64,000 bases of DNA, from NCBI RefSeq assembly GCF_003594885.1, contig NZ_QZEZ01000004.1, positions 1-64,000 of the forward strand, given 5' to 3'. Source of the DNA: Vallicoccus soli. GTDB lineage: Bacteria > Actinomycetota > Actinomycetes > Motilibacterales > Motilibacteraceae. Below the pieces are notes generated by a model that made no database searches, had not been told where the DNA came from, and was given only the letters and a program-made list of their open reading frames with translations. This document shows, in pieces, positions 1 to 64,000 of the stretch (within the stretch, counting starts at the first letter, position 1; each line of letters starts with the position of its first letter). A program made the position numbers and the translations under genes.

Positions 1-1
1 G

Positions 2-205
2 GAGCAGACGGCGACGACGACGGAGATGAACCGCAACGTCTCCGAGGCCGCCACCGGCTCGGGCGAGATCGCCGCCAGCATCACCGGCGTGGCGACCGCC
101 GCCCAGGTCACCACCGAGGGCGTCGGCCAGTCGCAGCAGGCCGTGGGCGAGCTCGCCCGCATGTCGAGCGAGCTGCAGGCCCTGGTGGGGCGCTTCCGCT
201 ACTGA
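2..205 (+). CDS. Methyl-accepting chemotaxis protein, C-terminal end (partial)
   Basis: The window opens inside a reading frame that ends in TGA at 203-205. The 67 visible residues have the alternating Ala/Ser/Thr/Glu heptad pattern of the far C-terminal helix of a chemoreceptor signalling domain (for example the stretch SGEIAASITGVATAAQ). They end in a short LQALVGRFRY tail, as in actinobacterial MCPs. The conserved hairpin tip lies upstream of the window, so the sensor domain cannot be judged. It is host chromosome, to the left of the ICE. It implies chemotaxis and thus a motile host. A strong hairpin terminator follows about 45 bp downstream. Confidence 0.85.
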   Translation, partial: EQTATTTEMNRNVSEAATGSGEIAASITGVATAAQVTTEGVGQSQQAVGELARMSSELQALVGRFRY

Positions 206-248
206 GGTGGGCCGCTCCCTCCGCGTGTCGACCACGTGGAGCACGCGT

Positions 249-290
249 ACGGGTGCCGGCCCAGGCGAACGAGCCCGGGCCGGCACCCGT
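249..290 (+). terminator. Strong GC hairpin after the chemoreceptor gene
   Basis: Perfect 14-bp inverted arms (249-262 ACGGGTGCCGGCCC and 277-290) flank a 14-nt loop, 44 bp after the chemoreceptor stop codon. There is no U-tract, as is common for terminators in high-GC actinobacteria. It separates this gene from the small membrane-protein gene at 382. Confidence 0.7.
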
Positions 291-381
291 TCGCCGTGCC
301 CGGGACGTATCCGCGGCCGCCGCGCGTACCTCACCCGGGTGGACGCCGACGGCCGGCGTCCCGCGCCGGAGGAGGCACGCC

Positions 382-621
382 ATGGCGGACCAGCAGACCC
401 TGAGGACCTCGAGCACCCCGTCGTCGGCGAAGGCGTGGTTCGCCGCCGTCACGGCCGCGCTCATCGCCCTCTGCTCCTCGCTCGCGACCGCGCTCGGCGG
501 TACGGACGCCGGCTGGGACAGCATCACCGCCGGCCAGTGGCTCACCGCCGTGATCGCGGCGCTCACAGCGCTGGGCATCACCGGCGGCGGCACCTGGCAG
601 ATCGCCAACAAGCCCCACTGA
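382..621 (+). CDS. Small holin-like membrane protein
   Basis: A 79-residue protein starts at the ATG at 382, chosen because an excellent GGAGGAGG ribosome site lies just upstream; the longer frame from 253 has no such site. A Ser/Thr-rich N-terminus is followed by two hydrophobic segments (about residues 17-36 and 52-72) separated by a Gly/Asp turn, GGTDAGWDS. The pattern SITAGQWLTAVIAALTALGITGG resembles the short holin-like proteins (DUF7439 type) of actinophages and actinobacterial chromosomes. A lone chromosomal copy may be a phage remnant or a domesticated small membrane protein. It stands between a chemoreceptor gene and the tRNA that the ICE uses. Confidence 0.6.
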   Translation: MADQQTLRTSSTPSSAKAWFAAVTAALIALCSSLATALGGTDAGWDSITAGQWLTAVIAALTALGITGGGTWQIANKPH

Positions 622-673
622 GGTCGCCGGGGCCGCGGGCGCCGCTAGCCTGGCGGGGGTGCTCGCACCCGCC

Positions 674-746
674 GGGCCTCTAGCTCAACCGGCAGAGCAG
701 CGGACTTTTAATCCGCGGGTTGTGGGTTCGATCCCCACGGGGCCCA
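674..746 (+). tRNA. tRNA-Lys (anticodon TTT), ICE integration target
   Basis: The cloverleaf folds completely. The acceptor stem is GGGCCTC with GGGGCCC (one T-G pair), the D-stem GCTC/GAGC, the anticodon stem GCGGA/TCCGC with loop CTTTTAA, and the T-arm GTGGG-TTCGATC-CCCAC. The anticodon is TTT at 707-709. CCA is not fully encoded (ACCCC follows). From the anticodon loop onward the gene is identical to the sequence at the far end of the ICE. Insertion therefore left a full functional tRNA here and a 3' fragment at the right end. Confidence 0.97.
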
Positions 747-2155
747 CCCCTGCTGACCTGCGGCGATGCCGTACGAGCGGTCGGATCGACCTTCATCTGG
801 GCCTCCTGAGGGCTGCTCTGATAACCGACTGCTAACGGGGCCGTGCTGGACGCACGACGGGGGACGAGCCCGGCGACCGCTTCCGCGGCCGCGTGGGCGA
901 CGGCCGGGAGCACACTCGTGTAGGTGTCGGCGGTGATCGACACGGAGCTGTGGCCGAGCTGCTCGCTGACGACCTTGAGCGGTACGCCGGCCTGCAGCGC
1001 GAGGCTCGCGGCCGTGTGCCGCAGGTCGTGTAGCCGGATCGGCGGCAGTTCGGCGCGTCGGACGATGCGCTGGAAGCTGTCGGTCACGAGGTCGGGGTGC
1101 ACCTGGGCGCCGTCCTCGCGCGTGAAGACGAGGCCGGTCTCTTGCCAGGCGGGGCCCCACGAATGGCGCTCGCGGTCCTGCTGGTGCCGCCACCGGCGCA
1201 AGGTGTCGGTGGTGAAGCTGTCCAGCGGCACCGTGCGTGACCCGCTGTCCGTCTTGGGCTCCCCGACCTGCGTCGCCCAGCCGAGCTGCACCACCTGCTG
1301 CGACACGCGCAGCGCCGCCGCCTCGAGGTCGATGTCCTGCCAGCGGAGGCCCACGGCTTCGCCGCGGCGCAGCCCGCGGAAGGCGACCAGGTGGAACAGG
1401 GGGTAGAGCCGCTCGTGCTGGGCTTCATCGAGGAACGCGCCGGCTTGCTCTGCGGTCCAGACCGCGACGGTCGGTCGCCAGCCGGTCCGCTGCCACTCCG
1501 CCACGCGGTCAGCTGTCCACACGACGGCTCGGGGACGTCGTCCGGACGCGAGCTCGACGTGTGCGGCCGGGTTGGCGACCAGCAGGCGGCGGCGGACAGC
1601 CGAGTTGAGGGCGGACATGAGCGTGGCGTGCACGCGGCGCACCCTGGCGTCACTCAGTGGCCGGGCGTGGTCCGGGTCAGTGCGAACCTCGAGGAGGCGC
1701 TGCAGTTCGAGGTCGTCGCGCTCGGGATCAGTGCCGAGCCGCCGCATCGCTGAGTAGAGGCGTTCGACGTGAGGGGCACGCAGGTCGAGGAGGCGCAGGT
1801 GGCCGAGGCCGGGCCGGAGGTAGAGGTGGACGTGCTCCGTGTACGAGCGTCGGGTCGAGGCGCGCAGGCTCCCCTTGCCGGCTAGCCATTGGTCGAGGTA
1901 GTCGCCGACGCGCATGCGCGACGGCTCGCTAGCGACTCCACCTTGCAGGTCCGCAAGCGCCCGGTTGAGCGCGGCTCGTGCCTCCCGTTCCGTGGCGAAC
2001 CCTCCTCGGACTCGCTGCCGGCGACGCCCGTCGGCCGCGCGAGGCAGGTCCAGGACGAAGTACCAGGACCCGTGACGCTTGCCGCAGTTGATGCGCCGGC
2101 CGGCAGCATCGCGCAGGGTGCCGCAGGGGCAGCGCTTGTGGGTGTGACCTCGCAC
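680..2155 (-). CDS. Site-specific tyrosine integrase
   Basis: A 491-residue tyrosine recombinase that would catalyse insertion into and excision from tRNA-Lys. A Cys-containing N-terminus (CPCG at 9-12) precedes an arm-binding segment, the SAM-like core-binding domain (about 82-195) and the catalytic domain. The full catalytic set is visible: R263 in GLRRGE, K301, H376xxR379 in LHDLRH, H402 in QLGHSS and the nucleophile Y412 in ADTYTS. The GTG start at 2155 lies 4 bp from the stop of the upstream excisionase gene, so the two are probably co-transcribed. The last 22 residues (470-491) are read antisense through the tRNA gene, and the stop codon lies in its acceptor/D-arm junction. The tail after residue 483 therefore depends on whether the element is integrated. 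Confidence 0.96.
   Translation of the reverse strand: MRGHTHKRCPCGTLRDAAGRRINCGKRHGSWYFVLDLPRAADGRRRQRVRGGFATEREARAALNRALADLQGGVASEPSRMRVGDYLDQWLAGKGSLRASTRRSYTEHVHLYLRPGLGHLRLLDLRAPHVERLYSAMRRLGTDPERDDLELQRLLEVRTDPDHARPLSDARVRRVHATLMSALNSAVRRRLLVANPAAHVELASGRRPRAVVWTADRVAEWQRTGWRPTVAVWTAEQAGAFLDEAQHERLYPLFHLVAFRGLRRGEAVGLRWQDIDLEAAALRVSQQVVQLGWATQVGEPKTDSGSRTVPLDSFTTDTLRRWRHQQDRERHSWGPAWQETGLVFTREDGAQVHPDLVTDSFQRIVRRAELPPIRLHDLRHTAASLALQAGVPLKVVSEQLGHSSVSITADTYTSVLPAVAHAAAEAVAGLVPRRASSTAPLAVGYQSSPQEAQMKVDPTARTASPQVSRGGPRGDRTHNPRIKSPLLCRLS
705..748 (+). repeat. attL direct repeat (44 bp, tRNA-Lys 3' part)
   Basis: The 44 bp from the first base of the anticodon loop to two bases past the discriminator recur without a mismatch at 55701-55744 in the same orientation. 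The base before (704 A versus 55700 C) and after (749 C versus 55745 G) differ, which fixes the ends. It lies inside the tRNA gene and beside the integrase gene, as expected of an attachment site. Confidence 0.95.
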
Positions 2156-2159
2156 GCGC

Positions 2160-2366
2160 TCAGCCTGCCGCGCGCTGGCCCAGGCCGAGGAGCTCGAGCA
2201 GGGGCGCTGTCGGGATGCGGATGAGCCGGCCGAGGCGGAAGACAGGGGTGGGCCACTGCCCGACCCGGATCAGCTCGTAGGCGGCGGTGCGGCTCAGCCC
2301 GAGGAGCCGGGCGGCGGTGGGGACGTCGACGACGGCTGGTAGGTCGTCGAGCTCCTGGCGGTTCAC
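2160..2366 (-). CDS. Excisionase-like small HTH protein
   Basis: A 68-residue protein with a MerR/excisionase-type winged helix. The segment DVPTAARLLGLSRTAAYELI is the helix-turn-helix, and PVFRLGRLIRIP is the wing, matching the DNA-binding excisionase family. Actinobacterial integrases commonly have such a gene directly upstream. Here it ends 4 bp before the integrase start on the same strand. It would bend DNA at the attachment site and steer the integrase to excision; it could instead regulate the int operon. GTG start. Confidence 0.88.
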   Translation of the reverse strand: MNRQELDDLPAVVDVPTAARLLGLSRTAAYELIRVGQWPTPVFRLGRLIRIPTAPLLELLGLGQRAAG

Positions 2367-2402
2367 AGCGCACTTCCGCGAGGCGTCGGCGGTCGGGGCA
2401 TG

Positions 2403-2978
2403 TCAGTCCTCCAGGGAGACGTGGACGTGGTCGTAGTGCCCGCCGGTGGGTTCGCTGGCGTCGTAGACCCCGCCGCCGGAGTAGGCGCGCCAGCCCTCGT
2501 CGTCGCGGCTGCTGGACCAGATGCGCCCCTGCCAGATGACGTAGCTGACGTGCAGGGCCTCCGCGTTGGCCTCGAACCAATGAGCCAGCAACCATCCTCG
2601 GGCCGTGTCGGCGGGCCCGGGGAAGTCGCCCAGACGTCCGAAGGTGACGTCGCAGCCCTTGCCGCGGGGGTGGTCGCTGGTGGGGTTCCAGGCGTGGGCG
2701 TCCCAGCAGCTCGTGGGCAGCTGCCCGAAGGCGTGGTCGACTTGCCCGAGCATCCATGCGGTGGCTCCGGTGACGCAGCCGCCCGTGCCCGTCGGGTCGG
2801 GGAGGGCGCAGCCGGTCGACGGACCTTCGTACGGCACCGCGGGAGCCGGCACGTCAGTCGGGTAGGGCCGGGAGGCTGTCGGAGACACCGCACCTGTCGC
2901 CTCGGTGGAGCTCATCGCGCCCCCGACCAGGATGACCAGGCCCAGGGGGGCTGCCGCTGCCCAAGCGCCGGTCCTCAT
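2403..2978 (-). CDS. Secreted peptidase-like protein (ARB_07466-type fold)
   Basis: A 191-residue exported protein. The start is taken at the ATG at 2978 because it overlaps the stop of a leader peptide (ATGA) and gives a clean signal sequence, MRTGAWAAAAPLGLVILVGG. The longer GTG frame at 3023 has no ribosome site. The mature part has SDHPRGKGCDVTFG near its middle and GHYDHVHVSLED at the end. This is the His/Asp metal-site pattern of the VldE/ARB_07466-like, M15-peptidase-like family often found in actinobacterial conjugative elements. Paired cysteines suggest disulphides. A likely role is local remodelling of peptidoglycan during transfer; catalysis itself is not shown. Confidence 0.75.
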   Translation of the reverse strand: MRTGAWAAAAPLGLVILVGGAMSSTEATGAVSPTASRPYPTDVPAPAVPYEGPSTGCALPDPTGTGGCVTGATAWMLGQVDHAFGQLPTSCWDAHAWNPTSDHPRGKGCDVTFGRLGDFPGPADTARGWLLAHWFEANAEALHVSYVIWQGRIWSSSRDDEGWRAYSGGGVYDASEPTGGHYDHVHVSLED

Positions 2979-3043
2979 GCCGCGGCCTGGGGGCGCCGGA
3001 ACGGGAGGGGGTGTTGCCGGCACTGGACCGGACGGTCCGGCAT
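2975..3043 (-). CDS. 22-residue leader peptide coupled to the secreted protein
   Basis: An ATG at 3043 is preceded by the best ribosome site of this block (GGGGAGGTG, about 7 nt upstream). It opens a 22-codon basic, Pro/Gln-rich peptide (starts MPDRPVQCRQ, ends RPQAAA). Its TGA at 2977-2975 overlaps the ATG of the secreted protein as ATGA. The downstream gene has no strong ribosome site of its own, so translation is probably coupled through this peptide. No family is recognised. Confidence 0.55.
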   Translation of the reverse strand: MPDRPVQCRQHPLPFRRPQAAA

Positions 3044-3060
3044 GTGGACCACCTCCCCTT

Positions 3061-3090
3061 CACCTGAGTTGATGAACTGAGACGTAGCAT
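3061..3090. promoter_or_regulatory. Candidate operator in the divergent int/xre region
   Basis: The 184 bp between the leader peptide (leftward) and the XRE gene (rightward) must hold both promoters. It contains AGTT-GATG-AACT (inverted half sites) running into AACTGAGACGTAG at 3075-3087. The same 13-mer with one change (AACTGAGATGTAG) lies at 16213-16225 immediately before the T4SS operon. A shared binding site for an element-encoded regulator is inferred. Confidence 0.4.
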
Positions 3091-3226
3091 AAGCGGCCGT
3101 GACGACAGGTCAAGGTCGCTGTGCACCAGCGCGTCGTACGCCCTCACGAGCGGGCACCGCTTCGATAGCGTGGCGCCTCGACGTGCCCGGCGGGACCGGG
3201 CGTGGGGGGCGAGAGGGGACGCGCGC

Positions 3227-3670
3227 ATGCCGGAGGGTGGCTCCCCTGCGCGCAGGAGCTTGGCCGAGAAGATCGACCACCTGTTCGCCACGGTTCGATC
3301 ACCGCGCGGCACGGAGTACACCTTCGAGGAGGTCGCCGGTGCCCTCCGTGACGCCGGCGGTCCGACTATCTCCGCGACCTACGTCTGGCAGCTGCGCAAG
3401 GGACTGCGGGACAACCCGACGAAGCGGCACCTCGAGGCGCTGGCTGGGTTCTTCGGCGTGCCCCCGAGCTACTTCTTCGACGACGAGGCCGCAGAGCGCA
3501 TCGAGGCGGAGCTCGAGCTCCTGTCTGCGCTGCGAGACCAGTCCGTCCGTGCTGTCGCGCTCCGCGCCGTCGGGCTGTCCCCGAGCAGCCTCGAGACCAT
3601 CCAGGCGGTCATCGACAACGCCCGCCGGCTCGAGGGCCTCCCGGAGCGGCCGGAGGACCCACAGCCCTGA
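3227..3670 (+). CDS. XRE-family regulator, EspR-like
   Basis: A 147-residue DNA-binding protein. The ATG at 3227 is preferred over a frame opening at 3170, since a GAGAGGGG ribosome site precedes it. The segment from TFEEVAGALRDAGGPTIS through ATYVWQLRKGLRDNPTKRHL is the helix-turn-helix of the EspR/XRE type. It is followed by LEALAGFFGVPPSYFFDD and a helical C-terminus likely to dimerise. It is the first gene of a four-gene rightward run (XRE, ImmA/IrrE, membrane protein, PAP2-like). In ImmA/ImmR systems the metalloprotease cleaves the adjacent XRE repressor to release ICE excision, so this is the probable element repressor. The target motif is unproven. Confidence 0.85.
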   Translation: MPEGGSPARRSLAEKIDHLFATVRSPRGTEYTFEEVAGALRDAGGPTISATYVWQLRKGLRDNPTKRHLEALAGFFGVPPSYFFDDEAAERIEAELELLSALRDQSVRAVALRAVGLSPSSLETIQAVIDNARRLEGLPERPEDPQP

Positions 3671-3757
3671 GTGGAGTGCGACGAGCCGGTTGCATAGTGT
3701 CGTGACGAGCGTCGACGGCCTGACGACCTGGCCGTCCTCGTCCGGTCGGGAGGGGCT

Positions 3758-4267
3758 GTGAGTCTGCGAGCGGTGCGCCGGCGGTGCGAGCGCCTGCTCG
3801 ACGCCCTCGAACTGCCCGCGGACGCGGACCTCGAGCAGCTGGTGCAGCGACTGGCCGAGGTCCGAGGTCGCAGGCTGGTCCTGCAAGCCAGGCCGATGCT
3901 GGACGGACCGTGCGGCATCTGGGTGGCCATGCCTGAGGCCGACTACGTGTTCTACGAGGAGCAGACGAACGCGCTGCACCGCGAGCACATCGTCCTGCAC
4001 GAGCTGGGGCACGTGGCCGCGGACCACGCCCCGCCCGGCCGCATCCCGGTCGACGTCGCGCTGGCGCTCATGCCGAGCCTCGACCCGGCGCTCGTCCGTC
4101 GGATGCTCGGTCGTACCAGCTACAGCAGCGAGGAAGAGCGAGAGGCCGAGCTGTTCGCCTCCGTCTTCCGGGAGCGTCGGTCGGTAGCCCTGCCAGCGGG
4201 CAAGACGAGCCAGAGCGACGTCGTCCACCGCGTGGGGGCGACGCTGAGGGGTCGTGAACTGCCATGA
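3758..4267 (+). CDS. ImmA/IrrE-family metalloprotease
   Basis: A 169-residue protein with the gluzincin motif HELGH (residues 87-91, in IVLHELGHVAADH) and a downstream EEEREAELFAS helix supplying the third ligand, as in ImmA/IrrE proteases. The GTG start at 3758 has GGGAGGGG immediately upstream. ImmA of ICEBs1 and IrrE/DdrO of Deinococcus cleave their partner XRE repressors, and here the XRE gene is directly upstream. The likely role is induction of the element on damage or a cell-density signal. The stop overlaps the next start (ATGA at 4264-4267), so expression is coupled to the following membrane protein. Confidence 0.9.
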   Translation: MSLRAVRRRCERLLDALELPADADLEQLVQRLAEVRGRRLVLQARPMLDGPCGIWVAMPEADYVFYEEQTNALHREHIVLHELGHVAADHAPPGRIPVDVALALMPSLDPALVRRMLGRTSYSSEEEREAELFASVFRERRSVALPAGKTSQSDVVHRVGATLRGRELP

Positions 4268-5391
4268 GAGACGGTGTCCTGACGGGCCTCGTCGTGGGCA
4301 TGGCGATCGTCCTCGCCTTCCTCGGCCGGACAGCGTGGCAGACCCGCAACCAGGCCCTACGGGCGATGTGGCTGTCCTTCTCCTGCCTCACGGCGACCCT
4401 GGTGCTCTACCACCCGGACTTCTACGGCTGGCTCGACTCCGCCAGCGGCGTCCCGAACGTGCGCGAGCCGCTTGGACGGACGACCATCCTGCTGGCGGGC
4501 TACTTCTCTCAGGTGATGCTCGTGCTGCTCGTGCGCGAGCGGGGGCAGCGCCCCGGGTCCGTGCGACGCCGGCAGGCGGCGCTGGTCTGCTCCGTCGCGG
4601 TCCTGCTGGGCGCCTTCGTGGCGGGCCCTCAGCCGGAGGTCGAAAACTTCACCGCGGCCATCGGCACGGGACCCGCTGGACTCTTGTACATGGGCGCCTT
4701 CTCGGCGTTCATGACCTACGCGCTGGTCGACGTCATCCTGCTCTGCCGGCGCTACGCGCAGGAGGCTGAGCCGCTGCTCGCCCTCGGTCTCCGGCTGATC
4801 GCCGCCGGCTGCGTGCTCGGCGCGACCTATGTGGCGCTCAAGATGGCGTACGTGCTTGCGCGGGCGCTCGGGCTGCAGCCGTACGCCGTCCTCGAGGGGG
4901 CCGTCGCACACGTGCTCAGCCTCACGGGCCTCGTCCTCGTCGTCCTGGGTGCGACGCTCCCGTACTTCGGCCCGGCCGTCAGCGCCGACCGCGCCGTCGC
5001 CCGTCTGACGGCGTACGCACACACCCGCCGCCTGTACCGCCTCTGGTACGAGCTGCAGTCCCGGGTCCCGGACATCGCGCTCGAGCCGGCTCTCAGCGCG
5101 CTAGGTGATGCAGCACGCCTCACCGACCCGGAGTTCCGCCTGTACCGCAGGGTCATCGAGATCAACGACGCGCTGCTCGTGCTGCGCCGTCCTGAGCACG
5201 CGGAGTGGCTCCCGGATCCGCTTCGCAGCGGCAGTGCCGACGAGCAGCCCGACGACCTCTCGCACCCGTCGACGAGCGACGTGCTGGAGGAAGCGCGCAA
5301 GCTTGAGGCTGCTGCGCCGAGCCTCCTTCGCGCGCTGCGCGGCCGCAGCGTCGGTACCCCGACGACCGTGAGGATGCCTCGCAGTGGTTGA
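4264..5391 (+). CDS. MAB_1171c-like polytopic membrane protein
   Basis: A 375-residue integral membrane protein. About seven hydrophobic segments fill residues 1-250 (for example GLVVGMAIVLAFLG, ILLAGYFSQVMLVLLV, AYVLARALGL and VLSLTGLVLVVLGATLPYFGP). A soluble helical C-terminus follows with the family pattern RLYRLWYELQ...PDIAL. This is the arrangement of the actinobacterial MAB_1171c/DUF6545 proteins, which usually sit beside an XRE regulator and an ImmA-type protease. The function is unknown; a membrane sensor feeding the protease is an inference from gene order. It overlaps both neighbours by a few bases. Confidence 0.8.
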   Translation: MRDGVLTGLVVGMAIVLAFLGRTAWQTRNQALRAMWLSFSCLTATLVLYHPDFYGWLDSASGVPNVREPLGRTTILLAGYFSQVMLVLLVRERGQRPGSVRRRQAALVCSVAVLLGAFVAGPQPEVENFTAAIGTGPAGLLYMGAFSAFMTYALVDVILLCRRYAQEAEPLLALGLRLIAAGCVLGATYVALKMAYVLARALGLQPYAVLEGAVAHVLSLTGLVLVVLGATLPYFGPAVSADRAVARLTAYAHTRRLYRLWYELQSRVPDIALEPALSALGDAARLTDPEFRLYRRVIEINDALLVLRRPEHAEWLPDPLRSGSADEQPDDLSHPSTSDVLEEARKLEAAAPSLLRALRGRSVGTPTTVRMPRSG

Positions 5392-6010
5392 CCTTGCACC
5401 TGTAGAGAGGAGAGGTCGCCGCGAGCGTGTCGCCGTCGTTGTCGGCGAGCTGACCTCGCCCCCCTACCTCGCCTTCGGCTTGCTGCTCCTGGTCACGGTT
5501 CGCAATGCTGAGTCCTGGCAGCAGGCGCTGACGTGGGGTGCGGTGGCGGCGCTGTTCGCTTCTCTCCTGCCGCTCGTGGTGCTCCTGCACCGGGTCCGAC
5601 GTGGGGTTGTCGCCGACCGCGACGTGCGGCGCCGGGAGCAGCGGCCGGCGCTGCTGGTCATGGCGACGGTGTCGGTGCTCGTCGGAGTCGGGCTGCTCGT
5701 CGCCCTAGACGCTCCACGCGAACTCCTCGCGCTTCTCGGTGCCATGACCGCGGGCCTGCTCGTGGCCCTGGGAATCTCGATGGTCTGGAAGATCAGCATC
5801 CACGTCGCGGTAGCTGCCGGCACCGTCGCGATCCTCGCTCTGCTGTACGGTCCCCTGCTGCTGTTGGGGCTCCTCGTCGTCGTGCTCGTTGCCTGGTCCC
5901 GTCTGGTGCTCACCCACCACACGCGTGCACAGGTCATCGTGGGAGCCCTCGTCGGCCTCCTCGTCGCCGGGGGTGTGTACCCCGCCTTGTTGGGAGGCGC
6001 AACCAGCTGA
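5384..6010 (+). CDS. PAP2-like membrane phosphatase-family protein
   Basis: A 208-residue polytopic protein with about six hydrophobic helices. The pieces KISIHVAVAAGT (second PAP2 motif, with the usual SGH reduced to SIH) and SRLVLTHHTRAQVIVGALVG (third motif, R...H with the catalytic-type His) mark the phosphatidic-acid-phosphatase-2 fold. The first motif (KxxxxxxRP) is poor, so lipid phosphatase activity is doubtful. It overlaps the upstream membrane gene by 8 bp and closes the XRE-ImmA-MAB_1171c run. The same four-gene order recurs in other actinobacteria as far as I recall, which argues for a joint function. Confidence 0.75.
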   Translation: MVDLAPVERRGRRERVAVVVGELTSPPYLAFGLLLLVTVRNAESWQQALTWGAVAALFASLLPLVVLLHRVRRGVVADRDVRRREQRPALLVMATVSVLVGVGLLVALDAPRELLALLGAMTAGLLVALGISMVWKISIHVAVAAGTVAILALLYGPLLLLGLLVVVLVAWSRLVLTHHTRAQVIVGALVGLLVAGGVYPALLGGATS

Positions 6011-6642
6011 CGAAGACGGCTCATGCGGCGGCACCGGAGCAAGTCACGACATTGTGGGCAACGAAGATTGGAAGCGCGAGGGCAAGCTCTCGACGCAGGA
6101 GAGAGCGCGGCAGCACCGCCACCTACGAAACCGCGACCTGCGGCGCAACTCGTCCTCGACGAAGGGACAGCGGTTGGCTGCCGTGGAGGCTCATGGCGAG
6201 CGGCGTCCCCGGGCGCTAGGTCGGGGCTACCGGACGCGTTTACGTCGCTAGAGATTGGCGGCTGCAGTCGTTGATAGCGCTCGAACCTGCGCGAGCAGGT
6301 GGGTGCAGGTGAGCCCGGCCATGGGTGAGCTTTGGGCGCGGTTAACGGCTACGAGCTCGAATCGGTCAGGCCCTTGTTGCTGTCGCCGGTGCGGGTGGCC
6401 TCGTAGACTTCGGGCTTCCTCGCCAAGACCTCCCCAGCGCGCCGCGTGCCTGACCCTGCCGAACCGCGTCGGCGACGTCTTGGGGGTGCTCGTGCGCGAC
6501 GCCAGCAAGGACGCCGAGCGCACAACGAGCAGGCCGCTACGCCAGACGGGTAGTCCCTCCAGTCAGGGGACCCAGACCGGCGCACAACGCCCCGTCCGCT
6601 GAGTAGCCTCAGTTCACGAGACCATCGGGGAGCGGGGGTGCG
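6011..6642. other. 632-bp stretch without a convincing gene
   Basis: Codon usage is mixed and no frame looks clearly coding. A GTG at 6052 opens 65 codons of a very basic peptide (starts VGNEDWKREGKLSTQERARQ), but it lacks GC-rich third positions. A leftward frame ending at 6248 ends in a hydrophobic ALSTTAAANL tail. Both are more like decayed coding remnants than working genes. Confidence 0.4.
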
Positions 6643-6864
6643 TTGCAGCTCAAGATGACGAAGCCGGTGGTCGCCTACGCGCTACTCGGCGCAGCGTTTG
6701 GCGCGTTCGCAGGGTCCTTCATCGACGTCTTCGAGGGTGAGGGCTCGCGCGTCGACTGGTTCGTGGTGGCCCTGTACCCGGTGCTTCTGCTCACGGGCGT
6801 CTTGGCGGGGCTGCTCAAGTACCGGGCCAACAAGCGCAAGCGGCGGCGTGGCGAAGGCTCCTAG
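6643..6864 (+). CDS. Small two-helix membrane protein
   Basis: A 73-residue protein from TTG at 6643 (GCGGGGGT 5 nt upstream) or ATG at 6655. There are two hydrophobic segments (VVAYALLGAAFGAFAGSF and FVVALYPVLLLTGVLAGLL) linked by an acidic loop (DVFEGEGSRVDW). The cytoplasmic tail is very basic, KYRANKRKRRRGEGS. No family is recognised. The next gene begins within its last codons in another frame, so the two are probably a coupled pair of membrane proteins. A role in surface exclusion or transfer is possible but not shown. Confidence 0.6.
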   Translation: MQLKMTKPVVAYALLGAAFGAFAGSFIDVFEGEGSRVDWFVVALYPVLLLTGVLAGLLKYRANKRKRRRGEGS

Positions 6865-7036
6865 ACCCCGGCTCTGGGGCAACCACACCTGGCGGTGGTT
6901 CACCGCCGTCGTCGCCTGCCTGCTAATCGCGCTCGGCGCGGCCGGCTGGATCAGTGGAGATGGCCGCTGGGACGGCACGGTCTGCCTGTTCCTTGCGCTC
7001 GTCATCCTGCGTGAACTACACGTGACGCGCCCCTGA
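6848..7036 (+). CDS. Small membrane protein overlapping its upstream partner
   Basis: A 62-residue protein from GTG at 6848, overlapping the upstream membrane gene by 17 bp in another frame. The N-terminus is basic and aromatic (KAPRPRLWGNHTWRWF). Two hydrophobic stretches follow (TAVVACLLIALGAAGWI and TVCLFLALVILREL). It has the size and topology of its neighbour but not its sequence. Unknown family. The tight overlap suggests translational coupling and possibly a hetero-oligomer. Confidence 0.55.
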   Translation: MAKAPRPRLWGNHTWRWFTAVVACLLIALGAAGWISGDGRWDGTVCLFLALVILRELHVTRP

Positions 7037-7665
7037 GCCAAGCGCAGCAACACGCCAGCAGGGTCACCCGCTTGCGGCTCCAGCCGAACCTCTGTCAGCA
7101 CTGCCTGCTGCCGGGTGGCGGAGGTGTCTTCGCTCGCGACTACGAAGCCCGCCAGCGTCCCGTCGCTCGGGGGACTTCGTCGGACATTGAGGCTCGCCGC
7201 CGACCAACCGCAGGCTCAAGTTGATGGCGGCACGAAGGCCGATCGGCTGCTTCACTGCCACCGCAGGGCGCTGCTGGAGCTAAGCCGCGAGGAGGTTGGC
7301 TCGTCGCCGAAGGAGACGTTGCAGTTGCTGGGGCGCCGCACTCGACCTTGACCCAGCGCGAGGGGCTCCAACCGCCGCGGGCGCGTCAAGCATGATGACC
7401 TGCCAGCACCTCGCGCGGGAGGACCGTCGTGGCTCGTTTGTCCGTCTGAAGGCCTGCGGCTACGACATGGCCGTCGAGGCCCGGTCGTGTTGCGCGCGCC
7501 GGCGGCCGCGGTGGGTGCGGCCGACGCGTGGGAGGCCGGAGCTCGCGCGGTGCCCCGGCCGGCCCCCTCAGCGCAAGCTCTGTCAGCCGCCGGTTGACCA
7601 CGGGTGGAGCCAGAACCGGGCGAGCGTAGCCGCCCTCAGCGGCAGGAGAGTGACAGGCTCGCTTT
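7037..7665. other. 629-bp stretch without a recognisable gene
   Basis: All frames give arginine- and proline-rich peptides typical of non-coding high-GC DNA. I see no repeat, terminator or RNA gene here. Confidence 0.4.
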
Positions 7666-7956
7666 ATGCATGCGGCGCCTGTTGACCCTCGCGACACCTG
7701 CTGGGAGGTCGACTCGCCAGCCTTCCGTGTCTACTTCTGGCAGCAGCCGACCCCGGTTTCCCAGGCTTCGGCGCCGGAGCTTGCCGGGTGGTCGTTGGAG
7801 GAGTGGCGCCTCACTGGACCTCGTGACGTGAACGAGGTGATCGCGTGGGCCGAGCTGCACCGTGGTGACCGGTCGTACACCCTGCATGTCGAAGTAGACG
7901 AACAAGGAGGTCTGGGCCTCGTCACGCTGGCCGGCACGGATCCTACGAGTAGCTAG
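7666..7956 (+). CDS. Conserved small actinobacterial protein
   Basis: A 96-residue soluble protein starting at ATG 7666 (MHAAPVDPRDTCWEVDSPAF). Its middle has the pattern RVYFWQQPT, then EWRLTGPRDVNEVIAWAE, then YTLHVEVD...GLVTLAGTDP. Short proteins of this pattern are common in Streptomyces and relatives as unnamed conserved proteins. No catalytic motif is visible, and the aromatic-rich beta pattern suggests a small ligand- or protein-binding fold. It stands alone, with no operon partner. Confidence 0.75.
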   Translation: MHAAPVDPRDTCWEVDSPAFRVYFWQQPTPVSQASAPELAGWSLEEWRLTGPRDVNEVIAWAELHRGDRSYTLHVEVDEQGGLGLVTLAGTDPTSS

Positions 7957-8028
7957 GCGCCCTGACGGCGGCAGAAGGGACCGCCCAGCGGCCCCGGGAC
8001 TGGCCTCGTTCGCGGCGCGATGGGTGGG

Positions 8029-8472
8029 TCAGCAATCGAACCTGTAGCTTGGGCATCTGTACCCGCAGCTGCTGCTGGTGGGGTGGTTGTGGCCCAGCGC
8101 GTCCGGTTCCGGGAACGTGAAGCTTGGGCATCCGTAGCCGCAGCTGCTGCTGGTGGGGTGGTTGTGGCCCAGCGCGCCCGATTCCCAACGAGCGAAGTTG
8201 GCGTAAGGGTCTTCGGCGACGTCGTGAGGGAAGCAAGGGTCGCCGCCGTGCCATCGGCCGCAGAAGCCGCAGTGCTGCAGATCGTCGACCGGTTCCGAAC
8301 GCCTCCAGCTCGAAGATGCCGCCGCCGTCCAATGGGCATTGCCGCAGGTTGGGCAGCGGCACGGCACGTCTGCGTCCGGGCCCCCGGCTCTCGAGGTGAA
8401 GTCGCCCATGCCCAACGATATGTCGGATGAGCTTGGACGCGCCAGGACCTGCTGTGACGAGTCACTAGCCAT
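8029..8472 (-). CDS. Cys/His-rich protein with 25-residue tandem repeat
   Basis: A leftward frame of 147 codons (an alternative ATG is at 8409). It holds CRCPTCGNAH, CGFCGRWHGGDPC and two copies of a 25-residue unit beginning ALGHNHPTSSSCGY and carrying CxxxC and HxH. The unit is duplicated at DNA level with a 75-bp period (8046 and 8121) and few changes. The paired Cys and His look like metal-binding knuckles. The opposite strand is also open but gives Ala/Arg-rich sequence, so this strand is preferred. Family unknown. Whether it is translated is uncertain because the ribosome site is weak. Confidence 0.5.
   Translation of the reverse strand: MASDSSQQVLARPSSSDISLGMGDFTSRAGGPDADVPCRCPTCGNAHWTAAASSSWRRSEPVDDLQHCGFCGRWHGGDPCFPHDVAEDPYANFARWESGALGHNHPTSSSCGYGCPSFTFPEPDALGHNHPTSSSCGYRCPSYRFDC
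8046..8195. repeat. 75-bp direct tandem duplication
   Basis: The segment beginning AGCTTGGGCATC at 8046 recurs at 8121. The first about 60 bp are almost identical (for example GCAGCTGCTGCTGGTGGGGT in both copies). The period is a multiple of three and duplicates 25 residues of the Cys/His-rich protein. Confidence 0.8.
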
Positions 8473-8733
8473 GCGGTGTGGGACGCCTCAGGTTCGACGG
8501 CGCTGACCCGGCGGGCGCGTGACTCCACATTCGAGCGGCCGGCCCCGCGGCAGGACCGGGCAAGTAGCCGCCGTCACCACGGCATGAGGGTGCGTCGTCC
8601 GCCCGCTGCGTCAGCGGCCTGACGCTCAGGTGCCGAAGCATGGCCGGATCTCAGCCGCAGCGCTCAGCCGGCTCGGGACGCCGGGGGGACCGAAACCGGC
8701 CCACCACCGTTCGCGCACCCAAGTCTGGGCACC

Positions 8734-9384
8734 ATGGCAGTCATGTCACCGTCGGCACTCCGCAGCGTGTCCGAACTCCGACCCTGCGGCGACCGGCACC
8801 TCGCCGACTACCTCGATCCCACCGGCGGCCGGGCGTATTGGACGTACGACCAGCCGAGCGAGCCTGACACGTTGACGCCGCTCGACTGCTTGGCGCCGAC
8901 GCTCCTGTCTCTACGCCTGACCTTCGACAACGTCGTCCCGCTCTTCCAGCCCGCTGGGCCGCACGCCGAGCTGCGCCGGTGTATGCAGGCGGTGCTCGGT
9001 CTCCCGCCGGTCAGTTTTCTCGAACTCGACCTCGCTGACCCCGCCAGGCCATGGGCGACGGTGCGTCGAGCGATGATCGCCTCGGAGCACGTGCCTTGGT
9101 GGACTGCTGTGTCAGTTAGCAAGGTGCTGCATCGAAAGCGCCCCGACCTCGTGCCCGTCTACGACAGTCAGGTCTTCGCGTTCTACTTCGGTTGCCCGCA
9201 CAGCGGGCGGGGGGCGCCCGGACGGTTCTGGCCCCGGCTTCAGTCGGATCTTAGGGAACAGTGGGCTCTCGTCGATGCGTGGCGGCACCGTCACCAGCCG
9301 CCCGAAGGCCCGCGGCTCACCCTCCTACGTGTCGCAGACATCGTTATCTGGGAGCACCAGGTGACGGGCTGCTCGGCGGCTTAG
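8734..9384 (+). CDS. DUF6308-type protein
   Basis: A 216-residue soluble protein. The pattern SVSKVLHRKRPDLVPVYDSQVFAFYFG with a later LRVADIVIWEH is what I associate with the DUF6308 family of actinobacterial proteins. A structural relation to glycosylase-type HhH folds (KxLHRKRP..PVxD) is plausible. An ATG start at 8734 (CACCATGGC) is used; an in-frame ATG at 8743 is an alternative. It is convergent with the KAP NTPase gene, with 138 bp between. The function is unknown. Presence in an ICE next to a KAP NTPase makes a defence or DNA-related role worth testing. Confidence 0.65.
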   Translation: MAVMSPSALRSVSELRPCGDRHLADYLDPTGGRAYWTYDQPSEPDTLTPLDCLAPTLLSLRLTFDNVVPLFQPAGPHAELRRCMQAVLGLPPVSFLELDLADPARPWATVRRAMIASEHVPWWTAVSVSKVLHRKRPDLVPVYDSQVFAFYFGCPHSGRGAPGRFWPRLQSDLREQWALVDAWRHRHQPPEGPRLTLLRVADIVIWEHQVTGCSAA

Positions 9385-9522
9385 GACGACCCCAGGGCGA
9401 AGGTGCCGCGATCGGTCCGCGGCATGATCGGACGTTCAGGCACTCGCACGCGCCGGCCACGTGGGACGCCTGGTGACGCCAACTGGCCCCAGCGCCGTCG
9501 GCTAACGGTCCGATCACGTTGA

Positions 9523-12500
9523 TCAGTCGCTGGTGTCGACCTTGGTTCGACGCCAGAGGAAGGCGCCTGACTCGCTGACCTTGTAGCCGAGCGGGCGCAG
9601 GACCTTGCCTGCCTTCTCCTCGCCGATGGCTGCCACGACGGCTTTGCCGAGGGAGTCCTTGGTTCCGGACGGTTGGGTCTTGGCAAGCCTCGGGAGGTAG
9701 TCAATCCCGAGGTCAATCGATGCGTTAGAGGCCGGACCGTCGTCCGTCGCGAACAGCGGGATAAGGAGCTTCTCGAACAGGAGCTTGCGGGCCGGCTCAG
9801 ACTCGATGCCTGCGTTTTCCCACGCCTGCATGAGGTGCCTGCGCCGGGTGCTGTTGCTCGTGCCATTGTTGTCGACTCGAGCCGCGAGGATGCGGGCGAC
9901 ATCGATGTCCGGCACGAGCCTCGCGCCTGCTGTCCCGGCGGCGCGAAGGATGTCCTTGGTGGGTGCCGGCCGGTCGGGGTCGTCGAGCAGGCCGTGGAGG
10001 ACCTCGATGCGTTCCTTGACCGGGTACCGGGCCACAGCCTTGCTGATCGCGCTGAGCAGGCGGTCGCTAGGGGTTACCTCCTGAAGGGCGATGTCGGTGG
10101 CCGTCAGGAGCGCTGCAGCGTCGGGCTCGGCCAGGGCGATCCAGGCAGCGACGGTGTCGTCGAGCGCGTGCCCGTGCTCCCCGCGCAGGTCGTTGATGGC
10201 GTCGGCGTTGGGCAGCGCGGGCAGGGCGTCGCTCGTCTCGGTGAGCATGCGTCCGAGCAGCCGCAGGCGGGTGGCGTGGGGCTCGGCGAGCCAGGAGCTG
10301 TCGTGAAGCGCCTGGACGAGGTCCGCCCGCGCGTCCGCAGCAGCCGGTCCGGCGGGGACGCCAGGGCGCGGGAAGCCCCGCAGGGCGTCCTCGACGGTAC
10401 TGACGACGTACTGCACCACCGGGTCGTCGAACTCCGCGACGGTCAGGTCGGCGCGGAGTGTCGAGGCGAGGTCCTGCGTCTCCTGCGCGGCGAGCACCGA
10501 AGGGTCTAAGGCTCCTGCGAGCAGCAGGGGCTCCGCAGCCGCAAGCAGCCGACGTCGCTCGTTCGCGGTGTCGTCGTCCTCGACGGGAGTGCCGAGGCTT
10601 TGCCGGACGACGTTGTCCATGCCGGGGCGCTGCGCGGACGTCCGCTGGTCGAGCAGCGCGACGACGGCAGTAGCGGCGGCGCGCGCCGTGGCAGAAGGGG
10701 CCGGCGACTCGGTGCTCGTGGCGTAGTGCCAGAGCTGGTTGACCAGGCGCTGGACGGCGTCGTCGGTCTCAACCGTGGCGGCCGCGGTCGGGCTGACGGC
10801 AGCCAGCCATGCCTGCCATGCCCTGAGGGGCCGCATGGAGCAGGCGGAGATGAGTAGGGCTGCCAGGGCCGGATCGTCGACCGGGGCGAGCCCCGCCACG
10901 CAGGACTCGACGAGTTCGCGCAGCGCGCGGCGGTTGCTCTTGAGCAGTGCCCGCATGAGCGTCTGAGCCGGACCGCCGGTAGCGCCGTCGAGCTGGTCGA
11001 GCAGCGCTGCCAGCGCGGCCTTCAGGGGGTCGTCGAGCCCGGGCTCGTCGTTGGTGCCGCCGGACGCTGGCGGGGCCGGTGCGGGGCGGCCAGGGGTGGC
11101 GGCACGGGCGGCGGGCGGCTCGGGAGGCGCAAGTCGTCCCCGCAGGACGCTGGCCATGCGGCTCTCGGCGGCGTCGAACAGCCGCGCCGCCTGATGCGGC
11201 TGCATGGCGAGCAGCACTTTGGCCGTGGCGGCTGCGGCGTCGCCGTCCTCGGCGAGCAGGTGGGCGACCAGGATATCGGCCGTCGTGGCTGGGTCGACGG
11301 CGATGGCCGCGTCGGAGTCGCCCAGGACCATCATCGCGATGTCGGGGTCGTCGGCGTTCTCGGCTGCGTAGCGGAGGACGATCTCGCGGAGCCGTCCGGC
11401 GGTCGGCCTGTCGCTGTGCAGTCCGAGGCGCCAGGCGCCGTGCAGGCCGCCTTCCGCCACGAGGTCCGGCCGGTCGTTGAGCGGGGCGGCAATGGCGTCG
11501 GCGAGCGCGTCGGCGCGGCTGGCGACGTCGAGCTCCGGGATCGCGGCCAGCGCGAGCAGCGACAGCGCGACGTTCTGCGCCTGCAGGCCGACGCCTCCGA
11601 GGGACTGCCCGATGAGTAGCGTCACCGCGGCGCCGCGGCCCTGCTCGTCGAGGGCCCGTACGGCGGTCCTGAGCGACTCGATCGACGCGTTCTCCGCGTC
11701 CTCCTCCAGCCGCTCGGCGAGCTGGCCGTCCAGGCCGACGGCGCTGCCGGTGCTCTGCATGAACAGCAGGTCCCTGCCCGGCCCGGGGACGGACCTGGTC
11801 CGGGACAGGTAGTCGAGGAACTGCCTGCCGTGCTGCTCCGAGACGTCCTGCGGAGCGTCGTCACCCGCGGCGTCGGCCCCCGTCGCGTGCTCGTCGTCCT
11901 GCTCGTCCTCGTCGTCCCGTTCGGCGCGGTCCTCGTCGGACAGCAGGGTGGCGACGGGCAGCTCGCGGTGGGCGAAACCTCGGGCGATGGCCCGGGCCTG
12001 CGGGGTGGCGTGCGGGTGGTCGTTCCACACCTGGTCCTCGGTCTCGCCCTTGTGGAGGCGCAAGACGTACTCGGGCAGCCGGGCGTCCAGGACGAGGTCG
12101 CGGGCGAACAGCGGAAACTCGACCCGCAGGCACACCATTCGGGCGATCTCGTCAGAGCGCAGCGCCATGTCGCCGTGGAGCCGGCCGTCCTTCTGCCGGG
12201 CCTCGGCCAGCCGGTAGGTCAGCACGAACGCGTTGAGGAGGCTCTTGACCCGCCGGGGGCTGCGGACGTGCGACGGCACAAGGATGGAGACGGTGAGATC
12301 GAGCCTGTCGCCGAGCTCCTTCCACACCCCCGGCCGGTCCTTGACCAGCTCGACGGCGTAGCGGGTGATGCTCGCCTGCAGGAGCGGCGGGACGAGGATC
12401 TGGTACTGGAAGACCTTGTCGAGGTAGGCACTGCCGGAGCTGTAGTACGGGTTCACCGGGTCGGCCGGAGTCGCCTGCTTGAGCTCCTTGTTCAGCGCCT

Positions 12501-13344
12501 CCTCGACGGCCTGCCGGTCGGCGGCGATGACGAACACGCACCGGTCGGCGCCAAGGAAGGTGCGGACCGCGTCGAGCGTGCCGACGACATCGCTGGGAGC
12601 GCACCGGTCGAGCTCGTCGACGAAGACGACGATCCTGTCCTTACCCGCGTCCTTCACGAGCTCCTTGAACAGGTCCTCGAACTGCTCGCTGCTTTCGGCC
12701 TTGTCAGTCTTGTGCTCGACCCCAAGGGACTTGCCCGCGAGCACGATGAGCGCGGACAGCAGGGCGGCGGGAGTGAACGAGGCGACGACGACCTGCTTCA
12801 CGAGCGGTTGGAAATCCTCCCACCATCCGCCCTGCTGAAAGCCGGCGGCCGCTGCCGCGATGAGCAGAAGGCCGGTGAAGATCACGAACAGCAGCCCGAC
12901 GTAGATGCCCGCGAGCCGTAGGAGCGCCGTGCGCGGGACGTCGAAGGTGGTCGTGGTCGTCCCGGCGTACAGGTCGGCGTGGTACTTCGACTTCTCGACC
13001 TTGAGGTCGGTGGCGACGGCGCTGATGAAGTCGCGCCTGAGCGGGTTCTCGGCGTATTTGAAGGCGTCGAAGCGGGCGTAGCCGAGCTTCTTGTCGGCCT
13101 CCACGTACTGCCGGAGCAGGTTGCCGATGCCGCTCTTCCCGGACCCCCACGGGCCGTAAAGCGCGATGTTCGAACGTTCGGGAACGGTCGCCGCGAGCTG
13201 GGCGAGCTGCTGAGCGATCTGCTTGTGGCCGAGCTCGTCCGGCTGCGTGACGAGCGGGTCGCGCTTCTTGGTGTCGGCCGCGACCTCTCGGTCCGGGATG
13301 AGCTCGCCGGGCACGGCCAGCACGGGGGTGTCGGGCATGGTCAC
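9523..13344 (-). CDS. Giant KAP-family P-loop NTPase, membrane-inserted
   Basis: A 1273-residue protein. GTG start at 13344 with GGAGGAGG 7 nt upstream. The KAP NTPase domain spans about 30-440: Walker A GPWGSGKS at 64-71, and two transmembrane segments (about 142-168 and 184-207) inserted between Walker A and Walker B, as typical of KAP proteins. Walker B is IVVFVDELDRC at 238-248, and AADRQAVEEAL and SPRRVKSLLNAF follow as sensor-type regions. A very acidic linker (about 475-505) leads to about 700 residues of Ala/Leu-rich helical repeats resembling HEAT/ARM solenoids. The family includes PifA, the F-plasmid protein that excludes phage T7. A membrane-anchored conflict or exclusion ATPase is likely; the target is unknown. 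It stands as a single gene. Confidence 0.85.
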   Translation of the reverse strand: MTMPDTPVLAVPGELIPDREVAADTKKRDPLVTQPDELGHKQIAQQLAQLAATVPERSNIALYGPWGSGKSGIGNLLRQYVEADKKLGYARFDAFKYAENPLRRDFISAVATDLKVEKSKYHADLYAGTTTTTFDVPRTALLRLAGIYVGLLFVIFTGLLLIAAAAAGFQQGGWWEDFQPLVKQVVVASFTPAALLSALIVLAGKSLGVEHKTDKAESSEQFEDLFKELVKDAGKDRIVVFVDELDRCAPSDVVGTLDAVRTFLGADRCVFVIAADRQAVEEALNKELKQATPADPVNPYYSSGSAYLDKVFQYQILVPPLLQASITRYAVELVKDRPGVWKELGDRLDLTVSILVPSHVRSPRRVKSLLNAFVLTYRLAEARQKDGRLHGDMALRSDEIARMVCLRVEFPLFARDLVLDARLPEYVLRLHKGETEDQVWNDHPHATPQARAIARGFAHRELPVATLLSDEDRAERDDEDEQDDEHATGADAAGDDAPQDVSEQHGRQFLDYLSRTRSVPGPGRDLLFMQSTGSAVGLDGQLAERLEEDAENASIESLRTAVRALDEQGRGAAVTLLIGQSLGGVGLQAQNVALSLLALAAIPELDVASRADALADAIAAPLNDRPDLVAEGGLHGAWRLGLHSDRPTAGRLREIVLRYAAENADDPDIAMMVLGDSDAAIAVDPATTADILVAHLLAEDGDAAAATAKVLLAMQPHQAARLFDAAESRMASVLRGRLAPPEPPAARAATPGRPAPAPPASGGTNDEPGLDDPLKAALAALLDQLDGATGGPAQTLMRALLKSNRRALRELVESCVAGLAPVDDPALAALLISACSMRPLRAWQAWLAAVSPTAAATVETDDAVQRLVNQLWHYATSTESPAPSATARAAATAVVALLDQRTSAQRPGMDNVVRQSLGTPVEDDDTANERRRLLAAAEPLLLAGALDPSVLAAQETQDLASTLRADLTVAEFDDPVVQYVVSTVEDALRGFPRPGVPAGPAAADARADLVQALHDSSWLAEPHATRLRLLGRMLTETSDALPALPNADAINDLRGEHGHALDDTVAAWIALAEPDAAALLTATDIALQEVTPSDRLLSAISKAVARYPVKERIEVLHGLLDDPDRPAPTKDILRAAGTAGARLVPDIDVARILAARVDNNGTSNSTRRRHLMQAWENAGIESEPARKLLFEKLLIPLFATDDGPASNASIDLGIDYLPRLAKTQPSGTKDSLGKAVVAAIGEEKAGKVLRPLGYKVSESGAFLWRRTKVDTSD

Positions 13345-13592
13345 GCGCTGCCTCCTCCGGCGTAGGTGCCGCTGCGCACGTTAGGGCTTGGGGACGACAC
13401 TTTGTCGGTGTTGGGCGGAACCCTCTCGCTCGGCGAGCGGCGTGTGGAGGACTGGCACACGACGCCGACGTCCCAGGCTCGGCGCCCACCGGCCGCGGTG
13501 ATGGCGCCTGACACGCACGGCAGACCAGCCACTTCCACCTGACGCGGCGGTAGCCGGACTTCCGCTCATCGGCAGATGAGTGCAGCGAAGGG

Positions 13593-13867
13593 TCAGGCGG
13601 GCGTGAACTCGTCGGCCTCGGGCCACTTCTCGAGGAGCAGGACGCGCGATCGCTGTGCATGGCGTAAGCCACCCGTCCTTCCCAGAGGCCTGTACGAGGA
13701 CTGCGTCGCCATGCAATGAGCAGGCCGGGATGAACTTGGCCCTGGCCGCGCATCTTGACCCAGACGTGTCGCAGGGCGGGCCTCTCGGTACCCGACGTGG
13801 TTGTGGCGGCGCGAACCATCCCAGCCCTGATCGAGGTCGACGTCGGCAACTGCCGCTCGGGAATCAT
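13593..13867 (-). pseudogene. Frameshifted small conserved protein
   Basis: Two leftward frames together make one recognisable protein. RHVWVKMRGQGQVHPGLL, IAWRRSPRTGLWEGRVAYAM lies in the first frame, then RVLLLEKWPEADEFTPA plus stop in the next. The joint is at about 13645-13655 (AGCGATCGCGCGTCC), where one base too many or too few breaks the frame. Small proteins with the order HVWV...PGLL..WRR..GxWEGxVAY and an ending like VLLExWxPAxxLxP are common in actinobacteria. Either a real frameshift or a sequencing error; no function is known. Confidence 0.6.
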
Positions 13868-13960
13868 GCCGCCAGCCACGCGAGCAGGATGACATAAGGG
13901 CTCGAACAAGCGTTCGACGACTGCTGGCGCGGGGAAGGGATTCAGGGCATCCTGTCTGCT

Positions 13961-14515
13961 GTGTCTGGCCGACCTGGGCGAGAGGTGTCGCGGGCGCCGT
14001 ACCCTGCGCCGGCTCGGTGCGCTTCGAAGACCGCAGAGCCGCGTCAGGCGGCGGGTTGTCTAGCCTTGGACCTGGCCGCGGGCTGGTGGGCGCTTGAACG
14101 CCGGGCAGTGGGCAGTGGGCAGACTCCCGTCGATGCTCTCCTCGTCGGTCCGGCGGGCGTCGTGCTGATTACTCGCCGGGCTGCGGTAGGCGTACGGGTG
14201 GGGCTGACCGGCGAGCCCGAGGCATCAGGGGTACCGCTCGCAGCCGAGCGCGACCTGGCGAACTGGCTCACGCAGCAGGTGGTCGACGAGGCGAGGATGC
14301 GCCTTGGCGTCGAGTGGGAGCTCTGCGGGTTCCCGGTCCTGCTGCTCGAGGGAGTCGCTGACTTCCCGCCGTGGCGGCCCGACCTGTCTCCACCGGCCTC
14401 GCTGCTCCTGCCCGCTCAGCTCTCGTGGTTCCTGGCCAGCCTTCGGCCCGGCCTTCATGACCTGGCAGTACGAGACCTGCTCATGGCCGTCGAGGGAGCT
14501 TGCCCGCCCCTGTGA
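13961..14515 (+). CDS. NERD-like domain protein near the T4SS
   Basis: A protein of up to 184 residues; the GTG at 13961 is the longest start and a shorter one is possible. The core QTPVDALLVGPAGVVLITRRAAVGVRV resembles the beta-strand core of nuclease-related (NERD) domains, in which a glycine-flanked Asp and a later Lys/Glu form the site. Here the usual acidic-x-lysine pair is not clear, so activity is doubtful. The second half has CGFPVLLLEG and a Leu/Pro-rich tail. It is convergent with the next leftward pair of genes and close to the T4SS operon, so a transfer-associated role is possible. Confidence 0.5.
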   Translation: MSGRPGREVSRAPYPAPARCASKTAEPRQAAGCLALDLAAGWWALERRAVGSGQTPVDALLVGPAGVVLITRRAAVGVRVGLTGEPEASGVPLAAERDLANWLTQQVVDEARMRLGVEWELCGFPVLLLEGVADFPPWRPDLSPPASLLLPAQLSWFLASLRPGLHDLAVRDLLMAVEGACPPL

Positions 14516-14530
14516 TCGACTAAGTGCAGA

Positions 14531-15826
14531 TCAGCGTGGAGCGCGACGCCGGCTGGGCGTGACGAGCACCGCCGGGTGCGCGCTGCCCGCCGGGGTCGGC
14601 GGGCGGACAGGCGACGCTGGGCGGCTCAGTTCGAGCCTAGCGAGCGGCGTTCCGAGCGCGAGCCCTTCCTGAGCCTCGAGCTTCGCCGCCGACGTCAGCG
14701 CGCGGCAGGCCTGGTTGAGGCCGACGAGGAAGGGTCGCGCGTGCGCATCCGCGGAGGAGACGCTGCACCAGAGCCGGTGCGGAGACCTGCGTGCCTGCCC
14801 GTCGTTCGGCGAGGAGTAGAACCGGCCAGCCTCCGCCGCCGATCGTGCGGCCGATCGCGCCGCCTGCAGGAGCACGAGCAGCTGGCGCGCCGCGGGCTGG
14901 GCAGTGGGGTCGTCGACCTGCCTGCTTGAGTGCCGGAGCTGTGTCGCGAGTTCGGTGCTGAGGGCCTGGACGCGAAGGTCCCGTGGTCCAAGGGTCGCCA
15001 GGCGATCGGTGAGCACTGCTTGCAGGCCGCGGGCGACCTGTGCCTGCGCCGAGTGAGGCAGTGCGTCCGCGACGAGGGGGAGTGCGAGGGCAGCCACCCG
15101 GACCGTGGCCCTGAGGTCGAGTGCGCTGAAATCGGGGCCGACCCGGTCGAGAACCGCCGCGAGCCGGCTGAGCCCTTCGGGAACGTCCTTGAGTGCGCGG
15201 AGCAGGGTGACGTGCGGGGGAGCGGTGGACCGTTCTCTGAGTCCTGCACGCTCCGGCAGGCCGTCCGTCTGGTCGGCGAGCTCGAGAGCCGCCACGCGCA
15301 GCAGGCGATGGGGTGCGCCGCAGCGGAGCGACCGTTCAGCGCTGACCAGCTGCGGCGGTAGGCGTACCGCGAGGTCCTCGTCGAGGACTCCGATCGTCCG
15401 TGCGAGGGCTGCGACGTCCCGCAGGACGCGCCACGCTCCGCTGGCCGGCAGTCGCCGCACGCCGTCCAGGTGGAGCTCGAGCTCGGCGGATGCTCGGGCG
15501 CACCGCGACCAGGCGTCTTCCGCGGCGAACAGCTCGCTGGGCGGGCGAGCGGGTACCGCGCCCCGTGGCAGCGAGCACAGCGCGTCGTGCACGACGTGGG
15601 CCGGGTTGCTCACGACGTGCTGAGCGGTGAGACGGGCGACCGACTGCCGGCGGACCCCGATGGCGGCCGCGGCGAGCTCGCGTGTCGCACCGACGAGGGC
15701 GTCCCTGGCCATGAGGTGGTGTGCCGCCTCTCCGACACGCAGCGGTCGGCGCGGAGGCGTCGCGCCGGCGACCAGCAGGTCGTTGACCGCGGCCGCGAGC
15801 CGACCGGTCGTCTCCTCGTACGTCAT
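14531..15826 (-). CDS. Unknown helical protein of the transfer region
   Basis: A 431-residue soluble, Ala/Leu/Arg-rich, almost all-helical protein with no recognised motif. Its ATG overlaps the stop of the upstream 102-residue gene (ATGA, 15823-15826), so the two form a coupled leftward unit divergent from the T4SS operon. The C-terminal 40 residues are Pro/Arg-rich and probably disordered. Third-position GC is high and the frame is long, so a real gene is likely. Position suggests an accessory transfer or regulatory protein. Confidence 0.7.
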   Translation of the reverse strand: MTYEETTGRLAAAVNDLLVAGATPPRRPLRVGEAAHHLMARDALVGATRELAAAAIGVRRQSVARLTAQHVVSNPAHVVHDALCSLPRGAVPARPPSELFAAEDAWSRCARASAELELHLDGVRRLPASGAWRVLRDVAALARTIGVLDEDLAVRLPPQLVSAERSLRCGAPHRLLRVAALELADQTDGLPERAGLRERSTAPPHVTLLRALKDVPEGLSRLAAVLDRVGPDFSALDLRATVRVAALALPLVADALPHSAQAQVARGLQAVLTDRLATLGPRDLRVQALSTELATQLRHSSRQVDDPTAQPAARQLLVLLQAARSAARSAAEAGRFYSSPNDGQARRSPHRLWCSVSSADAHARPFLVGLNQACRALTSAAKLEAQEGLALGTPLARLELSRPASPVRPPTPAGSAHPAVLVTPSRRRAPR

Positions 15827-16131
15827 GGCTGCGCCGGCTCGAGCTCGCGGACGGCACTGACCAGCTCGCGCGCTGCGTGGGCATAGCGCGCACTCTCGCT
15901 GAGCGACCGCGCATGCAACGCAGCGTCGCGACAGCGCTCGTAGAGGTCCTCGACGCGTACGGCGAGCGGCAGGTCCACCGGAGTCGTAGTCGGCGCGAGT
16001 GGCAGCGCCTCGGGGTCCGTCAGCGCGTCGGCGGCTGCGGACAGCGCCACGGCCGCCAGCAGGGGCACGGCGCTTCCGTGGTCCTCGAGCAAGGCCAGGA
16101 GCTCACTCGCCTCGGGTCTGCGCTTGTCCAC
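15823..16131 (-). CDS. Small unknown protein coupled to the helical gene
   Basis: A 102-residue protein beginning MDKRRPEASELLALLEDHGS. Helical and acidic, with an internal Pro/Thr hinge (LAPTTTPVDLPL). Its stop overlaps the next start by four bases. It is transcribed away from the T4SS operon from a shared 103-bp region that carries candidate operator motifs. No family is recognised. Confidence 0.6.
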   Translation of the reverse strand: MDKRRPEASELLALLEDHGSAVPLLAAVALSAAADALTDPEALPLAPTTTPVDLPLAVRVEDLYERCRDAALHARSLSESARYAHAARELVSAVRELEPAQP

Positions 16132-16180
16132 AGCTCACTCCTGCGACTCGTCCCCAGTTGCTGTTGACCTCGACGCTATC

Positions 16181-16225
16181 AACTGATGTACGGTCCGTCA
16201 CGACCTGCCGCCAACTGAGATGTAG
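16181..16225. promoter_or_regulatory. Candidate T4SS operon operator, paired motif
   Basis: Two related elements, AACTGATGTA at 16181-16190 and AACTGAGATGTAG at 16213-16225, lie 32 bp apart (three helical turns), directly before the first T4SS gene. The second differs in one base from 3075-3087 in the int/xre region. A TTGACC at 16164-16169 could be a -35 box. GTTGA...TCAAC around 16163-16183 is an inverted pair. Confidence 0.4.
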
Positions 16226-16234
16226 AGGTTCGCG

Positions 16235-16750
16235 ATGGCTCCTGCAGTGCCGGCTCACGACGGGCCCGCGGCGCTGGTCGTGCGATGTGTTGGCGGATCG
16301 GGGGCTACGACGCTGACCACCGCGCTGGTCCGTGTCGGCGTCCTGGCCGTCGAGAGAGAGGTCCACCACGGCGCCGCCCGTGACGTCGTGCTGGTCACGC
16401 GCTCGACCGCGGCAGGACTGCACCGTGCGGTCCTGCGGACGCAGGCGCTCCTGCGAGAGCCCGCTGTGCGCGTGCACCTGGCGGTCGTCGCCGACGGCGT
16501 CGGCCCGATGCCGCTGGCAGCTCGGGCTCGTCTGCGGAGCCTGCGGCCCCACATGGCCAGCGTCACGACCGTGCCCTACGTCGCGCGCTGGCGCTACGTC
16601 GACGAGGACACCAACAGGCCGCTGCCCGCGGACTACGAACGGGCTCTGCACCGCATCGCGGCGGCCCTCGACCACCCCCGCGACTCACCCGGCGCGGCCC
16701 GTTCCTCCGGGTCCGGCGCCCAACCCGCACGAGAGGACGTCCCGGCATGA
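16235..16750 (+). CDS. DUF6668-like P-loop protein, first gene of the T4SS operon
   Basis: A 171-residue protein with a Walker-A-like GGSGATTLTTAL at 19-30 (the lysine is replaced by Ala/Thr, so nucleotide hydrolysis is doubtful). Then come VVLVTRSTAAGLHRA, VHLAVVADGVGPMPLAARARLRSL and VPYVARWRYVDE. This order is that of the small ParA/MinD-like DUF6668 proteins that precede actinobacterial T4SS genes. The C-terminal 25 residues are disordered. Its stop overlaps the start of the VirB2-like gene (ATGA), so it heads the transfer operon. A likely role is positioning or regulation of the machine. Confidence 0.7.
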   Translation: MAPAVPAHDGPAALVVRCVGGSGATTLTTALVRVGVLAVEREVHHGAARDVVLVTRSTAAGLHRAVLRTQALLREPAVRVHLAVVADGVGPMPLAARARLRSLRPHMASVTTVPYVARWRYVDEDTNRPLPADYERALHRIAAALDHPRDSPGAARSSGSGAQPAREDVPA

Positions 16751-17019
16751 AGTCCCGCCTGCTCGCTGCTGTACCCAACCCCGCGCCGCAGGCGCCCCCC
16801 GGTCTCGGCGACGCCGCCGACACGCTCCTCGGGTGGATGAAGTGGGGCGGGCTCGTCGCCGGCGTCGCCGGCCTCATCATCTGCGCCATCATGATGATGG
16901 TCGGGCGCCGCAACCGTTCGTCCACGGCGGCCGACGGCGCTGCGGGCATCCCCTGGGTGCTGGCCGGGCTCACCGTCATCGCCTTCTCCGCCGGCCTCGT
17001 CGGCGCCGTCGCCGGCTGA
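16747..17019 (+). CDS. VirB2/TrbC-like small membrane protein (pilin-like)
   Basis: A 90-residue protein with a short N-terminal leader region, an amphipathic GDAADTLLGWMKW, and two hydrophobic helices (GGLVAGVAGLIICAIMMMV and IPWVLAGLTVIAFSAGLVGAVAG) joined by a basic loop. Size, two-helix topology and position directly before VirB8- and VirB6-like genes fit the VirB2-type subunit of gram-positive T4SS. No pilus need be formed in this group. Start overlaps the previous stop. Confidence 0.7.
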   Translation: MKSRLLAAVPNPAPQAPPGLGDAADTLLGWMKWGGLVAGVAGLIICAIMMMVGRRNRSSTAADGAAGIPWVLAGLTVIAFSAGLVGAVAG

Positions 17020-17026
17020 CCTGAAC

Positions 17027-17731
17027 ATGGCCACCAACTCGACAGCCAAGCGCCGGGCGCTGGCCCTGAGCGGGGTCGTCGCACTCGTCGCGGGCGCCAG
17101 TCTCGTCCTGCAGCGCGGCGACGCGCAGCAGCGGAGTGGCAATCCCTCGCCTCGGACGTCGGCTAGTGCTGCAGCGCCTGCGCCGTCCGCAGCTGACGTG
17201 GCATGGGTCGACTACCTGGGCGTGCAGCTGCCCGTGTCGCGGATGGCAGGACCCGCCATCCTGCAGCGCGGACGCGCCGCCGGGTTCGCTCCGACTGACC
17301 TCGGCGCGGCGCTGGCCGCCGTGCACTTGCTGGTCCGCGCGTCACCGAGCCCTGGGCCGGCCGTGTTCGGACCGACCCTCGTGGAGCAGGTGGTGGGCCC
17401 GGACAGCCAGGCGCTTGTCAAGTCCGTCGAGCGCGACTACGCGACCGTCCTGCAGCAGTCGGCGTTGCCCGCTGGCGCCGCGGTCCAGGGCGGCCGGCTC
17501 GAGCTCCTGGGCTACCGCATCGCCGGCGGCTCGTCAGGCGTTCGCCAGGTCACGCTCGTCGAGCGGGCTCCTGACGCCAACGGCGTGGGGCAGACGTACG
17601 AGGTCGCGGTCGACGTCCAGTGGGTCGACGGCGACTGGCGCCTCGTCGCCCCCCGGGACGGCAGGTGGGAAAACGCCTTCACATGGCTGGACGTCGCCCC
17701 TCAGCCGTACCTCGTCTTCGGCGGTGCCTGA
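17027..17731 (+). CDS. VirB8/TcpC-like T4SS protein
   Basis: A 234-residue protein with a short cytoplasmic basic stretch, one N-terminal transmembrane helix (LALSGVVALVAGASLVL) and a Ser/Ala/Pro-rich linker. An exported domain of about 170 residues follows (DLGAALAAVHLLVRASPSPGPAVFG ... VQWVDGDWRLVAPRDGRW). The ending WxxGDWRL in a beta-rich domain is that of NTF2-like T4SS assembly proteins. It lies between VirB2-like and VirB6-like genes, 7 bp after the former and overlapping the latter by one base (TGATG). Confidence 0.65.
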   Translation: MATNSTAKRRALALSGVVALVAGASLVLQRGDAQQRSGNPSPRTSASAAAPAPSAADVAWVDYLGVQLPVSRMAGPAILQRGRAAGFAPTDLGAALAAVHLLVRASPSPGPAVFGPTLVEQVVGPDSQALVKSVERDYATVLQQSALPAGAAVQGGRLELLGYRIAGGSSGVRQVTLVERAPDANGVGQTYEVAVDVQWVDGDWRLVAPRDGRWENAFTWLDVAPQPYLVFGGA

Positions 17732-18915
17732 TGCCGTGCATCCCCACGATCCCGGCGACGTGCGCCGTCGCCGACGACCTCATCGGCGCTGCTGCGGGCG
17801 CCGCGGCCGGCGCCGCCGGTGACGCCGCCGCCGACACCCTCGGCAACTCCTTCGCCGACGCGATGCGCGAGGGCGCGGCGTGGGTCATCCGCACCACGAT
17901 CGGCTGGTGGATCGACGTCCCTGCCGTGGACCTCACCGAGACACCGGTCGACGACATCCGCGGCTACCTGTGGTGGCTGGCCCTCGCTGTCGCCGCCGCC
18001 GGGGTCGCCTGGCAGGGCCTGCGCATGGCGATCAGCCGCAAGCCCGACCCTCTCGTCGACATCGGCCGCGGCCTCGTGACGCTGGCCCTGTGGGCCGGCA
18101 TCGGCGTGGCCGGGCCGGCAGCCGCCCTGCGTGCCGGCGACGCCTTCTCGTCCTGGGTCCTCGAGGAGGCCTCGCGCGGCCAGGTCGCAGACCGGCTCGT
18201 CCGGCTCGCCGGGCTCGGCGGCGTCGACTCCGCCGGCGCCGTCATCCTCTTCGGGCTGGTCATGATGGTCGCCGGGATCGTGCAGGCCGTCATCATGGTC
18301 TTCCGCGAGGGCGCTGTGGTGATCCTCGCCGGCGTCGTGGTCCTGGCCGCGGCCGGCAACTTCACCGCCTACGGGCGTCCCTGGCTGATGAAGGTCCTCA
18401 CCTGGATGGTGGCCCTCATCGCCTACAAGCCGGTCGCCGCACTCGTCTACGCCACCGCGCTGACCCTCGCTGGCGAGGGTGAGGACCCGCGCACCGTCGT
18501 CGTCGGCCTCACGATGATGGCGCTGAGCATCGTCGCGCTCCCCGCTCTCATGAAGTTCTTCACCTGGGCGGGTGGCACCGCGAGCGGCATCGGCGGTGCG
18601 GCGGCCCTGGTCGGTATCACCGCGGCCGGGATCCAGACCGCGGCCGCCATCAAGGGCGGCATGGTCGGGGGCGCTGCGGGCGCCCAAGCCGCGCAGCTGC
18701 GGCAGGACCTCGGCCCCGCTGCGGGCCCCGCAGGCTCCACAGGCGCTGGCCCGAGCGGTGCCGGTGGCTACTCCGGCCCGGCCATGGTCGTCGCGGCCCC
18801 TCCCGCTGCTTCAGCCACTACCGCGGCAAGCAGCGGCCCGGAGTCAGCGTCCGCTCGCACCGCCGCCGCCAGTCGTGGTGCCGCTCGTTCGACCGAGAAG
18901 GGGCACCAGCAGTGA
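17731..18915 (+). CDS. VirB6/TrbL-like polytopic T4SS channel protein
   Basis: A 394-residue protein. The ATG at 17731 overlaps the previous stop (TGATG), which decides the start over an upstream frame extension. An Ala/Gly N-terminus is followed by WVIRTTIGWWIDVPAVDL and six or more transmembrane helices (about residues 75-310). It ends in an Ala/Gly/Ser/Pro-rich hydrophilic tail. This is the SCO6881-type arrangement of actinobacterial VirB6 homologues. It would form the inner-membrane channel with the SCO6880 and VirB4-like products. Its stop overlaps the next start (18912-18915). Confidence 0.8.
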   Translation: MPCIPTIPATCAVADDLIGAAAGAAAGAAGDAAADTLGNSFADAMREGAAWVIRTTIGWWIDVPAVDLTETPVDDIRGYLWWLALAVAAAGVAWQGLRMAISRKPDPLVDIGRGLVTLALWAGIGVAGPAAALRAGDAFSSWVLEEASRGQVADRLVRLAGLGGVDSAGAVILFGLVMMVAGIVQAVIMVFREGAVVILAGVVVLAAAGNFTAYGRPWLMKVLTWMVALIAYKPVAALVYATALTLAGEGEDPRTVVVGLTMMALSIVALPALMKFFTWAGGTASGIGGAAALVGITAAGIQTAAAIKGGMVGGAAGAQAAQLRQDLGPAAGPAGSTGAGPSGAGGYSGPAMVVAAPPAASATTAASSGPESASARTAAASRGAARSTEKGHQQ

Positions 18916-20411
18916 GCGCGAGCAGCCTGCAGTCCTCGATCCCCGTGCGCACGTACGGCGGCTGGCGCCGCACCCGCGGCATCGGCCTCTTCGGCCTCGG
19001 CGCCGGCACCAGCGTCGTCGTCATGGGATGCGTCGTCGTGCCGCTCATCGCCGTCGGCTTCTCCCTGTCCGCCGGACTCGCGACCGCCGCACCAGCGCTC
19101 GTCGTCGCGGGCCTCACCCTCGCGCGCTGGGACGGCGTCCCCCTCGCGCACGTCGTCCAACGCCGCCTGCACTGGTGGTGGGCATCCGCACGCGGCTGGA
19201 CCACGCTGCGCGCCAGCACCGTCGTCGACCACTCGGGCGCCTGGACACTACCAGGCCCGCTCGCCGCGACCCGCCTCCTCGAGGTCGAGGACGGACGCGG
19301 CGGCACCTTCGGCGTCGTGCACGACCAGCGGGCGGGCCACCTGACGGCGACGCTGCGGTGCGCCGCGACGTCCACGTGGCTCGTCGACGGCTCCGACGCC
19401 GACGGATGGGTGTCGAACTGGCACGCCTGGCTCGCCTCCCGCGGGTTCGACCCACTCGTCGCTTGGGTCGGCGTCACCGTCGAGACCGCTCCCGAGCCCG
19501 GCTCCACCCTCGTCGGAAACGTGCACCGCCGCCTCGAGCCCAGCGCGCCGCCCGACGTGCGCCGGCTCATGGACGAGCTGGTCTCCCGCTCCCCGGCGGC
19601 CGCCGCCGACGTCGACACCCGCGTCTCGGTGACCTTTGACCCGGCCCGTGCCGCTGAGCGGCTGCCCGACCTCGCCGACCAGGCCGCCGAGGTGTCCCGC
19701 GCCCTCAACGGCATGGAGTCCGCCCTCGGCGAGTGCGGCGTCTCGGTCCTCGGCCGCGCCAGGGCCCACGAGCTCGCCGGCGTCCTGCGCACCGCCTACG
19801 ACCCGCGCAGCCGCGGCGAGGTGAACCGCATCGTCGAGGACACCGCCGACCCGCAGACCCTGCTGCAGTGGACCGAGGCCGGCCCGGTGGCCGCCGACGA
19901 GGGCTGGGACACCTACCGGCACGACTCCGGGCTGTCGGTGTCCTGGGCCTGGCACGAGGCGCCGCGCCAGCAGGTCACCTCCGACGTCATGACCCGACTG
20001 CTCGCACCGGGACGACACCCGAAGCGGGTCACGATGCTCTACCGGCCGCTGCCCGCCGGTCAGGCCGCGCGACTGCTCGAGGACCAGGTCAACGCCGCCG
20101 CGTTCCGCGAGGCGTACCGGCGCACCCAGGGCCGCGACGCCACCGCCCGGGACCAAGCCGACCGCGACCAGGCCGTCGCCGCGGCCCGTGAGGAGGCGAT
20201 GGGCGCCGGGGTCGTCCTCATGAGCCTGTACGTCACCGTCACGGTCACCGACCCCGACGAGCTTCCCGCCGCGGTCGCCGACGTCGAGGCCCGCGCCGAC
20301 CAGTCCAAGATCCGGCTGCGCCGCCTGTACGGCTCGCAGGCCGCCGGCTTCGCCGCCACCCTCCCGGCCGGCGTGCACCCCCAGCACCTCGCCGACCGCG
20401 GCCTCCGCTGA
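18912..20411 (+). CDS. SCO6880-family T4SS protein
   Basis: A 499-residue protein. The N-terminal segment SIPVRTYGGWRRTRGIGLFGLGAG, followed by two adjacent transmembrane helices (about 30-75), is diagnostic of SCO6880 proteins. The rest is the soluble VirB4 N-terminal-like domain with no P-loop. In these systems the ATPase half is a separate gene, which follows here 16 bp downstream. Together the two make the equivalent of one VirB4/TraE. The start overlaps the previous stop by four bases. Confidence 0.85.
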   Translation: MSASSLQSSIPVRTYGGWRRTRGIGLFGLGAGTSVVVMGCVVVPLIAVGFSLSAGLATAAPALVVAGLTLARWDGVPLAHVVQRRLHWWWASARGWTTLRASTVVDHSGAWTLPGPLAATRLLEVEDGRGGTFGVVHDQRAGHLTATLRCAATSTWLVDGSDADGWVSNWHAWLASRGFDPLVAWVGVTVETAPEPGSTLVGNVHRRLEPSAPPDVRRLMDELVSRSPAAAADVDTRVSVTFDPARAAERLPDLADQAAEVSRALNGMESALGECGVSVLGRARAHELAGVLRTAYDPRSRGEVNRIVEDTADPQTLLQWTEAGPVAADEGWDTYRHDSGLSVSWAWHEAPRQQVTSDVMTRLLAPGRHPKRVTMLYRPLPAGQAARLLEDQVNAAAFREAYRRTQGRDATARDQADRDQAVAAAREEAMGAGVVLMSLYVTVTVTDPDELPAAVADVEARADQSKIRLRRLYGSQAAGFAATLPAGVHPQHLADRGLR

Positions 20412-20427
20412 TCTCCGGGAGCCACTC

Positions 20428-21873
20428 ATGCGTACCCGCACACCGCTCATCGCCCCACCTTGGGGCTGGCGCCGCGCTGGTGGCGGCCGGCTCGCCCACG
20501 TCTCCCGCGCCCCCGAGTACCAGGCCACCACGGTGCAGGCCTGCGGGCTCTACCCGTTCGTCGCCGGCTCCGGCTCACCGTCGGTCGGGGTGCCGTTCGG
20601 TCGGCACATGATGTGGGGCGAGGTCGTGTGCCTCGACCCCTTCGCCTGGCTCGACACCGGTCTGGTCACCAACCGCGGTCTGACGCTGCTCGGGCAGCCC
20701 GGCACCGGCAAGAGCTCCGCGCTGAAGCGGCTGTCGCGCGGGCTCATGGCGTACGGGGTGGTGCCGCTGTTCCTCGGCGACCTCAAGCCCGACTACTCCT
20801 CGGTAGTCCGCAGCGCGGGCGGGCAGGTCATCCGGGTCGGGCGTGGCTTGGACCGGCTGAACCCGCTGGACTCCGGGCCGCTCGGGCGCGCCCTCGCCCG
20901 GACGAGCGGGCAGAGCGCGCAGCGCCTGCGCGCGGAGGTCCGCGGCCGACGGCTGTCCGCGACCCTCGCGCTGTGCACGCTGGTGCGCCGGAACAGCCCG
21001 ATGAGCAACGGCGAGGAGATCGTCCTCGGCGCCGCGGTGGACCTGCTCGCGGACCGGCTGCCGGCGGTGCAGGACCCGACGATCCCCGACGTGCTCGCCC
21101 TGGTCCGCGAGGCGCCGGACCGGCTGCGGGCCGCGGCCGAGGTGGAGACGCTCGCGGAGTACCGGGCCGAGACCAAGCCGCTGCGCCAGACCCTCGGCCT
21201 GCTGTGCGAGGGCTCGCTCAAGGGCGTGTTCGACGGACCGACGTCGCGGCCCATCGACCTCGACGCCCCCGCGGTGAGCGTGGACATCAGCCAGGTCGCC
21301 GCCTCCGGGGACACCCTGGTGGCCGCGGCGATGCTCTCGACCTGGTCGTACGGCTTCGCCATGATCGACGCCTCCGCCGCCCTCGCCGAAGCGGGACTCG
21401 CCCCGCGCCGGCGGTACTTCGCGGTAATGGACGAGCTGTGGCGGGCGCTGCGCGGCGCCCCCGGACTCGTCGACCACGCCGACGCCCTTACCCGCGTCTA
21501 CCGCGGCAAGGACGTCGCGCACGCCATGGCCACCCACGGCATGCAGGACCTCGACGCCCTGCCCAGCGAGGAGGACCGGGCTAAGGCCCGAGGCTTCGTC
21601 GAGCGCAACGCCATCACCGTGCTCGCCGGGCTACCGCCGCGCGAGCTCGACGACGTCACCCGCGTCGTCCCGCTGTCCGCTCAGGAGAAGCGCATGGTCG
21701 CCTCCTGGTCCGCCCCGGAGTCCTGGCAGCCAGGCGCCCGCCACCCCGGCCGCGGGAAGTACCTCATCAAGACCGGTCAGCGCGTGGGCATCCCCGTCGA
21801 GCTTGAGTACGTCGCCGACGAGGCCCACCTCTACAACACCGACGCGCCACGGCCCGTCGGGGACGTCTCGTGA
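20428..21873 (+). CDS. VirB4-like T4SS ATPase
   Basis: A 481-residue ATPase with Walker A GQPGTGKSS at 89-97 and Walker B YFAVMDELW near residue 330. Conserved intervening blocks such as LFLGDLKPDYSSVVRSAGGQVIRVG and LNPLD are typical of VirB4/TraE-type motors. The mostly cytoplasmic protein would energise assembly and substrate movement. It follows SCO6880, which supplies the missing N-terminal part. Its stop overlaps the start of the coupling protein (ATGA). Confidence 0.9.
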   Translation: MRTRTPLIAPPWGWRRAGGGRLAHVSRAPEYQATTVQACGLYPFVAGSGSPSVGVPFGRHMMWGEVVCLDPFAWLDTGLVTNRGLTLLGQPGTGKSSALKRLSRGLMAYGVVPLFLGDLKPDYSSVVRSAGGQVIRVGRGLDRLNPLDSGPLGRALARTSGQSAQRLRAEVRGRRLSATLALCTLVRRNSPMSNGEEIVLGAAVDLLADRLPAVQDPTIPDVLALVREAPDRLRAAAEVETLAEYRAETKPLRQTLGLLCEGSLKGVFDGPTSRPIDLDAPAVSVDISQVAASGDTLVAAAMLSTWSYGFAMIDASAALAEAGLAPRRRYFAVMDELWRALRGAPGLVDHADALTRVYRGKDVAHAMATHGMQDLDALPSEEDRAKARGFVERNAITVLAGLPPRELDDVTRVVPLSAQEKRMVASWSAPESWQPGARHPGRGKYLIKTGQRVGIPVELEYVADEAHLYNTDAPRPVGDVS

Positions 21874-23675
21874 CCCGGCCGCTGGAGCCCCGCGTCGGGA
21901 TGCTCCCGCCGGGCACCGGCCTGCCGTTCACGCTACTCGGGCTCGCCTGGGGCGGCGTCGGGCTGCTCGGGCTCCTGTACGGCGCCGGGGCGACAGCGTC
22001 TTGGCTCACCGGCCACGGCTGGCACGTCCCGCCCCTCCGGGCCGCGGCTGTCGACCGGTTGCTCGAGGGCGGTCCGGCGACGCTGTGGCCGCAGGTCCCG
22101 GTCGGCCTGGTCTGGTCGCTCGCGGCGATCGCCGTGCTCGCCGTGGGTGCTCCCGTCCTCGTCGCCGCGGCGCGCCTGCAACGGGGTCAGCGCGAGCGGA
22201 GCCTCGAGCGCTCGCTCAGCGGCGGCGGACGGCTCGTCGCGATGACGCCTCATGGTGTCGCCGAGCGCGCCCCTCGGCTGCGCGTTTCTCTGCAGGCCAC
22301 GCCCGTCCGGCGCATTGCCCCACGGGACGCGGGGGTGCCGCTGGGCCGGCTCGGGCGTCGTGGCCCGGAGCTGCGTGCCTCCTGGGAGGACGTCCAGCTG
22401 GCGGTGATGGCCCCGCGCGCGGGCAAGACAACCTCCCTCGCGGTCCCGGCGGTGCTCGACGCCCCGGGCGCGGTAGTGGCGACGAGCAACAAGGCCGACC
22501 TCTGGGCCGCCACCGCCGCGCTGCGCGCGCAGGACACCGACGAGCCCGTGTGGGTCTTCGATCCACAGGGCATCGCCGCGACGCCCCGGACGTGGTGGTG
22601 GAACCCGCTGCGCGGGCTCGACACCGTCGAGGAGGCGTCCCGCCTCGCCGGGCACTTCATCCAGGAGGTCCGGGGAGACAAGAACGGCCGCGACTTCTGG
22701 ACCTCCGCTGCACACGATCTGCTCACCGGCCTGCTCCTGGCCGCCGCGGCGGGACGACGCCCGCTCGACGAGGTGTACGAGTGGCTCAACGACCCCGTCA
22801 TCCCCACGCCGGCGATGCTGCTGCGCGAGGCCGGCCACCCGGCCGCCGCCGCCTCCCTCGCCGGGCGGCAGAACGGCGCTCCGGAGACTCGCGACGGCAT
22901 CTACGAGACCGCCCGGACCGCCGCGCAGTGCCTCCGCGACCCGCGGATCATGGCCTGGGTCAGCCCAGACCAGGCCGCGCGCGTCCGTCTCGACGAGTTC
23001 GACACCGCGCGTTTCGCGTCCTCGCGGCAGACGCTCTACCTGCTGAGCAAGGACGGCGCCGGCGCAGCAGCTCCGCTGGTCGCTGCCCTCACGGACCGCG
23101 TCATGCGCGACGCCGTGCGCGTCGCCGAACGCCGCGGGGGCCGCCTCGACCCCCCGATGGTCGTCGTCCTCGATGAGGCCGCGAACGTCTGCCGGATCAG
23201 CGACCTGCCCGACTTGTACTCCCACCTCGGCAGCCGCGGCGTCGTCCCCCTGACCATCCTGCAGTCCTACCGCCAAGGCGTACGGATCTGGGGCGAGCCC
23301 GGTATGGACGCACTGTGGTCCGCAGCCACTGTCAAGCTGATCGGGGCCGGCATAGACGACGCCAAGCTCGCCGAGGATCTTTCCCGCCTCGTCGGCGAGC
23401 ACGACGTCTCCGTGCGCTCCTACTCCTACGGCTCGCGCCAGCGTAGCGACACCACAAGCCTTAGGCGCGAGCGCATCCTGCCCGCGGACAAAGTGCGCGC
23501 TCTGCCGCGTGGCACCGCACTGCTGCTCGCTACTGGCAACCCTCCCGCTCTGCTGCGCCTCACGCCCCACTACGCCAGCACTCGAGCGGACGCTGTCGCG
23601 ACAGCCGTACGAGCCGCCGACGGGCTCTTGGCCGAGCGGATGAGCCAGCTCCCGAACAACAGGCAGGAGCCATGA
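21870..23675 (+). CDS. VirD4/TraG-type coupling protein
   Basis: A 601-residue membrane ATPase. Two N-terminal transmembrane helices (about 18-45 and 78-102) anchor a TraG/VirD4 motor domain. Walker A is APRAGKTTS near 181-189, then SNKADLWAATAALR and VWVFDPQGIA. The helical all-alpha region includes RDFWTSAAHDLLTGLLLAAA, and Walker B is MVVVLDEAANVC near 430. A TraM-recognition-type region lies near ILQSYRQGVRIWGEPG. It would receive the relaxase-bound strand and feed it to the T4SS. A degraded fragment of a second such protein lies near the relaxase at 51.2 kb. Confidence 0.92.
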   Translation: MTRPLEPRVGMLPPGTGLPFTLLGLAWGGVGLLGLLYGAGATASWLTGHGWHVPPLRAAAVDRLLEGGPATLWPQVPVGLVWSLAAIAVLAVGAPVLVAAARLQRGQRERSLERSLSGGGRLVAMTPHGVAERAPRLRVSLQATPVRRIAPRDAGVPLGRLGRRGPELRASWEDVQLAVMAPRAGKTTSLAVPAVLDAPGAVVATSNKADLWAATAALRAQDTDEPVWVFDPQGIAATPRTWWWNPLRGLDTVEEASRLAGHFIQEVRGDKNGRDFWTSAAHDLLTGLLLAAAAGRRPLDEVYEWLNDPVIPTPAMLLREAGHPAAAASLAGRQNGAPETRDGIYETARTAAQCLRDPRIMAWVSPDQAARVRLDEFDTARFASSRQTLYLLSKDGAGAAAPLVAALTDRVMRDAVRVAERRGGRLDPPMVVVLDEAANVCRISDLPDLYSHLGSRGVVPLTILQSYRQGVRIWGEPGMDALWSAATVKLIGAGIDDAKLAEDLSRLVGEHDVSVRSYSYGSRQRSDTTSLRRERILPADKVRALPRGTALLLATGNPPALLRLTPHYASTRADAVATAVRAADGLLAERMSQLPNNRQEP

Positions 23676-23694
23676 CTGTGACGCAGGGGACGGG

Positions 23695-24126
23695 ATGAAC
23701 GGCGGTGCAGCAGGGAGCCCGACGTACGAGGCGGACGAGGTACTCGCACGCCTACGCCGCCTCGAGCTGCGCCTCGACGAGCTGGATGCGCTGGCCGCCG
23801 ACTACGCGAGGCAGGTTCCCGCCGGTCAGGCCTACGACGACGTACAGGCTTGGGTCGCCGACTTCTTCGCCCACCACTTTGTCCGACCTCTCGGAGGGGA
23901 GTGGCGATGGTGCCTCCGCTGGCAGGAGCACCCCGAGGCGCTCAGCCGCCTCACCGCACTCTGGCGCACGTGGGAGGTCCTGCGACGCGACGCCGACCTC
24001 GGCATGGCCACCTGGTACCGCGACTACCTCGACCCGCAGCTGGCCACCCTGCTGAGCAGTCGCGGGCCCTTCTCGCTCTGCTCAGAGGAGCGGCACGCCC
24101 TTCCTGGTCCGCTCCTCACGTACTGA
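23695..24126 (+). CDS. DUF4913 protein, last gene of the T4SS operon
   Basis: A 143-residue soluble protein. The block GEWRWCLRWQEHPEALSRLTALWRTWEVLRRD is the signature of DUF4913 proteins, which occur next to T4SS genes in actinobacterial conjugative elements. An N-terminal helix (about 13-45) precedes it, and DYLDPQLATLLSSRGPFSLC follows. The gap to the coupling protein gene is 19 bp, so it is co-transcribed. Function unknown; an association with the coupling protein is likely from gene order. Confidence 0.85.
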   Translation: MNGGAAGSPTYEADEVLARLRRLELRLDELDALAADYARQVPAGQAYDDVQAWVADFFAHHFVRPLGGEWRWCLRWQEHPEALSRLTALWRTWEVLRRDADLGMATWYRDYLDPQLATLLSSRGPFSLCSEERHALPGPLLTY

Positions 24127-24518
24127 CGGCAACGTGTGCCCCCGAGCGTGCGACCCGACCGCTCGCATGCGGGACCCCTCGTGAGTCGGATCTGCTGCGA
24201 GTCGCGCAGTGGCCGGCGGTGCTCCAGGGACCGTCCTGCTGCATTGGGCAACAACCCGAGGGCGCGCGAGATGCAGCGGGGATCAGCCCCGGCGGCCTGA
24301 CCGGCAGAAGGTCCGGCTTGGGACAGCACTGCTGCGAGCAGCGCGTCCTGCTCTAGAACCCACCGTTGATGGCGCGCAAGGGCGATCAGCCGCGGAACGC
24401 CCTGGATCGTGTGGCGCGCATCGGCGTGGGCGATGCGGCTGATCTCGGCGCGCTTCGTCCCGCCATGCTCCAGACGGAAGGCGACGATTCGGTCTGGCGC
24501 GCGGGCCCTCAGCGGTCG
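24127..24518. other. 392-bp gap between T4SS operon and cargo
   Basis: No frame looks coding and no clear hairpin terminator is seen. It marks the change from the transfer operon to cargo genes on the opposite strand. Confidence 0.4.
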
Positions 24519-25226
24519 TCAGCTGACGATCTCGCTGTCGTCCTCCTCGCCTCGAACCTGGCCCTTCAGCGCCGAGGGCGTATCTAGCCAGGCCTGTACG
24601 GCCTGGGAGACGAGGTGCGCGTTGACGACGTGCCCGCCGTCGAACTCGTGGTAGTCCACGCGGTACCCGTGCTTGCGGAGCCGGGTCACGACTCTGCGCC
24701 CGCAGAGATCGATCGGCAGCACGGCGTCGCTGGTGCCGTGCGACACCCAGATCCTGGGCTGCCCCACGGGCTCCAACGCTGCGTAGTACCCGGGCGAGAA
24801 CGCGAGAGCCTGCTCGACCAGATCCCCGTTGGCCAGGGACAGCGACAGCGCGTAGGAGCCGCCGTCGGAGAAGCCACCGAACGCCACCCGCCGCACGTCG
24901 TACGCGGACATGACCTCGTCGAGGCGGGCGTCGAGCGCCCGCACGTCTGGCCCGGTCCGCCCTTGCGCGAGGTCCCAGGTGGCGCGCCGCGAGCTTGGCA
25001 GCAGGACGAGGAGTCCATGCTCGGCGGCCACCGGCCTCAGCAGGGCTAGGCCGTCAGACGCTCGCGCGTTCGCGCCATGGAAGAACACCAGCAGCTCGCG
25101 CGGCGCCGGCTGCTGCGGCACCACCAGCAGGGAGCCACCGAACAGCGGACGCAGCCCCGGCGGCCAGGCCTGGCCCGTTCTCGCTGTGGGAGCCCTGCTG
25201 TGCAGGCGCGCGTCACTGCCGTCCAT
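24519..25226 (-). CDS. Alpha/beta hydrolase (phospholipase/carboxylesterase type)
   Basis: A 235-residue hydrolase. The oxyanion region is LLVFFHGANARASDG. The nucleophile elbow GFSDGGSYAL holds the Ser in a GxSxG pattern, and Asp is in GTSDAVLPI and His in FDGGHVVNA, giving a complete catalytic triad. It resembles the predicted esterases of the phospholipase/carboxylesterase (YpfH-like) group. There is no signal peptide, so it is probably cytosolic. It is divergent from the DUF1992 gene and has no evident partner in the ICE; it looks like acquired cargo. Confidence 0.85.
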   Translation of the reverse strand: MDGSDARLHSRAPTARTGQAWPPGLRPLFGGSLLVVPQQPAPRELLVFFHGANARASDGLALLRPVAAEHGLLVLLPSSRRATWDLAQGRTGPDVRALDARLDEVMSAYDVRRVAFGGFSDGGSYALSLSLANGDLVEQALAFSPGYYAALEPVGQPRIWVSHGTSDAVLPIDLCGRRVVTRLRKHGYRVDYHEFDGGHVVNAHLVSQAVQAWLDTPSALKGQVRGEEDDSEIVS

Positions 25227-25447
25227 CCCGCGGCTCTACCCACGACCGCGTTCTCCGGCACCTAGCGACCGCCTCCGGTCGGCTGCCCGCTCGCCGACCT
25301 GCCAGGCCCCGACGCGGGCCGGACCCTCTTGCCGGGGTGGCAAACGGGCTGGGATGTGCCGGCGCGCAGGCGCGAAGCTCCGGACGAGGCCGGGCGACCA
25401 GCGGCGCGGCCGGCGGCGTACCGACCGCCGCGGGGAAGGAGATCGCG

Positions 25448-26038
25448 ATGAGCACTCGCCTGCCTGATGGGCCGATGGAGGACTGGATCGGGCAGCACAT
25501 CCGCCGCGCCCACGAGCAGGGCGCGTTCGACGACCTCCCCGGCGCGGGCAAGCCGATCCCCGACCTCGACAAGTCCTGGTCGGCGGACGAGTGGGTCGTG
25601 CGCTGGGCCAAGCGCGAAGGCGCGGACCTCACCCTTGCGCTGCCCCCGGCTCTGGCCCTGCGCAAGGAGCGCCAAGAGCTGCCCGACGTGCTGGCCTCGC
25701 GGAAGTCCGAGCAGGCGGTCCGTGACTCCGTCGACGCCTTCAACGAGCGACTGCGCCAGGCGTACCGGCGGCCGCAGGAAGGCCCGCCACTCACCGTGGC
25801 TCCCGTCGACGTCGAGCAAGCGGTCCAGCGATGGAGGACCACCCGTCCCGCCGCCCCACCTGACCCCACGCCGGCTCCCGCACCCGCAGACCAGCGAAAC
25901 CGGCGTCGGTGGCCCCCCGCCTCTGGTGGCGCTGACGCCGACCCTCACAGGTCAGGCCTCGTCCCACAACCGACCGTCTGTGCGACTGGCCCCGGCACGG
26001 GCCTCGACTGTGCCGTAAACGTCATCGAGGCCGGGTAA
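25448..26038 (+). CDS. DUF1992 (DnaJ-homologue C28-type) protein
   Basis: A 196-residue protein starting at ATG 25448 (AAGGAGA 9 nt upstream); the frame is open much further upstream but without a site. The segment DWIGQHIRRAHEQGAFDDLP, GAGKPI is the hallmark of DUF1992, the conserved part of DnaJ-C28-like proteins. The second half continues through a helical region (ALRKERQELPDVLASRKSEQ) and then a Pro/Ala/Arg-rich tail from about residue 135 that does not belong to the family. The tail may be disordered or the result of a lost stop codon. Role unknown, perhaps chaperone-linked. Confidence 0.8.
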   Translation: MSTRLPDGPMEDWIGQHIRRAHEQGAFDDLPGAGKPIPDLDKSWSADEWVVRWAKREGADLTLALPPALALRKERQELPDVLASRKSEQAVRDSVDAFNERLRQAYRRPQEGPPLTVAPVDVEQAVQRWRTTRPAAPPDPTPAPAPADQRNRRRWPPASGGADADPHRSGLVPQPTVCATGPGTGLDCAVNVIEAG

Positions 26039-26207
26039 CTATACGTAAGTTCCGCTACAGAGGTCTGCTACACACGTGCCCGCTTGGGGTCGGGGTCGAG
26101 CAGCTGCCGGCCGTAAGTGTGCCAAGAACGTTGGTGTGGGAGACGGTGCCCCACCGTGTCCGAGGCCAACGCTGCCCAGGCGCGCCTGCGCCGCGCGCCT
26201 GCTCGTT

Positions 26208-27407
26208 CTACGCCTGCTCGGGTCCGTCCCAGCGCAGGTAGAGCATGCTGGCGTCGTCGCGCAGCCGAGTGGTCTGGTGAGTCAGGGCGGAGCGGACGAG
26301 GCGGCGCAGCACCTCCTGCGGGGGACGGCCGGAGACGTGCTCGCGCTCGAGGAGGTCGCGCAGCCGGTCCTCGCCGAAGTACTCCCCGCCGGGGCCGCGG
26401 GCGTCGACGACGCCGTCGGTGTAGAAGAGCAGCCCGTCGCCGGGCTCGAGGGCGACCTCTATGATCTCGCCGATGACCGGGGCGACGGCGCCCAGGCCCA
26501 GCGGCGCGCCCTGCTGGACCTGCACCTCCGGCAGCGTCGTGCCGTGGCGCACGTGCAGCGGCTGGGGGTGCCCGCACGCGGTCCACGTGAGCCGACCGGT
26601 GCTGACGTTGAGCCGGGCCAACAGCGCGGTGGCGAACGCCGGGTCGCCGGGGTACTGCCGCACGGCCTCGTCGATGCCGGTGGCGAGCTGGTGCAGCCCC
26701 TCGCACTCGCGGCGCCCGTTGCGGTACGCCCCGACGACCAGCGATGCGAGGACGGCGCTGCCCAGGCCGTGCCCGACGGCGTCGAAGACCGCCAGGTCGA
26801 GGTAGCCGAGGTTGAGCGCGTAGTCGAAGCAGTCTCCGCCGACCTCGTACGCCGGCTCGAGCAGCCCCGCGATCGTCGTCCCGGCGACGGAGAATGACAG
26901 CGGCGGAAGCAGGGACCACTGCATCTCCGCGGCCAGGTCCAGGTCCTTGCGCCGGCGCAGCAGGTGGGTCAGGTCGGTGTAGCGGGACGAGGCCAGCAGC
27001 AGGTGCGCCGCGGCGTAGCCGAGCTCGACGCAGTAGTACTCGACGTCCTCGTCCCACTCAGGCAGCGTCATGGACAGCACCCCGAGCCGGTCCGCCCGCT
27101 CGACGACCGGAACCCACACGTGCCACCCGTCCTCGCGCCGCGAGGCGAGCCGGGTGCTGGACAGGAACGCGCGTCCGGCCATCGTCCCGTCGAGGGCGGC
27201 GGGTTCGGGGCGTTCGCCGTGCGGGAGCTCGTCGGGGTGCGGGATGAGCGTGGCGTGCTCGTAGTCGATGAGGTAGATCAGCACGTCGGACCCGCCGAGC
27301 TCGGCGACTGCGAGGGACAGCGTGTCGACCAGGGCCTCCGGGTCCGCGGTCTGCGCGGCGCGCAGCAGCCGCCCGATTGGCCGGTCCAACGGATCGATGC
27401 TCGCCAC
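26208..27407 (-). CDS. GAF-like plus SpoIIE (PP2C-type) serine phosphatase
   Basis: A 399-residue protein. The GTG at 27407 is chosen because AGGAGG lies 3 nt upstream at 27411-27416; 24 codons of open frame further upstream have no such site. The N-terminal half (about 1-150) is GAF-like (DVLIYLIDYEHATLIPHPDE). The C-terminal half is the SpoIIE phosphatase with the metal-binding set EVGGDCFDY, FDAVGHGLGSAV, ACGHPQPL, LLFYTDGVVDARG and RDDASMLYLRW. Such proteins act on anti-anti-sigma (STAS) proteins in partner-switching pathways. The cargo also carries a STAS protein at 38.6 kb and two further SpoIIE phosphatases. Confidence 0.9.
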   Translation of the reverse strand: MASIDPLDRPIGRLLRAAQTADPEALVDTLSLAVAELGGSDVLIYLIDYEHATLIPHPDELPHGERPEPAALDGTMAGRAFLSSTRLASRREDGWHVWVPVVERADRLGVLSMTLPEWDEDVEYYCVELGYAAAHLLLASSRYTDLTHLLRRRKDLDLAAEMQWSLLPPLSFSVAGTTIAGLLEPAYEVGGDCFDYALNLGYLDLAVFDAVGHGLGSAVLASLVVGAYRNGRRECEGLHQLATGIDEAVRQYPGDPAFATALLARLNVSTGRLTWTACGHPQPLHVRHGTTLPEVQVQQGAPLGLGAVAPVIGEIIEVALEPGDGLLFYTDGVVDARGPGGEYFGEDRLRDLLEREHVSGRPPQEVLRRLVRSALTHQTTRLRDDASMLYLRWDGPEQA

Positions 27408-27628
27408 GCGTCCTCCTTGCTCGCGGATCGGACGGTAGCGCCCCACGAATGCCGGCCGCCCCACGACCAAGGACACCACTCCGGCTCAGCGCCTGCGGCC
27501 CGGCCACCCGATGCTGCGCCACGAGCTGACCGACGTAGGTCTCGAGCTCTGGGTGTCGCCGGTGCGGTCGTCTGCGTGCGGGTTCGCTGCTGACTGGGCC
27601 GTCGCTCGTGGCTGCTCGGCCCTGGCGA

Positions 27629-29818
27629 TCACGTCGGAGGGAGGTGGGTGTCGAGGCCGATGAGGGCGAGGACCTGTTGGGCGACGGTGCCGGGGCTGCT
27701 GGCTAGGTGGACGTCGACGCCGGCGAGGCGCGCCTGGTCGAGGCGGCGTAGGACAGCGTGCAGGGCGGCGCTGGAGAGCAGCGTGACGTGCTCGAGGTCC
27801 ACGGTCAGGGGCGGTGCGCCCGAGGTGACCGAGAGCGCCAGCTCGGCGTCGAGCTCGAGGACGTTTTCGGCGTCGACCGGTCCGCGGACGGTGAGGATGG
27901 ACCGGTCGGTCCGGTGCTCGGTGTAGACGTCGAAGAGCTCCTCGACAGCCCGCGGTCGCTGCGCCTGGGCGCTGTGCGGGGACTTCCACGGCCGGAACCG
28001 CACCGTGACGGTCGTCCCCGCCGGTGAGGGGTCGACCTCGACGCGGTCGCTGAGGTCCTCGACGATCGCCAGGCCGAGCCCGCGGCCGGGGCAGGGGCCC
28101 GCCCGGAGGCGCCACCGGCCCCGATCGGCGACCCGAAGCGTCAGCCACCCGAGCTCGTCGAGCGCGGCGTCGAGAAGGACCTGGCCGGCGGCACCGTCCT
28201 CCACTCTGTCGTTGTAGGCGTGCTCGATGACGTTCTCGCACAGCTCGGTGACGATCTGGTCGAGCTGCTGCAGGGCGAGGGGGGCTGCTCGCTCCGTCCC
28301 CAGCCATCGACGCAGGCCCGAGCGCAGCTGGGGGACGTCGGCCTGCGTGCTCGAGGCCTCGAGGTGCAGGTCCGACAGGGGAGCGGTGGGTTGCAGGGCG
28401 AGGAGCGTGATGTCGTCGGTCGACCCGGTCAAACGGGTTAGCCGCTCCAGGGTCTGGGTGGTGACGCGGTCCGCTGCGGACGGCAGGGTGAACACCGGCA
28501 TAAACCGGTCCGCCGCGGCTGTGGCGGCGGCGCGGGCTAGCTCGACCGTGCCGGCGGTCGCGGGCACCCCGGGGCGTTCGACGATCCCGTCGGTGTAGAG
28601 CAGCACCAGCTCTTCCGGTCCGAGCGTGCCGGTTTGGACGGTCCGGCCCGCGGTGTGCCCGGCGGCGTACCCGGTGTGGTGCCCGAGGGGTGGTGCGCCG
28701 CTGGGGTCGAGGAATCGGCTGCTCCCGTCGAGGTCGACGACGAGCGGGGGCGGGTGCCCGGCCGCGCACCAGGTGAACGAGCGGGCATCGGGCTGCAGGT
28801 CGAGCACGCAGATCGTCGCCGAGCGCCCTTCGGGGACGACCTCGACGAACCGGTCGAGCGTGCGGACCACCTCGCCCGGCCCGGCCCCGGCGTGCAGCCG
28901 CTCGAGCGCGACGGCCCGCAGCTGGGACATCACCGCCGAAGCCGCGACCCCGTGCCCGACCACGTCTCCGACCACCGCGGCGACCGAGCCGCCCGGCCGG
29001 GGCAGGACGTCGAACCAGTCCCCACCCGCGGCCTGCTCCGCGCCGCCGACCACGTAGCTGGCCGCGACCTCCACCGCGGGCAGCACCGGCAGCCGGGCCG
29101 GCAGCAGCGCCCGCTGCACCTCCTCGATCACATCCGTGGCCCGCCGGTATCGACGGGACAGCTCGGCCGCGGCGGCGGCCTGCTCGCGCTCGGCGCGGAC
29201 CGCGTCGGTGACGTCCGTACCAAAGGCGATGGTGCCGGCGATCGCGCCGGAGGCGTCCCGTAGCGGCAGGAACTCGATGTCGCTGAAAACCTCCCGCTGG
29301 GACCCACCGGGCGTCACGACTCCGAAGCGCACCGCGCGGGCGACGAGTCGTTCACCGGCGTAGACGCGGTCGAGCATCTCGATGAGCCCCTGGCCCTCCG
29401 CCCCGGTGAGGTAGTGGGCGATCCGCTGCCCGACGCCGTGCTGGCCCCCGTAGAGCGCCACGACCGCCTCGGTCTCCCCGACGTTCACGTGCTGCGGGCC
29501 GCGGAAGACCTGCAGGTAGAGAGGCAGCTGGCGCAATGCCGCAGCCCGCCACCGCCGGTCCCCCCACACCGCCTCGTCGTCACCGAAGTCGACGTCCTCG
29601 ATGTCGACGTCCTCGATGTCGACGTCCTCGATGTCGACGTCCTCGATGTCGACGTCCTCGATGTCGACGTCCTCGATGTCGACGTCGGCGACGTCGACAT
29701 CGAGGTGCTCGGGCTCGTCGCCGCGCTCGCTGTCCTCCCTGCGCCCGCTGTCCTCCCTGTCCTCGCTGTCCTCGCTGTTCTCGCTGTCGGTCCTGCCACC
29801 TACGTCGTCCGGACTCAC
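27629..29818 (-). CDS. PAS-SpoIIE-HATPase-STAS multidomain regulator
   Basis: About 729 residues if GTG 29818 (GGGGGCC upstream) is the start; the frame is open to 29992. Order of domains: an acidic Ser/Glu/Asp N-terminus with a DVDIE pentapeptide repeat, PAS (about 90-205), SpoIIE phosphatase (VVGGAEQAAGGDWFDVLP, VGDVVGHGVAASAV, CAAGHPPPLV, LLYTDGIVERP, TDDITLLALQ), RsbW-type kinase (QIVTELCENVIEHAY, RGLGLAIVEDLSDRVEV) and a C-terminal STAS domain. Phosphatase, anti-sigma kinase and antagonist are thus in one chain. That is a complete partner-switching module in cis, probably controlling a stress sigma factor of the host. All catalytic residues of the phosphatase appear present. Confidence 0.9.
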   Translation of the reverse strand: MSPDDVGGRTDSENSEDSEDREDSGRREDSERGDEPEHLDVDVADVDIEDVDIEDVDIEDVDIEDVDIEDVDIEDVDFGDDEAVWGDRRWRAAALRQLPLYLQVFRGPQHVNVGETEAVVALYGGQHGVGQRIAHYLTGAEGQGLIEMLDRVYAGERLVARAVRFGVVTPGGSQREVFSDIEFLPLRDASGAIAGTIAFGTDVTDAVRAEREQAAAAAELSRRYRRATDVIEEVQRALLPARLPVLPAVEVAASYVVGGAEQAAGGDWFDVLPRPGGSVAAVVGDVVGHGVAASAVMSQLRAVALERLHAGAGPGEVVRTLDRFVEVVPEGRSATICVLDLQPDARSFTWCAAGHPPPLVVDLDGSSRFLDPSGAPPLGHHTGYAAGHTAGRTVQTGTLGPEELVLLYTDGIVERPGVPATAGTVELARAAATAAADRFMPVFTLPSAADRVTTQTLERLTRLTGSTDDITLLALQPTAPLSDLHLEASSTQADVPQLRSGLRRWLGTERAAPLALQQLDQIVTELCENVIEHAYNDRVEDGAAGQVLLDAALDELGWLTLRVADRGRWRLRAGPCPGRGLGLAIVEDLSDRVEVDPSPAGTTVTVRFRPWKSPHSAQAQRPRAVEELFDVYTEHRTDRSILTVRGPVDAENVLELDAELALSVTSGAPPLTVDLEHVTLLSSAALHAVLRRLDQARLAGVDVHLASSPGTVAQQVLALIGLDTHLPPT
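29591..29680 (-). repeat. 15-bp x 6 perfect in-frame minisatellite
   Basis: Six perfect copies of GACGTCCTCGATGTC (plus strand), followed by one variant copy. Read on the minus strand they code for repeated Asp-Val-Asp-Ile-Glu in the N-terminal linker of the PAS-SpoIIE protein. The unit is a multiple of three, so copy changes alter the length of the linker but not the frame. Confidence 0.95.
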
Positions 29819-30281
29819 CGCGCCCGGCCCCCGGCAGCGCTGTGGGACGGCGCTAGGGTCGCAGCGGCCGGACCGCATCGCGCGGCTCGCCCGAGCGGCG
29901 CCGCACACGGCTGAACCGGTATCCGGGCATCCGGGACGCCTGCCAGGGCGGTGCCGCTGGCCGAGCGATGGCACGGGTCGGGCATGGTTCACGCGCTACC
30001 CCCGGTCCGGCACGTCACTCCCGACCAGGGGCCGTTGTACCTGCTGCTCCTGGTTGGAGGCGATGGGCACCCCCGCGGCTCGTCGACCCGACGGGCGCGG
30101 GTCGTACCTCGACCCGGTGATACAGGCGGGGCCCGCCCCGGAACCCGCTCACGGGGGAACGGGAGCCCCGAGGCCGGCATGAACAGCGTCGCACCCGATG
30201 CCACGCGGAGAGCGGGAGGCGGCGCGGCTGTAGCGCTTCGGCCCAGGCGAGCCACCACCAGAAGCAACGGATGGGTGCGAC
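29819..30281. other. Gap before the pseudogene, no gene seen
   Basis: This covers the uncertain 5' end of the SpoIIE regulator (open but Arg/Pro-rich) and about 290 bp further. No coding pattern, terminator or RNA was recognised. Confidence 0.35.
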
Positions 30282-30601
30282 ATGAGATTGCCGATGCGGC
30301 TAGCTGCGACGACTCGCTGCAGGAAACTGACGTCCATCCTGTTGGCCCTTGTCGTCGTCGCGGGCATGGCCGCCGCGGTAAGCACTGAGCGGACTGCCCA
30401 GGCCACGGAGGCCCCTGGGGGAGGGATACTTTCCTCAAATGCACCCGTTAGGGTGTTTGACTCACGCGCGAACGGACCGGCGCTTGGAGCGGGGCAAGCC
30501 GTGCCTGCGCGATTCGCCGGAATGCAGGGCATTCCTGCGGATGCTTCCGTAGTGCTATCGTAAGCCCGTCGGCTAATGCGAGTATTCACCTGTACCCTTG
30601 A
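30282..30601 (+). pseudogene. Truncated, frameshifted secreted protein
   Basis: ATG 30282 opens a signal-peptide protein (LTSILLALVVVAGMAAAVS). It runs into NAPVRVFDSRANGPALGAGQ and RFAGMQGIPADASVVL, the repeat type seen in many actinobacterial exported proteins (VxDSR..GxLGAGQ...G.P.DAxxVVLN). The frame stops at 30563, but the continuation VSPSANASIHLYP is present in another frame from 30560 to 30598 before a second stop. A small deletion at VVL(N) is therefore the cause. The rest of the gene is missing. The local base composition is also lower in GC. Confidence 0.7.
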
Positions 30602-30633
30602 GGTGCAGGAAGGCCGATCGGCAACACAAGCAG

Positions 30634-30801
30634 CTATCGGCTGCCTCGGCGCGTCAAATAGCGATCGACGCCTACCGCTGCAAAGAGTGCAAGGGCTAGG
30701 GCTGCCCAGATTATGCGAGCCGCAACTGTCTCGGCGCGAACCGCGAGTAGTCCGCCGATAGCAACCGCAACCAGGGCGGGCAGTACCTGCCACCTGCGCA
30801 T
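30634..30801 (-). CDS. 55-residue two-helix membrane protein
   Basis: ATG at 30801 follows a near-perfect ribosome site (AAGGAGAAGGATAGGAG). The 55 residues start MRRWQVLPALVAVAIGGLLA. They hold two hydrophobic helices joined by RAETVAARI, and end in a basic tail DRYLTRRGSR. No family recognised. The strong initiation signal and clean topology argue for a real micro-gene between two decayed sequences. Its GC content is lower than that of the neighbours. Confidence 0.6.
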   Translation of the reverse strand: MRRWQVLPALVAVAIGGLLAVRAETVAARIIWAALALALFAAVGVDRYLTRRGSR

Positions 30802-30895
30802 CTCCTATCCTTCTCCTTCTCTTGCCACCGAGGTTAGCCGCAGAACGTACTGCGGCACCCGCCCACGCTCGCAGCCTCGCGGTAATCACGCAAGT

Positions 30896-31062
30896 TCCGG
30901 GCGGGGTACTGGTTGCGTTTCGGGTCCCTGGCCGGCCAAGCGAGGCAGGGCGCGTTGGAGCGCTGCAAGTGCTTAGGCAGTTGCCGACTCGCAGTTGCAG
31001 CGTCTTGAGTGAGTCTCCTCACCGCCGGGCTCAAAGTTCCGCGCAGCCACTTTGTCAGCAGG
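30896..31062 (+). repeat. Diverged direct repeat, copy A
   Basis: About 165 bp that align with 50516-50684 in the same orientation at roughly 70% identity by eye, from GGGCGGGGTACTGG to GTCAGCAGG. Both encode the same protein end on the plus strand (WPA..GRA..., then SQLQ-L/R-LE and stop). Copy A has an internal stop and a frame change, so it is a dead gene fragment. Confidence 0.65.
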
Positions 31063-31098
31063 GGCGGTCACAGAGGCGCGGGGTCGTCATCTGACCGG

Positions 31099-31221
31099 TC
31101 ACTCGGCGAGACGACGAAGGAGCACGCCTCCGCCTCCCACTAGGGACGCCAGCAGCATCGTTCCGAGGACGACCAACAGCGCTCGGCCAGGTGGAACGGG
31201 CGGTGGGTACTTGTCAGACAC
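31099..31221 (-). CDS. 40-residue single-pass membrane peptide
   Basis: GTG at 31221 with GGGAGG 6 nt upstream. The peptide has a Pro-rich N-terminus (VSDKYPPPVPPGR), one hydrophobic helix (ALLVVLGTMLLASLVGGGGVLL) and the end RRLAE. No family is recognised. It resembles the other micro-membrane gene at 30.7 kb in layout but not in sequence. Confidence 0.45.
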   Translation of the reverse strand: MSDKYPPPVPPGRALLVVLGTMLLASLVGGGGVLLRRLAE

Positions 31222-31484
31222 AGGGCGCCTCCCAGTCGGCGTTTGCACAAGATTGTTGGTCCAACACCCCCATCACCGCAGCCGCCTAGTCGGCAGCGTT
31301 GTGCCGCAGTGCCGCGGCGGGACCATCGGCCAACTCACGAGGTATCTGAGAGGTGGCCCGATGCCGGACGGCGATCGGTCACGCAGTCGAGCCCGGTACG
31401 TGCTTGACACCTCGTGACGACCAGCGAGGACCACCAGCAGGACTCGTAGGGCGAAGCCCTCAGTAGGTGGGCTCGTCCGTCGAC

Positions 31485-33458
31485 ATGAGTGGCGTGGATC
31501 GGACAGGGGTCGTCGCGCGTCGCCTCGGAGCGGTCGTCGCCCTGCTGCCCGAGGGCCGTCTGCTGCCCGAGGAGGTGTGGAGGCGGCGCCACGCGGCGAT
31601 CGTGCGCCTCGCCCTCGTGCAGGCGGTGCTGCTCGCGGTCGCCGCGCTCGTGCTCGAGGAGCGGTCGGTCGTGCCGGGGTCGGGGGCCGCAGGAGCCGCG
31701 TCGGGCCTGGGCTGGCTCCACGCCCTGCATGTCCTGGCCGCGCCGCTGCTCGTCGCGCTGCCGCTGCCGCTGGCGCGGGCCGAGCACCTGGGGCGCAAGC
31801 TGCGCGGCGGGGCAGCGGCGACGAGCCTGTTCACCGCGTCGGCGGTGCTGGTGCACCTGGCCTCGGGTACGACCGAGGCGCACTTCCACTTCTTCGTCAT
31901 GGTCGGCGTCGTCGCGCTGTACCAGGACTGGGTGCCCTTCGGGGTCGGGCTGGCCATCACGGTCGGGCACCACGGCGCGCTCGGCAGCCTGCACCCCCGC
32001 GAGGTGTACGGCACCGAGGCCGCGGTGCGCGACCCGTGGCTCTGGGCGCTCGTGCACGGCGGCTTCGTGCTCGCCGCGAGCGCGGCGCACCTGGCCTCGT
32101 GGCGGCTCAACGAGCAGCAGGGCCTGCGCGACCCGCTGACGGGCCTGGCGAACCGCACCATGCTCGGCGAGGTCCTGGCGCACCGGCTCCGGCGCCCCGG
32201 ACCGGTGAGCGTGCTGTTCATCGACCTCGACGACTTCAAGGACGTCAACGACTCGCGCGGGCACGCAGCGGGCGACTTGCTGCTGCGGGCCGTCGCGGAC
32301 CGCCTGCGCGGCTGCGCGCGCGGCAGCGACGTCGTCGCCCGCCTCGGCGGGGACGAGTTCGCTGTCGTCGTGGGGGCCGACCCCGCGACCGCCCGGTGGG
32401 TGGGCGAGCGGGTGCTGCGCGCGCTCGGGGACCCTGTGCACGTCGACGGGCGCCAGCTCTACGTGGGGGCCAGCGTGGGGGTGGCCGACACGGCGACGAG
32501 CGGCGAGCGCTCGGCGGAGGTGCTGCTGCGCAACGCCGACCTCGCGATGTACCTGGCCAAGGCGGCCGGCAAGCACCGCCTCGCCGCGTTCGCCGACGGG
32601 ATGGACAGGGCGGTGCGCGAGAAGGCGGACCTCACGGCCGACCTGGCGCGTGCGCTGGCGGAGGGCCAGCTGGCGGTGCACTACCAGCCGACGGTCCTGC
32701 TCGGGGATGGGACCGCCACCGGGTTCGAGGCCCTGCTGCGCTGGCACCACCCCGAGCGCGGGCTCGTCCCGCCGGACGAGTTCGTCCCGCTCGCCGAGGA
32801 GACGGCCCACATCCACGCCATCGGGGCCTGGGTGCTGCGCACCGCGGTCCGCCAGGCCGCTCGATGGTCCGTGGCGGCGGGCCGGCCGGTGGGGATGGCG
32901 GTCAACCTCTCGCCGCGGCAGCTGGGCGACGACGAGGTGCTCACGGTCGTCGCGGGGGCTTTGGCCGAGACGGGGCTGGCCCCGCAGCAGCTGACGCTCG
33001 AGGTCACCGAGGGCGTCCTCGTGCGCGATGTCGACGCCGCAGCGGAGCGCCTCGCCGGGCTGCGCGCGATGGGTGTGCGCATCGCCATCGACGACTTCGG
33101 CACCGGCTACGCGGGCCTGTCCTACCTGCGCCGGCTGCCTGTCGACACCGTGAAGATCGACCGCTCCTTCGTCAGCGGCCTCGCCGCGGGCGGCGACGCC
33201 GCGGCTCTCGTCTCCTCCATCGTCGAGCTGGCCCGCGGGCTCGGTCTCGACGTCGTCGCCGAGGGGGTGGAGACCGAGGCCCAGGCGAGCGTGCTGCGCG
33301 ACCTCCGCTGCCACCGGGCGCAGGGGTTCCTGTACGCCCGCCCCCTGCCGGTCGCCGACGTCGAGCGCAGCGGACTCGTCCCTGGACTCGCGAGGCCGAG
33401 CGAACACGCGGGGGCAGCGACCACGTCGAACTGCCCGGAAGGCGCTCACGTGAGCTGA
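31485..33458 (+). CDS. Membrane GGDEF-EAL c-di-GMP turnover protein
   Basis: About 657 residues from ATG 31485 (GTG 31467 is possible). Five or six transmembrane helices occupy residues 35-205 as an N-terminal sensor. The GGDEF domain follows (RDPLTGLANRTML; RLGGDEFAVVVG near 286), with an intact RxxD inhibitory site (RGSD) five residues before the motif. The EAL domain keeps its signature and metal sites: FEALLRW, NLSPRQL, LEVTEG, IDDFGTGYAGLSYLR, VKIDRSF and VAEGVETEAQ. Both synthesis and hydrolysis of cyclic di-GMP are therefore possible. It lies with a second EAL protein and three SpoIIE phosphatases in the cargo, so the ICE brings a c-di-GMP input to its host. Confidence 0.93.
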   Translation: MSGVDRTGVVARRLGAVVALLPEGRLLPEEVWRRRHAAIVRLALVQAVLLAVAALVLEERSVVPGSGAAGAASGLGWLHALHVLAAPLLVALPLPLARAEHLGRKLRGGAAATSLFTASAVLVHLASGTTEAHFHFFVMVGVVALYQDWVPFGVGLAITVGHHGALGSLHPREVYGTEAAVRDPWLWALVHGGFVLAASAAHLASWRLNEQQGLRDPLTGLANRTMLGEVLAHRLRRPGPVSVLFIDLDDFKDVNDSRGHAAGDLLLRAVADRLRGCARGSDVVARLGGDEFAVVVGADPATARWVGERVLRALGDPVHVDGRQLYVGASVGVADTATSGERSAEVLLRNADLAMYLAKAAGKHRLAAFADGMDRAVREKADLTADLARALAEGQLAVHYQPTVLLGDGTATGFEALLRWHHPERGLVPPDEFVPLAEETAHIHAIGAWVLRTAVRQAARWSVAAGRPVGMAVNLSPRQLGDDEVLTVVAGALAETGLAPQQLTLEVTEGVLVRDVDAAAERLAGLRAMGVRIAIDDFGTGYAGLSYLRRLPVDTVKIDRSFVSGLAAGGDAAALVSSIVELARGLGLDVVAEGVETEAQASVLRDLRCHRAQGFLYARPLPVADVERSGLVPGLARPSEHAGAATTSNCPEGAHVS

Positions 33459-33574
33459 GGGCTGAGGTGACCGCGCCGTGGGGCCGCTCGTTCGCCCCGA
33501 CGGGCCGTTCCGCCACTCAGGCCGCTCGGCGACACCTACCCGAGCAGGGCGATCGCTGCACGCCTGCAGGATCC

Positions 33575-34114
33575 CTAGAGGTGTCGCACGAGCGCGAGCA
33601 CCCGTTCGGTGGGGGCCCCGGCGTCGACGGCAGCCCAACCGCGCAGGTGCGCCCATCCGTCACCGAACAGCACCAGCACTTCCCCCTCGCGATCCTGCGC
33701 CTCCTGCAGGCCGCCCACGACCACCTGACCTCGCGCCGCACCAGGTAGGAGTGCCGCGCTGGGAGCTCTCAAGGCCTGCGCCCCGGCGTGCCGATGACGA
33801 GCAGCCTCTGCCTGACAGGCGGGGTAGGTATCGGCCCCACCGGTCAGTTGAGCTGGCGGGAGCGCGGGGACCGCGGCGCTGCTGATCACGTCATCGGGTA
33901 CCGCGACCGCCCAGAGCCTGCGAGCGATGCCCTGCAGGTCCTGCGGGTCAGTGATGGCCTCGTGACGAAGGAACTCCGCCCACGCGCCGTCCGCGGTGTC
34001 GGCGAGGTAGTTGGCTGGCCCGCTTCCGTGCGAGTGCCAGCGGGCTGCCGGTTGAGCGGAGCCCTCCCACAAGAAGGGGAAGCGGGGATCTGCGTGTCGG
34101 AACAGGATCGTCAT
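33575..34114 (-). CDS. RES-domain NAD-degrading toxin
   Basis: A 179-residue RES protein. The family residues can be placed: Arg in ARWHSHG, Glu in GAWAEFLRHE and Ser in QALRAPSAALL, the triad that gives the family its name. Related RES toxins deplete NAD+. It starts 9 bp after the stop of its antitoxin gene on the same strand, in the usual antitoxin-first order. A plausible role is addiction of the host to the ICE. Confidence 0.88.
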   Translation of the reverse strand: MTILFRHADPRFPFLWEGSAQPAARWHSHGSGPANYLADTADGAWAEFLRHEAITDPQDLQGIARRLWAVAVPDDVISSAAVPALPPAQLTGGADTYPACQAEAARHRHAGAQALRAPSAALLPGAARGQVVVGGLQEAQDREGEVLVLFGDGWAHLRGWAAVDAGAPTERVLALVRHL

Positions 34115-34123
34115 GGCGCAGGG

Positions 34124-34750
34124 TCAGGAAGCGCCGGCGGCGGCGCCGGCGAGGGCAGCGGCGAGGTCCCGTACCCGCGCTGCCGCCGGTCCGTCAGGGT
34201 CCCAGCCGCCCCCGAGAGCTTCCCACGGGGACTGTCCGTCGAGCTGTGGCCGAGGACGCAGGAACCACCGACGGATGCCGTAGTCGTTGTACGCCCCGCT
34301 CAGATCCGCGACGATCAACGCCAAGACGTGCAGCCGGTCCGCGACGTCCTGAGGAGTGCTCCGGGTTCCGGACGCGTAGCGACGCACGCTGCTGGTGCTG
34401 ATGCCCAGAAGCAGGTTCAGGAGGTCCTCGCCAAGAGTCTCGAGCAGACTCGGCCACTCCCCGGCGGGCATCGGCGAGTGCTCGCTCTGCTCGAGCGCAC
34501 GCTGCAGGTTGTAACGCCACGAGTCGGCGCCGGTCTTCACCTGCGTCGCCAGCAGTGCAGTGCTCACCCCGTGCTCGGCCAGGCCGCGGAAGACCTGCTC
34601 GAGCAGGTGGGCGTCGAGACGACGGGTGTCGCTGTCCTTCGGCAGAAAACCCATCACGGCGCTGCGGGCAACCAGCCGGACAGCTGCCTGCGCATCGGCG
34701 GCATCAGCGCCAAGGGCGTCACTGACGGACTCTATTCGGACCTCCATCAT
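34124..34750 (-). CDS. Xre/MbcA/ParS-type antitoxin
   Basis: A 208-residue protein. The ATG pair at 34750/34747 is used (TTTGGAGC upstream); the frame is open far beyond but without initiation signals. A helical N-terminus is followed by an HTH-like region (LGISTSSVRRYASGTRSTPQ). The C-terminal toxin-binding domain has the pattern AYNDYGIRRWFLRPRPQLDG followed by QSPWEALGGGWDP, as in antitoxins of the Res-Xre class. It should neutralise the RES toxin and repress the operon. A palindrome, AGTTGTCAACT, lies about 40 bp upstream. Confidence 0.85.
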   Translation of the reverse strand: MMEVRIESVSDALGADAADAQAAVRLVARSAVMGFLPKDSDTRRLDAHLLEQVFRGLAEHGVSTALLATQVKTGADSWRYNLQRALEQSEHSPMPAGEWPSLLETLGEDLLNLLLGISTSSVRRYASGTRSTPQDVADRLHVLALIVADLSGAYNDYGIRRWFLRPRPQLDGQSPWEALGGGWDPDGPAAARVRDLAAALAGAAAGAS

Positions 34751-34785
34751 GCTCCAAACGCTACCCGAAGGCGGTCCGCAGTGCG

Positions 34786-34796
34786 AGTTGTCAACT
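34786..34796. promoter_or_regulatory. Palindromic candidate operator of the Res-Xre operon
   Basis: AGTTG-T-CAACT lies 36 bp before the antitoxin start. On the minus strand it overlaps a TTGACA-like -35 box. A further CAACTG half site follows at about 34809. Its position suits autorepression by the Xre antitoxin. Confidence 0.5.
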
Positions 34797-35041
34797 GTCC
34801 CGTCCGCCTCAACTGCTGACATACGCGCGGATCGCGCTGAGCGAGGTGCTCGATGACCGCCCCGTCGGTCCGGCACGCGCACTCGCCATCGCCTGCCTGC
34901 CTGCCTGCCGCCACAGTGCGTGCAGCTCAGGTCAGGCAGCAGAGGTGCGAGCCGAGCGTGTCCCGGGCTCAGCTGCGCCTCGCGTCGGCGCCTGGCGCGG
35001 TCAGGTCCGGGACGGCGGCGCAGGCGCGGATGCAAGTCAGC

Positions 35042-35085
35042 CGGCGGTAGCGGTAGCGGTGGCGGTGGCGGTGGCGGTGGCGGTG
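35042..35085 (+). repeat. Hexanucleotide array (GGTGGC/GGTAGC)
   Basis: About seven copies of a six-base unit (GCGGTA twice, then GCGGTG five times) in a row, in non-coding DNA between the TA operon and the next gene. Confidence 0.85.
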
Positions 35086-35126
35086 CGTCGGACCAGTAGG
35101 GCTGGTCACCGCGTCGCGCGGCCGAC

Positions 35127-35561
35127 TCAGGAGGCGCAGGTAGGGCCGACTCGCAGACTCGGAGATCGCTGCTCCGTGTCGGTCTCGGACCGGACACGAC
35201 AGAGCAGCGCGTCCTCGTCGTCGTGCAGGGCATCGACCTGGTCTTGCAAGGCGCGGCGGTGCTGCTCGAAGCACTCGTACTGGCTGCAGTCCACGAGGAT
35301 CTGAGCGGCTTCGTACGCGTGCCGTCGGTCGCAGGCGTACAACCAGCGGACCCGCCCCGGCACAGCCGTCGGCACGGCCGCTTGAGCCACGACCGCATCG
35401 AGGGCCATGACGTACACCTCTAGCGCCAGCACTGCTTGTGTGCTGCACCGTGCTCGGTGCCGTGGGTCCTGGGAGTCTTCGGCACAGCGCGCAAGCACGG
35501 CTTGGACTCGCAGGCGTGCCCCTTCGAGCGGAAGTGCAGGCTTGCGCATGACGAACGTCAT
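35127..35561 (-). CDS. Unknown soluble helical protein
   Basis: A 144-residue protein from ATG 35561 (GGAG 9 nt upstream). Helical, with Cys and acidic clusters (VDCSQYECFEQHRRALQDQVDALHDDEDAL read in part) and RVRWLYACDRRHAYEAAQIL. No family recognised. GC at third positions supports coding. It lies alone, leftward, between the TA operon and a lipoprotein gene. Confidence 0.55.
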   Translation of the reverse strand: MTFVMRKPALPLEGARLRVQAVLARCAEDSQDPRHRARCSTQAVLALEVYVMALDAVVAQAAVPTAVPGRVRWLYACDRRHAYEAAQILVDCSQYECFEQHRRALQDQVDALHDDEDALLCRVRSETDTEQRSPSLRVGPTCAS

Positions 35562-36038
35562 GGCCCCTTGCTCCAACCCATCCTCATATCACCTTCTGTA
35601 CCCCGAACTGGGACAGAACGTGCACACTGACGGGTGCGTGACAGGGGGTGTGGCGCTCCCGCAGTCCCGGTGCGCCACGGCTCGGGCCTCGGCTCGACTC
35701 CAGCTGGCTGCCGGCTGCCCCAGCCGCTCCGGTCCGCGGCTTCGGTTGGGCTCAGGACGGGTCCAGCCCACGCCGGCAGGCCGTGGCTGGCTCCGGCGGC
35801 AACGTCACGCTTCGAGCACGGGTCCATCCGCGCTCCGGTGCAGCATCTCGACCCGCTCAGGCGTCGACCATGCGGACAGTCCTTCTTACGGCTGTCCTGC
35901 GTACGGCTTGCCTGCTCGCGGCTTGCCTGCTCGCGGTCTCCCTGCTCGCGGCCTCCTGCTCACCGCCTCGCCAACCCGAGCTGGTCACGACCCTGCAACG
36001 TCTGTGTTCTGGCGGTGGGCCCTGGGCAGGTCGAGGTC
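35562..36038. other. 477-bp stretch, possible dead lipoprotein start
   Basis: An ATG at about 35870 opens a peptide with a hydrophobic leader, MRTVLLTAVLRTACLLAA. It is built of imperfect 15-bp repeats (GCTTGCCTGCTCGCG) and reaches a lipobox-like LLAASC, but then loses any protein character. It may be a decayed lipoprotein gene. Nothing else is visible. Confidence 0.35.
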
Positions 36039-36563
36039 ATGCGAACCTCGCGACGTTCCACCGGCGTGGTCTTGGTGTTCAGTGCCGCTCTACTGCTTGC
36101 CGCGTGCGCGGGGGATCCTGCAGTGGACGCTGAGGGCGAGTCCGCCGCCACCACGCCGGACGTGGCCGAGTACGACGACGACCGCGGGGTCCTGCTCCGT
36201 GGCGGGTACCTGGCCGAACCTCCAGCGGGCGCGCGGGCCTGGCCCGAGGGCAGTGATGTTGCTCTGCAGGGCCGACTGCTCAACGAAGCCGCGACTGACG
36301 ACGCGATCCTGTCCGCGTCATCGCCGGTTGCGGCCAGCGTCGTGCTGCTCGATGCGGACGGGCAGGTGGTGGAGGCCTTGCCGCTGCCTGCCGGCCAGCC
36401 CGTTGACCTCAGTCCGGCCGGGCCGACGGTGCTGCTCCGCGGCATCACCGGACCCCTGACCGAGGGTGCTTCGGTGCGCCTCGATCTCGTTACCCGCGAG
36501 TCAGGCACCCTGCCCACCTCGGTCCAGGTGCTCATCGAGGACCCGGCTGTGGCGCTGCGATGA
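36039..36563 (+). CDS. Small lipoprotein, PCuAC-like fold without metal ligands
   Basis: A 174-residue lipoprotein. ATG 36039 begins MRTSRRSTGVVLVFSAALLLAAC with a clear lipobox (LLAAC). The mature domain has the repeated beta pattern GRLLNEAATDDAILSASSPV, then VVLLDADGQVVEALPLPAG and GPTVLLRGITGPLTEGASVRLDL. These resemble the greek-key PCuAC copper-chaperone fold, but the His/Met ligands of that family are absent. The function is unknown. It would be exported and tethered to the outer face of the membrane. No operon partner. Confidence 0.65.
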   Translation: MRTSRRSTGVVLVFSAALLLAACAGDPAVDAEGESAATTPDVAEYDDDRGVLLRGGYLAEPPAGARAWPEGSDVALQGRLLNEAATDDAILSASSPVAASVVLLDADGQVVEALPLPAGQPVDLSPAGPTVLLRGITGPLTEGASVRLDLVTRESGTLPTSVQVLIEDPAVALR

Positions 36564-36800
36564 GACCTGCAGCCAGAGCGTGAGTTCGCCCGCCCGCTGG
36601 CTGCCCCCGTGGTGATCGGGGCTGGCGGCACACCGCGTCCGTTGTCCCGTGCTGACGTCAGCTCGGGTGCTGCGCTACTGCCGCGGACAAGAGCAGCAGA
36701 CTCGGGGCTGGGTCAGCGGCTGCGCGCGCAGTGGAGCCGAGGGGTGTTCAGGCGCGGAGGGGTGCACACCGGCAGGCGGTCCGCGGGCTACGTCCCGACG

Positions 36801-38207
36801 TCAGCTCGATCCTGGGTGATCTGGAGTGGTGGTTGTGCAGGTGGTGGCCGTGCGAGGCGCTGCCGATGGTCGGCCGTAGAAGTAGCCCTGTGCGAGGTCG
36901 ACGTCGAGCTCGCGCAGCAGCGAGGCGGTCGAGCGGTCCTCCACGCCCTCGGCGACGGTGGTTAGGCCTAGGTCGCGTCCTGCGGCGGCGACGCGTCCGA
37001 GAAGTCTGCGGGCGCGTCGGTCGCTGGCGATGCGGCTGACCAGGCTGCGGTCGAGCTTGAGCCCGGTTGCGGGGGTGTCGAGCAGGGCGAGCAGGTTCGC
37101 ATAGCCGGTGCCGTAGTCATCGAGCAGGACGGTGATGCCGCGCTCGCGCAGCTGGCGCAGCTCACGGTCGCGGATCAGCGGTTTGCTCATGGCGGATTCG
37201 GTCACCTCGACGGCGAGGCAGCTGGAGGGCAGGTCGTGGCGGTCCAGGGCGGCTAGCACGCGGGCTGCGGCGCCGGGCGCGGTGAGCTCCCGCGCAGACA
37301 AGTTGACCGCGACATGCAGGGGGGCGCTGGCGGTCGCGCGCAGGCGGGGCAGAGCGTTCAGGGCGTGCTCGAGCACGGCTGCATCGAGGGCGCAGATGAG
37401 TTCGCCGGTCTCGAACGCCGGCAGGAAGCGCTCCGGTGTGAGGAGGCCGTGCTGGGGGTGCTGCCACCGGGCGAGCGCCTCGTGGCCGACGACCTGGTCG
37501 TCGTGCAGACGCACGATGGGCTGGAAGTGGGCGGTGAACTCGCCGCGGGTCAGGGCGCGGCGCAGGGCTCGCGGGTCGCGTGCCTCGGCGACCAGGCGGT
37601 CTTCGCTCGTACCGAGGGGGGCTAGGCCCTGCTGCTCGTCGCTGCGGCGCAGGTCCAGCAGCGCTGCTGCCTGCTCGGCGAGCGCGGTCAGCGTCTGCAG
37701 TTCAGTGGGGCCGTAGTGCCGGGGTGTGGTGTCGAGCACGCACAGCGCTCCTAGCGCCAGCCCGTCGCGGCCGATCACCGGTACGCCGGCATACGCGCGG
37801 ATGCCCGGGGCTCCGATGACGCTGCTCAGTTCGCGATAGCGCGGGTGGCGGTGAGTGTCAGGCACGACCAGCGACTGCTCGACAGCGACGACGTCGCTGC
37901 AGATGGAGGCCGAGCGCGCGGCCGACGCCTGCAGCGGCCCGACGCTGGCCTTGTGCCACTGCCGGTCGCTGTCGACGAAGCTCAGGGCCGCCATGGGGGC
38001 GTGCAGCAGTGTCGCGGCGAGCTGGACCAGCCGGTCGTAGACGGGCTCTGGAGTGCTGTCGAGGATGGCGTAGGAGCGCAGCGAGGCGAGCCGCTCCAGC
38101 TCCTGCGGATGCAGCCGGACCGCGTCCATCGTCCGCGAAGCCCTGCCCGCGCTGAAGGTGTCTGATCCGCTGAGGGCGTGGTGCAGCGGCCAGCGGATCG
38201 AGCTCAC
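36801..38207 (-). CDS. GAF-EAL c-di-GMP phosphodiesterase
   Basis: A 468-residue protein. GTG 38207 is chosen for GGAGG 8 nt upstream; the ATG at 38129 is an alternative. The GAF domain (about 45-185) has the pattern YDRLVQLAATLLHAPMAALS followed by FVDSDRQWHKASVG, and VPVIGRDGLALGALCVLD. The EAL domain (about 215-455) keeps HEALAR, NLSARELT, VEVTESAM, LLDDYGTGYANL, LKLDRSLV and VAEGVEDRST, so hydrolysis of cyclic di-GMP is likely. No transmembrane segment is present. It complements the membrane GGDEF-EAL protein 3.3 kb away and faces the STAS gene divergently. Confidence 0.9.
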   Translation of the reverse strand: MSSIRWPLHHALSGSDTFSAGRASRTMDAVRLHPQELERLASLRSYAILDSTPEPVYDRLVQLAATLLHAPMAALSFVDSDRQWHKASVGPLQASAARSASICSDVVAVEQSLVVPDTHRHPRYRELSSVIGAPGIRAYAGVPVIGRDGLALGALCVLDTTPRHYGPTELQTLTALAEQAAALLDLRRSDEQQGLAPLGTSEDRLVAEARDPRALRRALTRGEFTAHFQPIVRLHDDQVVGHEALARWQHPQHGLLTPERFLPAFETGELICALDAAVLEHALNALPRLRATASAPLHVAVNLSARELTAPGAAARVLAALDRHDLPSSCLAVEVTESAMSKPLIRDRELRQLRERGITVLLDDYGTGYANLLALLDTPATGLKLDRSLVSRIASDRRARRLLGRVAAAGRDLGLTTVAEGVEDRSTASLLRELDVDLAQGYFYGRPSAAPRTATTCTTTTPDHPGSS

Positions 38208-38553
38208 GGTCGTTACCTCCAGCGAGGGCTTGCGGTGTAAGGGGGGGCTTGCGTTGTAACGGGGCTGGCTGCCGGTCCGGGCACCCATCGGCGCGTCACG
38301 CCGAACCCTGAGGCAAGATCATCGACAAGCATGATGGTCCGCGTCGATCAGGAGCCGTCCGCCGCGGCCCACTGGCGGCTGACAACGTTCGTACGGTGCC
38401 CGTGCGGCCGTTCACGTGAGGTAGCAGGGCTCTAGTAGCAGGGCTCTAGCGTGGCTGTGGCGCCGTGCGGCGCTGCGTTCGTTCCTGACGGGCCGCAGTG
38501 GCGGCGCGGGCCCTCGCAGCGCGTCCGGCGCTCGTCTCCGCTACGGTCCCAGC
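38208..38553. other. Divergent intergenic region between EAL and STAS genes
   Basis: The 346 bp must carry both promoters. A short duplication is visible at 38421-38450, where GTAGCAGGGCTCTA is repeated with only a few bases between. No gene is seen. Confidence 0.4.
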
Positions 38554-38958
38554 GTGGACGGGCTCGACGTGCGGGAGTCCCGGATCGCCGGCCTGACGGT
38601 GGTCGACCTGGTCGGCGTCCTCGACCTCTACAACGCGCCGGCAGTGCGTTCGCGCCTGCTGGGACTGCTCGCCGGGGGCTCGCCGAGGTGCGTGCTGGAT
38701 CTCGACGGTCTCACGTTCATCGACACCGCTGGGCTCAGCGTCATCGTGGGTGTCGTCAAGCGGTGTCGGCGCGCCGGAGGCGACGTCGTACTGGTCGTCA
38801 CCACACCGGCGGTACTGCGCCTGTTGCGGATCACGGGTCTGGACACGGTGACGGTCATCAGAGAGTCGGCAGCGGCCGCGGCGGCGGCGTTGCAGGAGTC
38901 GACGACTGGCCGTGCTGCTGAAGGATGGCCAGGCAGTGCGCGCTGGCCGCGGACGTGA
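38554..38958 (+). CDS. STAS-domain anti-anti-sigma factor
   Basis: A 134-residue protein with the STAS fold from GTG 38554. GLTVVDLVGVLDLYNAPAVR is the first strand/helix. The phosphorylation loop is LDLDGLTFIDTAGLSVIVG, with Thr at the usual phospho-Ser/Thr position (IDTAGLS). The C-terminal 25 residues (EGWPGSARWPRT) are unordered. It is a natural substrate for RsbW-type kinases and SpoIIE phosphatases such as those at 26-30 kb and 42-44 kb of the same element. Confidence 0.88.
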   Translation: MDGLDVRESRIAGLTVVDLVGVLDLYNAPAVRSRLLGLLAGGSPRCVLDLDGLTFIDTAGLSVIVGVVKRCRRAGGDVVLVVTTPAVLRLLRITGLDTVTVIRESAAAAAAALQESTTGRAAEGWPGSARWPRT

Positions 38959-39030
38959 CACCAGCGCCAGCGTGTAGCAGCGGGTTTGATCGCGCTGGGC
39001 AGAGCGCCGTCGACAAGGGCCCAGCCGGTA

Positions 39031-39128
39031 GATGAGACGGCGTGCAGATGAGACACCGTGCAGATGAGACACCGTGCAGATGAGACGCCGTCGGATGAGG
39101 CGCCGTGCAGATGAGACACCGATGAGAG
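39031..39128 (+). repeat. 16-bp tandem repeats between the STAS and phosphotransferase genes
   Basis: Six to seven copies of GATGAGACACCGTGCA with a few changes, the last copies shortened. They lie directly upstream of the phosphotransferase-like gene, where copy changes could alter its promoter or leader. Confidence 0.85.
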
Positions 39129-39154
39129 TCCGCTAAGCATCGGACCGGCAGCGG

Positions 39155-40489
39155 GTGCACCTGCCTAGCGTGTGCGGGATGTGGACCGGCAGGCTGCACC
39201 TCTCAGACCAGGCTCTTCCTGACGCTTCGGGGTCCTCCTCGTCCTCGTCGTCGTCGTCTGCGTTGAGCCGGGCACGCGAAGCGATGCAGCTGGTCGAACT
39301 CGCTCTGCGCGAGACCCGCCTCGGGGTTAACGGTGCTGTCAGTGACGTCGACTGGGTCTTGCACGGTGAACGGCTGCTGCTGCCGGCGAGAGCGAGAGCC
39401 CGCGAGCATGGCAATCTGCCGCAGAGCGTGCTCGAGGGGGGGCTGCTCGGTCACGCAATGCAGCGTGTGCCGTCGGCACGCGGGGGCGAAGGGTCCTGGA
39501 GCAGGCGCGCCCGAGGGCAGGGGCCGGCGCCTGCTGCGAGCCTCGAGCCGTCGCCGCAGGGATGGTCGTCCGTGCCGGAACCGCCTGCGGGGAGCCGCTC
39601 CGCCTCGTCCACGGCCGGAGGACTCTGCGCGATCCTGCTACCGCGGCTGCACAAGGATCAGGCGCGGGTCCGCGCCTTCCTCCTCGACGAGGACGAGGTT
39701 CCCCTCACGCTGGCGGCGGAGCGCCCGCGCCCACCGCGTCCACCGCGTCTGCGCCCTGGCCGGTGGCGGCGTCCAGCTGCGGCAACGCGTGACGGTGAAC
39801 GAGCTCGGTCTCTGCTGGTCGACGCGCTTGCCCTGCGGACCCCTGCTCTGCGGGCACGCGGCACTGCGGGCTCCTGCGCATGGCTGCTTGAGGAGAGCCT
39901 GCCGGGTCGCCACGTGAGCGAGGCCGAGGCAGCTACGGTCGCAGGGCTGGTCGCGCAAGAACTCGTCGAGGCTTGGGGCACCCTGGCGCACGCACTGCGC
40001 GAGGCTCCTCCGCCCTCGCGCAGCCGGTCGAGGTCTGCCCGCGCGGAGTTCGATGCGCTGCTGCGCCTGCCCCACGTTGACCCGTCGGTACGCCGGATGG
40101 GGCGGCAGGTGGACGCGTTGGTGCGCACTGCGGGCTCGGTGGTCGTGGGCCCATGCCACGGAGATCCTGTGCTGGGGAACGTCCTGCGCTGCGACACGGG
40201 CGGGCTGGCACTGATCGACTGGGAGCTTGCCGGTTTCCGGCCGTTGGCAGCTGACTTGGCGAAGCTCGCCTTGACGTATCCGCGCAGTGACGACGCGCTC
40301 GCGCTCTTGGAGCGCGAAGCCGCCCGGGTATGCGGAGCCCGCTGGCGCGGACAGGTCGCCGCGGTGCTCGTGCACTGGTTGAGCCGGTGGCGTGCCACCG
40401 CCGCGGTGCATCAGCGCAGCGGGCGAGCCGTGCACCAGCAACGCTCGCTACGGCGCCGGCTCGCGCTGCTGCAGGCACTCGCTCGATGA
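39155..40489 (+). CDS. Phosphotransferase-family (APH-like) protein
   Basis: A 444-residue frame; GTG 39155 is the longest start and ATG 39179 an alternative. The C-terminal part has the kinase-like core VVVGPCHGDPVLGNVLR (catalytic HGDxxxxN) and GGLALIDWELAG (metal Asp), followed by ADLAKLALTYP. This is the aminoglycoside/choline phosphotransferase fold. The N-terminal lobe is poorly recognisable, and residues 27-36 are a serine run from a TCC/TCG repeat. The substrate cannot be named. Its stop overlaps the start of the following membrane protein (ATGA), so both are made together. Confidence 0.65.
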   Translation: MHLPSVCGMWTGRLHLSDQALPDASGSSSSSSSSSALSRAREAMQLVELALRETRLGVNGAVSDVDWVLHGERLLLPARARAREHGNLPQSVLEGGLLGHAMQRVPSARGGEGSWSRRARGQGPAPAASLEPSPQGWSSVPEPPAGSRSASSTAGGLCAILLPRLHKDQARVRAFLLDEDEVPLTLAAERPRPPRPPRLRPGRWRRPAAATRDGERARSLLVDALALRTPALRARGTAGSCAWLLEESLPGRHVSEAEAATVAGLVAQELVEAWGTLAHALREAPPPSRSRSRSARAEFDALLRLPHVDPSVRRMGRQVDALVRTAGSVVVGPCHGDPVLGNVLRCDTGGLALIDWELAGFRPLAADLAKLALTYPRSDDALALLEREAARVCGARWRGQVAAVLVHWLSRWRATAAVHQRSGRAVHQQRSLRRRLALLQALAR

Positions 40490-41463
40490 AGCCGGCGCGC
40501 CCACGGGGAAGCAGCTCGAGCAGTACGAGTCGTCGGGGAGGCCGAGGTCGACGTGATTGCGCCGGCTCCGGGCCGGCCTTGGCGAAGCGTGTTGAGCGCT
40601 ACTGGGCGGGGAGGGTGTCACGGCTTGCAGCCGACCATCCCAGCGGCCGCCCGCACGAGACGCTGTCCTGGCATGTGCGGCTCGCCCAGCCGCGAAGAGG
40701 CTTCCGTGCAAGGGCGGACTCCGTGCGCCGGCGTCGGCTCCGGTGGTGCGCGGTACTGCCGGTGGCCCTGCTGCTCGGCGCGCTGGTGTTGCGTAGCACG
40801 ACGCAGGACACGTACGACTGGGTCGTCGACGAGGACGGTCCCGTTGAGTGGGCGACGGTGCTCGTCTACCTGGCGGCCGCGCTGCTGGCCGTGACGGCGG
40901 TGCGTCGCATGCATCGGGCCCAGCAGCGGTTCGCTGTCGTGGTGTGGTCGTTGTTGGGGGCGGCGTTCGTCGGTGTCGCTGTGGAGGAGGTCAGTTGGGG
41001 TCAGCGCGCCTTGGGTTTCGACGGCCCGCAAGCTCTGGTGCAGCGCAACCGCCAGCAGGAGGCGAACCTGCACAACCTGCTGCGCAGGCCCTACCTGCAC
41101 GGGGCCTACATCGCGGTCGGCGTCTACGGAGCCGGCGTGGGGCGGTCTCTGCTGCGCAGGATCCCGTGGACGCGCAGCCGTTGTTGGTACCTCGCACCTG
41201 GGCCGCAGGCTGGTTGGTGCTTCGGTGTGCTCGCCGCGGTCTACCTCTACTACGAGCTCGGGGAACCGGTCGCGGAGTCGCTCATCGGCCCGCACGCCGA
41301 TTCGCTGGCGTTGGGCCTGTCGCGGCTGCAGGAGGTAGGAGAACTGTGCCTCGCACTCGGGTTCCTGCTCTTCGCTCTCGCCGCCGCACGCGAGGCGCGC
41401 TGCCGGGCCCAACGTGACGCGCCGCGTCCGATGCCTGAGGCGAGTGGGCGACCTCGGGGGTAG
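40486..41463 (+). CDS. Polytopic membrane protein coupled to the phosphotransferase
   Basis: A 325-residue protein. ATG 40486 overlaps the upstream stop, which decides the start. A hydrophilic Arg-rich N-terminus of about 95 residues precedes five or six transmembrane helices (for example WCAVLPVALLLGALVL and WATVLVYLAAALLAVTAV). The central motif VEEVSWGQRALGF and NLHNLLRRPYLHG recall an uncharacterised actinobacterial membrane family with EExSWGQR. Function unknown; the coupling suggests that it works with the phosphotransferase-like enzyme. Confidence 0.6.
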   Translation: MKPARPRGSSSSSTSRRGGRGRRDCAGSGPALAKRVERYWAGRVSRLAADHPSGRPHETLSWHVRLAQPRRGFRARADSVRRRRLRWCAVLPVALLLGALVLRSTTQDTYDWVVDEDGPVEWATVLVYLAAALLAVTAVRRMHRAQQRFAVVVWSLLGAAFVGVAVEEVSWGQRALGFDGPQALVQRNRQQEANLHNLLRRPYLHGAYIAVGVYGAGVGRSLLRRIPWTRSRCWYLAPGPQAGWCFGVLAAVYLYYELGEPVAESLIGPHADSLALGLSRLQEVGELCLALGFLLFALAAAREARCRAQRDAPRPMPEASGRPRG

Positions 41464-41883
41464 CGGCGATCGCCACAGCAGGCGCGCCACCCCCGCCGCA
41501 CCGAGAGTCACTCAAGCGCGTCACGACGACGGCGCTGGTACTCGGGCACGGCGTCTACGACACCGCCGCGGCGCCGGCGCTCGACATGGCGTGTTCCTCG
41601 ACATGGCGCGTTCCTCGACATGGCGCGTTCCTCGACATGGCCTGTTCAAGGACTCGACGGGCCTTGAGGACCCTGCCCACTCGTACGGGCGCGGGCACCG
41701 CGGGCGCGGGCGCTGCGGGCGTGGGCGCTGCGTGACCAGTTCTTCGCCATCATGGGACGACGGTCAGCAGAGGTCGTACCAGAAGCCTCGGGTTGGTGAT
41801 CGCCAGAGCTGCCCGATCGTGCACAATGTGTCCGCCCGGCTACGGGTGCGGTGCAACTAGGACAAGGACCGGCAGGGGTAGTA
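41464..41883. other. Non-coding stretch with a 17-bp array before the large phosphatase
   Basis: No gene is seen. It contains the 17-bp repeats at 41580-41647 and a short GCGGGCGC-rich run near 41690-41735. Confidence 0.4.
41580..41647 (+). repeat. 17-bp x 4 tandem repeat
   Basis: Four adjacent copies of CTCGACATGGCGCGTTC; copies 2 and 3 are identical, 1 and 4 carry one change each. It lies about 240 bp upstream of the GAF/PAS/SpoIIE gene. Confidence 0.92.
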
Positions 41884-44523
41884 GTGACGAGCGCGGACGG
41901 GTTCGACAGCGCCACGCCGGCCGCGCAGGTCCCAGCGCAGTCTGCTGCAGTGCCACGTGCCACCTCACCGCACCGGGCCCGACGCCGTCGTGGCGGTCCG
42001 GGCCACAGCCCGGCGCTGGACCGCATAGCCGGCCTGGCAGCGCGCCTGCTGAGCAGTTCGTCGGCCCAGGTGTCACTGCTGACCGAGGTCCAGACTGTTG
42101 CTGGAGGGGCCGGCCTGCCGACTGGTGTCCTCGGCGCAGACACCCCGCTGTCCGAATCACTGTGCGCGGTGACCGCTGCCCTGGGCAGGCCGCTCGTCGT
42201 TGCCGACGCCGAGGCCGATGAGCGGGTGGCCGGCTTGCCGCCGGTCACCTCCGGGGCGGTGCGGTCCTACCTCGGTGTCCCACTGATCGCCGACGGCACG
42301 CCTCTGGGTGCGTTGTGCGTGTTCAACGCGCAGGTCCACTCGTGGTCCGAGTCGGACATCAACCTGCTCGAGCAGTTGGCGGCGTCGGCGGTCGCCGAGC
42401 TCGAACTCACGGCGCTTAACGTGGAGGCCGAGACCAGCCGGCTGCTGTGGGAGCTGGCGATCGAGGCCGGCGGTGTGGGGACCTTCGACTGGGACCTCGC
42501 CAGCGGCAAACTGAGCTGGGACGACCGCCTCGTCGAGATGTTCGGCTACCGCCGCGACGACTTCGACGAGAGCATCGAGGCGTTCAACGCCCGCGTACAC
42601 CCCGCTGATCGGTCCCGGGTGAGCCAGGCGCTGCAGGAGGCGATCGACACCTGCGGAGTTCTCGAGGTCGAGTACCGCATCCTGCTGCCCGAAGACACGA
42701 CCCGCTGGGTCGGAGCTCGGGGTCGAGCGTTGTGCGATGAGCAAGGCCGCAGCGTGCGCCTGCTCGGCGCCGCCTACGACATCACCGGCCAGCGCGAGGT
42801 CGAGGCCCGCCTCGGACGGGTGCTGGAGTCGATGTCGGCGGCCTTCTACTCCCTGAACCGGGACTGGCGCTTCACCTACGTCAACGCCGAGGCCGAGCGC
42901 CTATTGGGCCGACCCCGTGAGGAGCTGCTCGGCGGAGTGCTGTGGGAGCTGTTTCCCGCCGCCGTGGGCTCGGACTTCGAGACCAACTACCGCCGAGTGA
43001 TGGCCACGAACGAGCCGGTCAGCTTCGACGCCTACTACCCGGCGCCGCTCAACGGCTGGTACGAGCTGCGGGTCTGGCCGAGCGAGGACGGGCTCAACGT
43101 CTACTTCCTAGAAGTCACTGCTCGTCGAGCCGCCCAGGAGCACGCCGAAGCAGCAGCACTGCGAGCCGGACTGCTCGCTGAGGTCTCCGAGGAGCTGTCC
43201 AGCCACCTCGAGCCGCAAGCAGCAGCCAAGCGCCTGGCCCGCCTGGTCGTTCCCACCCTCGCTGACTGGTGCGTGGTGAGCCTGGCCGAGGACTCCGCTC
43301 ACGCCGACACCGCCCGGGGGCTGCAGGACGTCGCCACCTGGCACACCGAGCCGGACATGGCCGAGGTCCTCGAGCGCTGCTCCGAGCAGCGGCTGGGAGC
43401 TCTAGCGGCTGAGGTGGTGCTGGCTGAGGCAACCAGCGACCGGCCCGTGGCTGTGCTGTCCAACGCGGCAGCGACGATCGCCGCCGAAGTCCAGGACGCT
43501 GGGACTCGCCAGCTGCTCGAGAGGTTGGCGCCGGACGCGGTGGCGGTGCTGCCGCTCGGTGCCCGAGGTCGCACGGTGGGGGTGCTCAGCCTCTACAACG
43601 GCGCTGAACGAGGACCGCTCAGTTCCGCTGAGCAGCACACCGCACGAGAGGTCGCCGAACGCGCCGGCCTGGCGCTGGACAACGCCCGGCTCTACCGCCA
43701 GCAGCGCAGGCTCGCCGAGGAACTGCAGCGGGCCATGTTCACCGCTCCCCCCGAGCCGGACCACATGCAAGTCGTCGTCCGCTACCAGCCAGCGACAGAA
43801 GCCGCTCAAGTCGGCGGCGACTGGTACGACGCCTTCTTGCAGCCTGACGGCGCCACGGCCGTGGTGATCGGCGACGTCGTCGGCCACGATGTCGTCGCAG
43901 CAGCGGCGATGGGGCAGGTCCGCACGCTGCTGCGGGGCATCGCCGCCGACCGGGGCGAGAGCCCAGCTCAGATTCTCAGCCGGGTCGACCACGTCATGGA
44001 GACCCTGCAGGTCGGCACGACAGCAACTGCCGTGCTCGTCCGCTTCGAGCAGAGCGCCGACGAGCGCGAGCGGGGGATCACCCGGATGCGATGGTCCAAC
44101 GCAGGCCACCCGCCGCCCATGATCATCAACCCGGACTCCACGGCCACCGTGCTGGCGGGAGTGGAAGCTGATCTGCTGTTGGGGATCGAGCCCCGCGCCC
44201 GACGCATCGACGCCGAAGTGATCCTTGACCGAGGCGCCACGCTCCTGCTCTACACCGACGGACTCGTCGAACGTCGAGGTCAGTCTCTCGAGGACGGGCT
44301 CAACCTGCTCAGGGACCGCCCGTCCAGCGTGAGAGGATCAGGGTCGCCGACCCTCGCAGTTGCCAGTGGCCACGAGGGCCCGGATCTGCTCCAAAGCGAG
44401 GTTCAAGCGGTGCTGTGCGACGGCGTAGTCGCGCATCGGGGGAGGGGCCAGCAGCAGCGTCCACGCCAGTGGGGCCGGGAAGCCGCAGGTACCTCTTCAG
44501 CCTGTGAGCCTGTGAGCCTGTGA
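41884..44523 (+). CDS. GAF-PAS-PAS-GAF-SpoIIE phosphatase, 3' end altered
   Basis: About 879 residues from GTG 41884 (AGGGG 6 nt upstream). Domains: GAF (about 45-185, YLGVPLIADGTPLGALCVF), PAS (195-320, GTFDWDLASGKLSWDDRLVEMFGY), PAS (325-425), GAF (440-615, VLPLGARGRTVGVLSLY) and SpoIIE phosphatase (640-835). The phosphatase keeps VGGDWYDAF, IGDVVGHDVVAAAAMGQVR, NAGHPPPMI and LLYTDGLVERRG. The family then normally ends in a DDxxLL(A/V) strand that supplies a metal-binding Asp. Here the frame instead runs through unrelated sequence (from about 44310) and stops eight codons into the octamer repeat. The 3' end has thus been replaced, and activity may be impaired. Confidence 0.85.
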   Translation: MTSADGFDSATPAAQVPAQSAAVPRATSPHRARRRRGGPGHSPALDRIAGLAARLLSSSSAQVSLLTEVQTVAGGAGLPTGVLGADTPLSESLCAVTAALGRPLVVADAEADERVAGLPPVTSGAVRSYLGVPLIADGTPLGALCVFNAQVHSWSESDINLLEQLAASAVAELELTALNVEAETSRLLWELAIEAGGVGTFDWDLASGKLSWDDRLVEMFGYRRDDFDESIEAFNARVHPADRSRVSQALQEAIDTCGVLEVEYRILLPEDTTRWVGARGRALCDEQGRSVRLLGAAYDITGQREVEARLGRVLESMSAAFYSLNRDWRFTYVNAEAERLLGRPREELLGGVLWELFPAAVGSDFETNYRRVMATNEPVSFDAYYPAPLNGWYELRVWPSEDGLNVYFLEVTARRAAQEHAEAAALRAGLLAEVSEELSSHLEPQAAAKRLARLVVPTLADWCVVSLAEDSAHADTARGLQDVATWHTEPDMAEVLERCSEQRLGALAAEVVLAEATSDRPVAVLSNAAATIAAEVQDAGTRQLLERLAPDAVAVLPLGARGRTVGVLSLYNGAERGPLSSAEQHTAREVAERAGLALDNARLYRQQRRLAEELQRAMFTAPPEPDHMQVVVRYQPATEAAQVGGDWYDAFLQPDGATAVVIGDVVGHDVVAAAAMGQVRTLLRGIAADRGESPAQILSRVDHVMETLQVGTTATAVLVRFEQSADERERGITRMRWSNAGHPPPMIINPDSTATVLAGVEADLLLGIEPRARRIDAEVILDRGATLLLYTDGLVERRGQSLEDGLNLLRDRPSSVRGSGSPTLAVASGHEGPDLLQSEVQAVLCDGVVAHRGRGQQQRPRQWGREAAGTSSACEPVSL

Positions 44524-44952
44524 GCCTGTGAGCCTGTGAGCCTGTGAGCCTGTGAGCCTGTGAGCCTGTGAGCCTGTGAGCCTGTGAGCCTGTGAGCCTG
44601 TGAGCCTGTGAGCCTGTGAGCCTGTGAGCCTGTGAGCCTGTGAGCCTGTGAGCCTGTGAGCCTGTGAGCCTGTGAGCCTGTGAGCCTGTGAGCCTGTGAG
44701 CCTGTGAGCCTGTGAGCCTGTGAGCCTGTGAGCCTGTGAGCCTGTGAGCCTGTGAGCCTGTGAGCCTGTGAGCCTGTGAGCCTGTGAGCCTGTGAGCCTG
44801 TGAGCCTGTGAGCCTGTGAGCCTGTGAGCCTGTGAGCCTGTGAGCCTGTGAGCCTGTGAGCCTGTGAGCCTGTGAGCCTGTGAGCCTGTGAGCCTGTGAG
44901 CCTGTGAGCCTGTGAGCCTGTGAGCCTGTGAGCCTGTGAGCCTGTGAGCCTG
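44500..44952 (+). repeat. Octamer array, 56 perfect copies of GCCTGTGA
   Basis: From 44500 to 44947 the sequence is 448 bp of uninterrupted GCCTGTGA, followed by a partial copy GCCTG. I see no variant unit. On the plus strand every frame meets TGA within 24 bases. On the minus strand no frame has a stop, and it reads Ser-Gln-Ala-His-Arg-Leu-Thr-Gly repeatedly. The unit length is not a multiple of three. It lies between the SpoIIE phosphatase end and the subtilase start (45060). Confidence 0.97.
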
Positions 44953-45059
44953 GGCACCCCGCCTCTGTAGGTCCAACGGCCCCTGCCGTTCAGGTGCTCC
45001 TGAGGGCAGTCTGCCGGAGAGTGCCATGACAGAGAGTCGAGAACCCCAAACTTTGAGTC

Positions 45060-46754
45060 ATGACTTTGGATGTCGCCACTGCCACCTCGGTAACCGGGGC
45101 CGCGGTCCACACCTTCAGCTGGCCCAGCTGGCGGCGCGCCCGCCGGTCGGCGTTGGCCATGAGCCTCGCCTTGACGGCGACCCTCGCTCCTGTGGGCCCA
45201 GTCGCCGCTACGGCCATGGGTGGGCAGGCGACTGCTACTGGTGCCTTCCTCGAGGAGGAGTGGGGCGACGACGACACCTACGAGGACGAGCAGGCGTCGC
45301 GGTTCGACGGGACGTGGAAGGCTGACCACGACCAGGGCTCGCTGTACTGGATCACCAAGCACTACGGCGCGCATGATGCATGGGGCAAGTCCGCGCCCAA
45401 CGGTGGCAAGGTCACCGGCCGCGGCGTGACCGTGGCGGTGATCGACACTGGCGTCGCCAAAGTCCCCGGCCTGGACCTGCCCGGCAAGGTCATCGACGGG
45501 CCGGACCTGTCCTACGACAGTCAACGCGCTGGCACCCGGTACGTCGACGGCTACGGGCACGGCACCCACATGGCGGCAATCATCGCCGGCCGCGACGCCT
45601 CGGTCCCGGTCGGCGGGGAGAACGACGCCAAGCACTTCGTCGGCGTGGCCCCCGACGCGCGGATCCTCAACGTCAAGGTCGGAGCGAGCGACGGCGGCGC
45701 CGACGTCAGCCAGGTCATCGCCGGTATCGACTGGGTCGTCGCGCACCGCAACGACAACGGCATGAACGTGCGCGTCATCAACCTCTCCTACGGCACCCTG
45801 TCCCAGCAGTCAGCGGCGGTCGACCCGCTGGCGCGCGCGGTGGAGAACGCCTGGAAGAAGGGCGTAGTCGTCGTCGCCTCGGCCGGCAACGACGGCGCCG
45901 CCGCCGCTCGCCTGGCGATGCCCGCTGAGGACCCGTACCTGATCGCCGTCGGCGCGGTCGACCACCGCGGCACCGAGGACCTCAAGGACGACCGGGTCGC
46001 CGGGTTCAGCAACGCCGGCAACAGCGCCCGCCGGCCCGACCTGCTCGCCCCCGGCAAGTCCGTCGTCTCGCTGCGGGTACCCGGTTCGGATGCTGACCGC
46101 CATCACCCCGCGGGCCGCGTCACCGGCGACGTCGCCGGCCGGTACTTCCGCGGCAGCGGCACATCTCAGGCAACCGCCGTGGTCTCCGGTGCGGCCGCTC
46201 TGCTGCTGCAGGCCCGCCCCACGATGACCCCGGACCAGGTCAAGGCGCTGCTGCGCGTCTCGGCGGACAAGCTCGTGAGCTACCCCAGCCCGGCCATGGG
46301 CTCCGGTGTGCTCGACATCAAGGGCGCCCTCGATACCTCGACCCCCAGCGTCAACACCGCCCGCCAGGTCTGGACAGCGTCCACCGGCCTCGGCACTCTC
46401 GAGGCGAGCCGTGGCGGGGACAATGTCGTCGACCCGAGCAACGGACGCTCGCTCACTGGTGAAGTCGACGCCCTGGGCGCTCCCTTCGACGCCGCCCGCT
46501 GGGTCGCGGCCTCCACCGCCGGCACCGCCTGGGTCGGCGGCACCTGGAACGGACGCACCTGGACCGGCAGCGCCTGGACCAGCACCGGCTGGGCGCCGGC
46601 CGGTTGGACCGGCACGTCCTGGTCCGGACAGGACTGGGCCACCCGCACCTACTCCAGCGACACCTTCCTCGCGCGCAGCTGGCGCGGAGAGCAGTTCCTC
46701 GCCCGCAGCTGGCGCGGCAGCACCTGGCTCGCCCGCAGCTGGCGCGGCTTCTAG
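45060..46754 (+). CDS. Secreted subtilisin-like S8 protease with W-rich tail
   Basis: A 564-residue protease. A long Arg-containing signal region (RRARRSALAMSLALTATLAP) is followed by an acidic propeptide-like stretch. The catalytic triad is complete: Asp in VTVAVIDTGVA, His in GYGHGTHMAAI and Ser in FRGSGTSQATAVVSG; the oxyanion Asn is in VVVASAGNDGA. The tail (about 475-564) is made of W-x-G units ending in three near-identical decamers with LARSWRG. Such tails occur on secreted actinobacterial subtilases and may bind the cell wall. The start lies about 107 bp after the octamer array. Confidence 0.92.
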   Translation: MTLDVATATSVTGAAVHTFSWPSWRRARRSALAMSLALTATLAPVGPVAATAMGGQATATGAFLEEEWGDDDTYEDEQASRFDGTWKADHDQGSLYWITKHYGAHDAWGKSAPNGGKVTGRGVTVAVIDTGVAKVPGLDLPGKVIDGPDLSYDSQRAGTRYVDGYGHGTHMAAIIAGRDASVPVGGENDAKHFVGVAPDARILNVKVGASDGGADVSQVIAGIDWVVAHRNDNGMNVRVINLSYGTLSQQSAAVDPLARAVENAWKKGVVVVASAGNDGAAAARLAMPAEDPYLIAVGAVDHRGTEDLKDDRVAGFSNAGNSARRPDLLAPGKSVVSLRVPGSDADRHHPAGRVTGDVAGRYFRGSGTSQATAVVSGAAALLLQARPTMTPDQVKALLRVSADKLVSYPSPAMGSGVLDIKGALDTSTPSVNTARQVWTASTGLGTLEASRGGDNVVDPSNGRSLTGEVDALGAPFDAARWVAASTAGTAWVGGTWNGRTWTGSAWTSTGWAPAGWTGTSWSGQDWATRTYSSDTFLARSWRGEQFLARSWRGSTWLARSWRGF

Positions 46755-46922
46755 AACAACATCGGCTGGTGACAAGCAGTGCCGGTGCCACTGGCTCCGG
46801 TGTTGCTTGTCTGCTGGGATGGCCCGGGCGGCAGAGCCTCGGACCGACTGACAAGCGCCGCGGGCGTTTCGGCCAGCGGCTGTAGCGCCCTGACTGTCAG
46901 AGGTACTTGCAAGGCTCGACGG

Positions 46923-47195
46923 GTGGACGCACAGCTGGCAGACCTGAACGCACGAGCGGCCGCCCTGGTCGACGCCTGGCTAATCGACGGCGACCACGAG
47001 GTGCTCGACCGGCTGCAGGCCGTTGTGCGGGTCAGGCGGGACTACCTGCAGCCGGCGCTGCTGCCGTTGCAGTCCGGCTGGGAGGGGCTGATCGCGCGCA
47101 TCGAGCGTAACCAGGTCGCGAACCCGGAGCATGCCTACCCCGCCGTTTTCGCTGCACTAGCCGGCCCGCTGCTCGCCGGGCCTGGTTGTCGGTGA
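46923..47195 (+). CDS. Small hypothetical protein
   Basis: A 90-residue helical protein from GTG 46923, starting VDAQLADLNARAAALVDAWL with LQAVVRVRRDYLQPALLPLQ in the middle. Amino-acid balance and third-position GC fit a real gene, but no family is recognised and no strong ribosome site is visible. It follows the subtilase gene by 168 bp on the same strand. Confidence 0.45.
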   Translation: MDAQLADLNARAAALVDAWLIDGDHEVLDRLQAVVRVRRDYLQPALLPLQSGWEGLIARIERNQVANPEHAYPAVFAALAGPLLAGPGCR

Positions 47196-47668
47196 CCCTG
47201 CGCTGATGGCATAGCACGACGACAACGAGCCGGGCCGACGCGCTGCGGGGTCGCTCAGGAGTTGGACGCGCTGCGGCGGCTGTACTAGGTCGACGTGCCC
47301 GGAAGTTCGGGGTGGCACTGCTCGCTGAGCCTGCGCGTCGCTGAGCCTGCGCGTCGCTGAGTCTGCGCGGCGGAGGAGGGCTAGCTCAGCGACAAGCAGT
47401 GGCCGCGATCGCGGGCGACGCGGACGACTTCGTCGACGGCATGAGCGTCGCCGGTGACGCTGTTGACGCCGGGTGGGGCACGTCGGGGGAGGGGAGGCAC
47501 CCGTACCGGTCGGTCGCCGTGCGCCACGGGCTGAGCTCCGCGCGCTTCGCCCGCGCGTGGTGTGCCCGGCGCCGCGGCTCTCCAGCACCTGAAGCATCGG
47601 CGGTCGCGCGGCTGCGCCTTGAACAACGCCAACATGGAGGTCGTCGTGGCTGCGGAGGAGGCGAACAT
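47196..47668. other. 473-bp gap with a 16-bp triple repeat
   Basis: No gene is seen. Three copies of GCTGAGCCTGCGCGTC lie at 47324-47370 (the third is shortened and has one change). The end of this stretch carries the GGAGGAGG ribosome site of the next gene. Confidence 0.4.
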
Positions 47669-48553
47669 GTGAGTGCGGACTACCCCGACCTGCCGATCGA
47701 AGGCCGCGACCAGTGGCGCTCATGGCTGGCAGGGCACGGCACCGTCGCCCGCGGCGTGTGGGTGGTGACGTGGAAGAAGGGCTCAGGCGAGCCCCATGTC
47801 TCGTATGGCGACCTCGTTGAAGAAGCGCTTGCTGCTGGGTGGGTGGACTCGCGCCCCCGCGCCGTCGACGACCGGCGCTCCGCGCTGCTTGTCACCCCGC
47901 GCAAGCCCACGAGTCGATGATCCCGAGCCAATAAGCAGCGCATCGAGCGCTTGCTCGCCGCCGGCCTCATGCAGCCTCCCGGACTCGCAGTTGTCGAGGC
48001 CGCCAGAGCCTCCGGCACCTGGAACGCCCTCGACGACGTCGAGGACCTGCGCGAGCCCTCCGACCTGGCCGGCGCACTCGATGCCCAGCCTGCGGCCCGC
48101 GCCCACTGGGACGCCTTCCCCCGCTCCACCCGGCGAGGCATCCTCGAGTGGATCCTCACCGCGAAGACCGACGCGACCCGACTTCGCCGCATCGAGCAGA
48201 CCAGGCGTCGCGCCCTGACGGCCGTCAAGCGGGACCCTGGTGGGGCGCTCCCGCCCGAGCCCGCATCCGAGTGGAACGCGTCACGAGACGCTAACCGGGC
48301 TCGCGGAACCGGACACCCGATCGTTCCTCGACTTGGTGGCAGCGCTACTGCCGTAATTGACCGAGAACCCCTTGCGCCCGCCCCTTCGCTGGGGCGAGGA
48401 CCTGCGGCCTACCTGTCGGACCTCAACGGCGCCCCGTCGGCGAGAAGGCGCTCCTGCACGCGGCCGACCCGAACCGCCCCTCATCGCCCGCATCCGCCAT
48501 GCCATTTTCTGGCGCTAGTCCCTGAACCCCCTTTAGTAGCGGTCACGGCTTGA
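47669..48553 (+). pseudogene. YdeI/OmpD-associated-family protein with an in-frame TGA
   Basis: GTG 47669 has GGAGGAGG 9 nt upstream. The N-terminal half (DYPDLPIEGRDQWRSWL, GVWVVTWKKGSGEPHVSYGD, LVEEALAAGWVDSRPRAVDD, LLVTPRKPTSR) ends at TGA 47918. Without any frame change the next codons give SRANKQRIERLLAAG, then PPGLAVVEAARASGTWNALD and RSTRRGILEWILTAKTDATR, the exact continuation of the family. The TGA stands where the family has Trp (KPxSxWSRxNK), so one G-to-A change (TGG to TGA) broke the gene. The far C-terminus after about 48230 is not family-like. Confidence 0.8.
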
Positions 48554-48584
48554 CTACCGGCCATGTCGGTCTCGCTCGGCGTGC

Positions 48585-49103
48585 TCACGCCCCGTGTCGC
48601 CACCAATCGAGCTCGTAGGTCTCCCGCGGCCGCATGGGAGCAATACGTATGCTGAGTTCTGCAATCTCTCCAGCCAGAACTAGCACGTCTCCCTCCTCTA
48701 CGCGAGTAGCGGTCAATTTGCTCTTGTTCGGAGAGAGGCCTACCCAGGCTTGTGCCAGTACCTCTTGGCGCGCAGGCATGCGGTGCGCCCGGACCTGCTG
48801 CTGAGCGAGCCCGGTCGCTGCGTAGTGCTGTCTCACGCGCTCACGATAGATGCTCGCGAGGACCTCCGGTGGACCCGCCATCCCCCTCCGGGCAGTCATT
48901 ATCAGAACTAGGGAAGCGTCTGCGATTTCTCCTTGCTCCAAGGTCAAGCTCCTCATGCGCCGCCCCCGCCAACGCGCTTCGAGTAGGGTCGGCACTCCGT
49001 ACCTCGAGAACGGAGTCAGTGCAAGAGGAGGGATCCCGGCCGAGCGCAGCACCTCTTGAGGCAATCGCGGCTTCCAACCATCTGCGTCTCTGAGTGACTC
49101 CAC
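48585..49103 (-). CDS. Probable immunity protein of the Rhs toxin
   Basis: A 172-residue soluble protein from GTG 49103, starting 14 bp after the Rhs stop on the same strand. This is the place of the cognate immunity gene in every polymorphic-toxin cassette. It shows no recognised family: PRLPQEVLRSAGIPPLALTP, then VPTLLEARWRGRRMRSLTL, VGLSPNKSKLTATRVEEGDV and ELSIRIAPMRPRETYELDWW. It has visibly lower GC than surrounding genes, like the toxin tip, which supports joint acquisition. The immunity function is inferred from position only. Confidence 0.6.
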   Translation of the reverse strand: MESLRDADGWKPRLPQEVLRSAGIPPLALTPFSRYGVPTLLEARWRGRRMRSLTLEQGEIADASLVLIMTARRGMAGPPEVLASIYRERVRQHYAATGLAQQQVRAHRMPARQEVLAQAWVGLSPNKSKLTATRVEEGDVLVLAGEIAELSIRIAPMRPRETYELDWWRHGA

Positions 49104-49117
49104 GTCTTAGCTTACCC

Positions 49118-50623
49118 CTACTGAGCCAGGTCCAGGTGCAGGGGCCTGGAGATAGAGACCCCGAAGCCGATGGCAGTGGCAGTAACGATCACATAGACGG
49201 GCCCAAAGGTGTCCGCCTCGAAGTCGTACGAGTCATATATCTCGTACGTTCCAAAGAGAGATTCTCCACTGTCGATTTCGGCGTGGTAGTCGCCAGAGGC
49301 GATGACGAGGTAACTGAAGCTCCACGCGAACACCCTGAAGTCTGAGACTATTCCCACAATGACTTCGCACACACCAAAGTCGCAGGTCAAGCTCGCCGAG
49401 AAAGTTCCAGCGTCACCTCCAGAAGTGGCAGAGGCTTTGCCAGCGATGCGGCCACTCGGGTCGACAAGAGTGGTCGGCTTGTTGTTCACGTATACGTAGC
49501 GGCCAACATATGGGTCCGCAACCTGCGCTGGGTGCGGGTCGGTTTGGGTGAAGCGGCCGAGGTGGGTGTCGTATTGGCGGGCGCGGAGGTGGTAGGTGTC
49601 GGTGAAGGTGTCGTAGTACTCGCCGGTGTAGCGCAGGGGGTTGGTGGGGGCGCCGGCGGTCTGGGTGCTGCGGCGTAGGTCGCCGTAGGCCTCGTAGTTG
49701 TACTGGGCTTGGACGGTGCCGGTGGCGTTGGTGAGGGCGGTGACGGAGCCGAGGCCGTCGTAGTGGTAGTAGAAGGTGCCGGCGCCGGTGGTCATGGCGA
49801 TGGTGTCCAGGCCTTGGGTGTAGCGGCGCTGGAGTGCGTTGCTGCCGTTGGTTTCGCGGGCGAGCTGGGGCAGCGGGTTGTTGAGGTCCCACTGGTACTT
49901 GGTGGTGTTGGCCGCGGCGGGTGCGGTGGTGCCGGTGCTGGTGGCGGCGGTGAGGCGGTTGCCGTCGCCGTCGTAGGTGTACCGCTGGGTGCTGCCGTTG
50001 GTGGCGCCGCCGGTGCTGGTGGCGGCGGTGAGCTTGTTGGCGTCGTTGTAGGCGTAGGTCATGCCGCACTGGCGGGTCAGGTTGCCGTTGTCGTCGTACT
50101 CGTAGTTGGCGCAGGGCCCGGAGGGGCCGTCCTTGGCGGTGAGCTGGTCGGCGGCGTTGTAGGTGTAGGTGGTGACCTCGTTGACGCCGCCGACGGGACG
50201 TTCCTTGGTGGTGCGGTTGCCGTTCTTGTCGTACCGGTACTTGAAGTAGGTGTCGGTGGTGGCGCCGCTGGTGTCGCAGGAGGTGGTGTAACAGGCCTGC
50301 AGCAGCATGTTCCACACGTTGTACTGGTAGGTGACGACCTCGTCCTGGCGGGTGATGCGGGTGGGGTTGCCGTTGGGGTCGTAGTCGTAGGCGGCGCTGG
50401 ACAGCACGGTGGTGCCGCGCTTGTTGGTGAGGGTCTTGAGCTTGCCGGCGTTGTCGTAGGTGCGGGTCTCGGCGTGCCCGTTGCCAGTGGGCAGGGTGGT
50501 CGTCTTGAGCAGCCCGTCAGGGCGGGGTACTGGGTGACGTATGCGGGCCCATGGCCAGCGAGCGAGGCGGGGCGCGCTGCGGCGGCGCAGGTGCGTCGTC
50601 AGTTCGACGGCTCGCAACTGCAA
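49118..50623 (-). CDS. Orphan Rhs/YD-repeat protein with novel C-terminal toxin tip, 5' truncated
   Basis: From about 50517 to 49440 the frame codes YD/Rhs repeats (RTYDNAGKLKTLTNKRGTTV, YKYDKNGNRT-type units, YEYDDNGNLTRQCG). It ends with the Rhs core RYTGEYYDTFTDTYHLRARQ, YDTHLGRFTQTDP, YVYVNNKPTTLVDPSGR. The first about 35 codons (from 50623) are not Rhs-like and come from the repeated fragment on the other strand. The large N-terminal part of a real Rhs protein is therefore missing. After DPSGR comes a tip of about 105 residues (TFSASLTCDFGVCEVIVGIV ... SISRPLHLDLAQ), beta-rich, lower in GC and without a known nuclease motif. An immunity-type gene follows. Confidence 0.8.
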   Translation of the reverse strand: MQLRAVELTTHLRRRSAPRLARWPWARIRHPVPRPDGLLKTTTLPTGNGHAETRTYDNAGKLKTLTNKRGTTVLSSAAYDYDPNGNPTRITRQDEVVTYQYNVWNMLLQACYTTSCDTSGATTDTYFKYRYDKNGNRTTKERPVGGVNEVTTYTYNAADQLTAKDGPSGPCANYEYDDNGNLTRQCGMTYAYNDANKLTAATSTGGATNGSTQRYTYDGDGNRLTAATSTGTTAPAAANTTKYQWDLNNPLPQLARETNGSNALQRRYTQGLDTIAMTTGAGTFYYHYDGLGSVTALTNATGTVQAQYNYEAYGDLRRSTQTAGAPTNPLRYTGEYYDTFTDTYHLRARQYDTHLGRFTQTDPHPAQVADPYVGRYVYVNNKPTTLVDPSGRIAGKASATSGGDAGTFSASLTCDFGVCEVIVGIVSDFRVFAWSFSYLVIASGDYHAEIDSGESLFGTYEIYDSYDFEADTFGPVYVIVTATAIGFGVSISRPLHLDLAQ

Positions 50624-50684
50624 CTTCTCGAGTGAGCTCCGTGCCGCTGAGCGCCGAAGTCCCGCGCAACCACTTGCCAGCAGG
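50516..50684 (+). repeat. Diverged direct repeat, copy B
   Basis: Matches 30896-31062 in the same orientation. Here the plus-strand frame is intact over RAGYWVTYAGPWPASEAGRA, then QVRRQFDGSQLQLLE and stop. It is the end of a protein whose front has been replaced by the antisense Rhs cassette. The junction is at about 50515-50520. Confidence 0.65.
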
Positions 50685-51156
50685 CGAGCCAGCCGCCTTC
50701 AGCGCCCGCACGCGAGGCGAGGGACCAGCGCGACGGGCAAGGGGGGCCGACGTCATCGCGTCACAGTTCCACGACGGAAGAGGAGAGACATGACTGCAAC
50801 CTGACATAAGGATTATTTTCGGCTTTCGGTAGAAGAGCTCGTGCGCTCGATTCGGGCGTGCGACTGCTGCTGATCGGCGTCGAGCGGTAGAGATCAAGAC
50901 GCGACGCGAACGCCTGGTCTCGAACGTCGCACCCCGGCCATCCGCTTAGCGGCTCCTCAGTAACCCCTCTGGCCGTGGTTGCATACCATTACACGCCCCG
51001 TGCTTCTATCGGGCGTCCGCGGAACCAGGAAGCTTAGAGCCTTGCACCACTGACCTAGTCTGTGGTGTCAATGAGTAGATCGTTCACGTAGTCGGTCAGG
51101 GGCTTGAGCCTCCGACCATATTGGTTGAGCTGATCCGGCCAATAGGCGTGTAGCAA
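50685..51156. other. 472 bp without a gene, AT-richer centre
   Basis: The part around 50800-50830 (GACATAAGGATTATTTTCGG) and 50975-51000 is clearly poorer in GC than the rest. No reading frame, RNA or repeat was recognised. It separates the Rhs cassette from the mobilisation block. Confidence 0.35.
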
Positions 51157-51310
51157 CTACCGGGTCAACCACAGGTACACCTGGGTCAGGTCCCGCCCGG
51201 CCAGGGCCGCGGGCGAGCAGCATGTCGCCGAGCAGCTGCTCGCCGCGCGGGTCGAAGTAGGCGTCGGTCCGCGCACCCGGGTCGCGCGCCGAGGTCGAGA
51301 ACCGCGCCTC
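51157..51310 (-). pseudogene. Fragment of a second coupling protein (VirD4/TraG-like)
   Basis: Leftward fragment: EARFSTSARDPGARTDAYFD, PRGEQLLGDMLLA in one frame, then ALAGRDLTQVYLWLTR and stop in another. It can be matched to RDFWTSAAHDLLTGLLLAAA, GRRPLDEVYEWL of the intact TraG-like protein at 21.9 kb, yet is clearly a different lineage. Only this helical segment of the ATPase survives. Confidence 0.5.
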
Positions 51311-51401
51311 CCGCGATTGAGAGCGGGCGTTGGTTGGACGCGGGATCGGGGTGTCGGGGGCGCAGCTGTGGGCTTGACGCACGTGTTCTGCTGGCTCGCC
51401 G

Positions 51402-52826
51402 TCATCGTCGTTGGGGCGACCGCCCCAGGTTCACCCGATCGTGCTGGCTCTTGGCGTGCCTGCTCGCAGGACCCTGGCCGTCGGTTGCAGAGGCCGGCGC
51501 AGTGGGCGGCGGCCCGACGACGGCACGGCCCAGTTGTTTGTGTCCGTCAGGCGCCAGGTGTCGTCTGACGATCGGAAGGAGGGTCGCCCAGAGGGCTGCG
51601 GCTGAGGGCTCCATGCCCCGTTCGTGGTGCGTCAGCGCGTTGCTGAACGCTTGGAGGGCCCGAGCGTCGGCCGTGGACCTCGTGTCTGGGTCGGGCCTCG
51701 CGCCCCGGAAGTGGAGGTTGTCGACGGCGTCGGTCAGAAGGCCGCCCCGAGTTCCTTCCACAGCACGAGCGAGAAGTTGCAGCAGGTCGTGCAGGGCTGC
51801 CAGGCCGTCCGGCTCGCGGAGCATGAAGGAGTGATGGTGCAGCTCTCGCTCAAGCCGGCGCAGCTGAGCGAAGAGCGCGACGGGCAGCTTGACGGACTGG
51901 CCCCGGCCAGCCGGTACGTGGACGTCCTCGCGCCGCGCGACAGCGTCCGCCGTGCGAGGGTTCGGGCCACGCCTGGCCCATCGTCGTTCGAGCCGCGGTA
52001 GGGCGAGGTCGGGGGCGAGTTTGCTGCCGCCGAACCACACCGGCTGCCCGCGGTCGTCGTGGTCGCCGGGCCAGGCGACGGCGTACCCGGTGCGCAGTGC
52101 GGGGTGCTGTCTGCTGTGGCGTTCGCGGATGAGCAGGCCTTGGTTGCGGAGCCGGTCCAGGAAGTCTTCGGTGCTGGTGGCGCCAGCGGCGGCGATGCGG
52201 ACCTCTCGGCGCAGGGTGAGGCGGGGTGCCTCGCGTCGGGCGTGCCGGGCGGCCTTCTCGGTCTCGGCGCGGGTGGGCCGGCGCGGTGCGGTGCGATCGC
52301 GGGGTGCTGTGCGGACGAGGTGGTAGCGGTCCTCGAGGTCGCGGCACGCTCGCCCGACGCGGTAGTAGTCGTTGGACGGTCGGGCCGGGCGCCCGTCCTC
52401 GCGGGCGAGGGTGACCACCAGGTGGATGTGGTCCTCGGCGTGTCGTACGGCGACCCATCGGCACCCAATGATGTCCTCGGGTGAGGCGCCGGCGGCGGGG
52501 GGCACGAGACCGGTCCGGTCGAGGACTTCGCGGGCGACCGCGCCCCACTGCCCGTCGGACAGTCGGGGGTCGGTCGGTGCGACGCGCAGGGCGCAGTGCC
52601 AGACGGGGTTTGCCGGCGGGCGAGGGCAGGCCTGCAGCGGCTGCTCGAGCAGGTTAGCGAGCCGGCGGACGTCGTGCCGACCCTCACGTACGGCGGGCTC
52701 GAGCAGTTGCGGGTCGTCCCAGGCGCCGACGAGGTGCGGGTCGGTGTGCTCGTTAGCGCGCCCGGGGCCGTAGAGGTAGCGGAGCAGCCCGGCGACGTCG
52801 CTGCCACGGACGATCTTGCCGATCAT
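51402..52826 (-). CDS. MOB relaxase (MobA/VirD2-type)
   Basis: A 474-residue relaxase that would nick at oriT and pilot the strand. N-terminal motif I is GSDVAGLLRYLYGPGRANEH, with Tyr17 or Tyr19 as the nucleophile candidates. The histidine metal triad is AVRHAEDHIHLVVTLA (H129, H133, H135). A long basic C-terminal region follows with no helicase. The N-terminus SDVAGLLRYLYGPGRxxEHxDP is characteristic of actinobacterial relaxases. Its start overlaps the stop of the DUF2637 gene (52823-52826), so the block Rep-like, small ORF, MobC, DUF2637, relaxase is one leftward operon. Confidence 0.93.
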   Translation of the reverse strand: MIGKIVRGSDVAGLLRYLYGPGRANEHTDPHLVGAWDDPQLLEPAVREGRHDVRRLANLLEQPLQACPRPPANPVWHCALRVAPTDPRLSDGQWGAVAREVLDRTGLVPPAAGASPEDIIGCRWVAVRHAEDHIHLVVTLAREDGRPARPSNDYYRVGRACRDLEDRYHLVRTAPRDRTAPRRPTRAETEKAARHARREAPRLTLRREVRIAAAGATSTEDFLDRLRNQGLLIRERHSRQHPALRTGYAVAWPGDHDDRGQPVWFGGSKLAPDLALPRLERRWARRGPNPRTADAVARREDVHVPAGRGQSVKLPVALFAQLRRLERELHHHSFMLREPDGLAALHDLLQLLARAVEGTRGGLLTDAVDNLHFRGARPDPDTRSTADARALQAFSNALTHHERGMEPSAAALWATLLPIVRRHLAPDGHKQLGRAVVGPPPTAPASATDGQGPASRHAKSQHDRVNLGRSPQRR

Positions 52827-53755
52827 GCCGCGGACGAAGTTCCCCGCTCGAGGCTGGCGAGCTGCCCCTGGGCCTGACTGCGCACGCGCTGGGCGGTCCG
52901 TACCGACAACTCATGCCCGCGGCCGCGCAGGTGCTCGGCCAGGGCGACAGCGGTCAGGTGGGGGGCGTGCTGCAGCAGCGCGACAGCATCGGCCACTCGA
53001 TCAGGGTGCCGCTCCGGCCGTCGGCGGCCTCGCTCCTGAGCCTGCGGTGTGACGGCCGCTGGCTCCGGCAGGTCCGCGGGTTCGATCCCCTTGAGACCGT
53101 GGGTGGGCAAGGCCGCAGGAGGACTCGAGGCGGCGTGGTCGGCGGAGGGTGCAGCAACGTGGCTCGGATCAAGCGCTGCGAGGGCTTCCTGCCGCCAGGC
53201 AAGCCACGTCCTGAGCGGTGCGAGGAACCAGAGCACCGGGTGGCGGCGGGGCAGCGCAGGCTTCACGGAATGCGGGGCATGGGTGAGTCGGGCGTCCCTC
53301 CGGGCGTCGCTCACCGCGGACTCGAGGCAGACGACGAACATTGCCGGGGGTACGGCGTGCACGAGCACTCCGACCAGCCCGCGCGCTGCCGCGGCGTTGG
53401 CCAGGACCGACGCGGTGGAAAGGGTCAGGACCAGCGCACGCAGACCTGTAGCGCTCCGACCTTTGCGTGCTGCCATGGCGACCTTGAGGCTGAGCACGAC
53501 GATCCCGAGGTCGAACGAGAGCGGCACGGCGGGGGCAAGCCAGGGAGAGAACCCGCCGACGGACAGGGCCAGGTCGCGCAGCGTCTCGTAGCTGGCGGCG
53601 AAGCCGATGACCGCCAGCAGACCCAAACCCCCGGCCACGACGCCACGCGTGATGCTGTCGCCAACCCGGCTCGGGCTGTGCGGACTGCCGAGACGGTCGC
53701 GGCGCTCGCAGATGTGCTGGCTGTTGGGAGCGGGCTCGGGCTGTGCGACGGTCAC
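52823..53755 (-). CDS. DUF2637 (Spd-like) membrane protein
   Basis: A 310-residue protein. Residues about 35-145 form four hydrophobic helices in the DUF2637 pattern (GGLGLLAVIGFAASYETLRD, GFSPWLAPAVPLSFDLGIVV, STASVLANAAAARGLVGVLV, VPPAMFVVCLESAVSD). Streptomyces plasmid spread proteins belong to this group. The C-terminal half is cytosolic and carries a recombinase-like or wHTH-like end (LTAVALAEHLRGRGHELSVR). It overlaps MobC upstream and the relaxase downstream by four bases each. The likely role is spread or a membrane anchor for the relaxosome. Confidence 0.85.
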   Translation of the reverse strand: MTVAQPEPAPNSQHICERRDRLGSPHSPSRVGDSITRGVVAGGLGLLAVIGFAASYETLRDLALSVGGFSPWLAPAVPLSFDLGIVVLSLKVAMAARKGRSATGLRALVLTLSTASVLANAAAARGLVGVLVHAVPPAMFVVCLESAVSDARRDARLTHAPHSVKPALPRRHPVLWFLAPLRTWLAWRQEALAALDPSHVAAPSADHAASSPPAALPTHGLKGIEPADLPEPAAVTPQAQERGRRRPERHPDRVADAVALLQHAPHLTAVALAEHLRGRGHELSVRTAQRVRSQAQGQLASLERGTSSAA

Positions 53756-54237
53756 GAAGCCTCCCGCTCCTGCGCCCCGCTCTGGCTGTCCGGCGGAGCC
53801 TGTGCCCCTCGTCGCGGCTGCGGACGACGACGTTCGGCGCGGCTGGCGTCGGCCACGACGCCGGCGGCCGCCTCAAGCCTGCTGACCGCCTGGCTCGTGA
53901 GACGCACCGCTTGCGGCAGCCACTCGGGCGCCTGACCGAGGCTGTTCAGTTCGCGCACCGCCTGGTTGACGTTGGTCCCGAACTTGCGCACCTGAGTGCG
54001 CGCCGCCATGAGCTCCACGAGGGCCTCGCGGAGCGGCAGCGTCGACGGCGCGTGGACGCCTCGGGCGGCGGCGAGGGCTGCCTCGGCGACGTAGCCGGTG
54101 AGGGTCAGACCCGCGGCGCGCGCGGCCTCGGCGAGCAGGGCGTACTCGTCGTTCGAGAAGCGTGAGAACACCGAGCGCTCACGTCGCGGCTGGCGGTGGT
54201 CTCGGTCCCGCCCCGGTCCGCGGTTCCCGCGGTTCAC
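53752..54237 (-). CDS. MobC-type relaxosome accessory protein
   Basis: A 161-residue protein. A ribbon-helix-helix-like region (RSVFSRFSNDEYALLAEAAR, AAGLTLTGYVAEAAL) is followed by the MobC signature VRKFGTNVNQAVRELNSLGQ. A Pro/Arg/Gln-rich tail closes it. It would bind oriT and help the relaxase. The GTG start overlaps the stop of the small upstream gene (GTGA), and its stop overlaps the DUF2637 start. oriT should therefore be in or just upstream of this block. Confidence 0.88.
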   Translation of the reverse strand: MNRGNRGPGRDRDHRQPRRERSVFSRFSNDEYALLAEAARAAGLTLTGYVAEAALAAARGVHAPSTLPLREALVELMAARTQVRKFGTNVNQAVRELNSLGQAPEWLPQAVRLTSQAVSRLEAAAGVVADASRAERRRPQPRRGAQAPPDSQSGAQEREAS

Positions 54238-54461
54238 CGTGCACCCCCAGGACCGCGCCCGGTCCGACGCCGCGCCCGGCGTCCTGCCCAGCGAGCCGCC
54301 GCGCCAGCGGTGAGCGGCGCCGCCGCGGCGGGCGTCTGCTTAGCAGACGCATATCTTGCTCCCGCCGTTCGAGCATGCCTGCAGGCCGCCGTTGCGGTGG
54401 TGGTGCCGCCGGTGCAGCGGAAGTAGCCCACAGCGGACGTGCCGGTCGCGGTGGTGCTCAT
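54234..54461 (-). CDS. 75-residue ORF coupled on both sides in the mob operon
   Basis: ATG 54461 overlaps the stop of the Rep-like gene (ATGA) and has GAGGAGG just upstream. Its TGA at 54236-54234 overlaps the MobC GTG (GTGA). The double coupling is strong evidence for translation. The peptide is Thr/Ala/Gly-rich (starts MSTTATGTSAVGYFRCTGGT) with a basic C-terminus (ARWAGRRARRRTGRG). No family recognised. A 19-bp hairpin lies inside it at 54332-54350. Confidence 0.6.
   Translation of the reverse strand: MSTTATGTSAVGYFRCTGGTTTATAACRHARTAGARYASAKQTPAAAAPLTAGAAARWAGRRARRRTGRGPGGAR
54332..54350. promoter_or_regulatory. Perfect inverted repeat upstream of MobC (oriT or operator candidate)
   Basis: GCGTCTGC-TTA-GCAGACGC, 8-bp perfect arms and a 3-base loop, followed by the AT-rich ATATCTTG. 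It is 95 bp upstream of the MobC start, inside the coupled small ORF. Relaxase nick regions often have such a hairpin next to AT-rich DNA, so it is a candidate part of oriT. It could instead be an operator. Confidence 0.4.
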
Positions 54462-55534
54462 CGTGCCTCCTCATCGTGGTCGTGGGGTCCGGGGTCCTGC
54501 TCCAGCAGCTCGACCGACCGGCGGGCGACGGTGGAGCGGGTGAGGGGTAGCCCGGCGGCCTCGAGCTCGGCGCGGGCGCGCCGCTGCAGCGCGACCCGGC
54601 GCCCACCGAGCTCGGCGAGGCGCTGCTCGAGCGCCGGCAGGTGGATGTCGTGGCGGGTGCCGGCACCACGGGCCGCGGCCTGCTCCGCTGTGTCCCACCA
54701 GGGCCCCGGGCAGGTCAGGCGCATCGGGCTCTTCGTAGCCGGGTCGGCGGCCACCGCGCGCAGCGCGGCCGCAGCGTGCTGCGCCGGCCAGCCGCCGTCG
54801 GTCACCGCGACGGCCAGCACCTCGGCCACCCGTCGTGCGGTCCAGCGGGTGGCCGGCTGGCCGAGCGCCCGGCGCAGCCGCTGGCACTCGGCCGCCAGCG
54901 CCTCGAGGTCCACGGCCACCCCGAGCGCGGCCAAGTCTGCGGCGGTCACGGCCGCGGCAGCGGGGTGGGTGTCGCCGTGACCCGTCCCGCCGCCGCCCCG
55001 CCGGTCGGCGGTCCGGTCGCAGGAGGCGGGAGGAGGAGGAACCTCCTGGGTCAAGGCTCCTGGGTCGGGCCGCAGGACTGCGGCCAGGATGGCCGCACGG
55101 GCCGGGCCAGGGGTGGCCGCACCGGTGCGGCCAGGGGTAGCCGCAGGACTGCGGCCAGGGGGAGTGGCTGCATCCGTGCGGCCACCCCTTCCAAGGGGCC
55201 GGGCGGCAGGCGACGTGCTCATGAGGTGGTAGCGGTTCGTTAGGTTCTGCCGGCCGCGCCGGCGCCGCTCGACGACCACGGCCCCGACCGCAACGAGCTC
55301 CTTCATCGCCCGGTCGACAGTGTCCTTGGAACGCTTGCGCAGCCGTTGAGCGAGCAGAGCCCGCCCGGGCATGCGCTGCCCAGAGGACTGCCCGTAGCGC
55401 AGCAGCACGCTGTAGAGCCGGTAGGCGCAGTCGCTGATGTCCGCGTCGATGACCCACTCGGGGACGATCGCGAAGTGCTGCTCGACGACGAGCGTGCCCT
55501 CGTCCTCGAAGTCGTCGATCCGGTCCTCAGCCAT
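54458..55534 (-). CDS. Replication-initiator-like wHTH protein
   Basis: A 358-residue protein, first gene of the leftward mob block. Residues about 15-105 form a RepA-type winged helix (FAIVPEWVIDADISDCAYRL, YSVLLRYGQSSGQRMPGRAL, SKDTVDRAMKELVAVGAVVV, NRYHL). A low-complexity Ala/Thr/Pro/Gly/Arg segment (about 120-150) is coded by palindromic DNA repeats. A C-terminal helical domain follows with CPGPWWDTAEQA and long charged helices. The helix-turn-helix plus its place next to palindromes suggest a plasmid-like replication initiator, so the excised circle may replicate. A transcriptional role is the alternative. Confidence 0.7.
   Translation of the reverse strand: MAEDRIDDFEDEGTLVVEQHFAIVPEWVIDADISDCAYRLYSVLLRYGQSSGQRMPGRALLAQRLRKRSKDTVDRAMKELVAVGAVVVERRRRGRQNLTNRYHLMSTSPAARPLGRGGRTDAATPPGRSPAATPGRTGAATPGPARAAILAAVLRPDPGALTQEVPPPPASCDRTADRRGGGGTGHGDTHPAAAAVTAADLAALGVAVDLEALAAECQRLRRALGQPATRWTARRVAEVLAVAVTDGGWPAQHAAAALRAVAADPATKSPMRLTCPGPWWDTAEQAAARGAGTRHDIHLPALEQRLAELGGRRVALQRRARAELEAAGLPLTRSTVARRSVELLEQDPGPHDHDEEAR
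55069..55155. repeat. Palindrome cluster within the rep-like gene
   Basis: Two identical near-palindromes GCCGCAGGACTGCGGC (55069-55084 and 55140-55155) flank a perfect 20-bp palindrome TGGCCGCACCGGTGCGGCCA (55114-55133). Further single TGGCCGCA/TGCGGCCA octamers lie at about 55090 and 55176. They fall inside the low-complexity part of the Rep-like protein and could be iteron-type binding sites. Confidence 0.6.
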
Positions 55535-55700
55535 GCCGGGCCACCCCCGAGAACGGGGGCGACTGCAAACCGACTGCTAACGGAGCCGCGAGGACGACGA
55601 CGCCAGCGCTGGTACGAGGTGGGACGGGTGGAGCGTGCAGCAGGCTCGGAAAGCGCACAGCCGAGCCTACGCGTCACCGTCCGGCACGGGGGGCTGCGCC

Positions 55701-55744
55701 CTTTTAATCCGCGGGTTGTGGGTTCGATCCCCACGGGGCCCACC
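55701..55744 (+). repeat. attR direct repeat (44 bp)
   Basis: Identical to 705-748. Upstream sequence does not form a tRNA 5' half, so this is only the 3' piece of tRNA-Lys displaced by integration. The host gene on the right (Lrp family) ends 15 bp beyond. Confidence 0.95.
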
Positions 55745-55758
55745 GCCTCCGCGGGCCC

Positions 55759-56238
55759 CTACCGCCCCTCGGGCCCCGGGACCGGCTCGAGCCACGGGCC
55801 GCGCAGGTGCTCGTACACGACGCTGGTCCGCACGTCGGCGACCTCCGGCCGCTGGGTGAGGCGGTCGATGACGAAGGCGTACAGCGCCTCGTTGTCCGGC
55901 ACCGCGACGTGGATGAGGAAGTCCTCGGAGCCGGAGACGACGAAGACGCCGAGCGTCTCGGGCAGGTGCGACACCCAGTCGCGGAAGGCGTCGATGGTCC
56001 GCCGGGACGGGGGCCGTACCCGCACGGCGATGAGGGCCTGCACCGGGCGGCCGATCGCGGCCAGGTCCACGTCGAGCACGGCGCCGCGGATCACGCCGCG
56101 CCGGCGGAGGCTGCGCGTGCGGTCCAGCGCGGTGGTGGGGGAGATGCCGACGGCGGCGGCGACGTCGCGGTTGGTGCGCCGTGCGTCCGACTGCAGGGCG
56201 CGCAGGATCGCCGTATCAATCGCGTCGAGACGCGCCAT
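55759..56238 (-). CDS. Lrp/AsnC-family transcriptional regulator
   Basis: A 159-residue regulator, the first host gene after attR. The N-terminal wHTH (LDAIDTAILRALQSDARRTN, AAAVGISPTTALDRTRSLRR) is followed by the RAM/AsnC effector domain (VVSGSEDFLIHVAVPDNEAL). It is divergent from the DUF2000 gene with 95 bp between, where a CCGTACG-T-CGTACGG palindrome lies. It probably controls that neighbour and itself in response to an amino acid or related ligand. Confidence 0.93.
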   Translation of the reverse strand: MARLDAIDTAILRALQSDARRTNRDVAAAVGISPTTALDRTRSLRRRGVIRGAVLDVDLAAIGRPVQALIAVRVRPPSRRTIDAFRDWVSHLPETLGVFVVSGSEDFLIHVAVPDNEALYAFVIDRLTQRPEVADVRTSVVYEHLRGPWLEPVPGPEGR

Positions 56239-56251
56239 GACCGCTCCTCGT

Positions 56252-56266
56252 CCGTACGTCGTACGG
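56252..56266. promoter_or_regulatory. Palindromic operator between Lrp and DUF2000 genes
   Basis: CCGTACG-T-CGTACGG, 7-bp perfect arms, lies 13 bp before the regulator start. A related ATCGTACGAGCGG follows at 56313-56325, before the DUF2000 start. A TACG-type dyad in a divergent region suits an Lrp/AsnC operator. Confidence 0.6.
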
Positions 56267-56333
56267 GTCTGCTTGTGCCGTGCCGGGCGCCTGCCTAGCG
56301 TCCGCGCGTCAGATCGTACGAGCGGAGGACGCC

Positions 56334-56807
56334 GTGGAGCAGTCGCTGGTGGTCGGGTTCGCGCCCGAGGAGGTCGTGACGGACGAGCCGACGCGGTCCG
56401 CGCGGCTCAAGTGGGTCGTGGTCGTGGACGCGGCGCTGCCGCCCGGGCGGGCCACGAACGCGGTGGCGTGCATCGCCGCGACCACGGGGGCGGCCGTGGA
56501 CGGGCTCGTCGCCCGCGGGGGCCCGGACGCCGCCGGCGACGTCCACCCCGGCCTGCCGTGGGCCGGCTGCTCCGTGCTGGCGGCGAGCGCCGAGCAGCTG
56601 GCGGACGTGCGGGCCCGCGCGGTGGCGGCCGAGGGAGTGCTGGTCGTGGACATGCCGGCCGCCGCCCAGGCGCACCGGGAGTACGACGACTACCTGGCCG
56701 AGCTGGCCGGGACCGCGCCCGAGGACCTGCGGGTCGGCGCGGTGAGCGTCGTGGGGCCGCGCAACCGGGTCGACAAGCTGGTCAAGCGGCTGGCCCTGCT
56801 GGCGTGA
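56334..56807 (+). CDS. DUF2000-family protein
   Basis: A 157-residue protein from GTG 56334 (GCGGAGGAC ribosome site). LKWVVVVDAALPPGRATNAVAC, the alanine-rich CIAATTGAAV, GLPWAGCSVLAAS and VVGPRNRVDKLVKRLALLA follow the pattern of DUF2000, a small alpha/beta family related to peptidyl-tRNA hydrolase 2. Function is not known. It is probably regulated by the divergent Lrp-type protein. Confidence 0.8.
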   Translation: MEQSLVVGFAPEEVVTDEPTRSARLKWVVVVDAALPPGRATNAVACIAATTGAAVDGLVARGGPDAAGDVHPGLPWAGCSVLAASAEQLADVRARAVAAEGVLVVDMPAAAQAHREYDDYLAELAGTAPEDLRVGAVSVVGPRNRVDKLVKRLALLA

Positions 56808-56858
56808 CGCCGGCCTGCGCCGCGGCCCGGGCCCGCCGCGGCGCGCGCCGGGCCGCGC

Positions 56859-57752
56859 TCACCGCGGCCCGAGCATCTCCGGGAAGCCCAGGATCCGGTA
56901 GAACTCGCGACGTACCCGGTCCCCGACGCGGAAGACCTCCTCCGCGCCGTCCTGGGCCGGGTCGACGTACACCCGGAACGGCCGCCGGCCCTTGGGCAGC
57001 CCGACGACCTCGACGATGCGCCGCGCCACCTCGCCGGGGTCGGCGTCCGGCGGTGACTGCGCGGCCTGGCGCCGCAGCAGCTCGTCGACGGCGCCGTCGT
57101 GCGCGTCGGCGTACTCCCGGGCCACGCCCTCGTCCTCGGGGTGCCCGGCGTGCGCGTAGTGGTTGGTCCCGGTCGTGAACGAGCCGGGCACGACGATGGT
57201 GGTGTCGATGCCGAAGGGCGAGAGCTCGGCGGCGTAGCTCACGGCCAGCGAGTCCTCCGCCGCCTTCGCCGCGAAGTACGGCCCGAGGTAGGGCGGGGTG
57301 CCGCCGCGGGCGCTGCTGGAGCCCACCCAGACGAGGAGCCCGTCCCGCTGCCTGCGCAGGTGCGGCAGGACGGCCCGGTTGAGCCGCTGGGTGGTGAGGA
57401 CGTTGCTGTCGTACACCGCGGCGAGCTGCTCGGGGGTGAACGCCTCCGCCGGCCCGAGGACCATGTGCCCCGCGTTGTGCACGACGACGTCGATCCGCCC
57501 CGCCTCGTCGAGGACGCGCTGCACGGCGGCGTCGACCGACCCCTGGTCGCCGACGTCCAGCTCGACGGCGCGGGCGCTGGGCCCGTACGCGTCGAAGTCG
57601 GCCGCCGCCGCGGCGTTGCGGCCGGCGGTGGCGCGCATGCCGCCGTAGACCAGGTGCCCCGCGTCGGCCAGGGCGCGCGCGGTCATCGCGCCGAAGCCGC
57701 TCGAGGCGCCGGTGACGACGACGGTCCTCCCCGTCCCGGCGGCGGGCCTCAT
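56859..57752 (-). CDS. Short-chain dehydrogenase/reductase
   Basis: A 297-residue SDR. The start ATG 57752 overlaps the stop of the upstream SDR (ATGA). The nucleotide-binding motif is VVTGASSGFGAMTA, NAG is in VVVHNAGHM, the catalytic Ser is in VWVGSSSARGG and the YxxxK pair is YFAAK. The C-terminal 70 residues are longer than in FabG-type enzymes (KGRRPFRVYVDPAQDGAEEV), as in a group of bacterial SDRs of unknown substrate. It forms a two-gene unit with the next SDR. Confidence 0.9.
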   Translation of the reverse strand: MRPAAGTGRTVVVTGASSGFGAMTARALADAGHLVYGGMRATAGRNAAAAADFDAYGPSARAVELDVGDQGSVDAAVQRVLDEAGRIDVVVHNAGHMVLGPAEAFTPEQLAAVYDSNVLTTQRLNRAVLPHLRRQRDGLLVWVGSSSARGGTPPYLGPYFAAKAAEDSLAVSYAAELSPFGIDTTIVVPGSFTTGTNHYAHAGHPEDEGVAREYADAHDGAVDELLRRQAAQSPPDADPGEVARRIVEVVGLPKGRRPFRVYVDPAQDGAEEVFRVGDRVRREFYRILGFPEMLGPR

Positions 57753-58486
57753 GCCAGGCCCCCGTTGACGTAGAGGACCTGGCCGTTCACCCACCGGGCC
57801 GGTCCCGCGAGGAAGGAGACGACTTCCGCGACGTCCTCGGGCCTGCCCAGGCGCTCGAGCGGGGACTGCTCGGCCATCCGCTCGATGACCTCCTCCGGCT
57901 TGCCGTCGAGGAAGAGCGGCGTGGCGGTGGGGCCGGGGGCGACCGCGTTCACCGTGACGTCGCGCCCGCGCAGCTCGAGCGCGAGGATCCTCGTGATCGC
58001 GTCGACCGCCCCCTTGCTCGCCGCGTAGGCGGAGTACGTCGGCAGCGACAGCCGCACGACGGACGAGGAGAAGTTCACGATCGCCCCGCCGGGCCGCACG
58101 CGCCGGGCGGCGAGCTGGCTGACGACGAAGGTGCCGCGGACGTTGGTGCGGTGCAGCGCGTCGAGCTCCTCCAGGTCCAGCTCGACCAGGGGTGCTAGCC
58201 GCATGACGCCGGCGGTGTGCACGACGACGTCCACGCCGCCGAACGCGCGCTCCGCGGCGTCCAGGACGCCGGCGACCTGGTCGGGCTCGGCGACGTCCGC
58301 GCGGGCGGCGAGCGCGCGCGCCCCGGCGGCGGTGAGCCGCCCGACGAGGTCCTCCGCCCGGTCCGCCGACCCCGAGTACGCGACGACGACGGCCGTCCCG
58401 TCCTGCGCGAGGCGCTCGCAGACGGCGCGCCCGATGCCGCCCGAGCCTCCCGTGACGACGGCCACCCTGTCGACTCCTGCCGGCAT
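57749..58486 (-). CDS. FabG-like short-chain dehydrogenase
   Basis: A 245-residue classical SDR: VVTGGSGGIGRAV at the N-terminus, VVVHTAGVMRL, a catalytic Ser in FSSSVVRLS, and YAASK after SLPTYSA. The C-terminal end NGQVLYVNGGLA is typical of FabG-like reductases. NAD(P)-dependent oxidation or reduction of an unknown alcohol/ketone. It is translationally coupled to the downstream SDR. Confidence 0.92.
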   Translation of the reverse strand: MPAGVDRVAVVTGGSGGIGRAVCERLAQDGTAVVVAYSGSADRAEDLVGRLTAAGARALAARADVAEPDQVAGVLDAAERAFGGVDVVVHTAGVMRLAPLVELDLEELDALHRTNVRGTFVVSQLAARRVRPGGAIVNFSSSVVRLSLPTYSAYAASKGAVDAITRILALELRGRDVTVNAVAPGPTATPLFLDGKPEEVIERMAEQSPLERLGRPEDVAEVVSFLAGPARWVNGQVLYVNGGLA

Positions 58487-58597
58487 GCCGGTCCTCCCTC
58501 CCGGAGCGGACCCGCGCCGCCCGTGCGCCGATCCTCGGCGGGCGGGGGGGCGCGCCGGGCGCCCGTGGTTGCGGCAGCTGCGCCCGGCGTTGCGGCG

Positions 58598-59425
58598 TCA
58601 GCGGCCGCGGCCCCGGTACGCCGTCGGGCTGCAGCCGTAGGCCCGCCGGAAGGCCGCGGCGAACCGCGCCGGGCTGCGGTAGCCGCAGGCGCCCGCGACC
58701 TGCTGCACCGTCAGGCGGGTCCCGCGCAGGAGGCCCTCCGCGGCCTGCAGCCTCACCCGGGCCAGGTAGCGGTGCGGGGTGAGACCCGTGGCCGCGCTGA
58801 AGCCGCGCAGGAAGTGGTACTTGCTCAGGCTGACCACCGCCGCCAGGTCGGCGAGCGGCACGTCCTCGGCCAGGTGGTCGTGCATGTACGCGACGACCCG
58901 CTCGACGTCGCGGCCCGCGAGCGGCGTCGGGGCCGGCGGGCGGCTCGGTGCGCTGCGGTGCGCCAGGTGCGCCACCAGGGCCTGCGCCAGGGAGTCCGCG
59001 TAGAGCGCCGGCCCCCGCTCGTCGAGCGCCTGCTCGAGGGCACGCGCCCCCGCGGCGGCGAACGGGTCGTCGACCGACAGCGCGTCGGGGAAGCGGTTGC
59101 TGTCCGGGACGAGCGAGGGGTCGAGGTGCAGGTGCAGCGACCTCAGCGGGGACCGCCCGTCCGAGCGCCAGCGCAGCGTGCTGTCCCGGCCCGGTGCGCT
59201 GACGCCCATCGACCCCGGGCGGTAGTCCGCCTGGCGCCAGGTGCCGTCGTGCCGGCTCTCGATGCGGTAGCGCCCGGCCGTGACGAGGACCAGGAGCAGG
59301 TCCTCGGACCGTACGGTGAACGCCTCGCTCGCCGCCGGGTCCTCGTAGACGCGCGCCGCGACCGCCGTCCAGCCCAGGCCGTCGCTGGAGCGCAGCAGCC
59401 GGGAGGGCAGGCCGACCGCCGCCAT
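58598..59425 (-). CDS. AraC-family transcriptional regulator
   Basis: A 275-residue regulator. The N-terminal sensing half has RIESRHDGTWRQADYRPGSM, typical of the cupin-like AraC ligand domain. The C-terminal double HTH reads LADLAAVVSLSKYHFLRGFS, TGLTPHRYLARVRLQAAEGL and RSPARFAAAFRRAYGCSP. The ATG 59425 overlaps the stop of the XRE regulator upstream (TGATG), so both regulators are co-translated. It precedes the coupled SDR pair on the same strand and may control it. Confidence 0.92.
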   Translation of the reverse strand: MAAVGLPSRLLRSSDGLGWTAVAARVYEDPAASEAFTVRSEDLLLVLVTAGRYRIESRHDGTWRQADYRPGSMGVSAPGRDSTLRWRSDGRSPLRSLHLHLDPSLVPDSNRFPDALSVDDPFAAAGARALEQALDERGPALYADSLAQALVAHLAHRSAPSRPPAPTPLAGRDVERVVAYMHDHLAEDVPLADLAAVVSLSKYHFLRGFSAATGLTPHRYLARVRLQAAEGLLRGTRLTVQQVAGACGYRSPARFAAAFRRAYGCSPTAYRGRGR

Positions 59426-60291
59426 CAGGGGAGGACCGTGCGGTCGGCGGCCGGCAGTCCCCAGCTGGCGAGCGTGCGCAGCCCCTGCACGGACGCGCTG
59501 CCGGGCTCGGCGGTGTAGACGAAGAGGGTCTGGTCGGGGTCCCCGGGCAGCGTCAGGGTCTCGTAGCCCAGGACGAGGTCGCCGACGACCGGGTGGCGGA
59601 AGCGCTTGCTGCCGGACGTGCGCTGGTAGACGCGGTGCTCCTGCCACCAGGTGCGGAACTCCGGGCTGCCCGCGGCGAGCTCGGCGACGAGGTCCCGCGC
59701 CGCGCGGTCCCCCGGGTCGCGGCCGGTGTCGAGGCGCAGGGTCTCGACGACGGCGCGCGCCTGCACGTCCCAGTCGGCGAACAGGGCGCGGGCCTCGTCG
59801 GACAGCAGGACCCAGCGCGCGTAGTTGCGCTGGCGCGCCGGCATGCGGTCCCAGTCGACGAGCAGGGCCCGCGCGACCCGGTTGGCGGCGAGCACGTCGG
59901 TGCGGCGCCCCAGGACCATCGCCGGCTGCCCCTCCAGCGCGTCGAGCAGCTGGTGCAGGCCCGGTCGCACGCGCTGGACCTCCGGGGCCCGCGTGGGCCT
60001 CGTCGTGGTCCCCTCGCCGAGGAGGTCCGCGAGGTGCGCGCGCCCTGCCGCGTCGAGGTCGAGGGCGCGGGCCACCGCGTCGACGACGCCGGTCGACGGC
60101 CGGACCGGCCGGCCCTGCTCGAGCCGCGTGTAGTAGTCCGTCGAGACGCCGGCGAGCAGCGCGACCTCCTCGCGGCGCAGCCCGGGGACGCGGCGCACCC
60201 GCCCGTCCGCCGGCAGCCCGGCCCGCGCAGGGTCGACGCCGGCGCGCGCCCGGCGCAGGAAGTCCGCGAGCTCTCGTCGGGTGCCGTCCAC
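59425..60291 (-). CDS. XRE regulator with MmyB-like ligand-binding domain
   Basis: A 288-residue regulator from GTG 60291 (VDGTRRELADFLRRARAG). The HTH is [25 protein letters not shown]. The MmyB-type C-terminal domain follows (NRVARALLVDW, FADWDVQARAVVETLRLD, FRTWWQEHRVY, GDLVLGYETLTLPGDPDQTL). These proteins, common in actinobacteria, often control an adjacent SDR gene. Here a divergent SDR begins 198 bp away at 60489. Confidence 0.92.
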   Translation of the reverse strand: MDGTRRELADFLRRARAGVDPARAGLPADGRVRRVPGLRREEVALLAGVSTDYYTRLEQGRPVRPSTGVVDAVARALDLDAAGRAHLADLLGEGTTTRPTRAPEVQRVRPGLHQLLDALEGQPAMVLGRRTDVLAANRVARALLVDWDRMPARQRNYARWVLLSDEARALFADWDVQARAVVETLRLDTGRDPGDRAARDLVAELAAGSPEFRTWWQEHRVYQRTSGSKRFRHPVVGDLVLGYETLTLPGDPDQTLFVYTAEPGSASVQGLRTLASWGLPAADRTVLP

Positions 60292-60488
60292 CCGCCCATG
60301 CTCACACGCCGGAGCCCCCGCCGGCACGGTCCAGGGTGGGTCCGGCGGTCCTGGGCGGCGCGGTCCCGGGCAGCGCGGTCCCAGTCACGACCGGGCCCGT
60401 CGTGGACCCCTCGGCGGCCCCGCGCGCTCCCACGCTGGAGGGGCGCCGCCGGACCGCGGCGGCGCCCCCACCGAGGCGAGGAGCCACC

Positions 60489-61337
60489 ATGACCACCACC
60501 ACCCGCACCTGGTTCGTCACCGGCACGTCGCGCGGACTGGGGCTGCAGCTCGTACGGCAGCTCCTCGAGCGCGGCGAGGCCGTCGCGGCGACGACCCGCT
60601 CGACCGGGCGCCTGCTCGCCGGGCTCGACGGGGTCGGCACGGAGCGGCTGCTGCCGCTGGAGGTCGACCTCGCTGACGAGGCCGCGGTGCGTACGGCCGT
60701 CGCCGCCGCCGTCGAGCGCTTCGGCGGCCTCGACGTCGTGGTCAACAACGCCGGGTACGGCCACCTCGCCGCGGTCGAGGAGGTCAGCGACCGGGAGGCG
60801 CGCGCCATGTTCGACGTGCAGGTCTTCGGCGTCTGGAACGTCCTGCGCGCCGCCCTGCCGGTCCTGCGCGAGGCCGGCCGCGGGCACGTCGTCAACGTCT
60901 CGTCGGTCCTCGGCCTGACCTCGTTCCCCGGCTGGGGCCTCTACTGCGCCGGCAAGTACGCCCTCGAGGGCCTCACCGGGTCGCTGGCCGCGGAGGTCGC
61001 GCACCTCGGGGTGCGCGTGACGCTCGTCGAGCCGGGCTACCTGCGCACGGACTTCCTGACCCCTGCCTCGCTGGCCCTGCCGCAGCGCACCCTGCCCGGC
61101 TACGAGGCCGTGCGCGAGATGACGGCCGCCCACCAGGGCATGCCGGGCACGCAGCTGGGTGACCCCGCCCGCGCCGCGGAGGCTGTCGTGGCCGTCGTCG
61201 ACGCGGGCGACGCGCCGCTGCACCAGCTCCTCGGGTCGGACTCGCTGGCCCTGGTGGGCGCCCGCCTGGAAGCGCTTGCCGCGGACGTGGAGGCCGGCGC
61301 GGCGCTGGCGCGCACCACGGACATCGTCGACGGCTGA
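60489..61337 (+). CDS. Short-chain dehydrogenase/reductase
   Basis: A 282-residue SDR. ATG 60489 has GGCGAGGAG upstream. WFVTGTSRGLGLQLV, VVVNNAGYGHL, VNVSSVLGL and YCAGKYALEG are the cofactor and catalytic motifs. The pattern resembles the 'oxidoreductase, SDR, long C-terminus' group (RTDFLTPASL..LPGYEAVREM). It is divergent from the MmyB-type regulator, its probable controller. Confidence 0.92.
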   Translation: MTTTTRTWFVTGTSRGLGLQLVRQLLERGEAVAATTRSTGRLLAGLDGVGTERLLPLEVDLADEAAVRTAVAAAVERFGGLDVVVNNAGYGHLAAVEEVSDREARAMFDVQVFGVWNVLRAALPVLREAGRGHVVNVSSVLGLTSFPGWGLYCAGKYALEGLTGSLAAEVAHLGVRVTLVEPGYLRTDFLTPASLALPQRTLPGYEAVREMTAAHQGMPGTQLGDPARAAEAVVAVVDAGDAPLHQLLGSDSLALVGARLEALAADVEAGAALARTTDIVDG

Positions 61338-61349
61338 GCGAGGGGCGGC

Positions 61350-62342
61350 TCAGGCCGGCAGCGGGTGCTCGCGGTCCGGCCCGGGGCCGGCCCCGGGCGC
61401 CTCGCCGCCGTCCGGGAACGCCACCCCCGCGAGCCGCTCCGAGAGCGTCCAGACGCGCTGGGCCTCGTCGGGGCTGCGCAGCGGCCGGTACGGCTCCTGC
61501 TCCGCCGGCGGCCCGCTGATGTGCCGGAAGCGGCGGGGGCCGTAGAGGCGCCCTCCGGCATCCGGCGCCGTGGCGGCGAGCAGGGCGGGCAGCGCGGCCG
61601 TCTCGGGGGTCCCGGCGATGCCGAGCGCCGACAGCCGCCGGATCAGCCGGACGTCGCGCGTCTCCTCCGGGCGGCCGATGCCGGGCTGCGCCGCGAGCAG
61701 GTTGGTCGGGGCGATCCCCGGGTGCGAGAGGGCGCTCGCGACCCCCCAGCCGCCCGCGGCGCTGCGCCGGTCCAGCTCGAGGCCGAAGAGCCCTACGGCG
61801 ACCTTCGACTGCGCGTACGCGGCGAACGGCTCGTAGGAACGCTCCCACTGCAGGTCGTCCCAGTGCATCGCCCCGCGGTCCGCGGCGACGCTCACCTGCC
61901 ACACCACGCGTGCACGGGCGGCCCGCAGCAGCGGCATCAGGCGCCCCGTGAGCGCGACGTGGCCGACGTGGTTGGTCCCGAGCTGCAGCTCGTACCCGTC
62001 GGCGGTCGTGCGCCGCTCGGGCGGCGTCATGACGCCGGCGTTGTTGACGAGGAGGTCGACGGGGCGGCCCTCCCCGAGCAGGGCGTCGGCGAACGCGCGC
62101 ACCGACGCGAGCGAGGCCAGGTCCAGGGCGTGCAGGGTGACCCGCGCCCCGGGCACCTGCGTCCGCAGGTGCGCGGCGGCCGCGTCGCCCTTGGCGGAGC
62201 TGCGGACCGGCAGGACGAGGTCGGCGCCGGCCGCGGCGAGGCGGCGGGCGATGACCAGGCCGATGCCGTCGCTGCCCCCGGTGAGCACCGCCCGGCGTCC
62301 CGACAGGTCGGGGAGGGCGGTGCCGGTCGTCGTACGGGCCAT
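61350..62342 (-). CDS. Short-chain dehydrogenase (retinol-dehydrogenase-like)
   Basis: A 330-residue SDR from ATG 62342. [49 protein letters not shown] and YAQSK are the motifs, with the tail typical of the retinol-dehydrogenase/WWOX-like bacterial SDRs ([20 protein letters not shown]). It is divergent from the second MmyB-type regulator at 62565. It is convergent with the SDR ending at 61337. Confidence 0.9.
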
Positions 62343-62564
62343 GGTCGGGCTCCTGTGCTGGGTGGGTGCGCCGTGCGGCGCCGTGCGGCCACTCTCGCCC
62401 GACCCGCGGACCGGAGGCAGGGCCTGCCGATCCCCCCTTCCGGAGCCCCGCGGCGCGGGGCGAGGGGGGGATCGTCGGGCCGTGGCTGCGCCCCTCGCGC
62501 TCCGGTAGGAACGGCGGTGCCGCCCCGGCAGGGACGGTCCGACCCGCACCCCGAGGAGCACGTG

Positions 62565-63449
62565 GTGATCGATCGAGCCGGCTTGGCGGAGTTCCTCCGG
62601 CGGCGCCGCGAGGCGCTGCAGCCCGAGGACGTCGGGCTGCCGCGCGGCCCGCGCCGCCGCACGGCGGGGCTGCGGCGCGAGGAGGTCGCCGCGCTCTGCC
62701 ACATGTCGACCGACTACTACTCGCGCCTGGAGCGCGAGCGGGGTCCCCAGCCGTCGGAGCAGATGGTCGCGTCGATCGCGCAGGGCCTGCACCTGACCCT
62801 CGACGAGCGCGACCACCTGCACCGCCTGGCCGGGCACCAGCCGCCGCCCCGCGGGGCGAGCAGCGAGCACATCAGCCCCGGCCTGCTGCGGATCTTCGAC
62901 CGCCTCGCGGACACGCCCGCCGAGATCGTCACCGAGCTCGGCGAGACGCTGCGCCAGACGCCGCCCGGGGTCGCGCTCGTGGGTGACGCCACCCGCTACA
63001 CCGGCCCGGCGCGCAGCAGGGGCTACCGGTGGTTCGCGGACCCCGCGGCGCGCGAGCTCTACGTCCCCGAGGACCGCGCCCTCATGAGCCGCATGTACGC
63101 CGCCGGGCTGCGCCAGCTGCTCGCGGTCCGGGGCCCCGGGTCGAGGGCGGCGCACCTGGCGGAGCTGCTGCTCGAGCGGAGCGAGGAGTTCCGCACCCTC
63201 TGGGCCGCGCACGAGGTCGGCGTCCACCGCGACGAGGTGAAGCGCTACCTGCACCCCGAGGTGGGTCGGCTCGACCTCGAGTGCCAGACGCTCGTCGACC
63301 CGCACCAGGCCCACCGCCTGCTCGTCTACACCGCCGTCCCCGGCTCCGAGAGCTACGAGAAGCTCCGGATGCTCACGGTGATCGGCGCCCAGTCCCTCGC
63401 CCTCAGCCCCCCAGGCGCCGCCGGCGCAGATCCCGGAGACCCCCGATGA
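62565..63449 (+). CDS. XRE regulator with MmyB-like ligand-binding domain
   Basis: A 294-residue regulator. GTG 62565 is preferred over the GTG directly before it because of spacing to GAGGAG. HTH in [28 protein letters not shown]; ligand domain with [40 protein letters not shown] and [20 protein letters not shown]. It is divergent from the SDR at 61350-62342. Its stop overlaps the MMPL start (ATGA), so it may control both. Confidence 0.92.
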
Positions 63450-64000
63450 CCCGCTTCCTGCACCACCTCGGCCGCTCCTCGGCGGCGCACCCCTGGCGCA
63501 CCGTCGGCGCGTGGGTGCTGGCCGCCGTGCTGGCCACCCTCGCCGGCGGTGCCCTCGGCGGCACGACGCGGGACGACTTCGACGTCGAGGGCGCACCCGC
63601 CCTCGCCGGCATCCAGTCGCTGCGCGAGCACTTCCCGGGCTCCGGCGCGGCCGGCAGCTCCGCCCAGGTCGTCGTCCACGACCCGGCGGGGACCCCGCTC
63701 GACGGGGCGTCCGTCGCCGACGTCGCGTCCCGTCTCGCGCAGGTCGAGCACGTCACCTCCGTGGGGGCGCCGCGCTGGTCCGGCGACCGCGACACCGCGC
63801 TGCTCGCCGTCAGCCTGGACGCCCCCGTCACCGACCCGGACCTCGCGGGGGGCCGCGGCGCCGAGGCCCTCGAGGCCGCGGTGCAGGGCGCCGCGCCGGG
63901 GCTGCAGGTCGAGCTCGGCGGCGAGCTGCCGAACGTCTCCACCGGGGAGGTGCGGGGCACGGGCGAGCTCGTCGGCGCGGCCGTCGCCCTGCTGCTCATG
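63446..64000 (+). CDS. MMPL-family transporter (partial, N-terminus)
   Basis: The first 185 residues of an RND/MMPL exporter, cut by the window edge. A cytosolic [20 protein letters not shown] leads into the first transmembrane helix ([19 protein letters not shown]). The periplasmic porter loop follows ([40 protein letters not shown]) and the second helix starts at [12 protein letters not shown]. Coupled to the MmyB-type regulator by a four-base overlap, which suggests ligand-controlled export. Confidence 0.9.

Follow-up and report, generated by a model that had tools for sequence, protein, structure and literature searches.

A long KAP NTPase with a predicted membrane hairpin, carried as cargo by an actinobacterial ICE: a candidate single-gene defence protein

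The window analysed here is the whole stretch of 64,000 nucleotides of Vallicoccus soli DNA, and it contains an ICE that carries a gene for a 1273-residue KAP NTPase. On the evidence of the sequences we lean towards the view that the product of this ICE cargo gene works on its own as a KAP-family defence NTPase, anchored in the membrane and directed against phages or plasmids. We favour a defence role because the gene is mobile cargo, because its homologues occur sporadically on plasmids, AICEs and integrase-bearing elements, and because several of these have restriction-type neighbours. The original prediction, which was made from the DNA letters, had proposed an undescribed defence effector. 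Defence is the reading that the cargo status, the mobile homologues and the restriction neighbours support best, but the word 'undescribed' is only partly safe, since one single-gene KAP defence protein with two transmembrane segments, Tmn, is already known.

The KAP NTPase gene and its protein

The minus-strand open reading frame from 13344 to 9523 is uninterrupted over 1273 codons, with exactly the position and length that had been predicted. Its GC by codon position is 0.74/0.48/0.90 and it has the top coding score in the window. A chance open reading frame is ruled out by this coding bias and by a relative that is 39% identical over the whole length. The gene is single-copy, with no second KAP in its genome. 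The features of the gene and its protein are as follows.

9523..13344, minus strand: KAP NTPase gene, 1273 aa, GTG start, TGA stop (open reading frame, Pfam, coding bias, full-length homologue)
13351..13358, minus strand: Shine-Dalgarno sequence GGAGGAGG, 6 nt upstream of the KAP GTG (direct sequence reading)
12208..13221, minus strand: KAP_NTPase domain PF07693, residues 42-379 (Pfam)
13132..13155, minus strand: Walker A motif GPWGSGKS, residues 64-71
12718..12933, minus strand: two predicted transmembrane segments, residues 138-171 and 181-209 (Kyte-Doolittle, 19-residue window)
12604..12633, minus strand: Walker B motif IVVFVDELDR, residues 238-247
11857..11937, minus strand: acidic linker, residues ~470-496, poorly conserved
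11725..11832, minus strand: conserved junction, residues 505-540, YLSRTRSV..GPGRDLLFMQSTG
9526..11724, minus strand: C-terminal predicted-helical region, residues 541-1273

KAP_NTPase is the sole Pfam domain above its cut-off in the 1273-aa protein (E 4.7e-37, 128 bits against a cut-off of 20), and the remaining ~730 residues matched no Pfam family. Among solved structures none matched the KAP domain by sequence. The Pfam match and the two Walker motifs confirm that this is a KAP NTPase with an intact P-loop, as had been proposed. The membrane inserts mentioned in the same proposal correspond to the two hydrophobic segments, which by hydropathy are predicted to form a membrane hairpin inserted between Walker A and Walker B, inside the NTPase domain. 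Membrane segments in this position are a trait of part of the KAP family. The acidic linker was also found, and a stretch resembling the junction that follows it, FL..T..I...P..L.L, is present in some other long KAPs.

The KAP gene is cargo of an ICE

The ICE is 55.0 kb long, apparently complete and integrated at tRNA-Lys, and it is bounded by an exact 44-bp direct repeat. The integrase is at one end and the relaxase is near the other.

674..748, plus strand: tRNA-Lys(TTT), the integration site
705..748, plus strand: attL-side copy of the 44-bp repeat (3' end of tRNA-Lys)
55701..55744, plus strand: attR-side copy of the 44-bp repeat
680..2155, minus strand: tyrosine integrase of the ICE (Phage_integrase, E 4e-24)
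16235..23675, plus strand: transfer module, ending with the TraG/VirD4 coupling protein (21870-23675)
51402..52826, minus strand: relaxase of the MobA/VirD2 type

The KAP gene has the accessory region on one side and the transfer module on the other, where it had originally been placed, and the ends of the element have now been located. Its flanks are a DUF6308 gene and genes without family assignment, and no known defence genes were found adjoining it in the window. Of the genomes of the class, 50 of 296 encode a relative of the coupling protein, and 2 of 393 have the KAP gene, searched for with the 498-residue N-terminus as the query. We read a stretch of 11 related ICE loci, nine of which retain at least three transfer genes and two only the last genes of the module, and the KAP gene was found in none of the 11 within the stretch read. 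Since related ICEs have the transfer genes without the KAP gene, the KAP gene is cargo and lies outside the transfer machinery. The tRNA-Lys locus was not found beside the right flank in family members, so no empty integration site is demonstrable in them.

The KAP protein may instead serve the ICE itself, in entry exclusion, transfer regulation or stable maintenance. Its position, with accessory genes on one side and transfer genes on the other, and its predicted membrane hairpin would both suit such a role, but we consider it quite improbable, given the absence of the gene from the related loci in the stretch read, its location on the strand opposite to the transfer genes, and the presence of homologues on unrelated elements (a RepSA-type AICE, bacterial and haloarchaeal plasmids, and a chromosome).

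Several other features of the element were observed. The minus-strand integrase open reading frame runs into tRNA-Lys (window 680-748), its stop codon is near the 5' end of the tRNA, and the left att repeat lies wholly inside its 3' end. At 33575-35398 the gene for a 179-aa protein with a RES domain, of the RES-type toxin family, stands beside that for an unassigned 424-aa protein on the same strand, and these may possibly be a toxin-antitoxin pair with an unusually large partner. A subtilase gene at 45060-46754 gives a match to the PADLOC model 'subtilase' at E 3e-36 and a weak one to IetS, and no ATPase partner was identified for it. The signalling load of the ICE is unusual, with three SpoIIE phosphatases, a GGDEF-EAL protein and a GAF-EAL protein at 26208-44523, and an RHS-repeat open reading frame at 49118-50623 lies in the stretch of lowest G+C in the element (0.64-0.65). 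Elsewhere in the same genome there is a second TraG-type coupling protein, with 43% identity (G000:C14:50702-52351), and a second related element is therefore likely.

Homologues and their surroundings

The full-length homologue (P0005, locus L025) comes from another actinobacterium of the same class and is 39% identical, with 646 bits over residues 11-1271. Its gene adjoins the RepSA, integrase and GntR genes of a pSAM2-type AICE and lies ~1.6 kb from an MrcB_N gene; a gene of this type occurs in one of 12 congeners, the other 11 being without it. The Dietzia homologue, of 1190 aa, is on a mobilizable plasmid, downstream of an MmeI-type restriction-methylation gene. Long KAPs of 1342-1356 aa are found on rhizobial plasmids, that of S. 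sojae having ~1350, and long KAPs of 1093-1108 aa on haloarchaeal plasmids, two of which have an integrase within ~5 kb of the KAP gene and an Mrr-type restriction gene nearby. No viral homologues were found in IMG/VR viral contigs or phage records. On the M. loti plasmid (locus L041, 8884-17827) the KAP gene is convergent with a gene for an AAA_27 (YhaN-like) ATPase, which is paired with a metallophosphatase gene in an SbcCD-like pair.

In a maximum-likelihood tree of KAP domains, ten long KAPs from actinobacteria, rhizobia, haloarchaea and a Zixiibacteriota MAG group together (support 98/97), and one long-branched actinobacterial row also falls within this clade. We define the long stand-alone KAP clade by a hairpin, a length of ~1090-1360 aa, the lack of a conserved partner gene, and grouping together, and the KAP protein of the window has all of these. 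Judged by eye, a conserved partner gene is absent around the ten members. By hydropathy, hydrophobic segments lie between Walker A and B in all ten, as two segments in nine and as one long segment in M. loti, and no hairpin was found in the QatA and PifA proteins examined. The QatA group neighbours the long-KAP clade in the tree, although support for the branch that joins the two is weak (76/75); PifA of plasmid F stands far away on a long branch.

A check for defence genes near homologues, as the original prediction had proposed, found MmeI, MrcB_N and, twice, Mrr. Using PADLOC models, 48 families, type IIG and type IV restriction proteins included, were matched at 1e-5 among 78 open reading frames around seven long-KAP loci, compared with four families among 86 open reading frames from the region upstream of the transfer genes in related ICEs without the KAP gene, the two sets being unmatched for taxon and element and one protein being able to match several models. 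This contrast is moderate evidence for a defence context. With only those four families in the comparison set, there is little to suggest that the position corresponding to the KAP gene is a hotspot for defence genes in related ICEs.

Homologues in housekeeping contexts had been named in advance as refuting a defence role if such contexts were the rule, and one such homologue was found, the others being largely on mobile elements. In the Zixiibacteriota MAG (locus L003, 7788-13890) a gene for a 1109-aa KAP lies between dnaX and recR, in a row of core replication-repair genes, together with a 105-aa open reading frame that is probably ybaB. This KAP could be an insertion or a domesticated copy. 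It also favours a different explanation, in which the long KAPs are membrane stress or housekeeping ATPases that have no role against invaders and have spread on mobile DNA by chance; KAP NTPases are also found outside defence, for example Kidins220. We regard this as improbable, because the distribution is very patchy (the sole KAP in its genome, and the low counts given above among the genomes of the class and the congeners) and because there are restriction-type neighbours at several loci.

The C-terminal region

About 700 residues of the C-terminus had been described as repeat-like helices that form a long solenoid. The helical part of this description stands, the helical periodicity being 0.93 compared with 0.81 +/- 0.04 in shuffled sequences. 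The repeats do not, as the best internal-repeat score in the C-terminus of the window protein was 54 against a shuffled mean of 49.8 +/- 5.8, and in six members of the long-KAP clade that were tested no sequence repeats were found above shuffles. Structure prediction of the C-terminus with AlphaFold2, from a single sequence, gave ~37 helices with a pLDDT of only 46 and a pTM of 0.29; the model of the N-terminal part was likewise poor, with low confidence, and neither is good enough for a fold search. A pLDDT of 46 is too low to uphold the solenoid of the description.

In three independent groups the identity of the C-terminus compared with that of the NTPase is 26% vs 55%, 35% vs 58% and 31% vs 56%; these are mid-range pairs, with NTPase identities of 54-58% and C-terminal identities of 26-35%. 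In the pair from Ensifer and S. sojae dN is 0.255 in the C-terminus and 0.090 in the NTPase, while the dS values, 1.9 and 1.7 respectively, differ little and are near saturation. The C-terminus is thus constrained but fast-evolving. In an identity profile of the window protein it is fast-evolving to about residue 1200, whereas the tail, residues 1201-1273, is better conserved (42-48% identity), as are residues 501-600, which include the junction stretch; we set the windows of this profile ourselves, and we likewise chose the neighbours and called the genes in unannotated loci. Comparison of C-terminal profiles between the actinobacterial, rhizobial, haloarchaeal and Zixiibacteriota groups detected no homology, the profiles being thin. 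A recognition region would be expected to give this pattern of fast evolution beside a conserved NTPase, but the pattern is not peculiar to such regions. Helical regions of ordinary scaffolds also evolve fast.

A proposed mechanism and its significance

If the protein acts in defence, we suggest that its C-terminus may recognise an invading phage or plasmid by something that the invader makes or does, and that this recognition would relieve an inhibition of the NTPase. The NTPase would then assemble and use ATP, and the hairpins would perturb the inner membrane. Growth arrest or death of the infected cell would keep the invader from spreading, and in this way the ICE would protect its host and exclude competitors. 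More generally, we speculate that the long hairpin KAPs are unnamed single-gene, membrane-embedded immune receptors of bacteria and haloarchaea, each a single polypeptide that combines a recognition domain with a switch driven by ATP and, within the NTPase fold, an effector that disrupts the membrane. This wider proposal is tentative, and we think it more doubtful than a defence role for the window protein itself.

KAP NTPases recur in known defence (PifA, Tmn, Qat), and in each of these the mechanism of the KAP protein is poorly understood. The long stand-alone clade would provide a clean single-gene test case in which ATPase, membrane hairpin and fast-evolving C-terminus are separable and in which related members could swap their C-termini. 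The clade also links the mobile elements of bacteria and archaea through a shared protein design.

Comparison with known systems

PifA, which excludes phage, resembles the window protein in being a KAP NTPase on a conjugative element, but it has 741 aa rather than 1273, has no hairpin by hydropathy and is encoded downstream of pifC. In a single comparison, PifA of F and the window protein matched only locally, in short stretches at the P-loop and at Walker B (E 4e-7). The short local matches, the distant tree branch and the lack of a hairpin rule out orthology, and the link to PifA that had originally been drawn is weak, a family resemblance only. It has been suggested that PifA senses T7 proteins and depolarises the membrane (PMC8594841).

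Judged by NTPase sequence, the known system nearest to the clade is QatA. It is a KAP NTPase and gave both the best PADLOC match (E 3e-25) and the best NCBIfam match (110 bits) of the window protein, but it has ~600 aa, is without a hairpin by hydropathy, and stands in an operon with qatB, qatC (QueC-like) and qatD (TatD), none of which is found beside the KAP gene of the window. Membership of QatA is ruled out by the score of 110 bits, against an NCBIfam equivalog cut-off of 600, and by the lack of a qat operon. QatA multimerises and binds DNA, and it is largely dispensable for Qat defence (PMC12424860). A KAP domain alone is therefore no proof of a defence or effector role.

By architecture the nearest system is Tmn, which we compared by its published description alone. 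Encoded by a single gene, this KAP NTPase has two transmembrane segments and proven anti-phage activity, from which phages escape by mutations in nmad5 (PMC11846954). The single-gene layout and the hairpin of the window protein fit this description, and the actinobacterial gene might thus be a distant member of an already described type of defence. We consider this unlikely, as no Tmn-named PADLOC or NCBIfam model was matched, though the libraries may lack one, and as the enterobacterial plasmid KAPs examined are all PifA-sized (741-748 aa). The window protein is a rare, cargo-borne membrane KAP NTPase of a distinct clade, and its likeness to Tmn is by description only.

A looser likeness, in manner of working, is to Avs and the other STAND/NLR-like defence NTPases, in which an NTPase switch is combined with a long, fast-evolving C-terminal recognition region. 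The window protein likewise has an NTPase and a long, fast-evolving C-terminus, but its NTPase belongs to a different family and its presumed effector is the hairpin inside the NTPase.

Follow-up and report, generated by a model that had tools for sequence, protein, structure and literature searches.

The tip fragment of an orphan rhs-CT/rhsI module is usually without initiation and export signals, whereas its immunity gene is seemingly expressible (PMC3150448, PMC3967940). In Salmonella, an orphan tip was redeployed through recombination with the main, full-length rhs gene (PMC3967940), and such tips also act intracellularly, from internal promoters (PMC7043789). In Bacteroidales, mobile elements with orphan immunity genes confer protection on the cells that carry them (PMC10470768, PMC12247911).

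We analyzed a locus of related layout in Vallicoccus soli, within a window of 64,000 nucleotides (the whole stretch of DNA studied). Our best explanation, held with moderate confidence, is that the locus is a 5′-truncated rhs-CT with a putative rhsI, carried as a module on an ICE at tRNA-Lys, in which the tip is probably silent and the neighboring gene may still be protective.

The truncated Rhs gene

The Rhs fragment and its 5′ boundary comprise these features.

49118-50623, minus strand: 5′-truncated Rhs ORF of 501 residues, ~355 core residues followed by a 110-residue tip
49451-50521, minus strand: Rhs/YD-repeat core fragment, ORF residues 35-391 (TIGR03696, PF05593; relative in genome G014; GC3 0.94)
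49121-49450, minus strand: Rhs C-terminal tip of 110 aa, candidate toxin domain (GC3 0.68; no homologue in the collections searched)
50513-50524, no strand: 5′ truncation joint of the rhs fragment (Rhs homology from residue 35-39; direct repeat from 50517)
50517-50684, plus strand: 168-bp degenerate direct repeat abutting the joint (76% identical to 30896-31062)

The RHS-associated core was matched by TIGR03696 at ORF residues 310-391 (E 2.3e-18), with YD repeats upstream (RHS_repeat, PF05593, E 1.1e-15). Its C-terminal end, PTTLVDPSGR, fits PxxxxDPxG; relative to the border motif described for Rhs proteins, PxxxxDPxGL (PMC3150448), it has R where L is expected. The Rhs core and DPSGR border reported in the initial annotation were thus both recovered. 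The core (357 codons), the tip and the neighboring ORF are all stop-free.

The closest Rhs relatives could be aligned only from ORF residue 35-39 onward, so the joint at ~50517 is real. The closest of all, in genome G014, shows 47-51% identity and lies in a 2240-aa open frame; the open frames of the closest relatives measure 1451-2282 aa. Because these relatives are much longer and homology starts at residue 35-39, most of the protein is missing from the fragment, any secretion part included; it has no N-terminal delivery part, no clear start and no secretion signals. The joint had been described earlier as a fusion to an antisense gene fragment. The joint stood, but the antisense gene fragment could not be confirmed: what abuts the joint is the degenerate repeat, whose two copies align with about seven single-base gaps and therefore share no reading frame. 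The repeat occurs in two copies only in the genome, one of which ends exactly at the rhs joint.

The fragment was the sole Rhs match in the 4.04-Mb draft genome (98.6% complete), where neither a second Rhs gene nor a full-length rhs parent was found. For this reason displacement of the module from its parent could not be demonstrated; decay of a full-length gene fits equally.

A composition break within the core

Two further features lie downstream of the joint.

49531-49585, minus strand: composition breakpoint, core residues 347-365; probable tip-swap joint within the conserved core (GC3 change-point, 2-LLR support interval)
48585-49103, minus strand: 172-aa ORF, candidate immunity gene, 14 bp past the Rhs stop (best of six frames; GC3 0.66)

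GC by codon position was 0.54/0.47/0.68 in the tip versus 0.55/0.52/0.94 in the core. Over most of the core GC3 was 0.96; it dropped to 0.69 in the final 32 core codons and was similarly low in the tip (0.68) and the neighboring ORF (0.66). The log-likelihood ratio of the change-point was 33, compared with a maximum of 8.3 in 500 permutations. Since the change-point falls at residues 347-365, the low-GC segment begins about 30 codons ahead of the DPSG border and not at the border; that is, the segment of foreign composition starts inside the conserved core (DTHLGRFTQTDP). The GC3 drop common to the tip and its neighbor shows a real import. A break inside the conserved core is what one crossover there would leave, and from it we infer such a crossover.

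The tip and its downstream neighbor

The tip is acidic (net charge -10) and, by a weak prediction, all-beta. Of the ~105 beta-rich, low-GC residues noted before, the low GC was upheld by GC3, the length proved to be 110, and the beta content has the backing of that weak prediction. The tip matched no known toxin domain or motif among Pfam and NCBIfam models, as had been expected from reading the sequence. Two computational checks had been proposed with the initial annotation. Structure prediction of the two proteins was uninformative: the AlphaFold2 models, made without an alignment, were poor (pLDDT 43 for the tip, which is unreliable, and 32 for its neighbor), and a fold search with the tip model returned nothing at E <= 0.001. 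The search for full-length Rhs proteins with the same tip found none in the collections searched.

No homologue of the tip was found in Pfam, NCBIfam, PDB sequences, 72,556 plasmids, 50,697 phages, viral contigs or sampled genomes of the class. Against sampled Rhs loci the tip had no similarity at E < 1; by this comparison and by the GC3 break, it is unrelated to the tips on similar cores. Genome contigs were also scanned, once with the tip and once with the entire Rhs fragment, and neither scan yielded a confirmed relative; the whole-fragment scan returned no Rhs at all and is therefore insensitive to distant relatives. Within the order to which the closest Rhs relative belongs, the search extended to three genomes only. 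Weak matches to the tip in Streptomyces-type genomes (E about 0.002) were rejected: they lay over long frames beside transporter-like genes, not Rhs. Kinship with the Cys-containing tip of a Streptomyces-type Rhs gene (L093) had no family support.

The downstream ORF has a GTG start, lies on the same strand as the Rhs ORF and is separated from it by 14 bp, as initially described for a 172-residue gene. A GGGG overlapping the Rhs stop codon could be its ribosome-binding site. Both the Rhs fragment and the 172-aa ORF score as coding; the latter has the highest score among its six frames (z 3.4), and the probability of its being stop-free in composition-matched random sequence is 0.004. In this GC-rich window, however, 25% of random positions have an ORF of 172 aa or longer beginning within 30 nt, so adjacency and layout by themselves say little. 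The reading as a polymorphic-toxin cassette was accordingly weakened from its first statement, with the layout and the matching composition still in its favor.

For the 172-aa protein, too, no homologue was found in Pfam, NCBIfam, PDB sequences, 72,556 plasmids, 50,697 phages, viral contigs, sampled genomes of the class, PADLOC or 188 genomes of the phylum. Its weak matches (best E 6e-4) were short, GC-rich and scattered, and were taken as chance. Both proteins had been called new families; neither belongs to a known family, and "new" here means without a match in the collections searched. Unmatched tips and neighbors are common in Rhs-type systems. With no homologue of either on any intact Rhs gene, the pairing has been seen once. 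We infer the toxin role of the tip and the immunity role of its neighbor from layout and composition, and treat both as candidates.

Comparison with other actinobacterial Rhs 3′ ends

Our control set comprised 41 Rhs C-terminal ends, nearly all actinobacterial: 40 came from same-class genomes and one from a Streptomyces plasmid. Mean GC3 was 0.90 in their cores and 0.74 in their tips. An ORF of at least 85 aa was found within 30 nt of the Rhs stop in 22 of the 41, compared with 36% at random positions (p 0.016). The downstream ORFs had a mean GC3 of 0.67, and seven of them showed 4-base overlaps with the Rhs stop. Because the controls have the same GC3 drop and adjacent ORFs, the locus in the window resembles an ordinary actinobacterial Rhs 3′ end. 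Neither its tip nor its neighbor resembled anything among the 41. Eight tips of the 41 had no close downstream ORF. Separately, many of the sampled actinobacterial Rhs proteins (L087, L091, L092, L095, L096, L101, L105, L111) carry short (48-87 aa), Gly/Ala-rich, hydrophobic tips, which look membrane-active rather than enzymatic.

The element carrying the module

The element that bears the Rhs fragment is a genuine, complete ICE, integrated at tRNA-Lys and about 55 kb long. These features define it.

697-748, plus strand: attL, 3′ end of tRNA-Lys(ttt) 674-748
55693-55744, plus strand: attR, copy of the tRNA-Lys 3′ end (94% over 52 bp, 44 bp perfect)
680-2155, minus strand: tyrosine integrase of the ICE (PF00589, E 4e-24)
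18912-23675, plus strand: T4SS genes (SCO6880 family, VirB4-like, VirD4/TraG)
51402-54237, minus strand: relaxase, DUF2637 and NikA-like genes

Thus att repeats and an integrase, together with a relaxase (PF03432, MobP-type), a coupling protein (PF02534) and a VirB4-type ATPase (a weak match, E 2e-9), mark a T4SS-type ICE, and the earlier placement of the module on such an element was right. The jump of GC3 to about 0.97 right of attR indicates host DNA there. In Rfam, only the tRNA was matched.

Broken genes surround the Rhs fragment. The YdeI/OmdA-like gene at 47399-48553 is split into two frames near 47.9 kb, by pseudogene formation or sequencing error. At 51160-51290 lies a VirD4/TraG-type fragment. 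Contig 14 has a longer version of it (C14:51318-51447) with 92% DNA identity, a sign that the genome may hold a second related element. Elsewhere on the ICE, 9523-13344 encodes a 1273-aa KAP-family ATPase whose similarity to QatA, the ATPase of Qat anti-phage defense, is partial (E 1e-31, under the curated cut-off); it may be a defense gene carried by the element. At 30283-30563, amid an otherwise gene-poor stretch, is a truncated N-terminal part of an apparent secreted protein gene, which ends in a stop, and at 8038-8185 a 73-bp unit is duplicated in tandem (92% identical).

Origin and present role of the module

A single crossover near GRFTQTDP, which lies in the conserved core about 30 codons ahead of DPSG, may have given an ancestral Rhs gene the foreign tip and its neighbor. 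The N-terminal secretion and shell parts would have been lost afterwards, in a rearrangement at ~50517. Since it lacks a parent, a secretion signal and a clear start, the tip is probably no longer made, or else not delivered. The neighbor may still be translated, and would most likely shield the host of the ICE from relatives with the intact toxin. The core that remains, about 1.07 kb, could permit recombination of the module into an intact Rhs gene. By analogy with the orphan modules described above, carried immunity is the likeliest role of the locus today, and the tip would stay silent unless it recombined onto an intact core.

The main rival to carried immunity is plain decay, with both remaining ORFs as passengers that have no present function, whatever their past. 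The frameshift in the YdeI-like gene, the VirD4 fragment and the degenerate repeat at the joint fit decay, as does the lack of a second Rhs gene, and no promoter-like site was found in a scan for the sigma-70 consensus, a method with poor cover of actinobacteria. Given the broken genes around it, the module may simply be decaying. Against this, the core, tip and neighbor are free of stops and the core has kept a GC3 of 0.94, so either the loss is recent or something maintains the ORFs. We regard decay as a serious but somewhat doubtful explanation. A more ambitious version of the toxin reading appears unlikely. In it, the tip would be a toxin from a new all-beta family and its neighbor would represent a new immunity family; the ICE would ferry the pair and its core homology between actinobacteria, arming and protecting recipients through recombination into their rhs genes.

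The tip might instead be the C-terminal part of a YD-repeat protein with a structural or surface role, and the 172-aa ORF an unrelated ICE gene. The tip has no toxin family or motif, some control tips stand without a close downstream ORF, and adjacency by chance is frequent, as described above; yet the foreign composition common to the tip and its neighbor after a sharp break, and the enrichment of similar layouts among sampled Rhs genes, make this reading quite improbable. Alternatively, the module could be an intracellular toxin-antitoxin addiction pair that stabilizes the ICE, expressed from promoters within the core fragment. Its location on a mobile element would suit that role, but the negative consensus scan, for all its poor cover of actinobacteria, and the lack of any sign of expression leave it very improbable.

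Comparison with known systems

Should the pair prove genuine, a candidate toxin and immunity family would join a well-known kind of system, and an actinobacterial T4SS ICE would be seen to carry a parentless rhs-CT module. If there is only decay, the locus is an ordinary genomic remnant.

The locus stands closest to the orphan rhs-CT/rhsI modules of Enterobacteriaceae and relatives (Dickeya, Yersinia, Salmonella STM0292), with which it has in common a partial core, the PxxxxDPxG border, an unrelated tip, a small ORF directly 3′ and no clear initiation signal. Those modules lie 3′ of a full-length rhs gene, whereas none was found in this genome; the host here is an actinobacterium, the carrier is a T4SS ICE, and the toxin and immunity roles are candidate ones. 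The RHS-type polymorphic toxins of actinobacteria (Zhang et al. 2012, PMC3482391) likewise have RHS repeats, a variable tip and an immunity-like gene 3′, but here the N-terminal trafficking part is missing, and the tip and its neighbor have no Pfam or NCBIfam model. The AID/rAID orphan immunity loci (PMC10470768, PMC12247911) resemble it in that a mobile element may carry an immunity gene but no toxin that could be delivered; AID loci are arrays of immunity genes without toxin tips, whereas here one gene still adjoins its tip. Because the orphan modules in the cited literature adjoin their parents and are in Proteobacteria, this actinobacterial ICE would, if the pair is real, offer a place to test the conjugative spread of immunity or of replacement tips.
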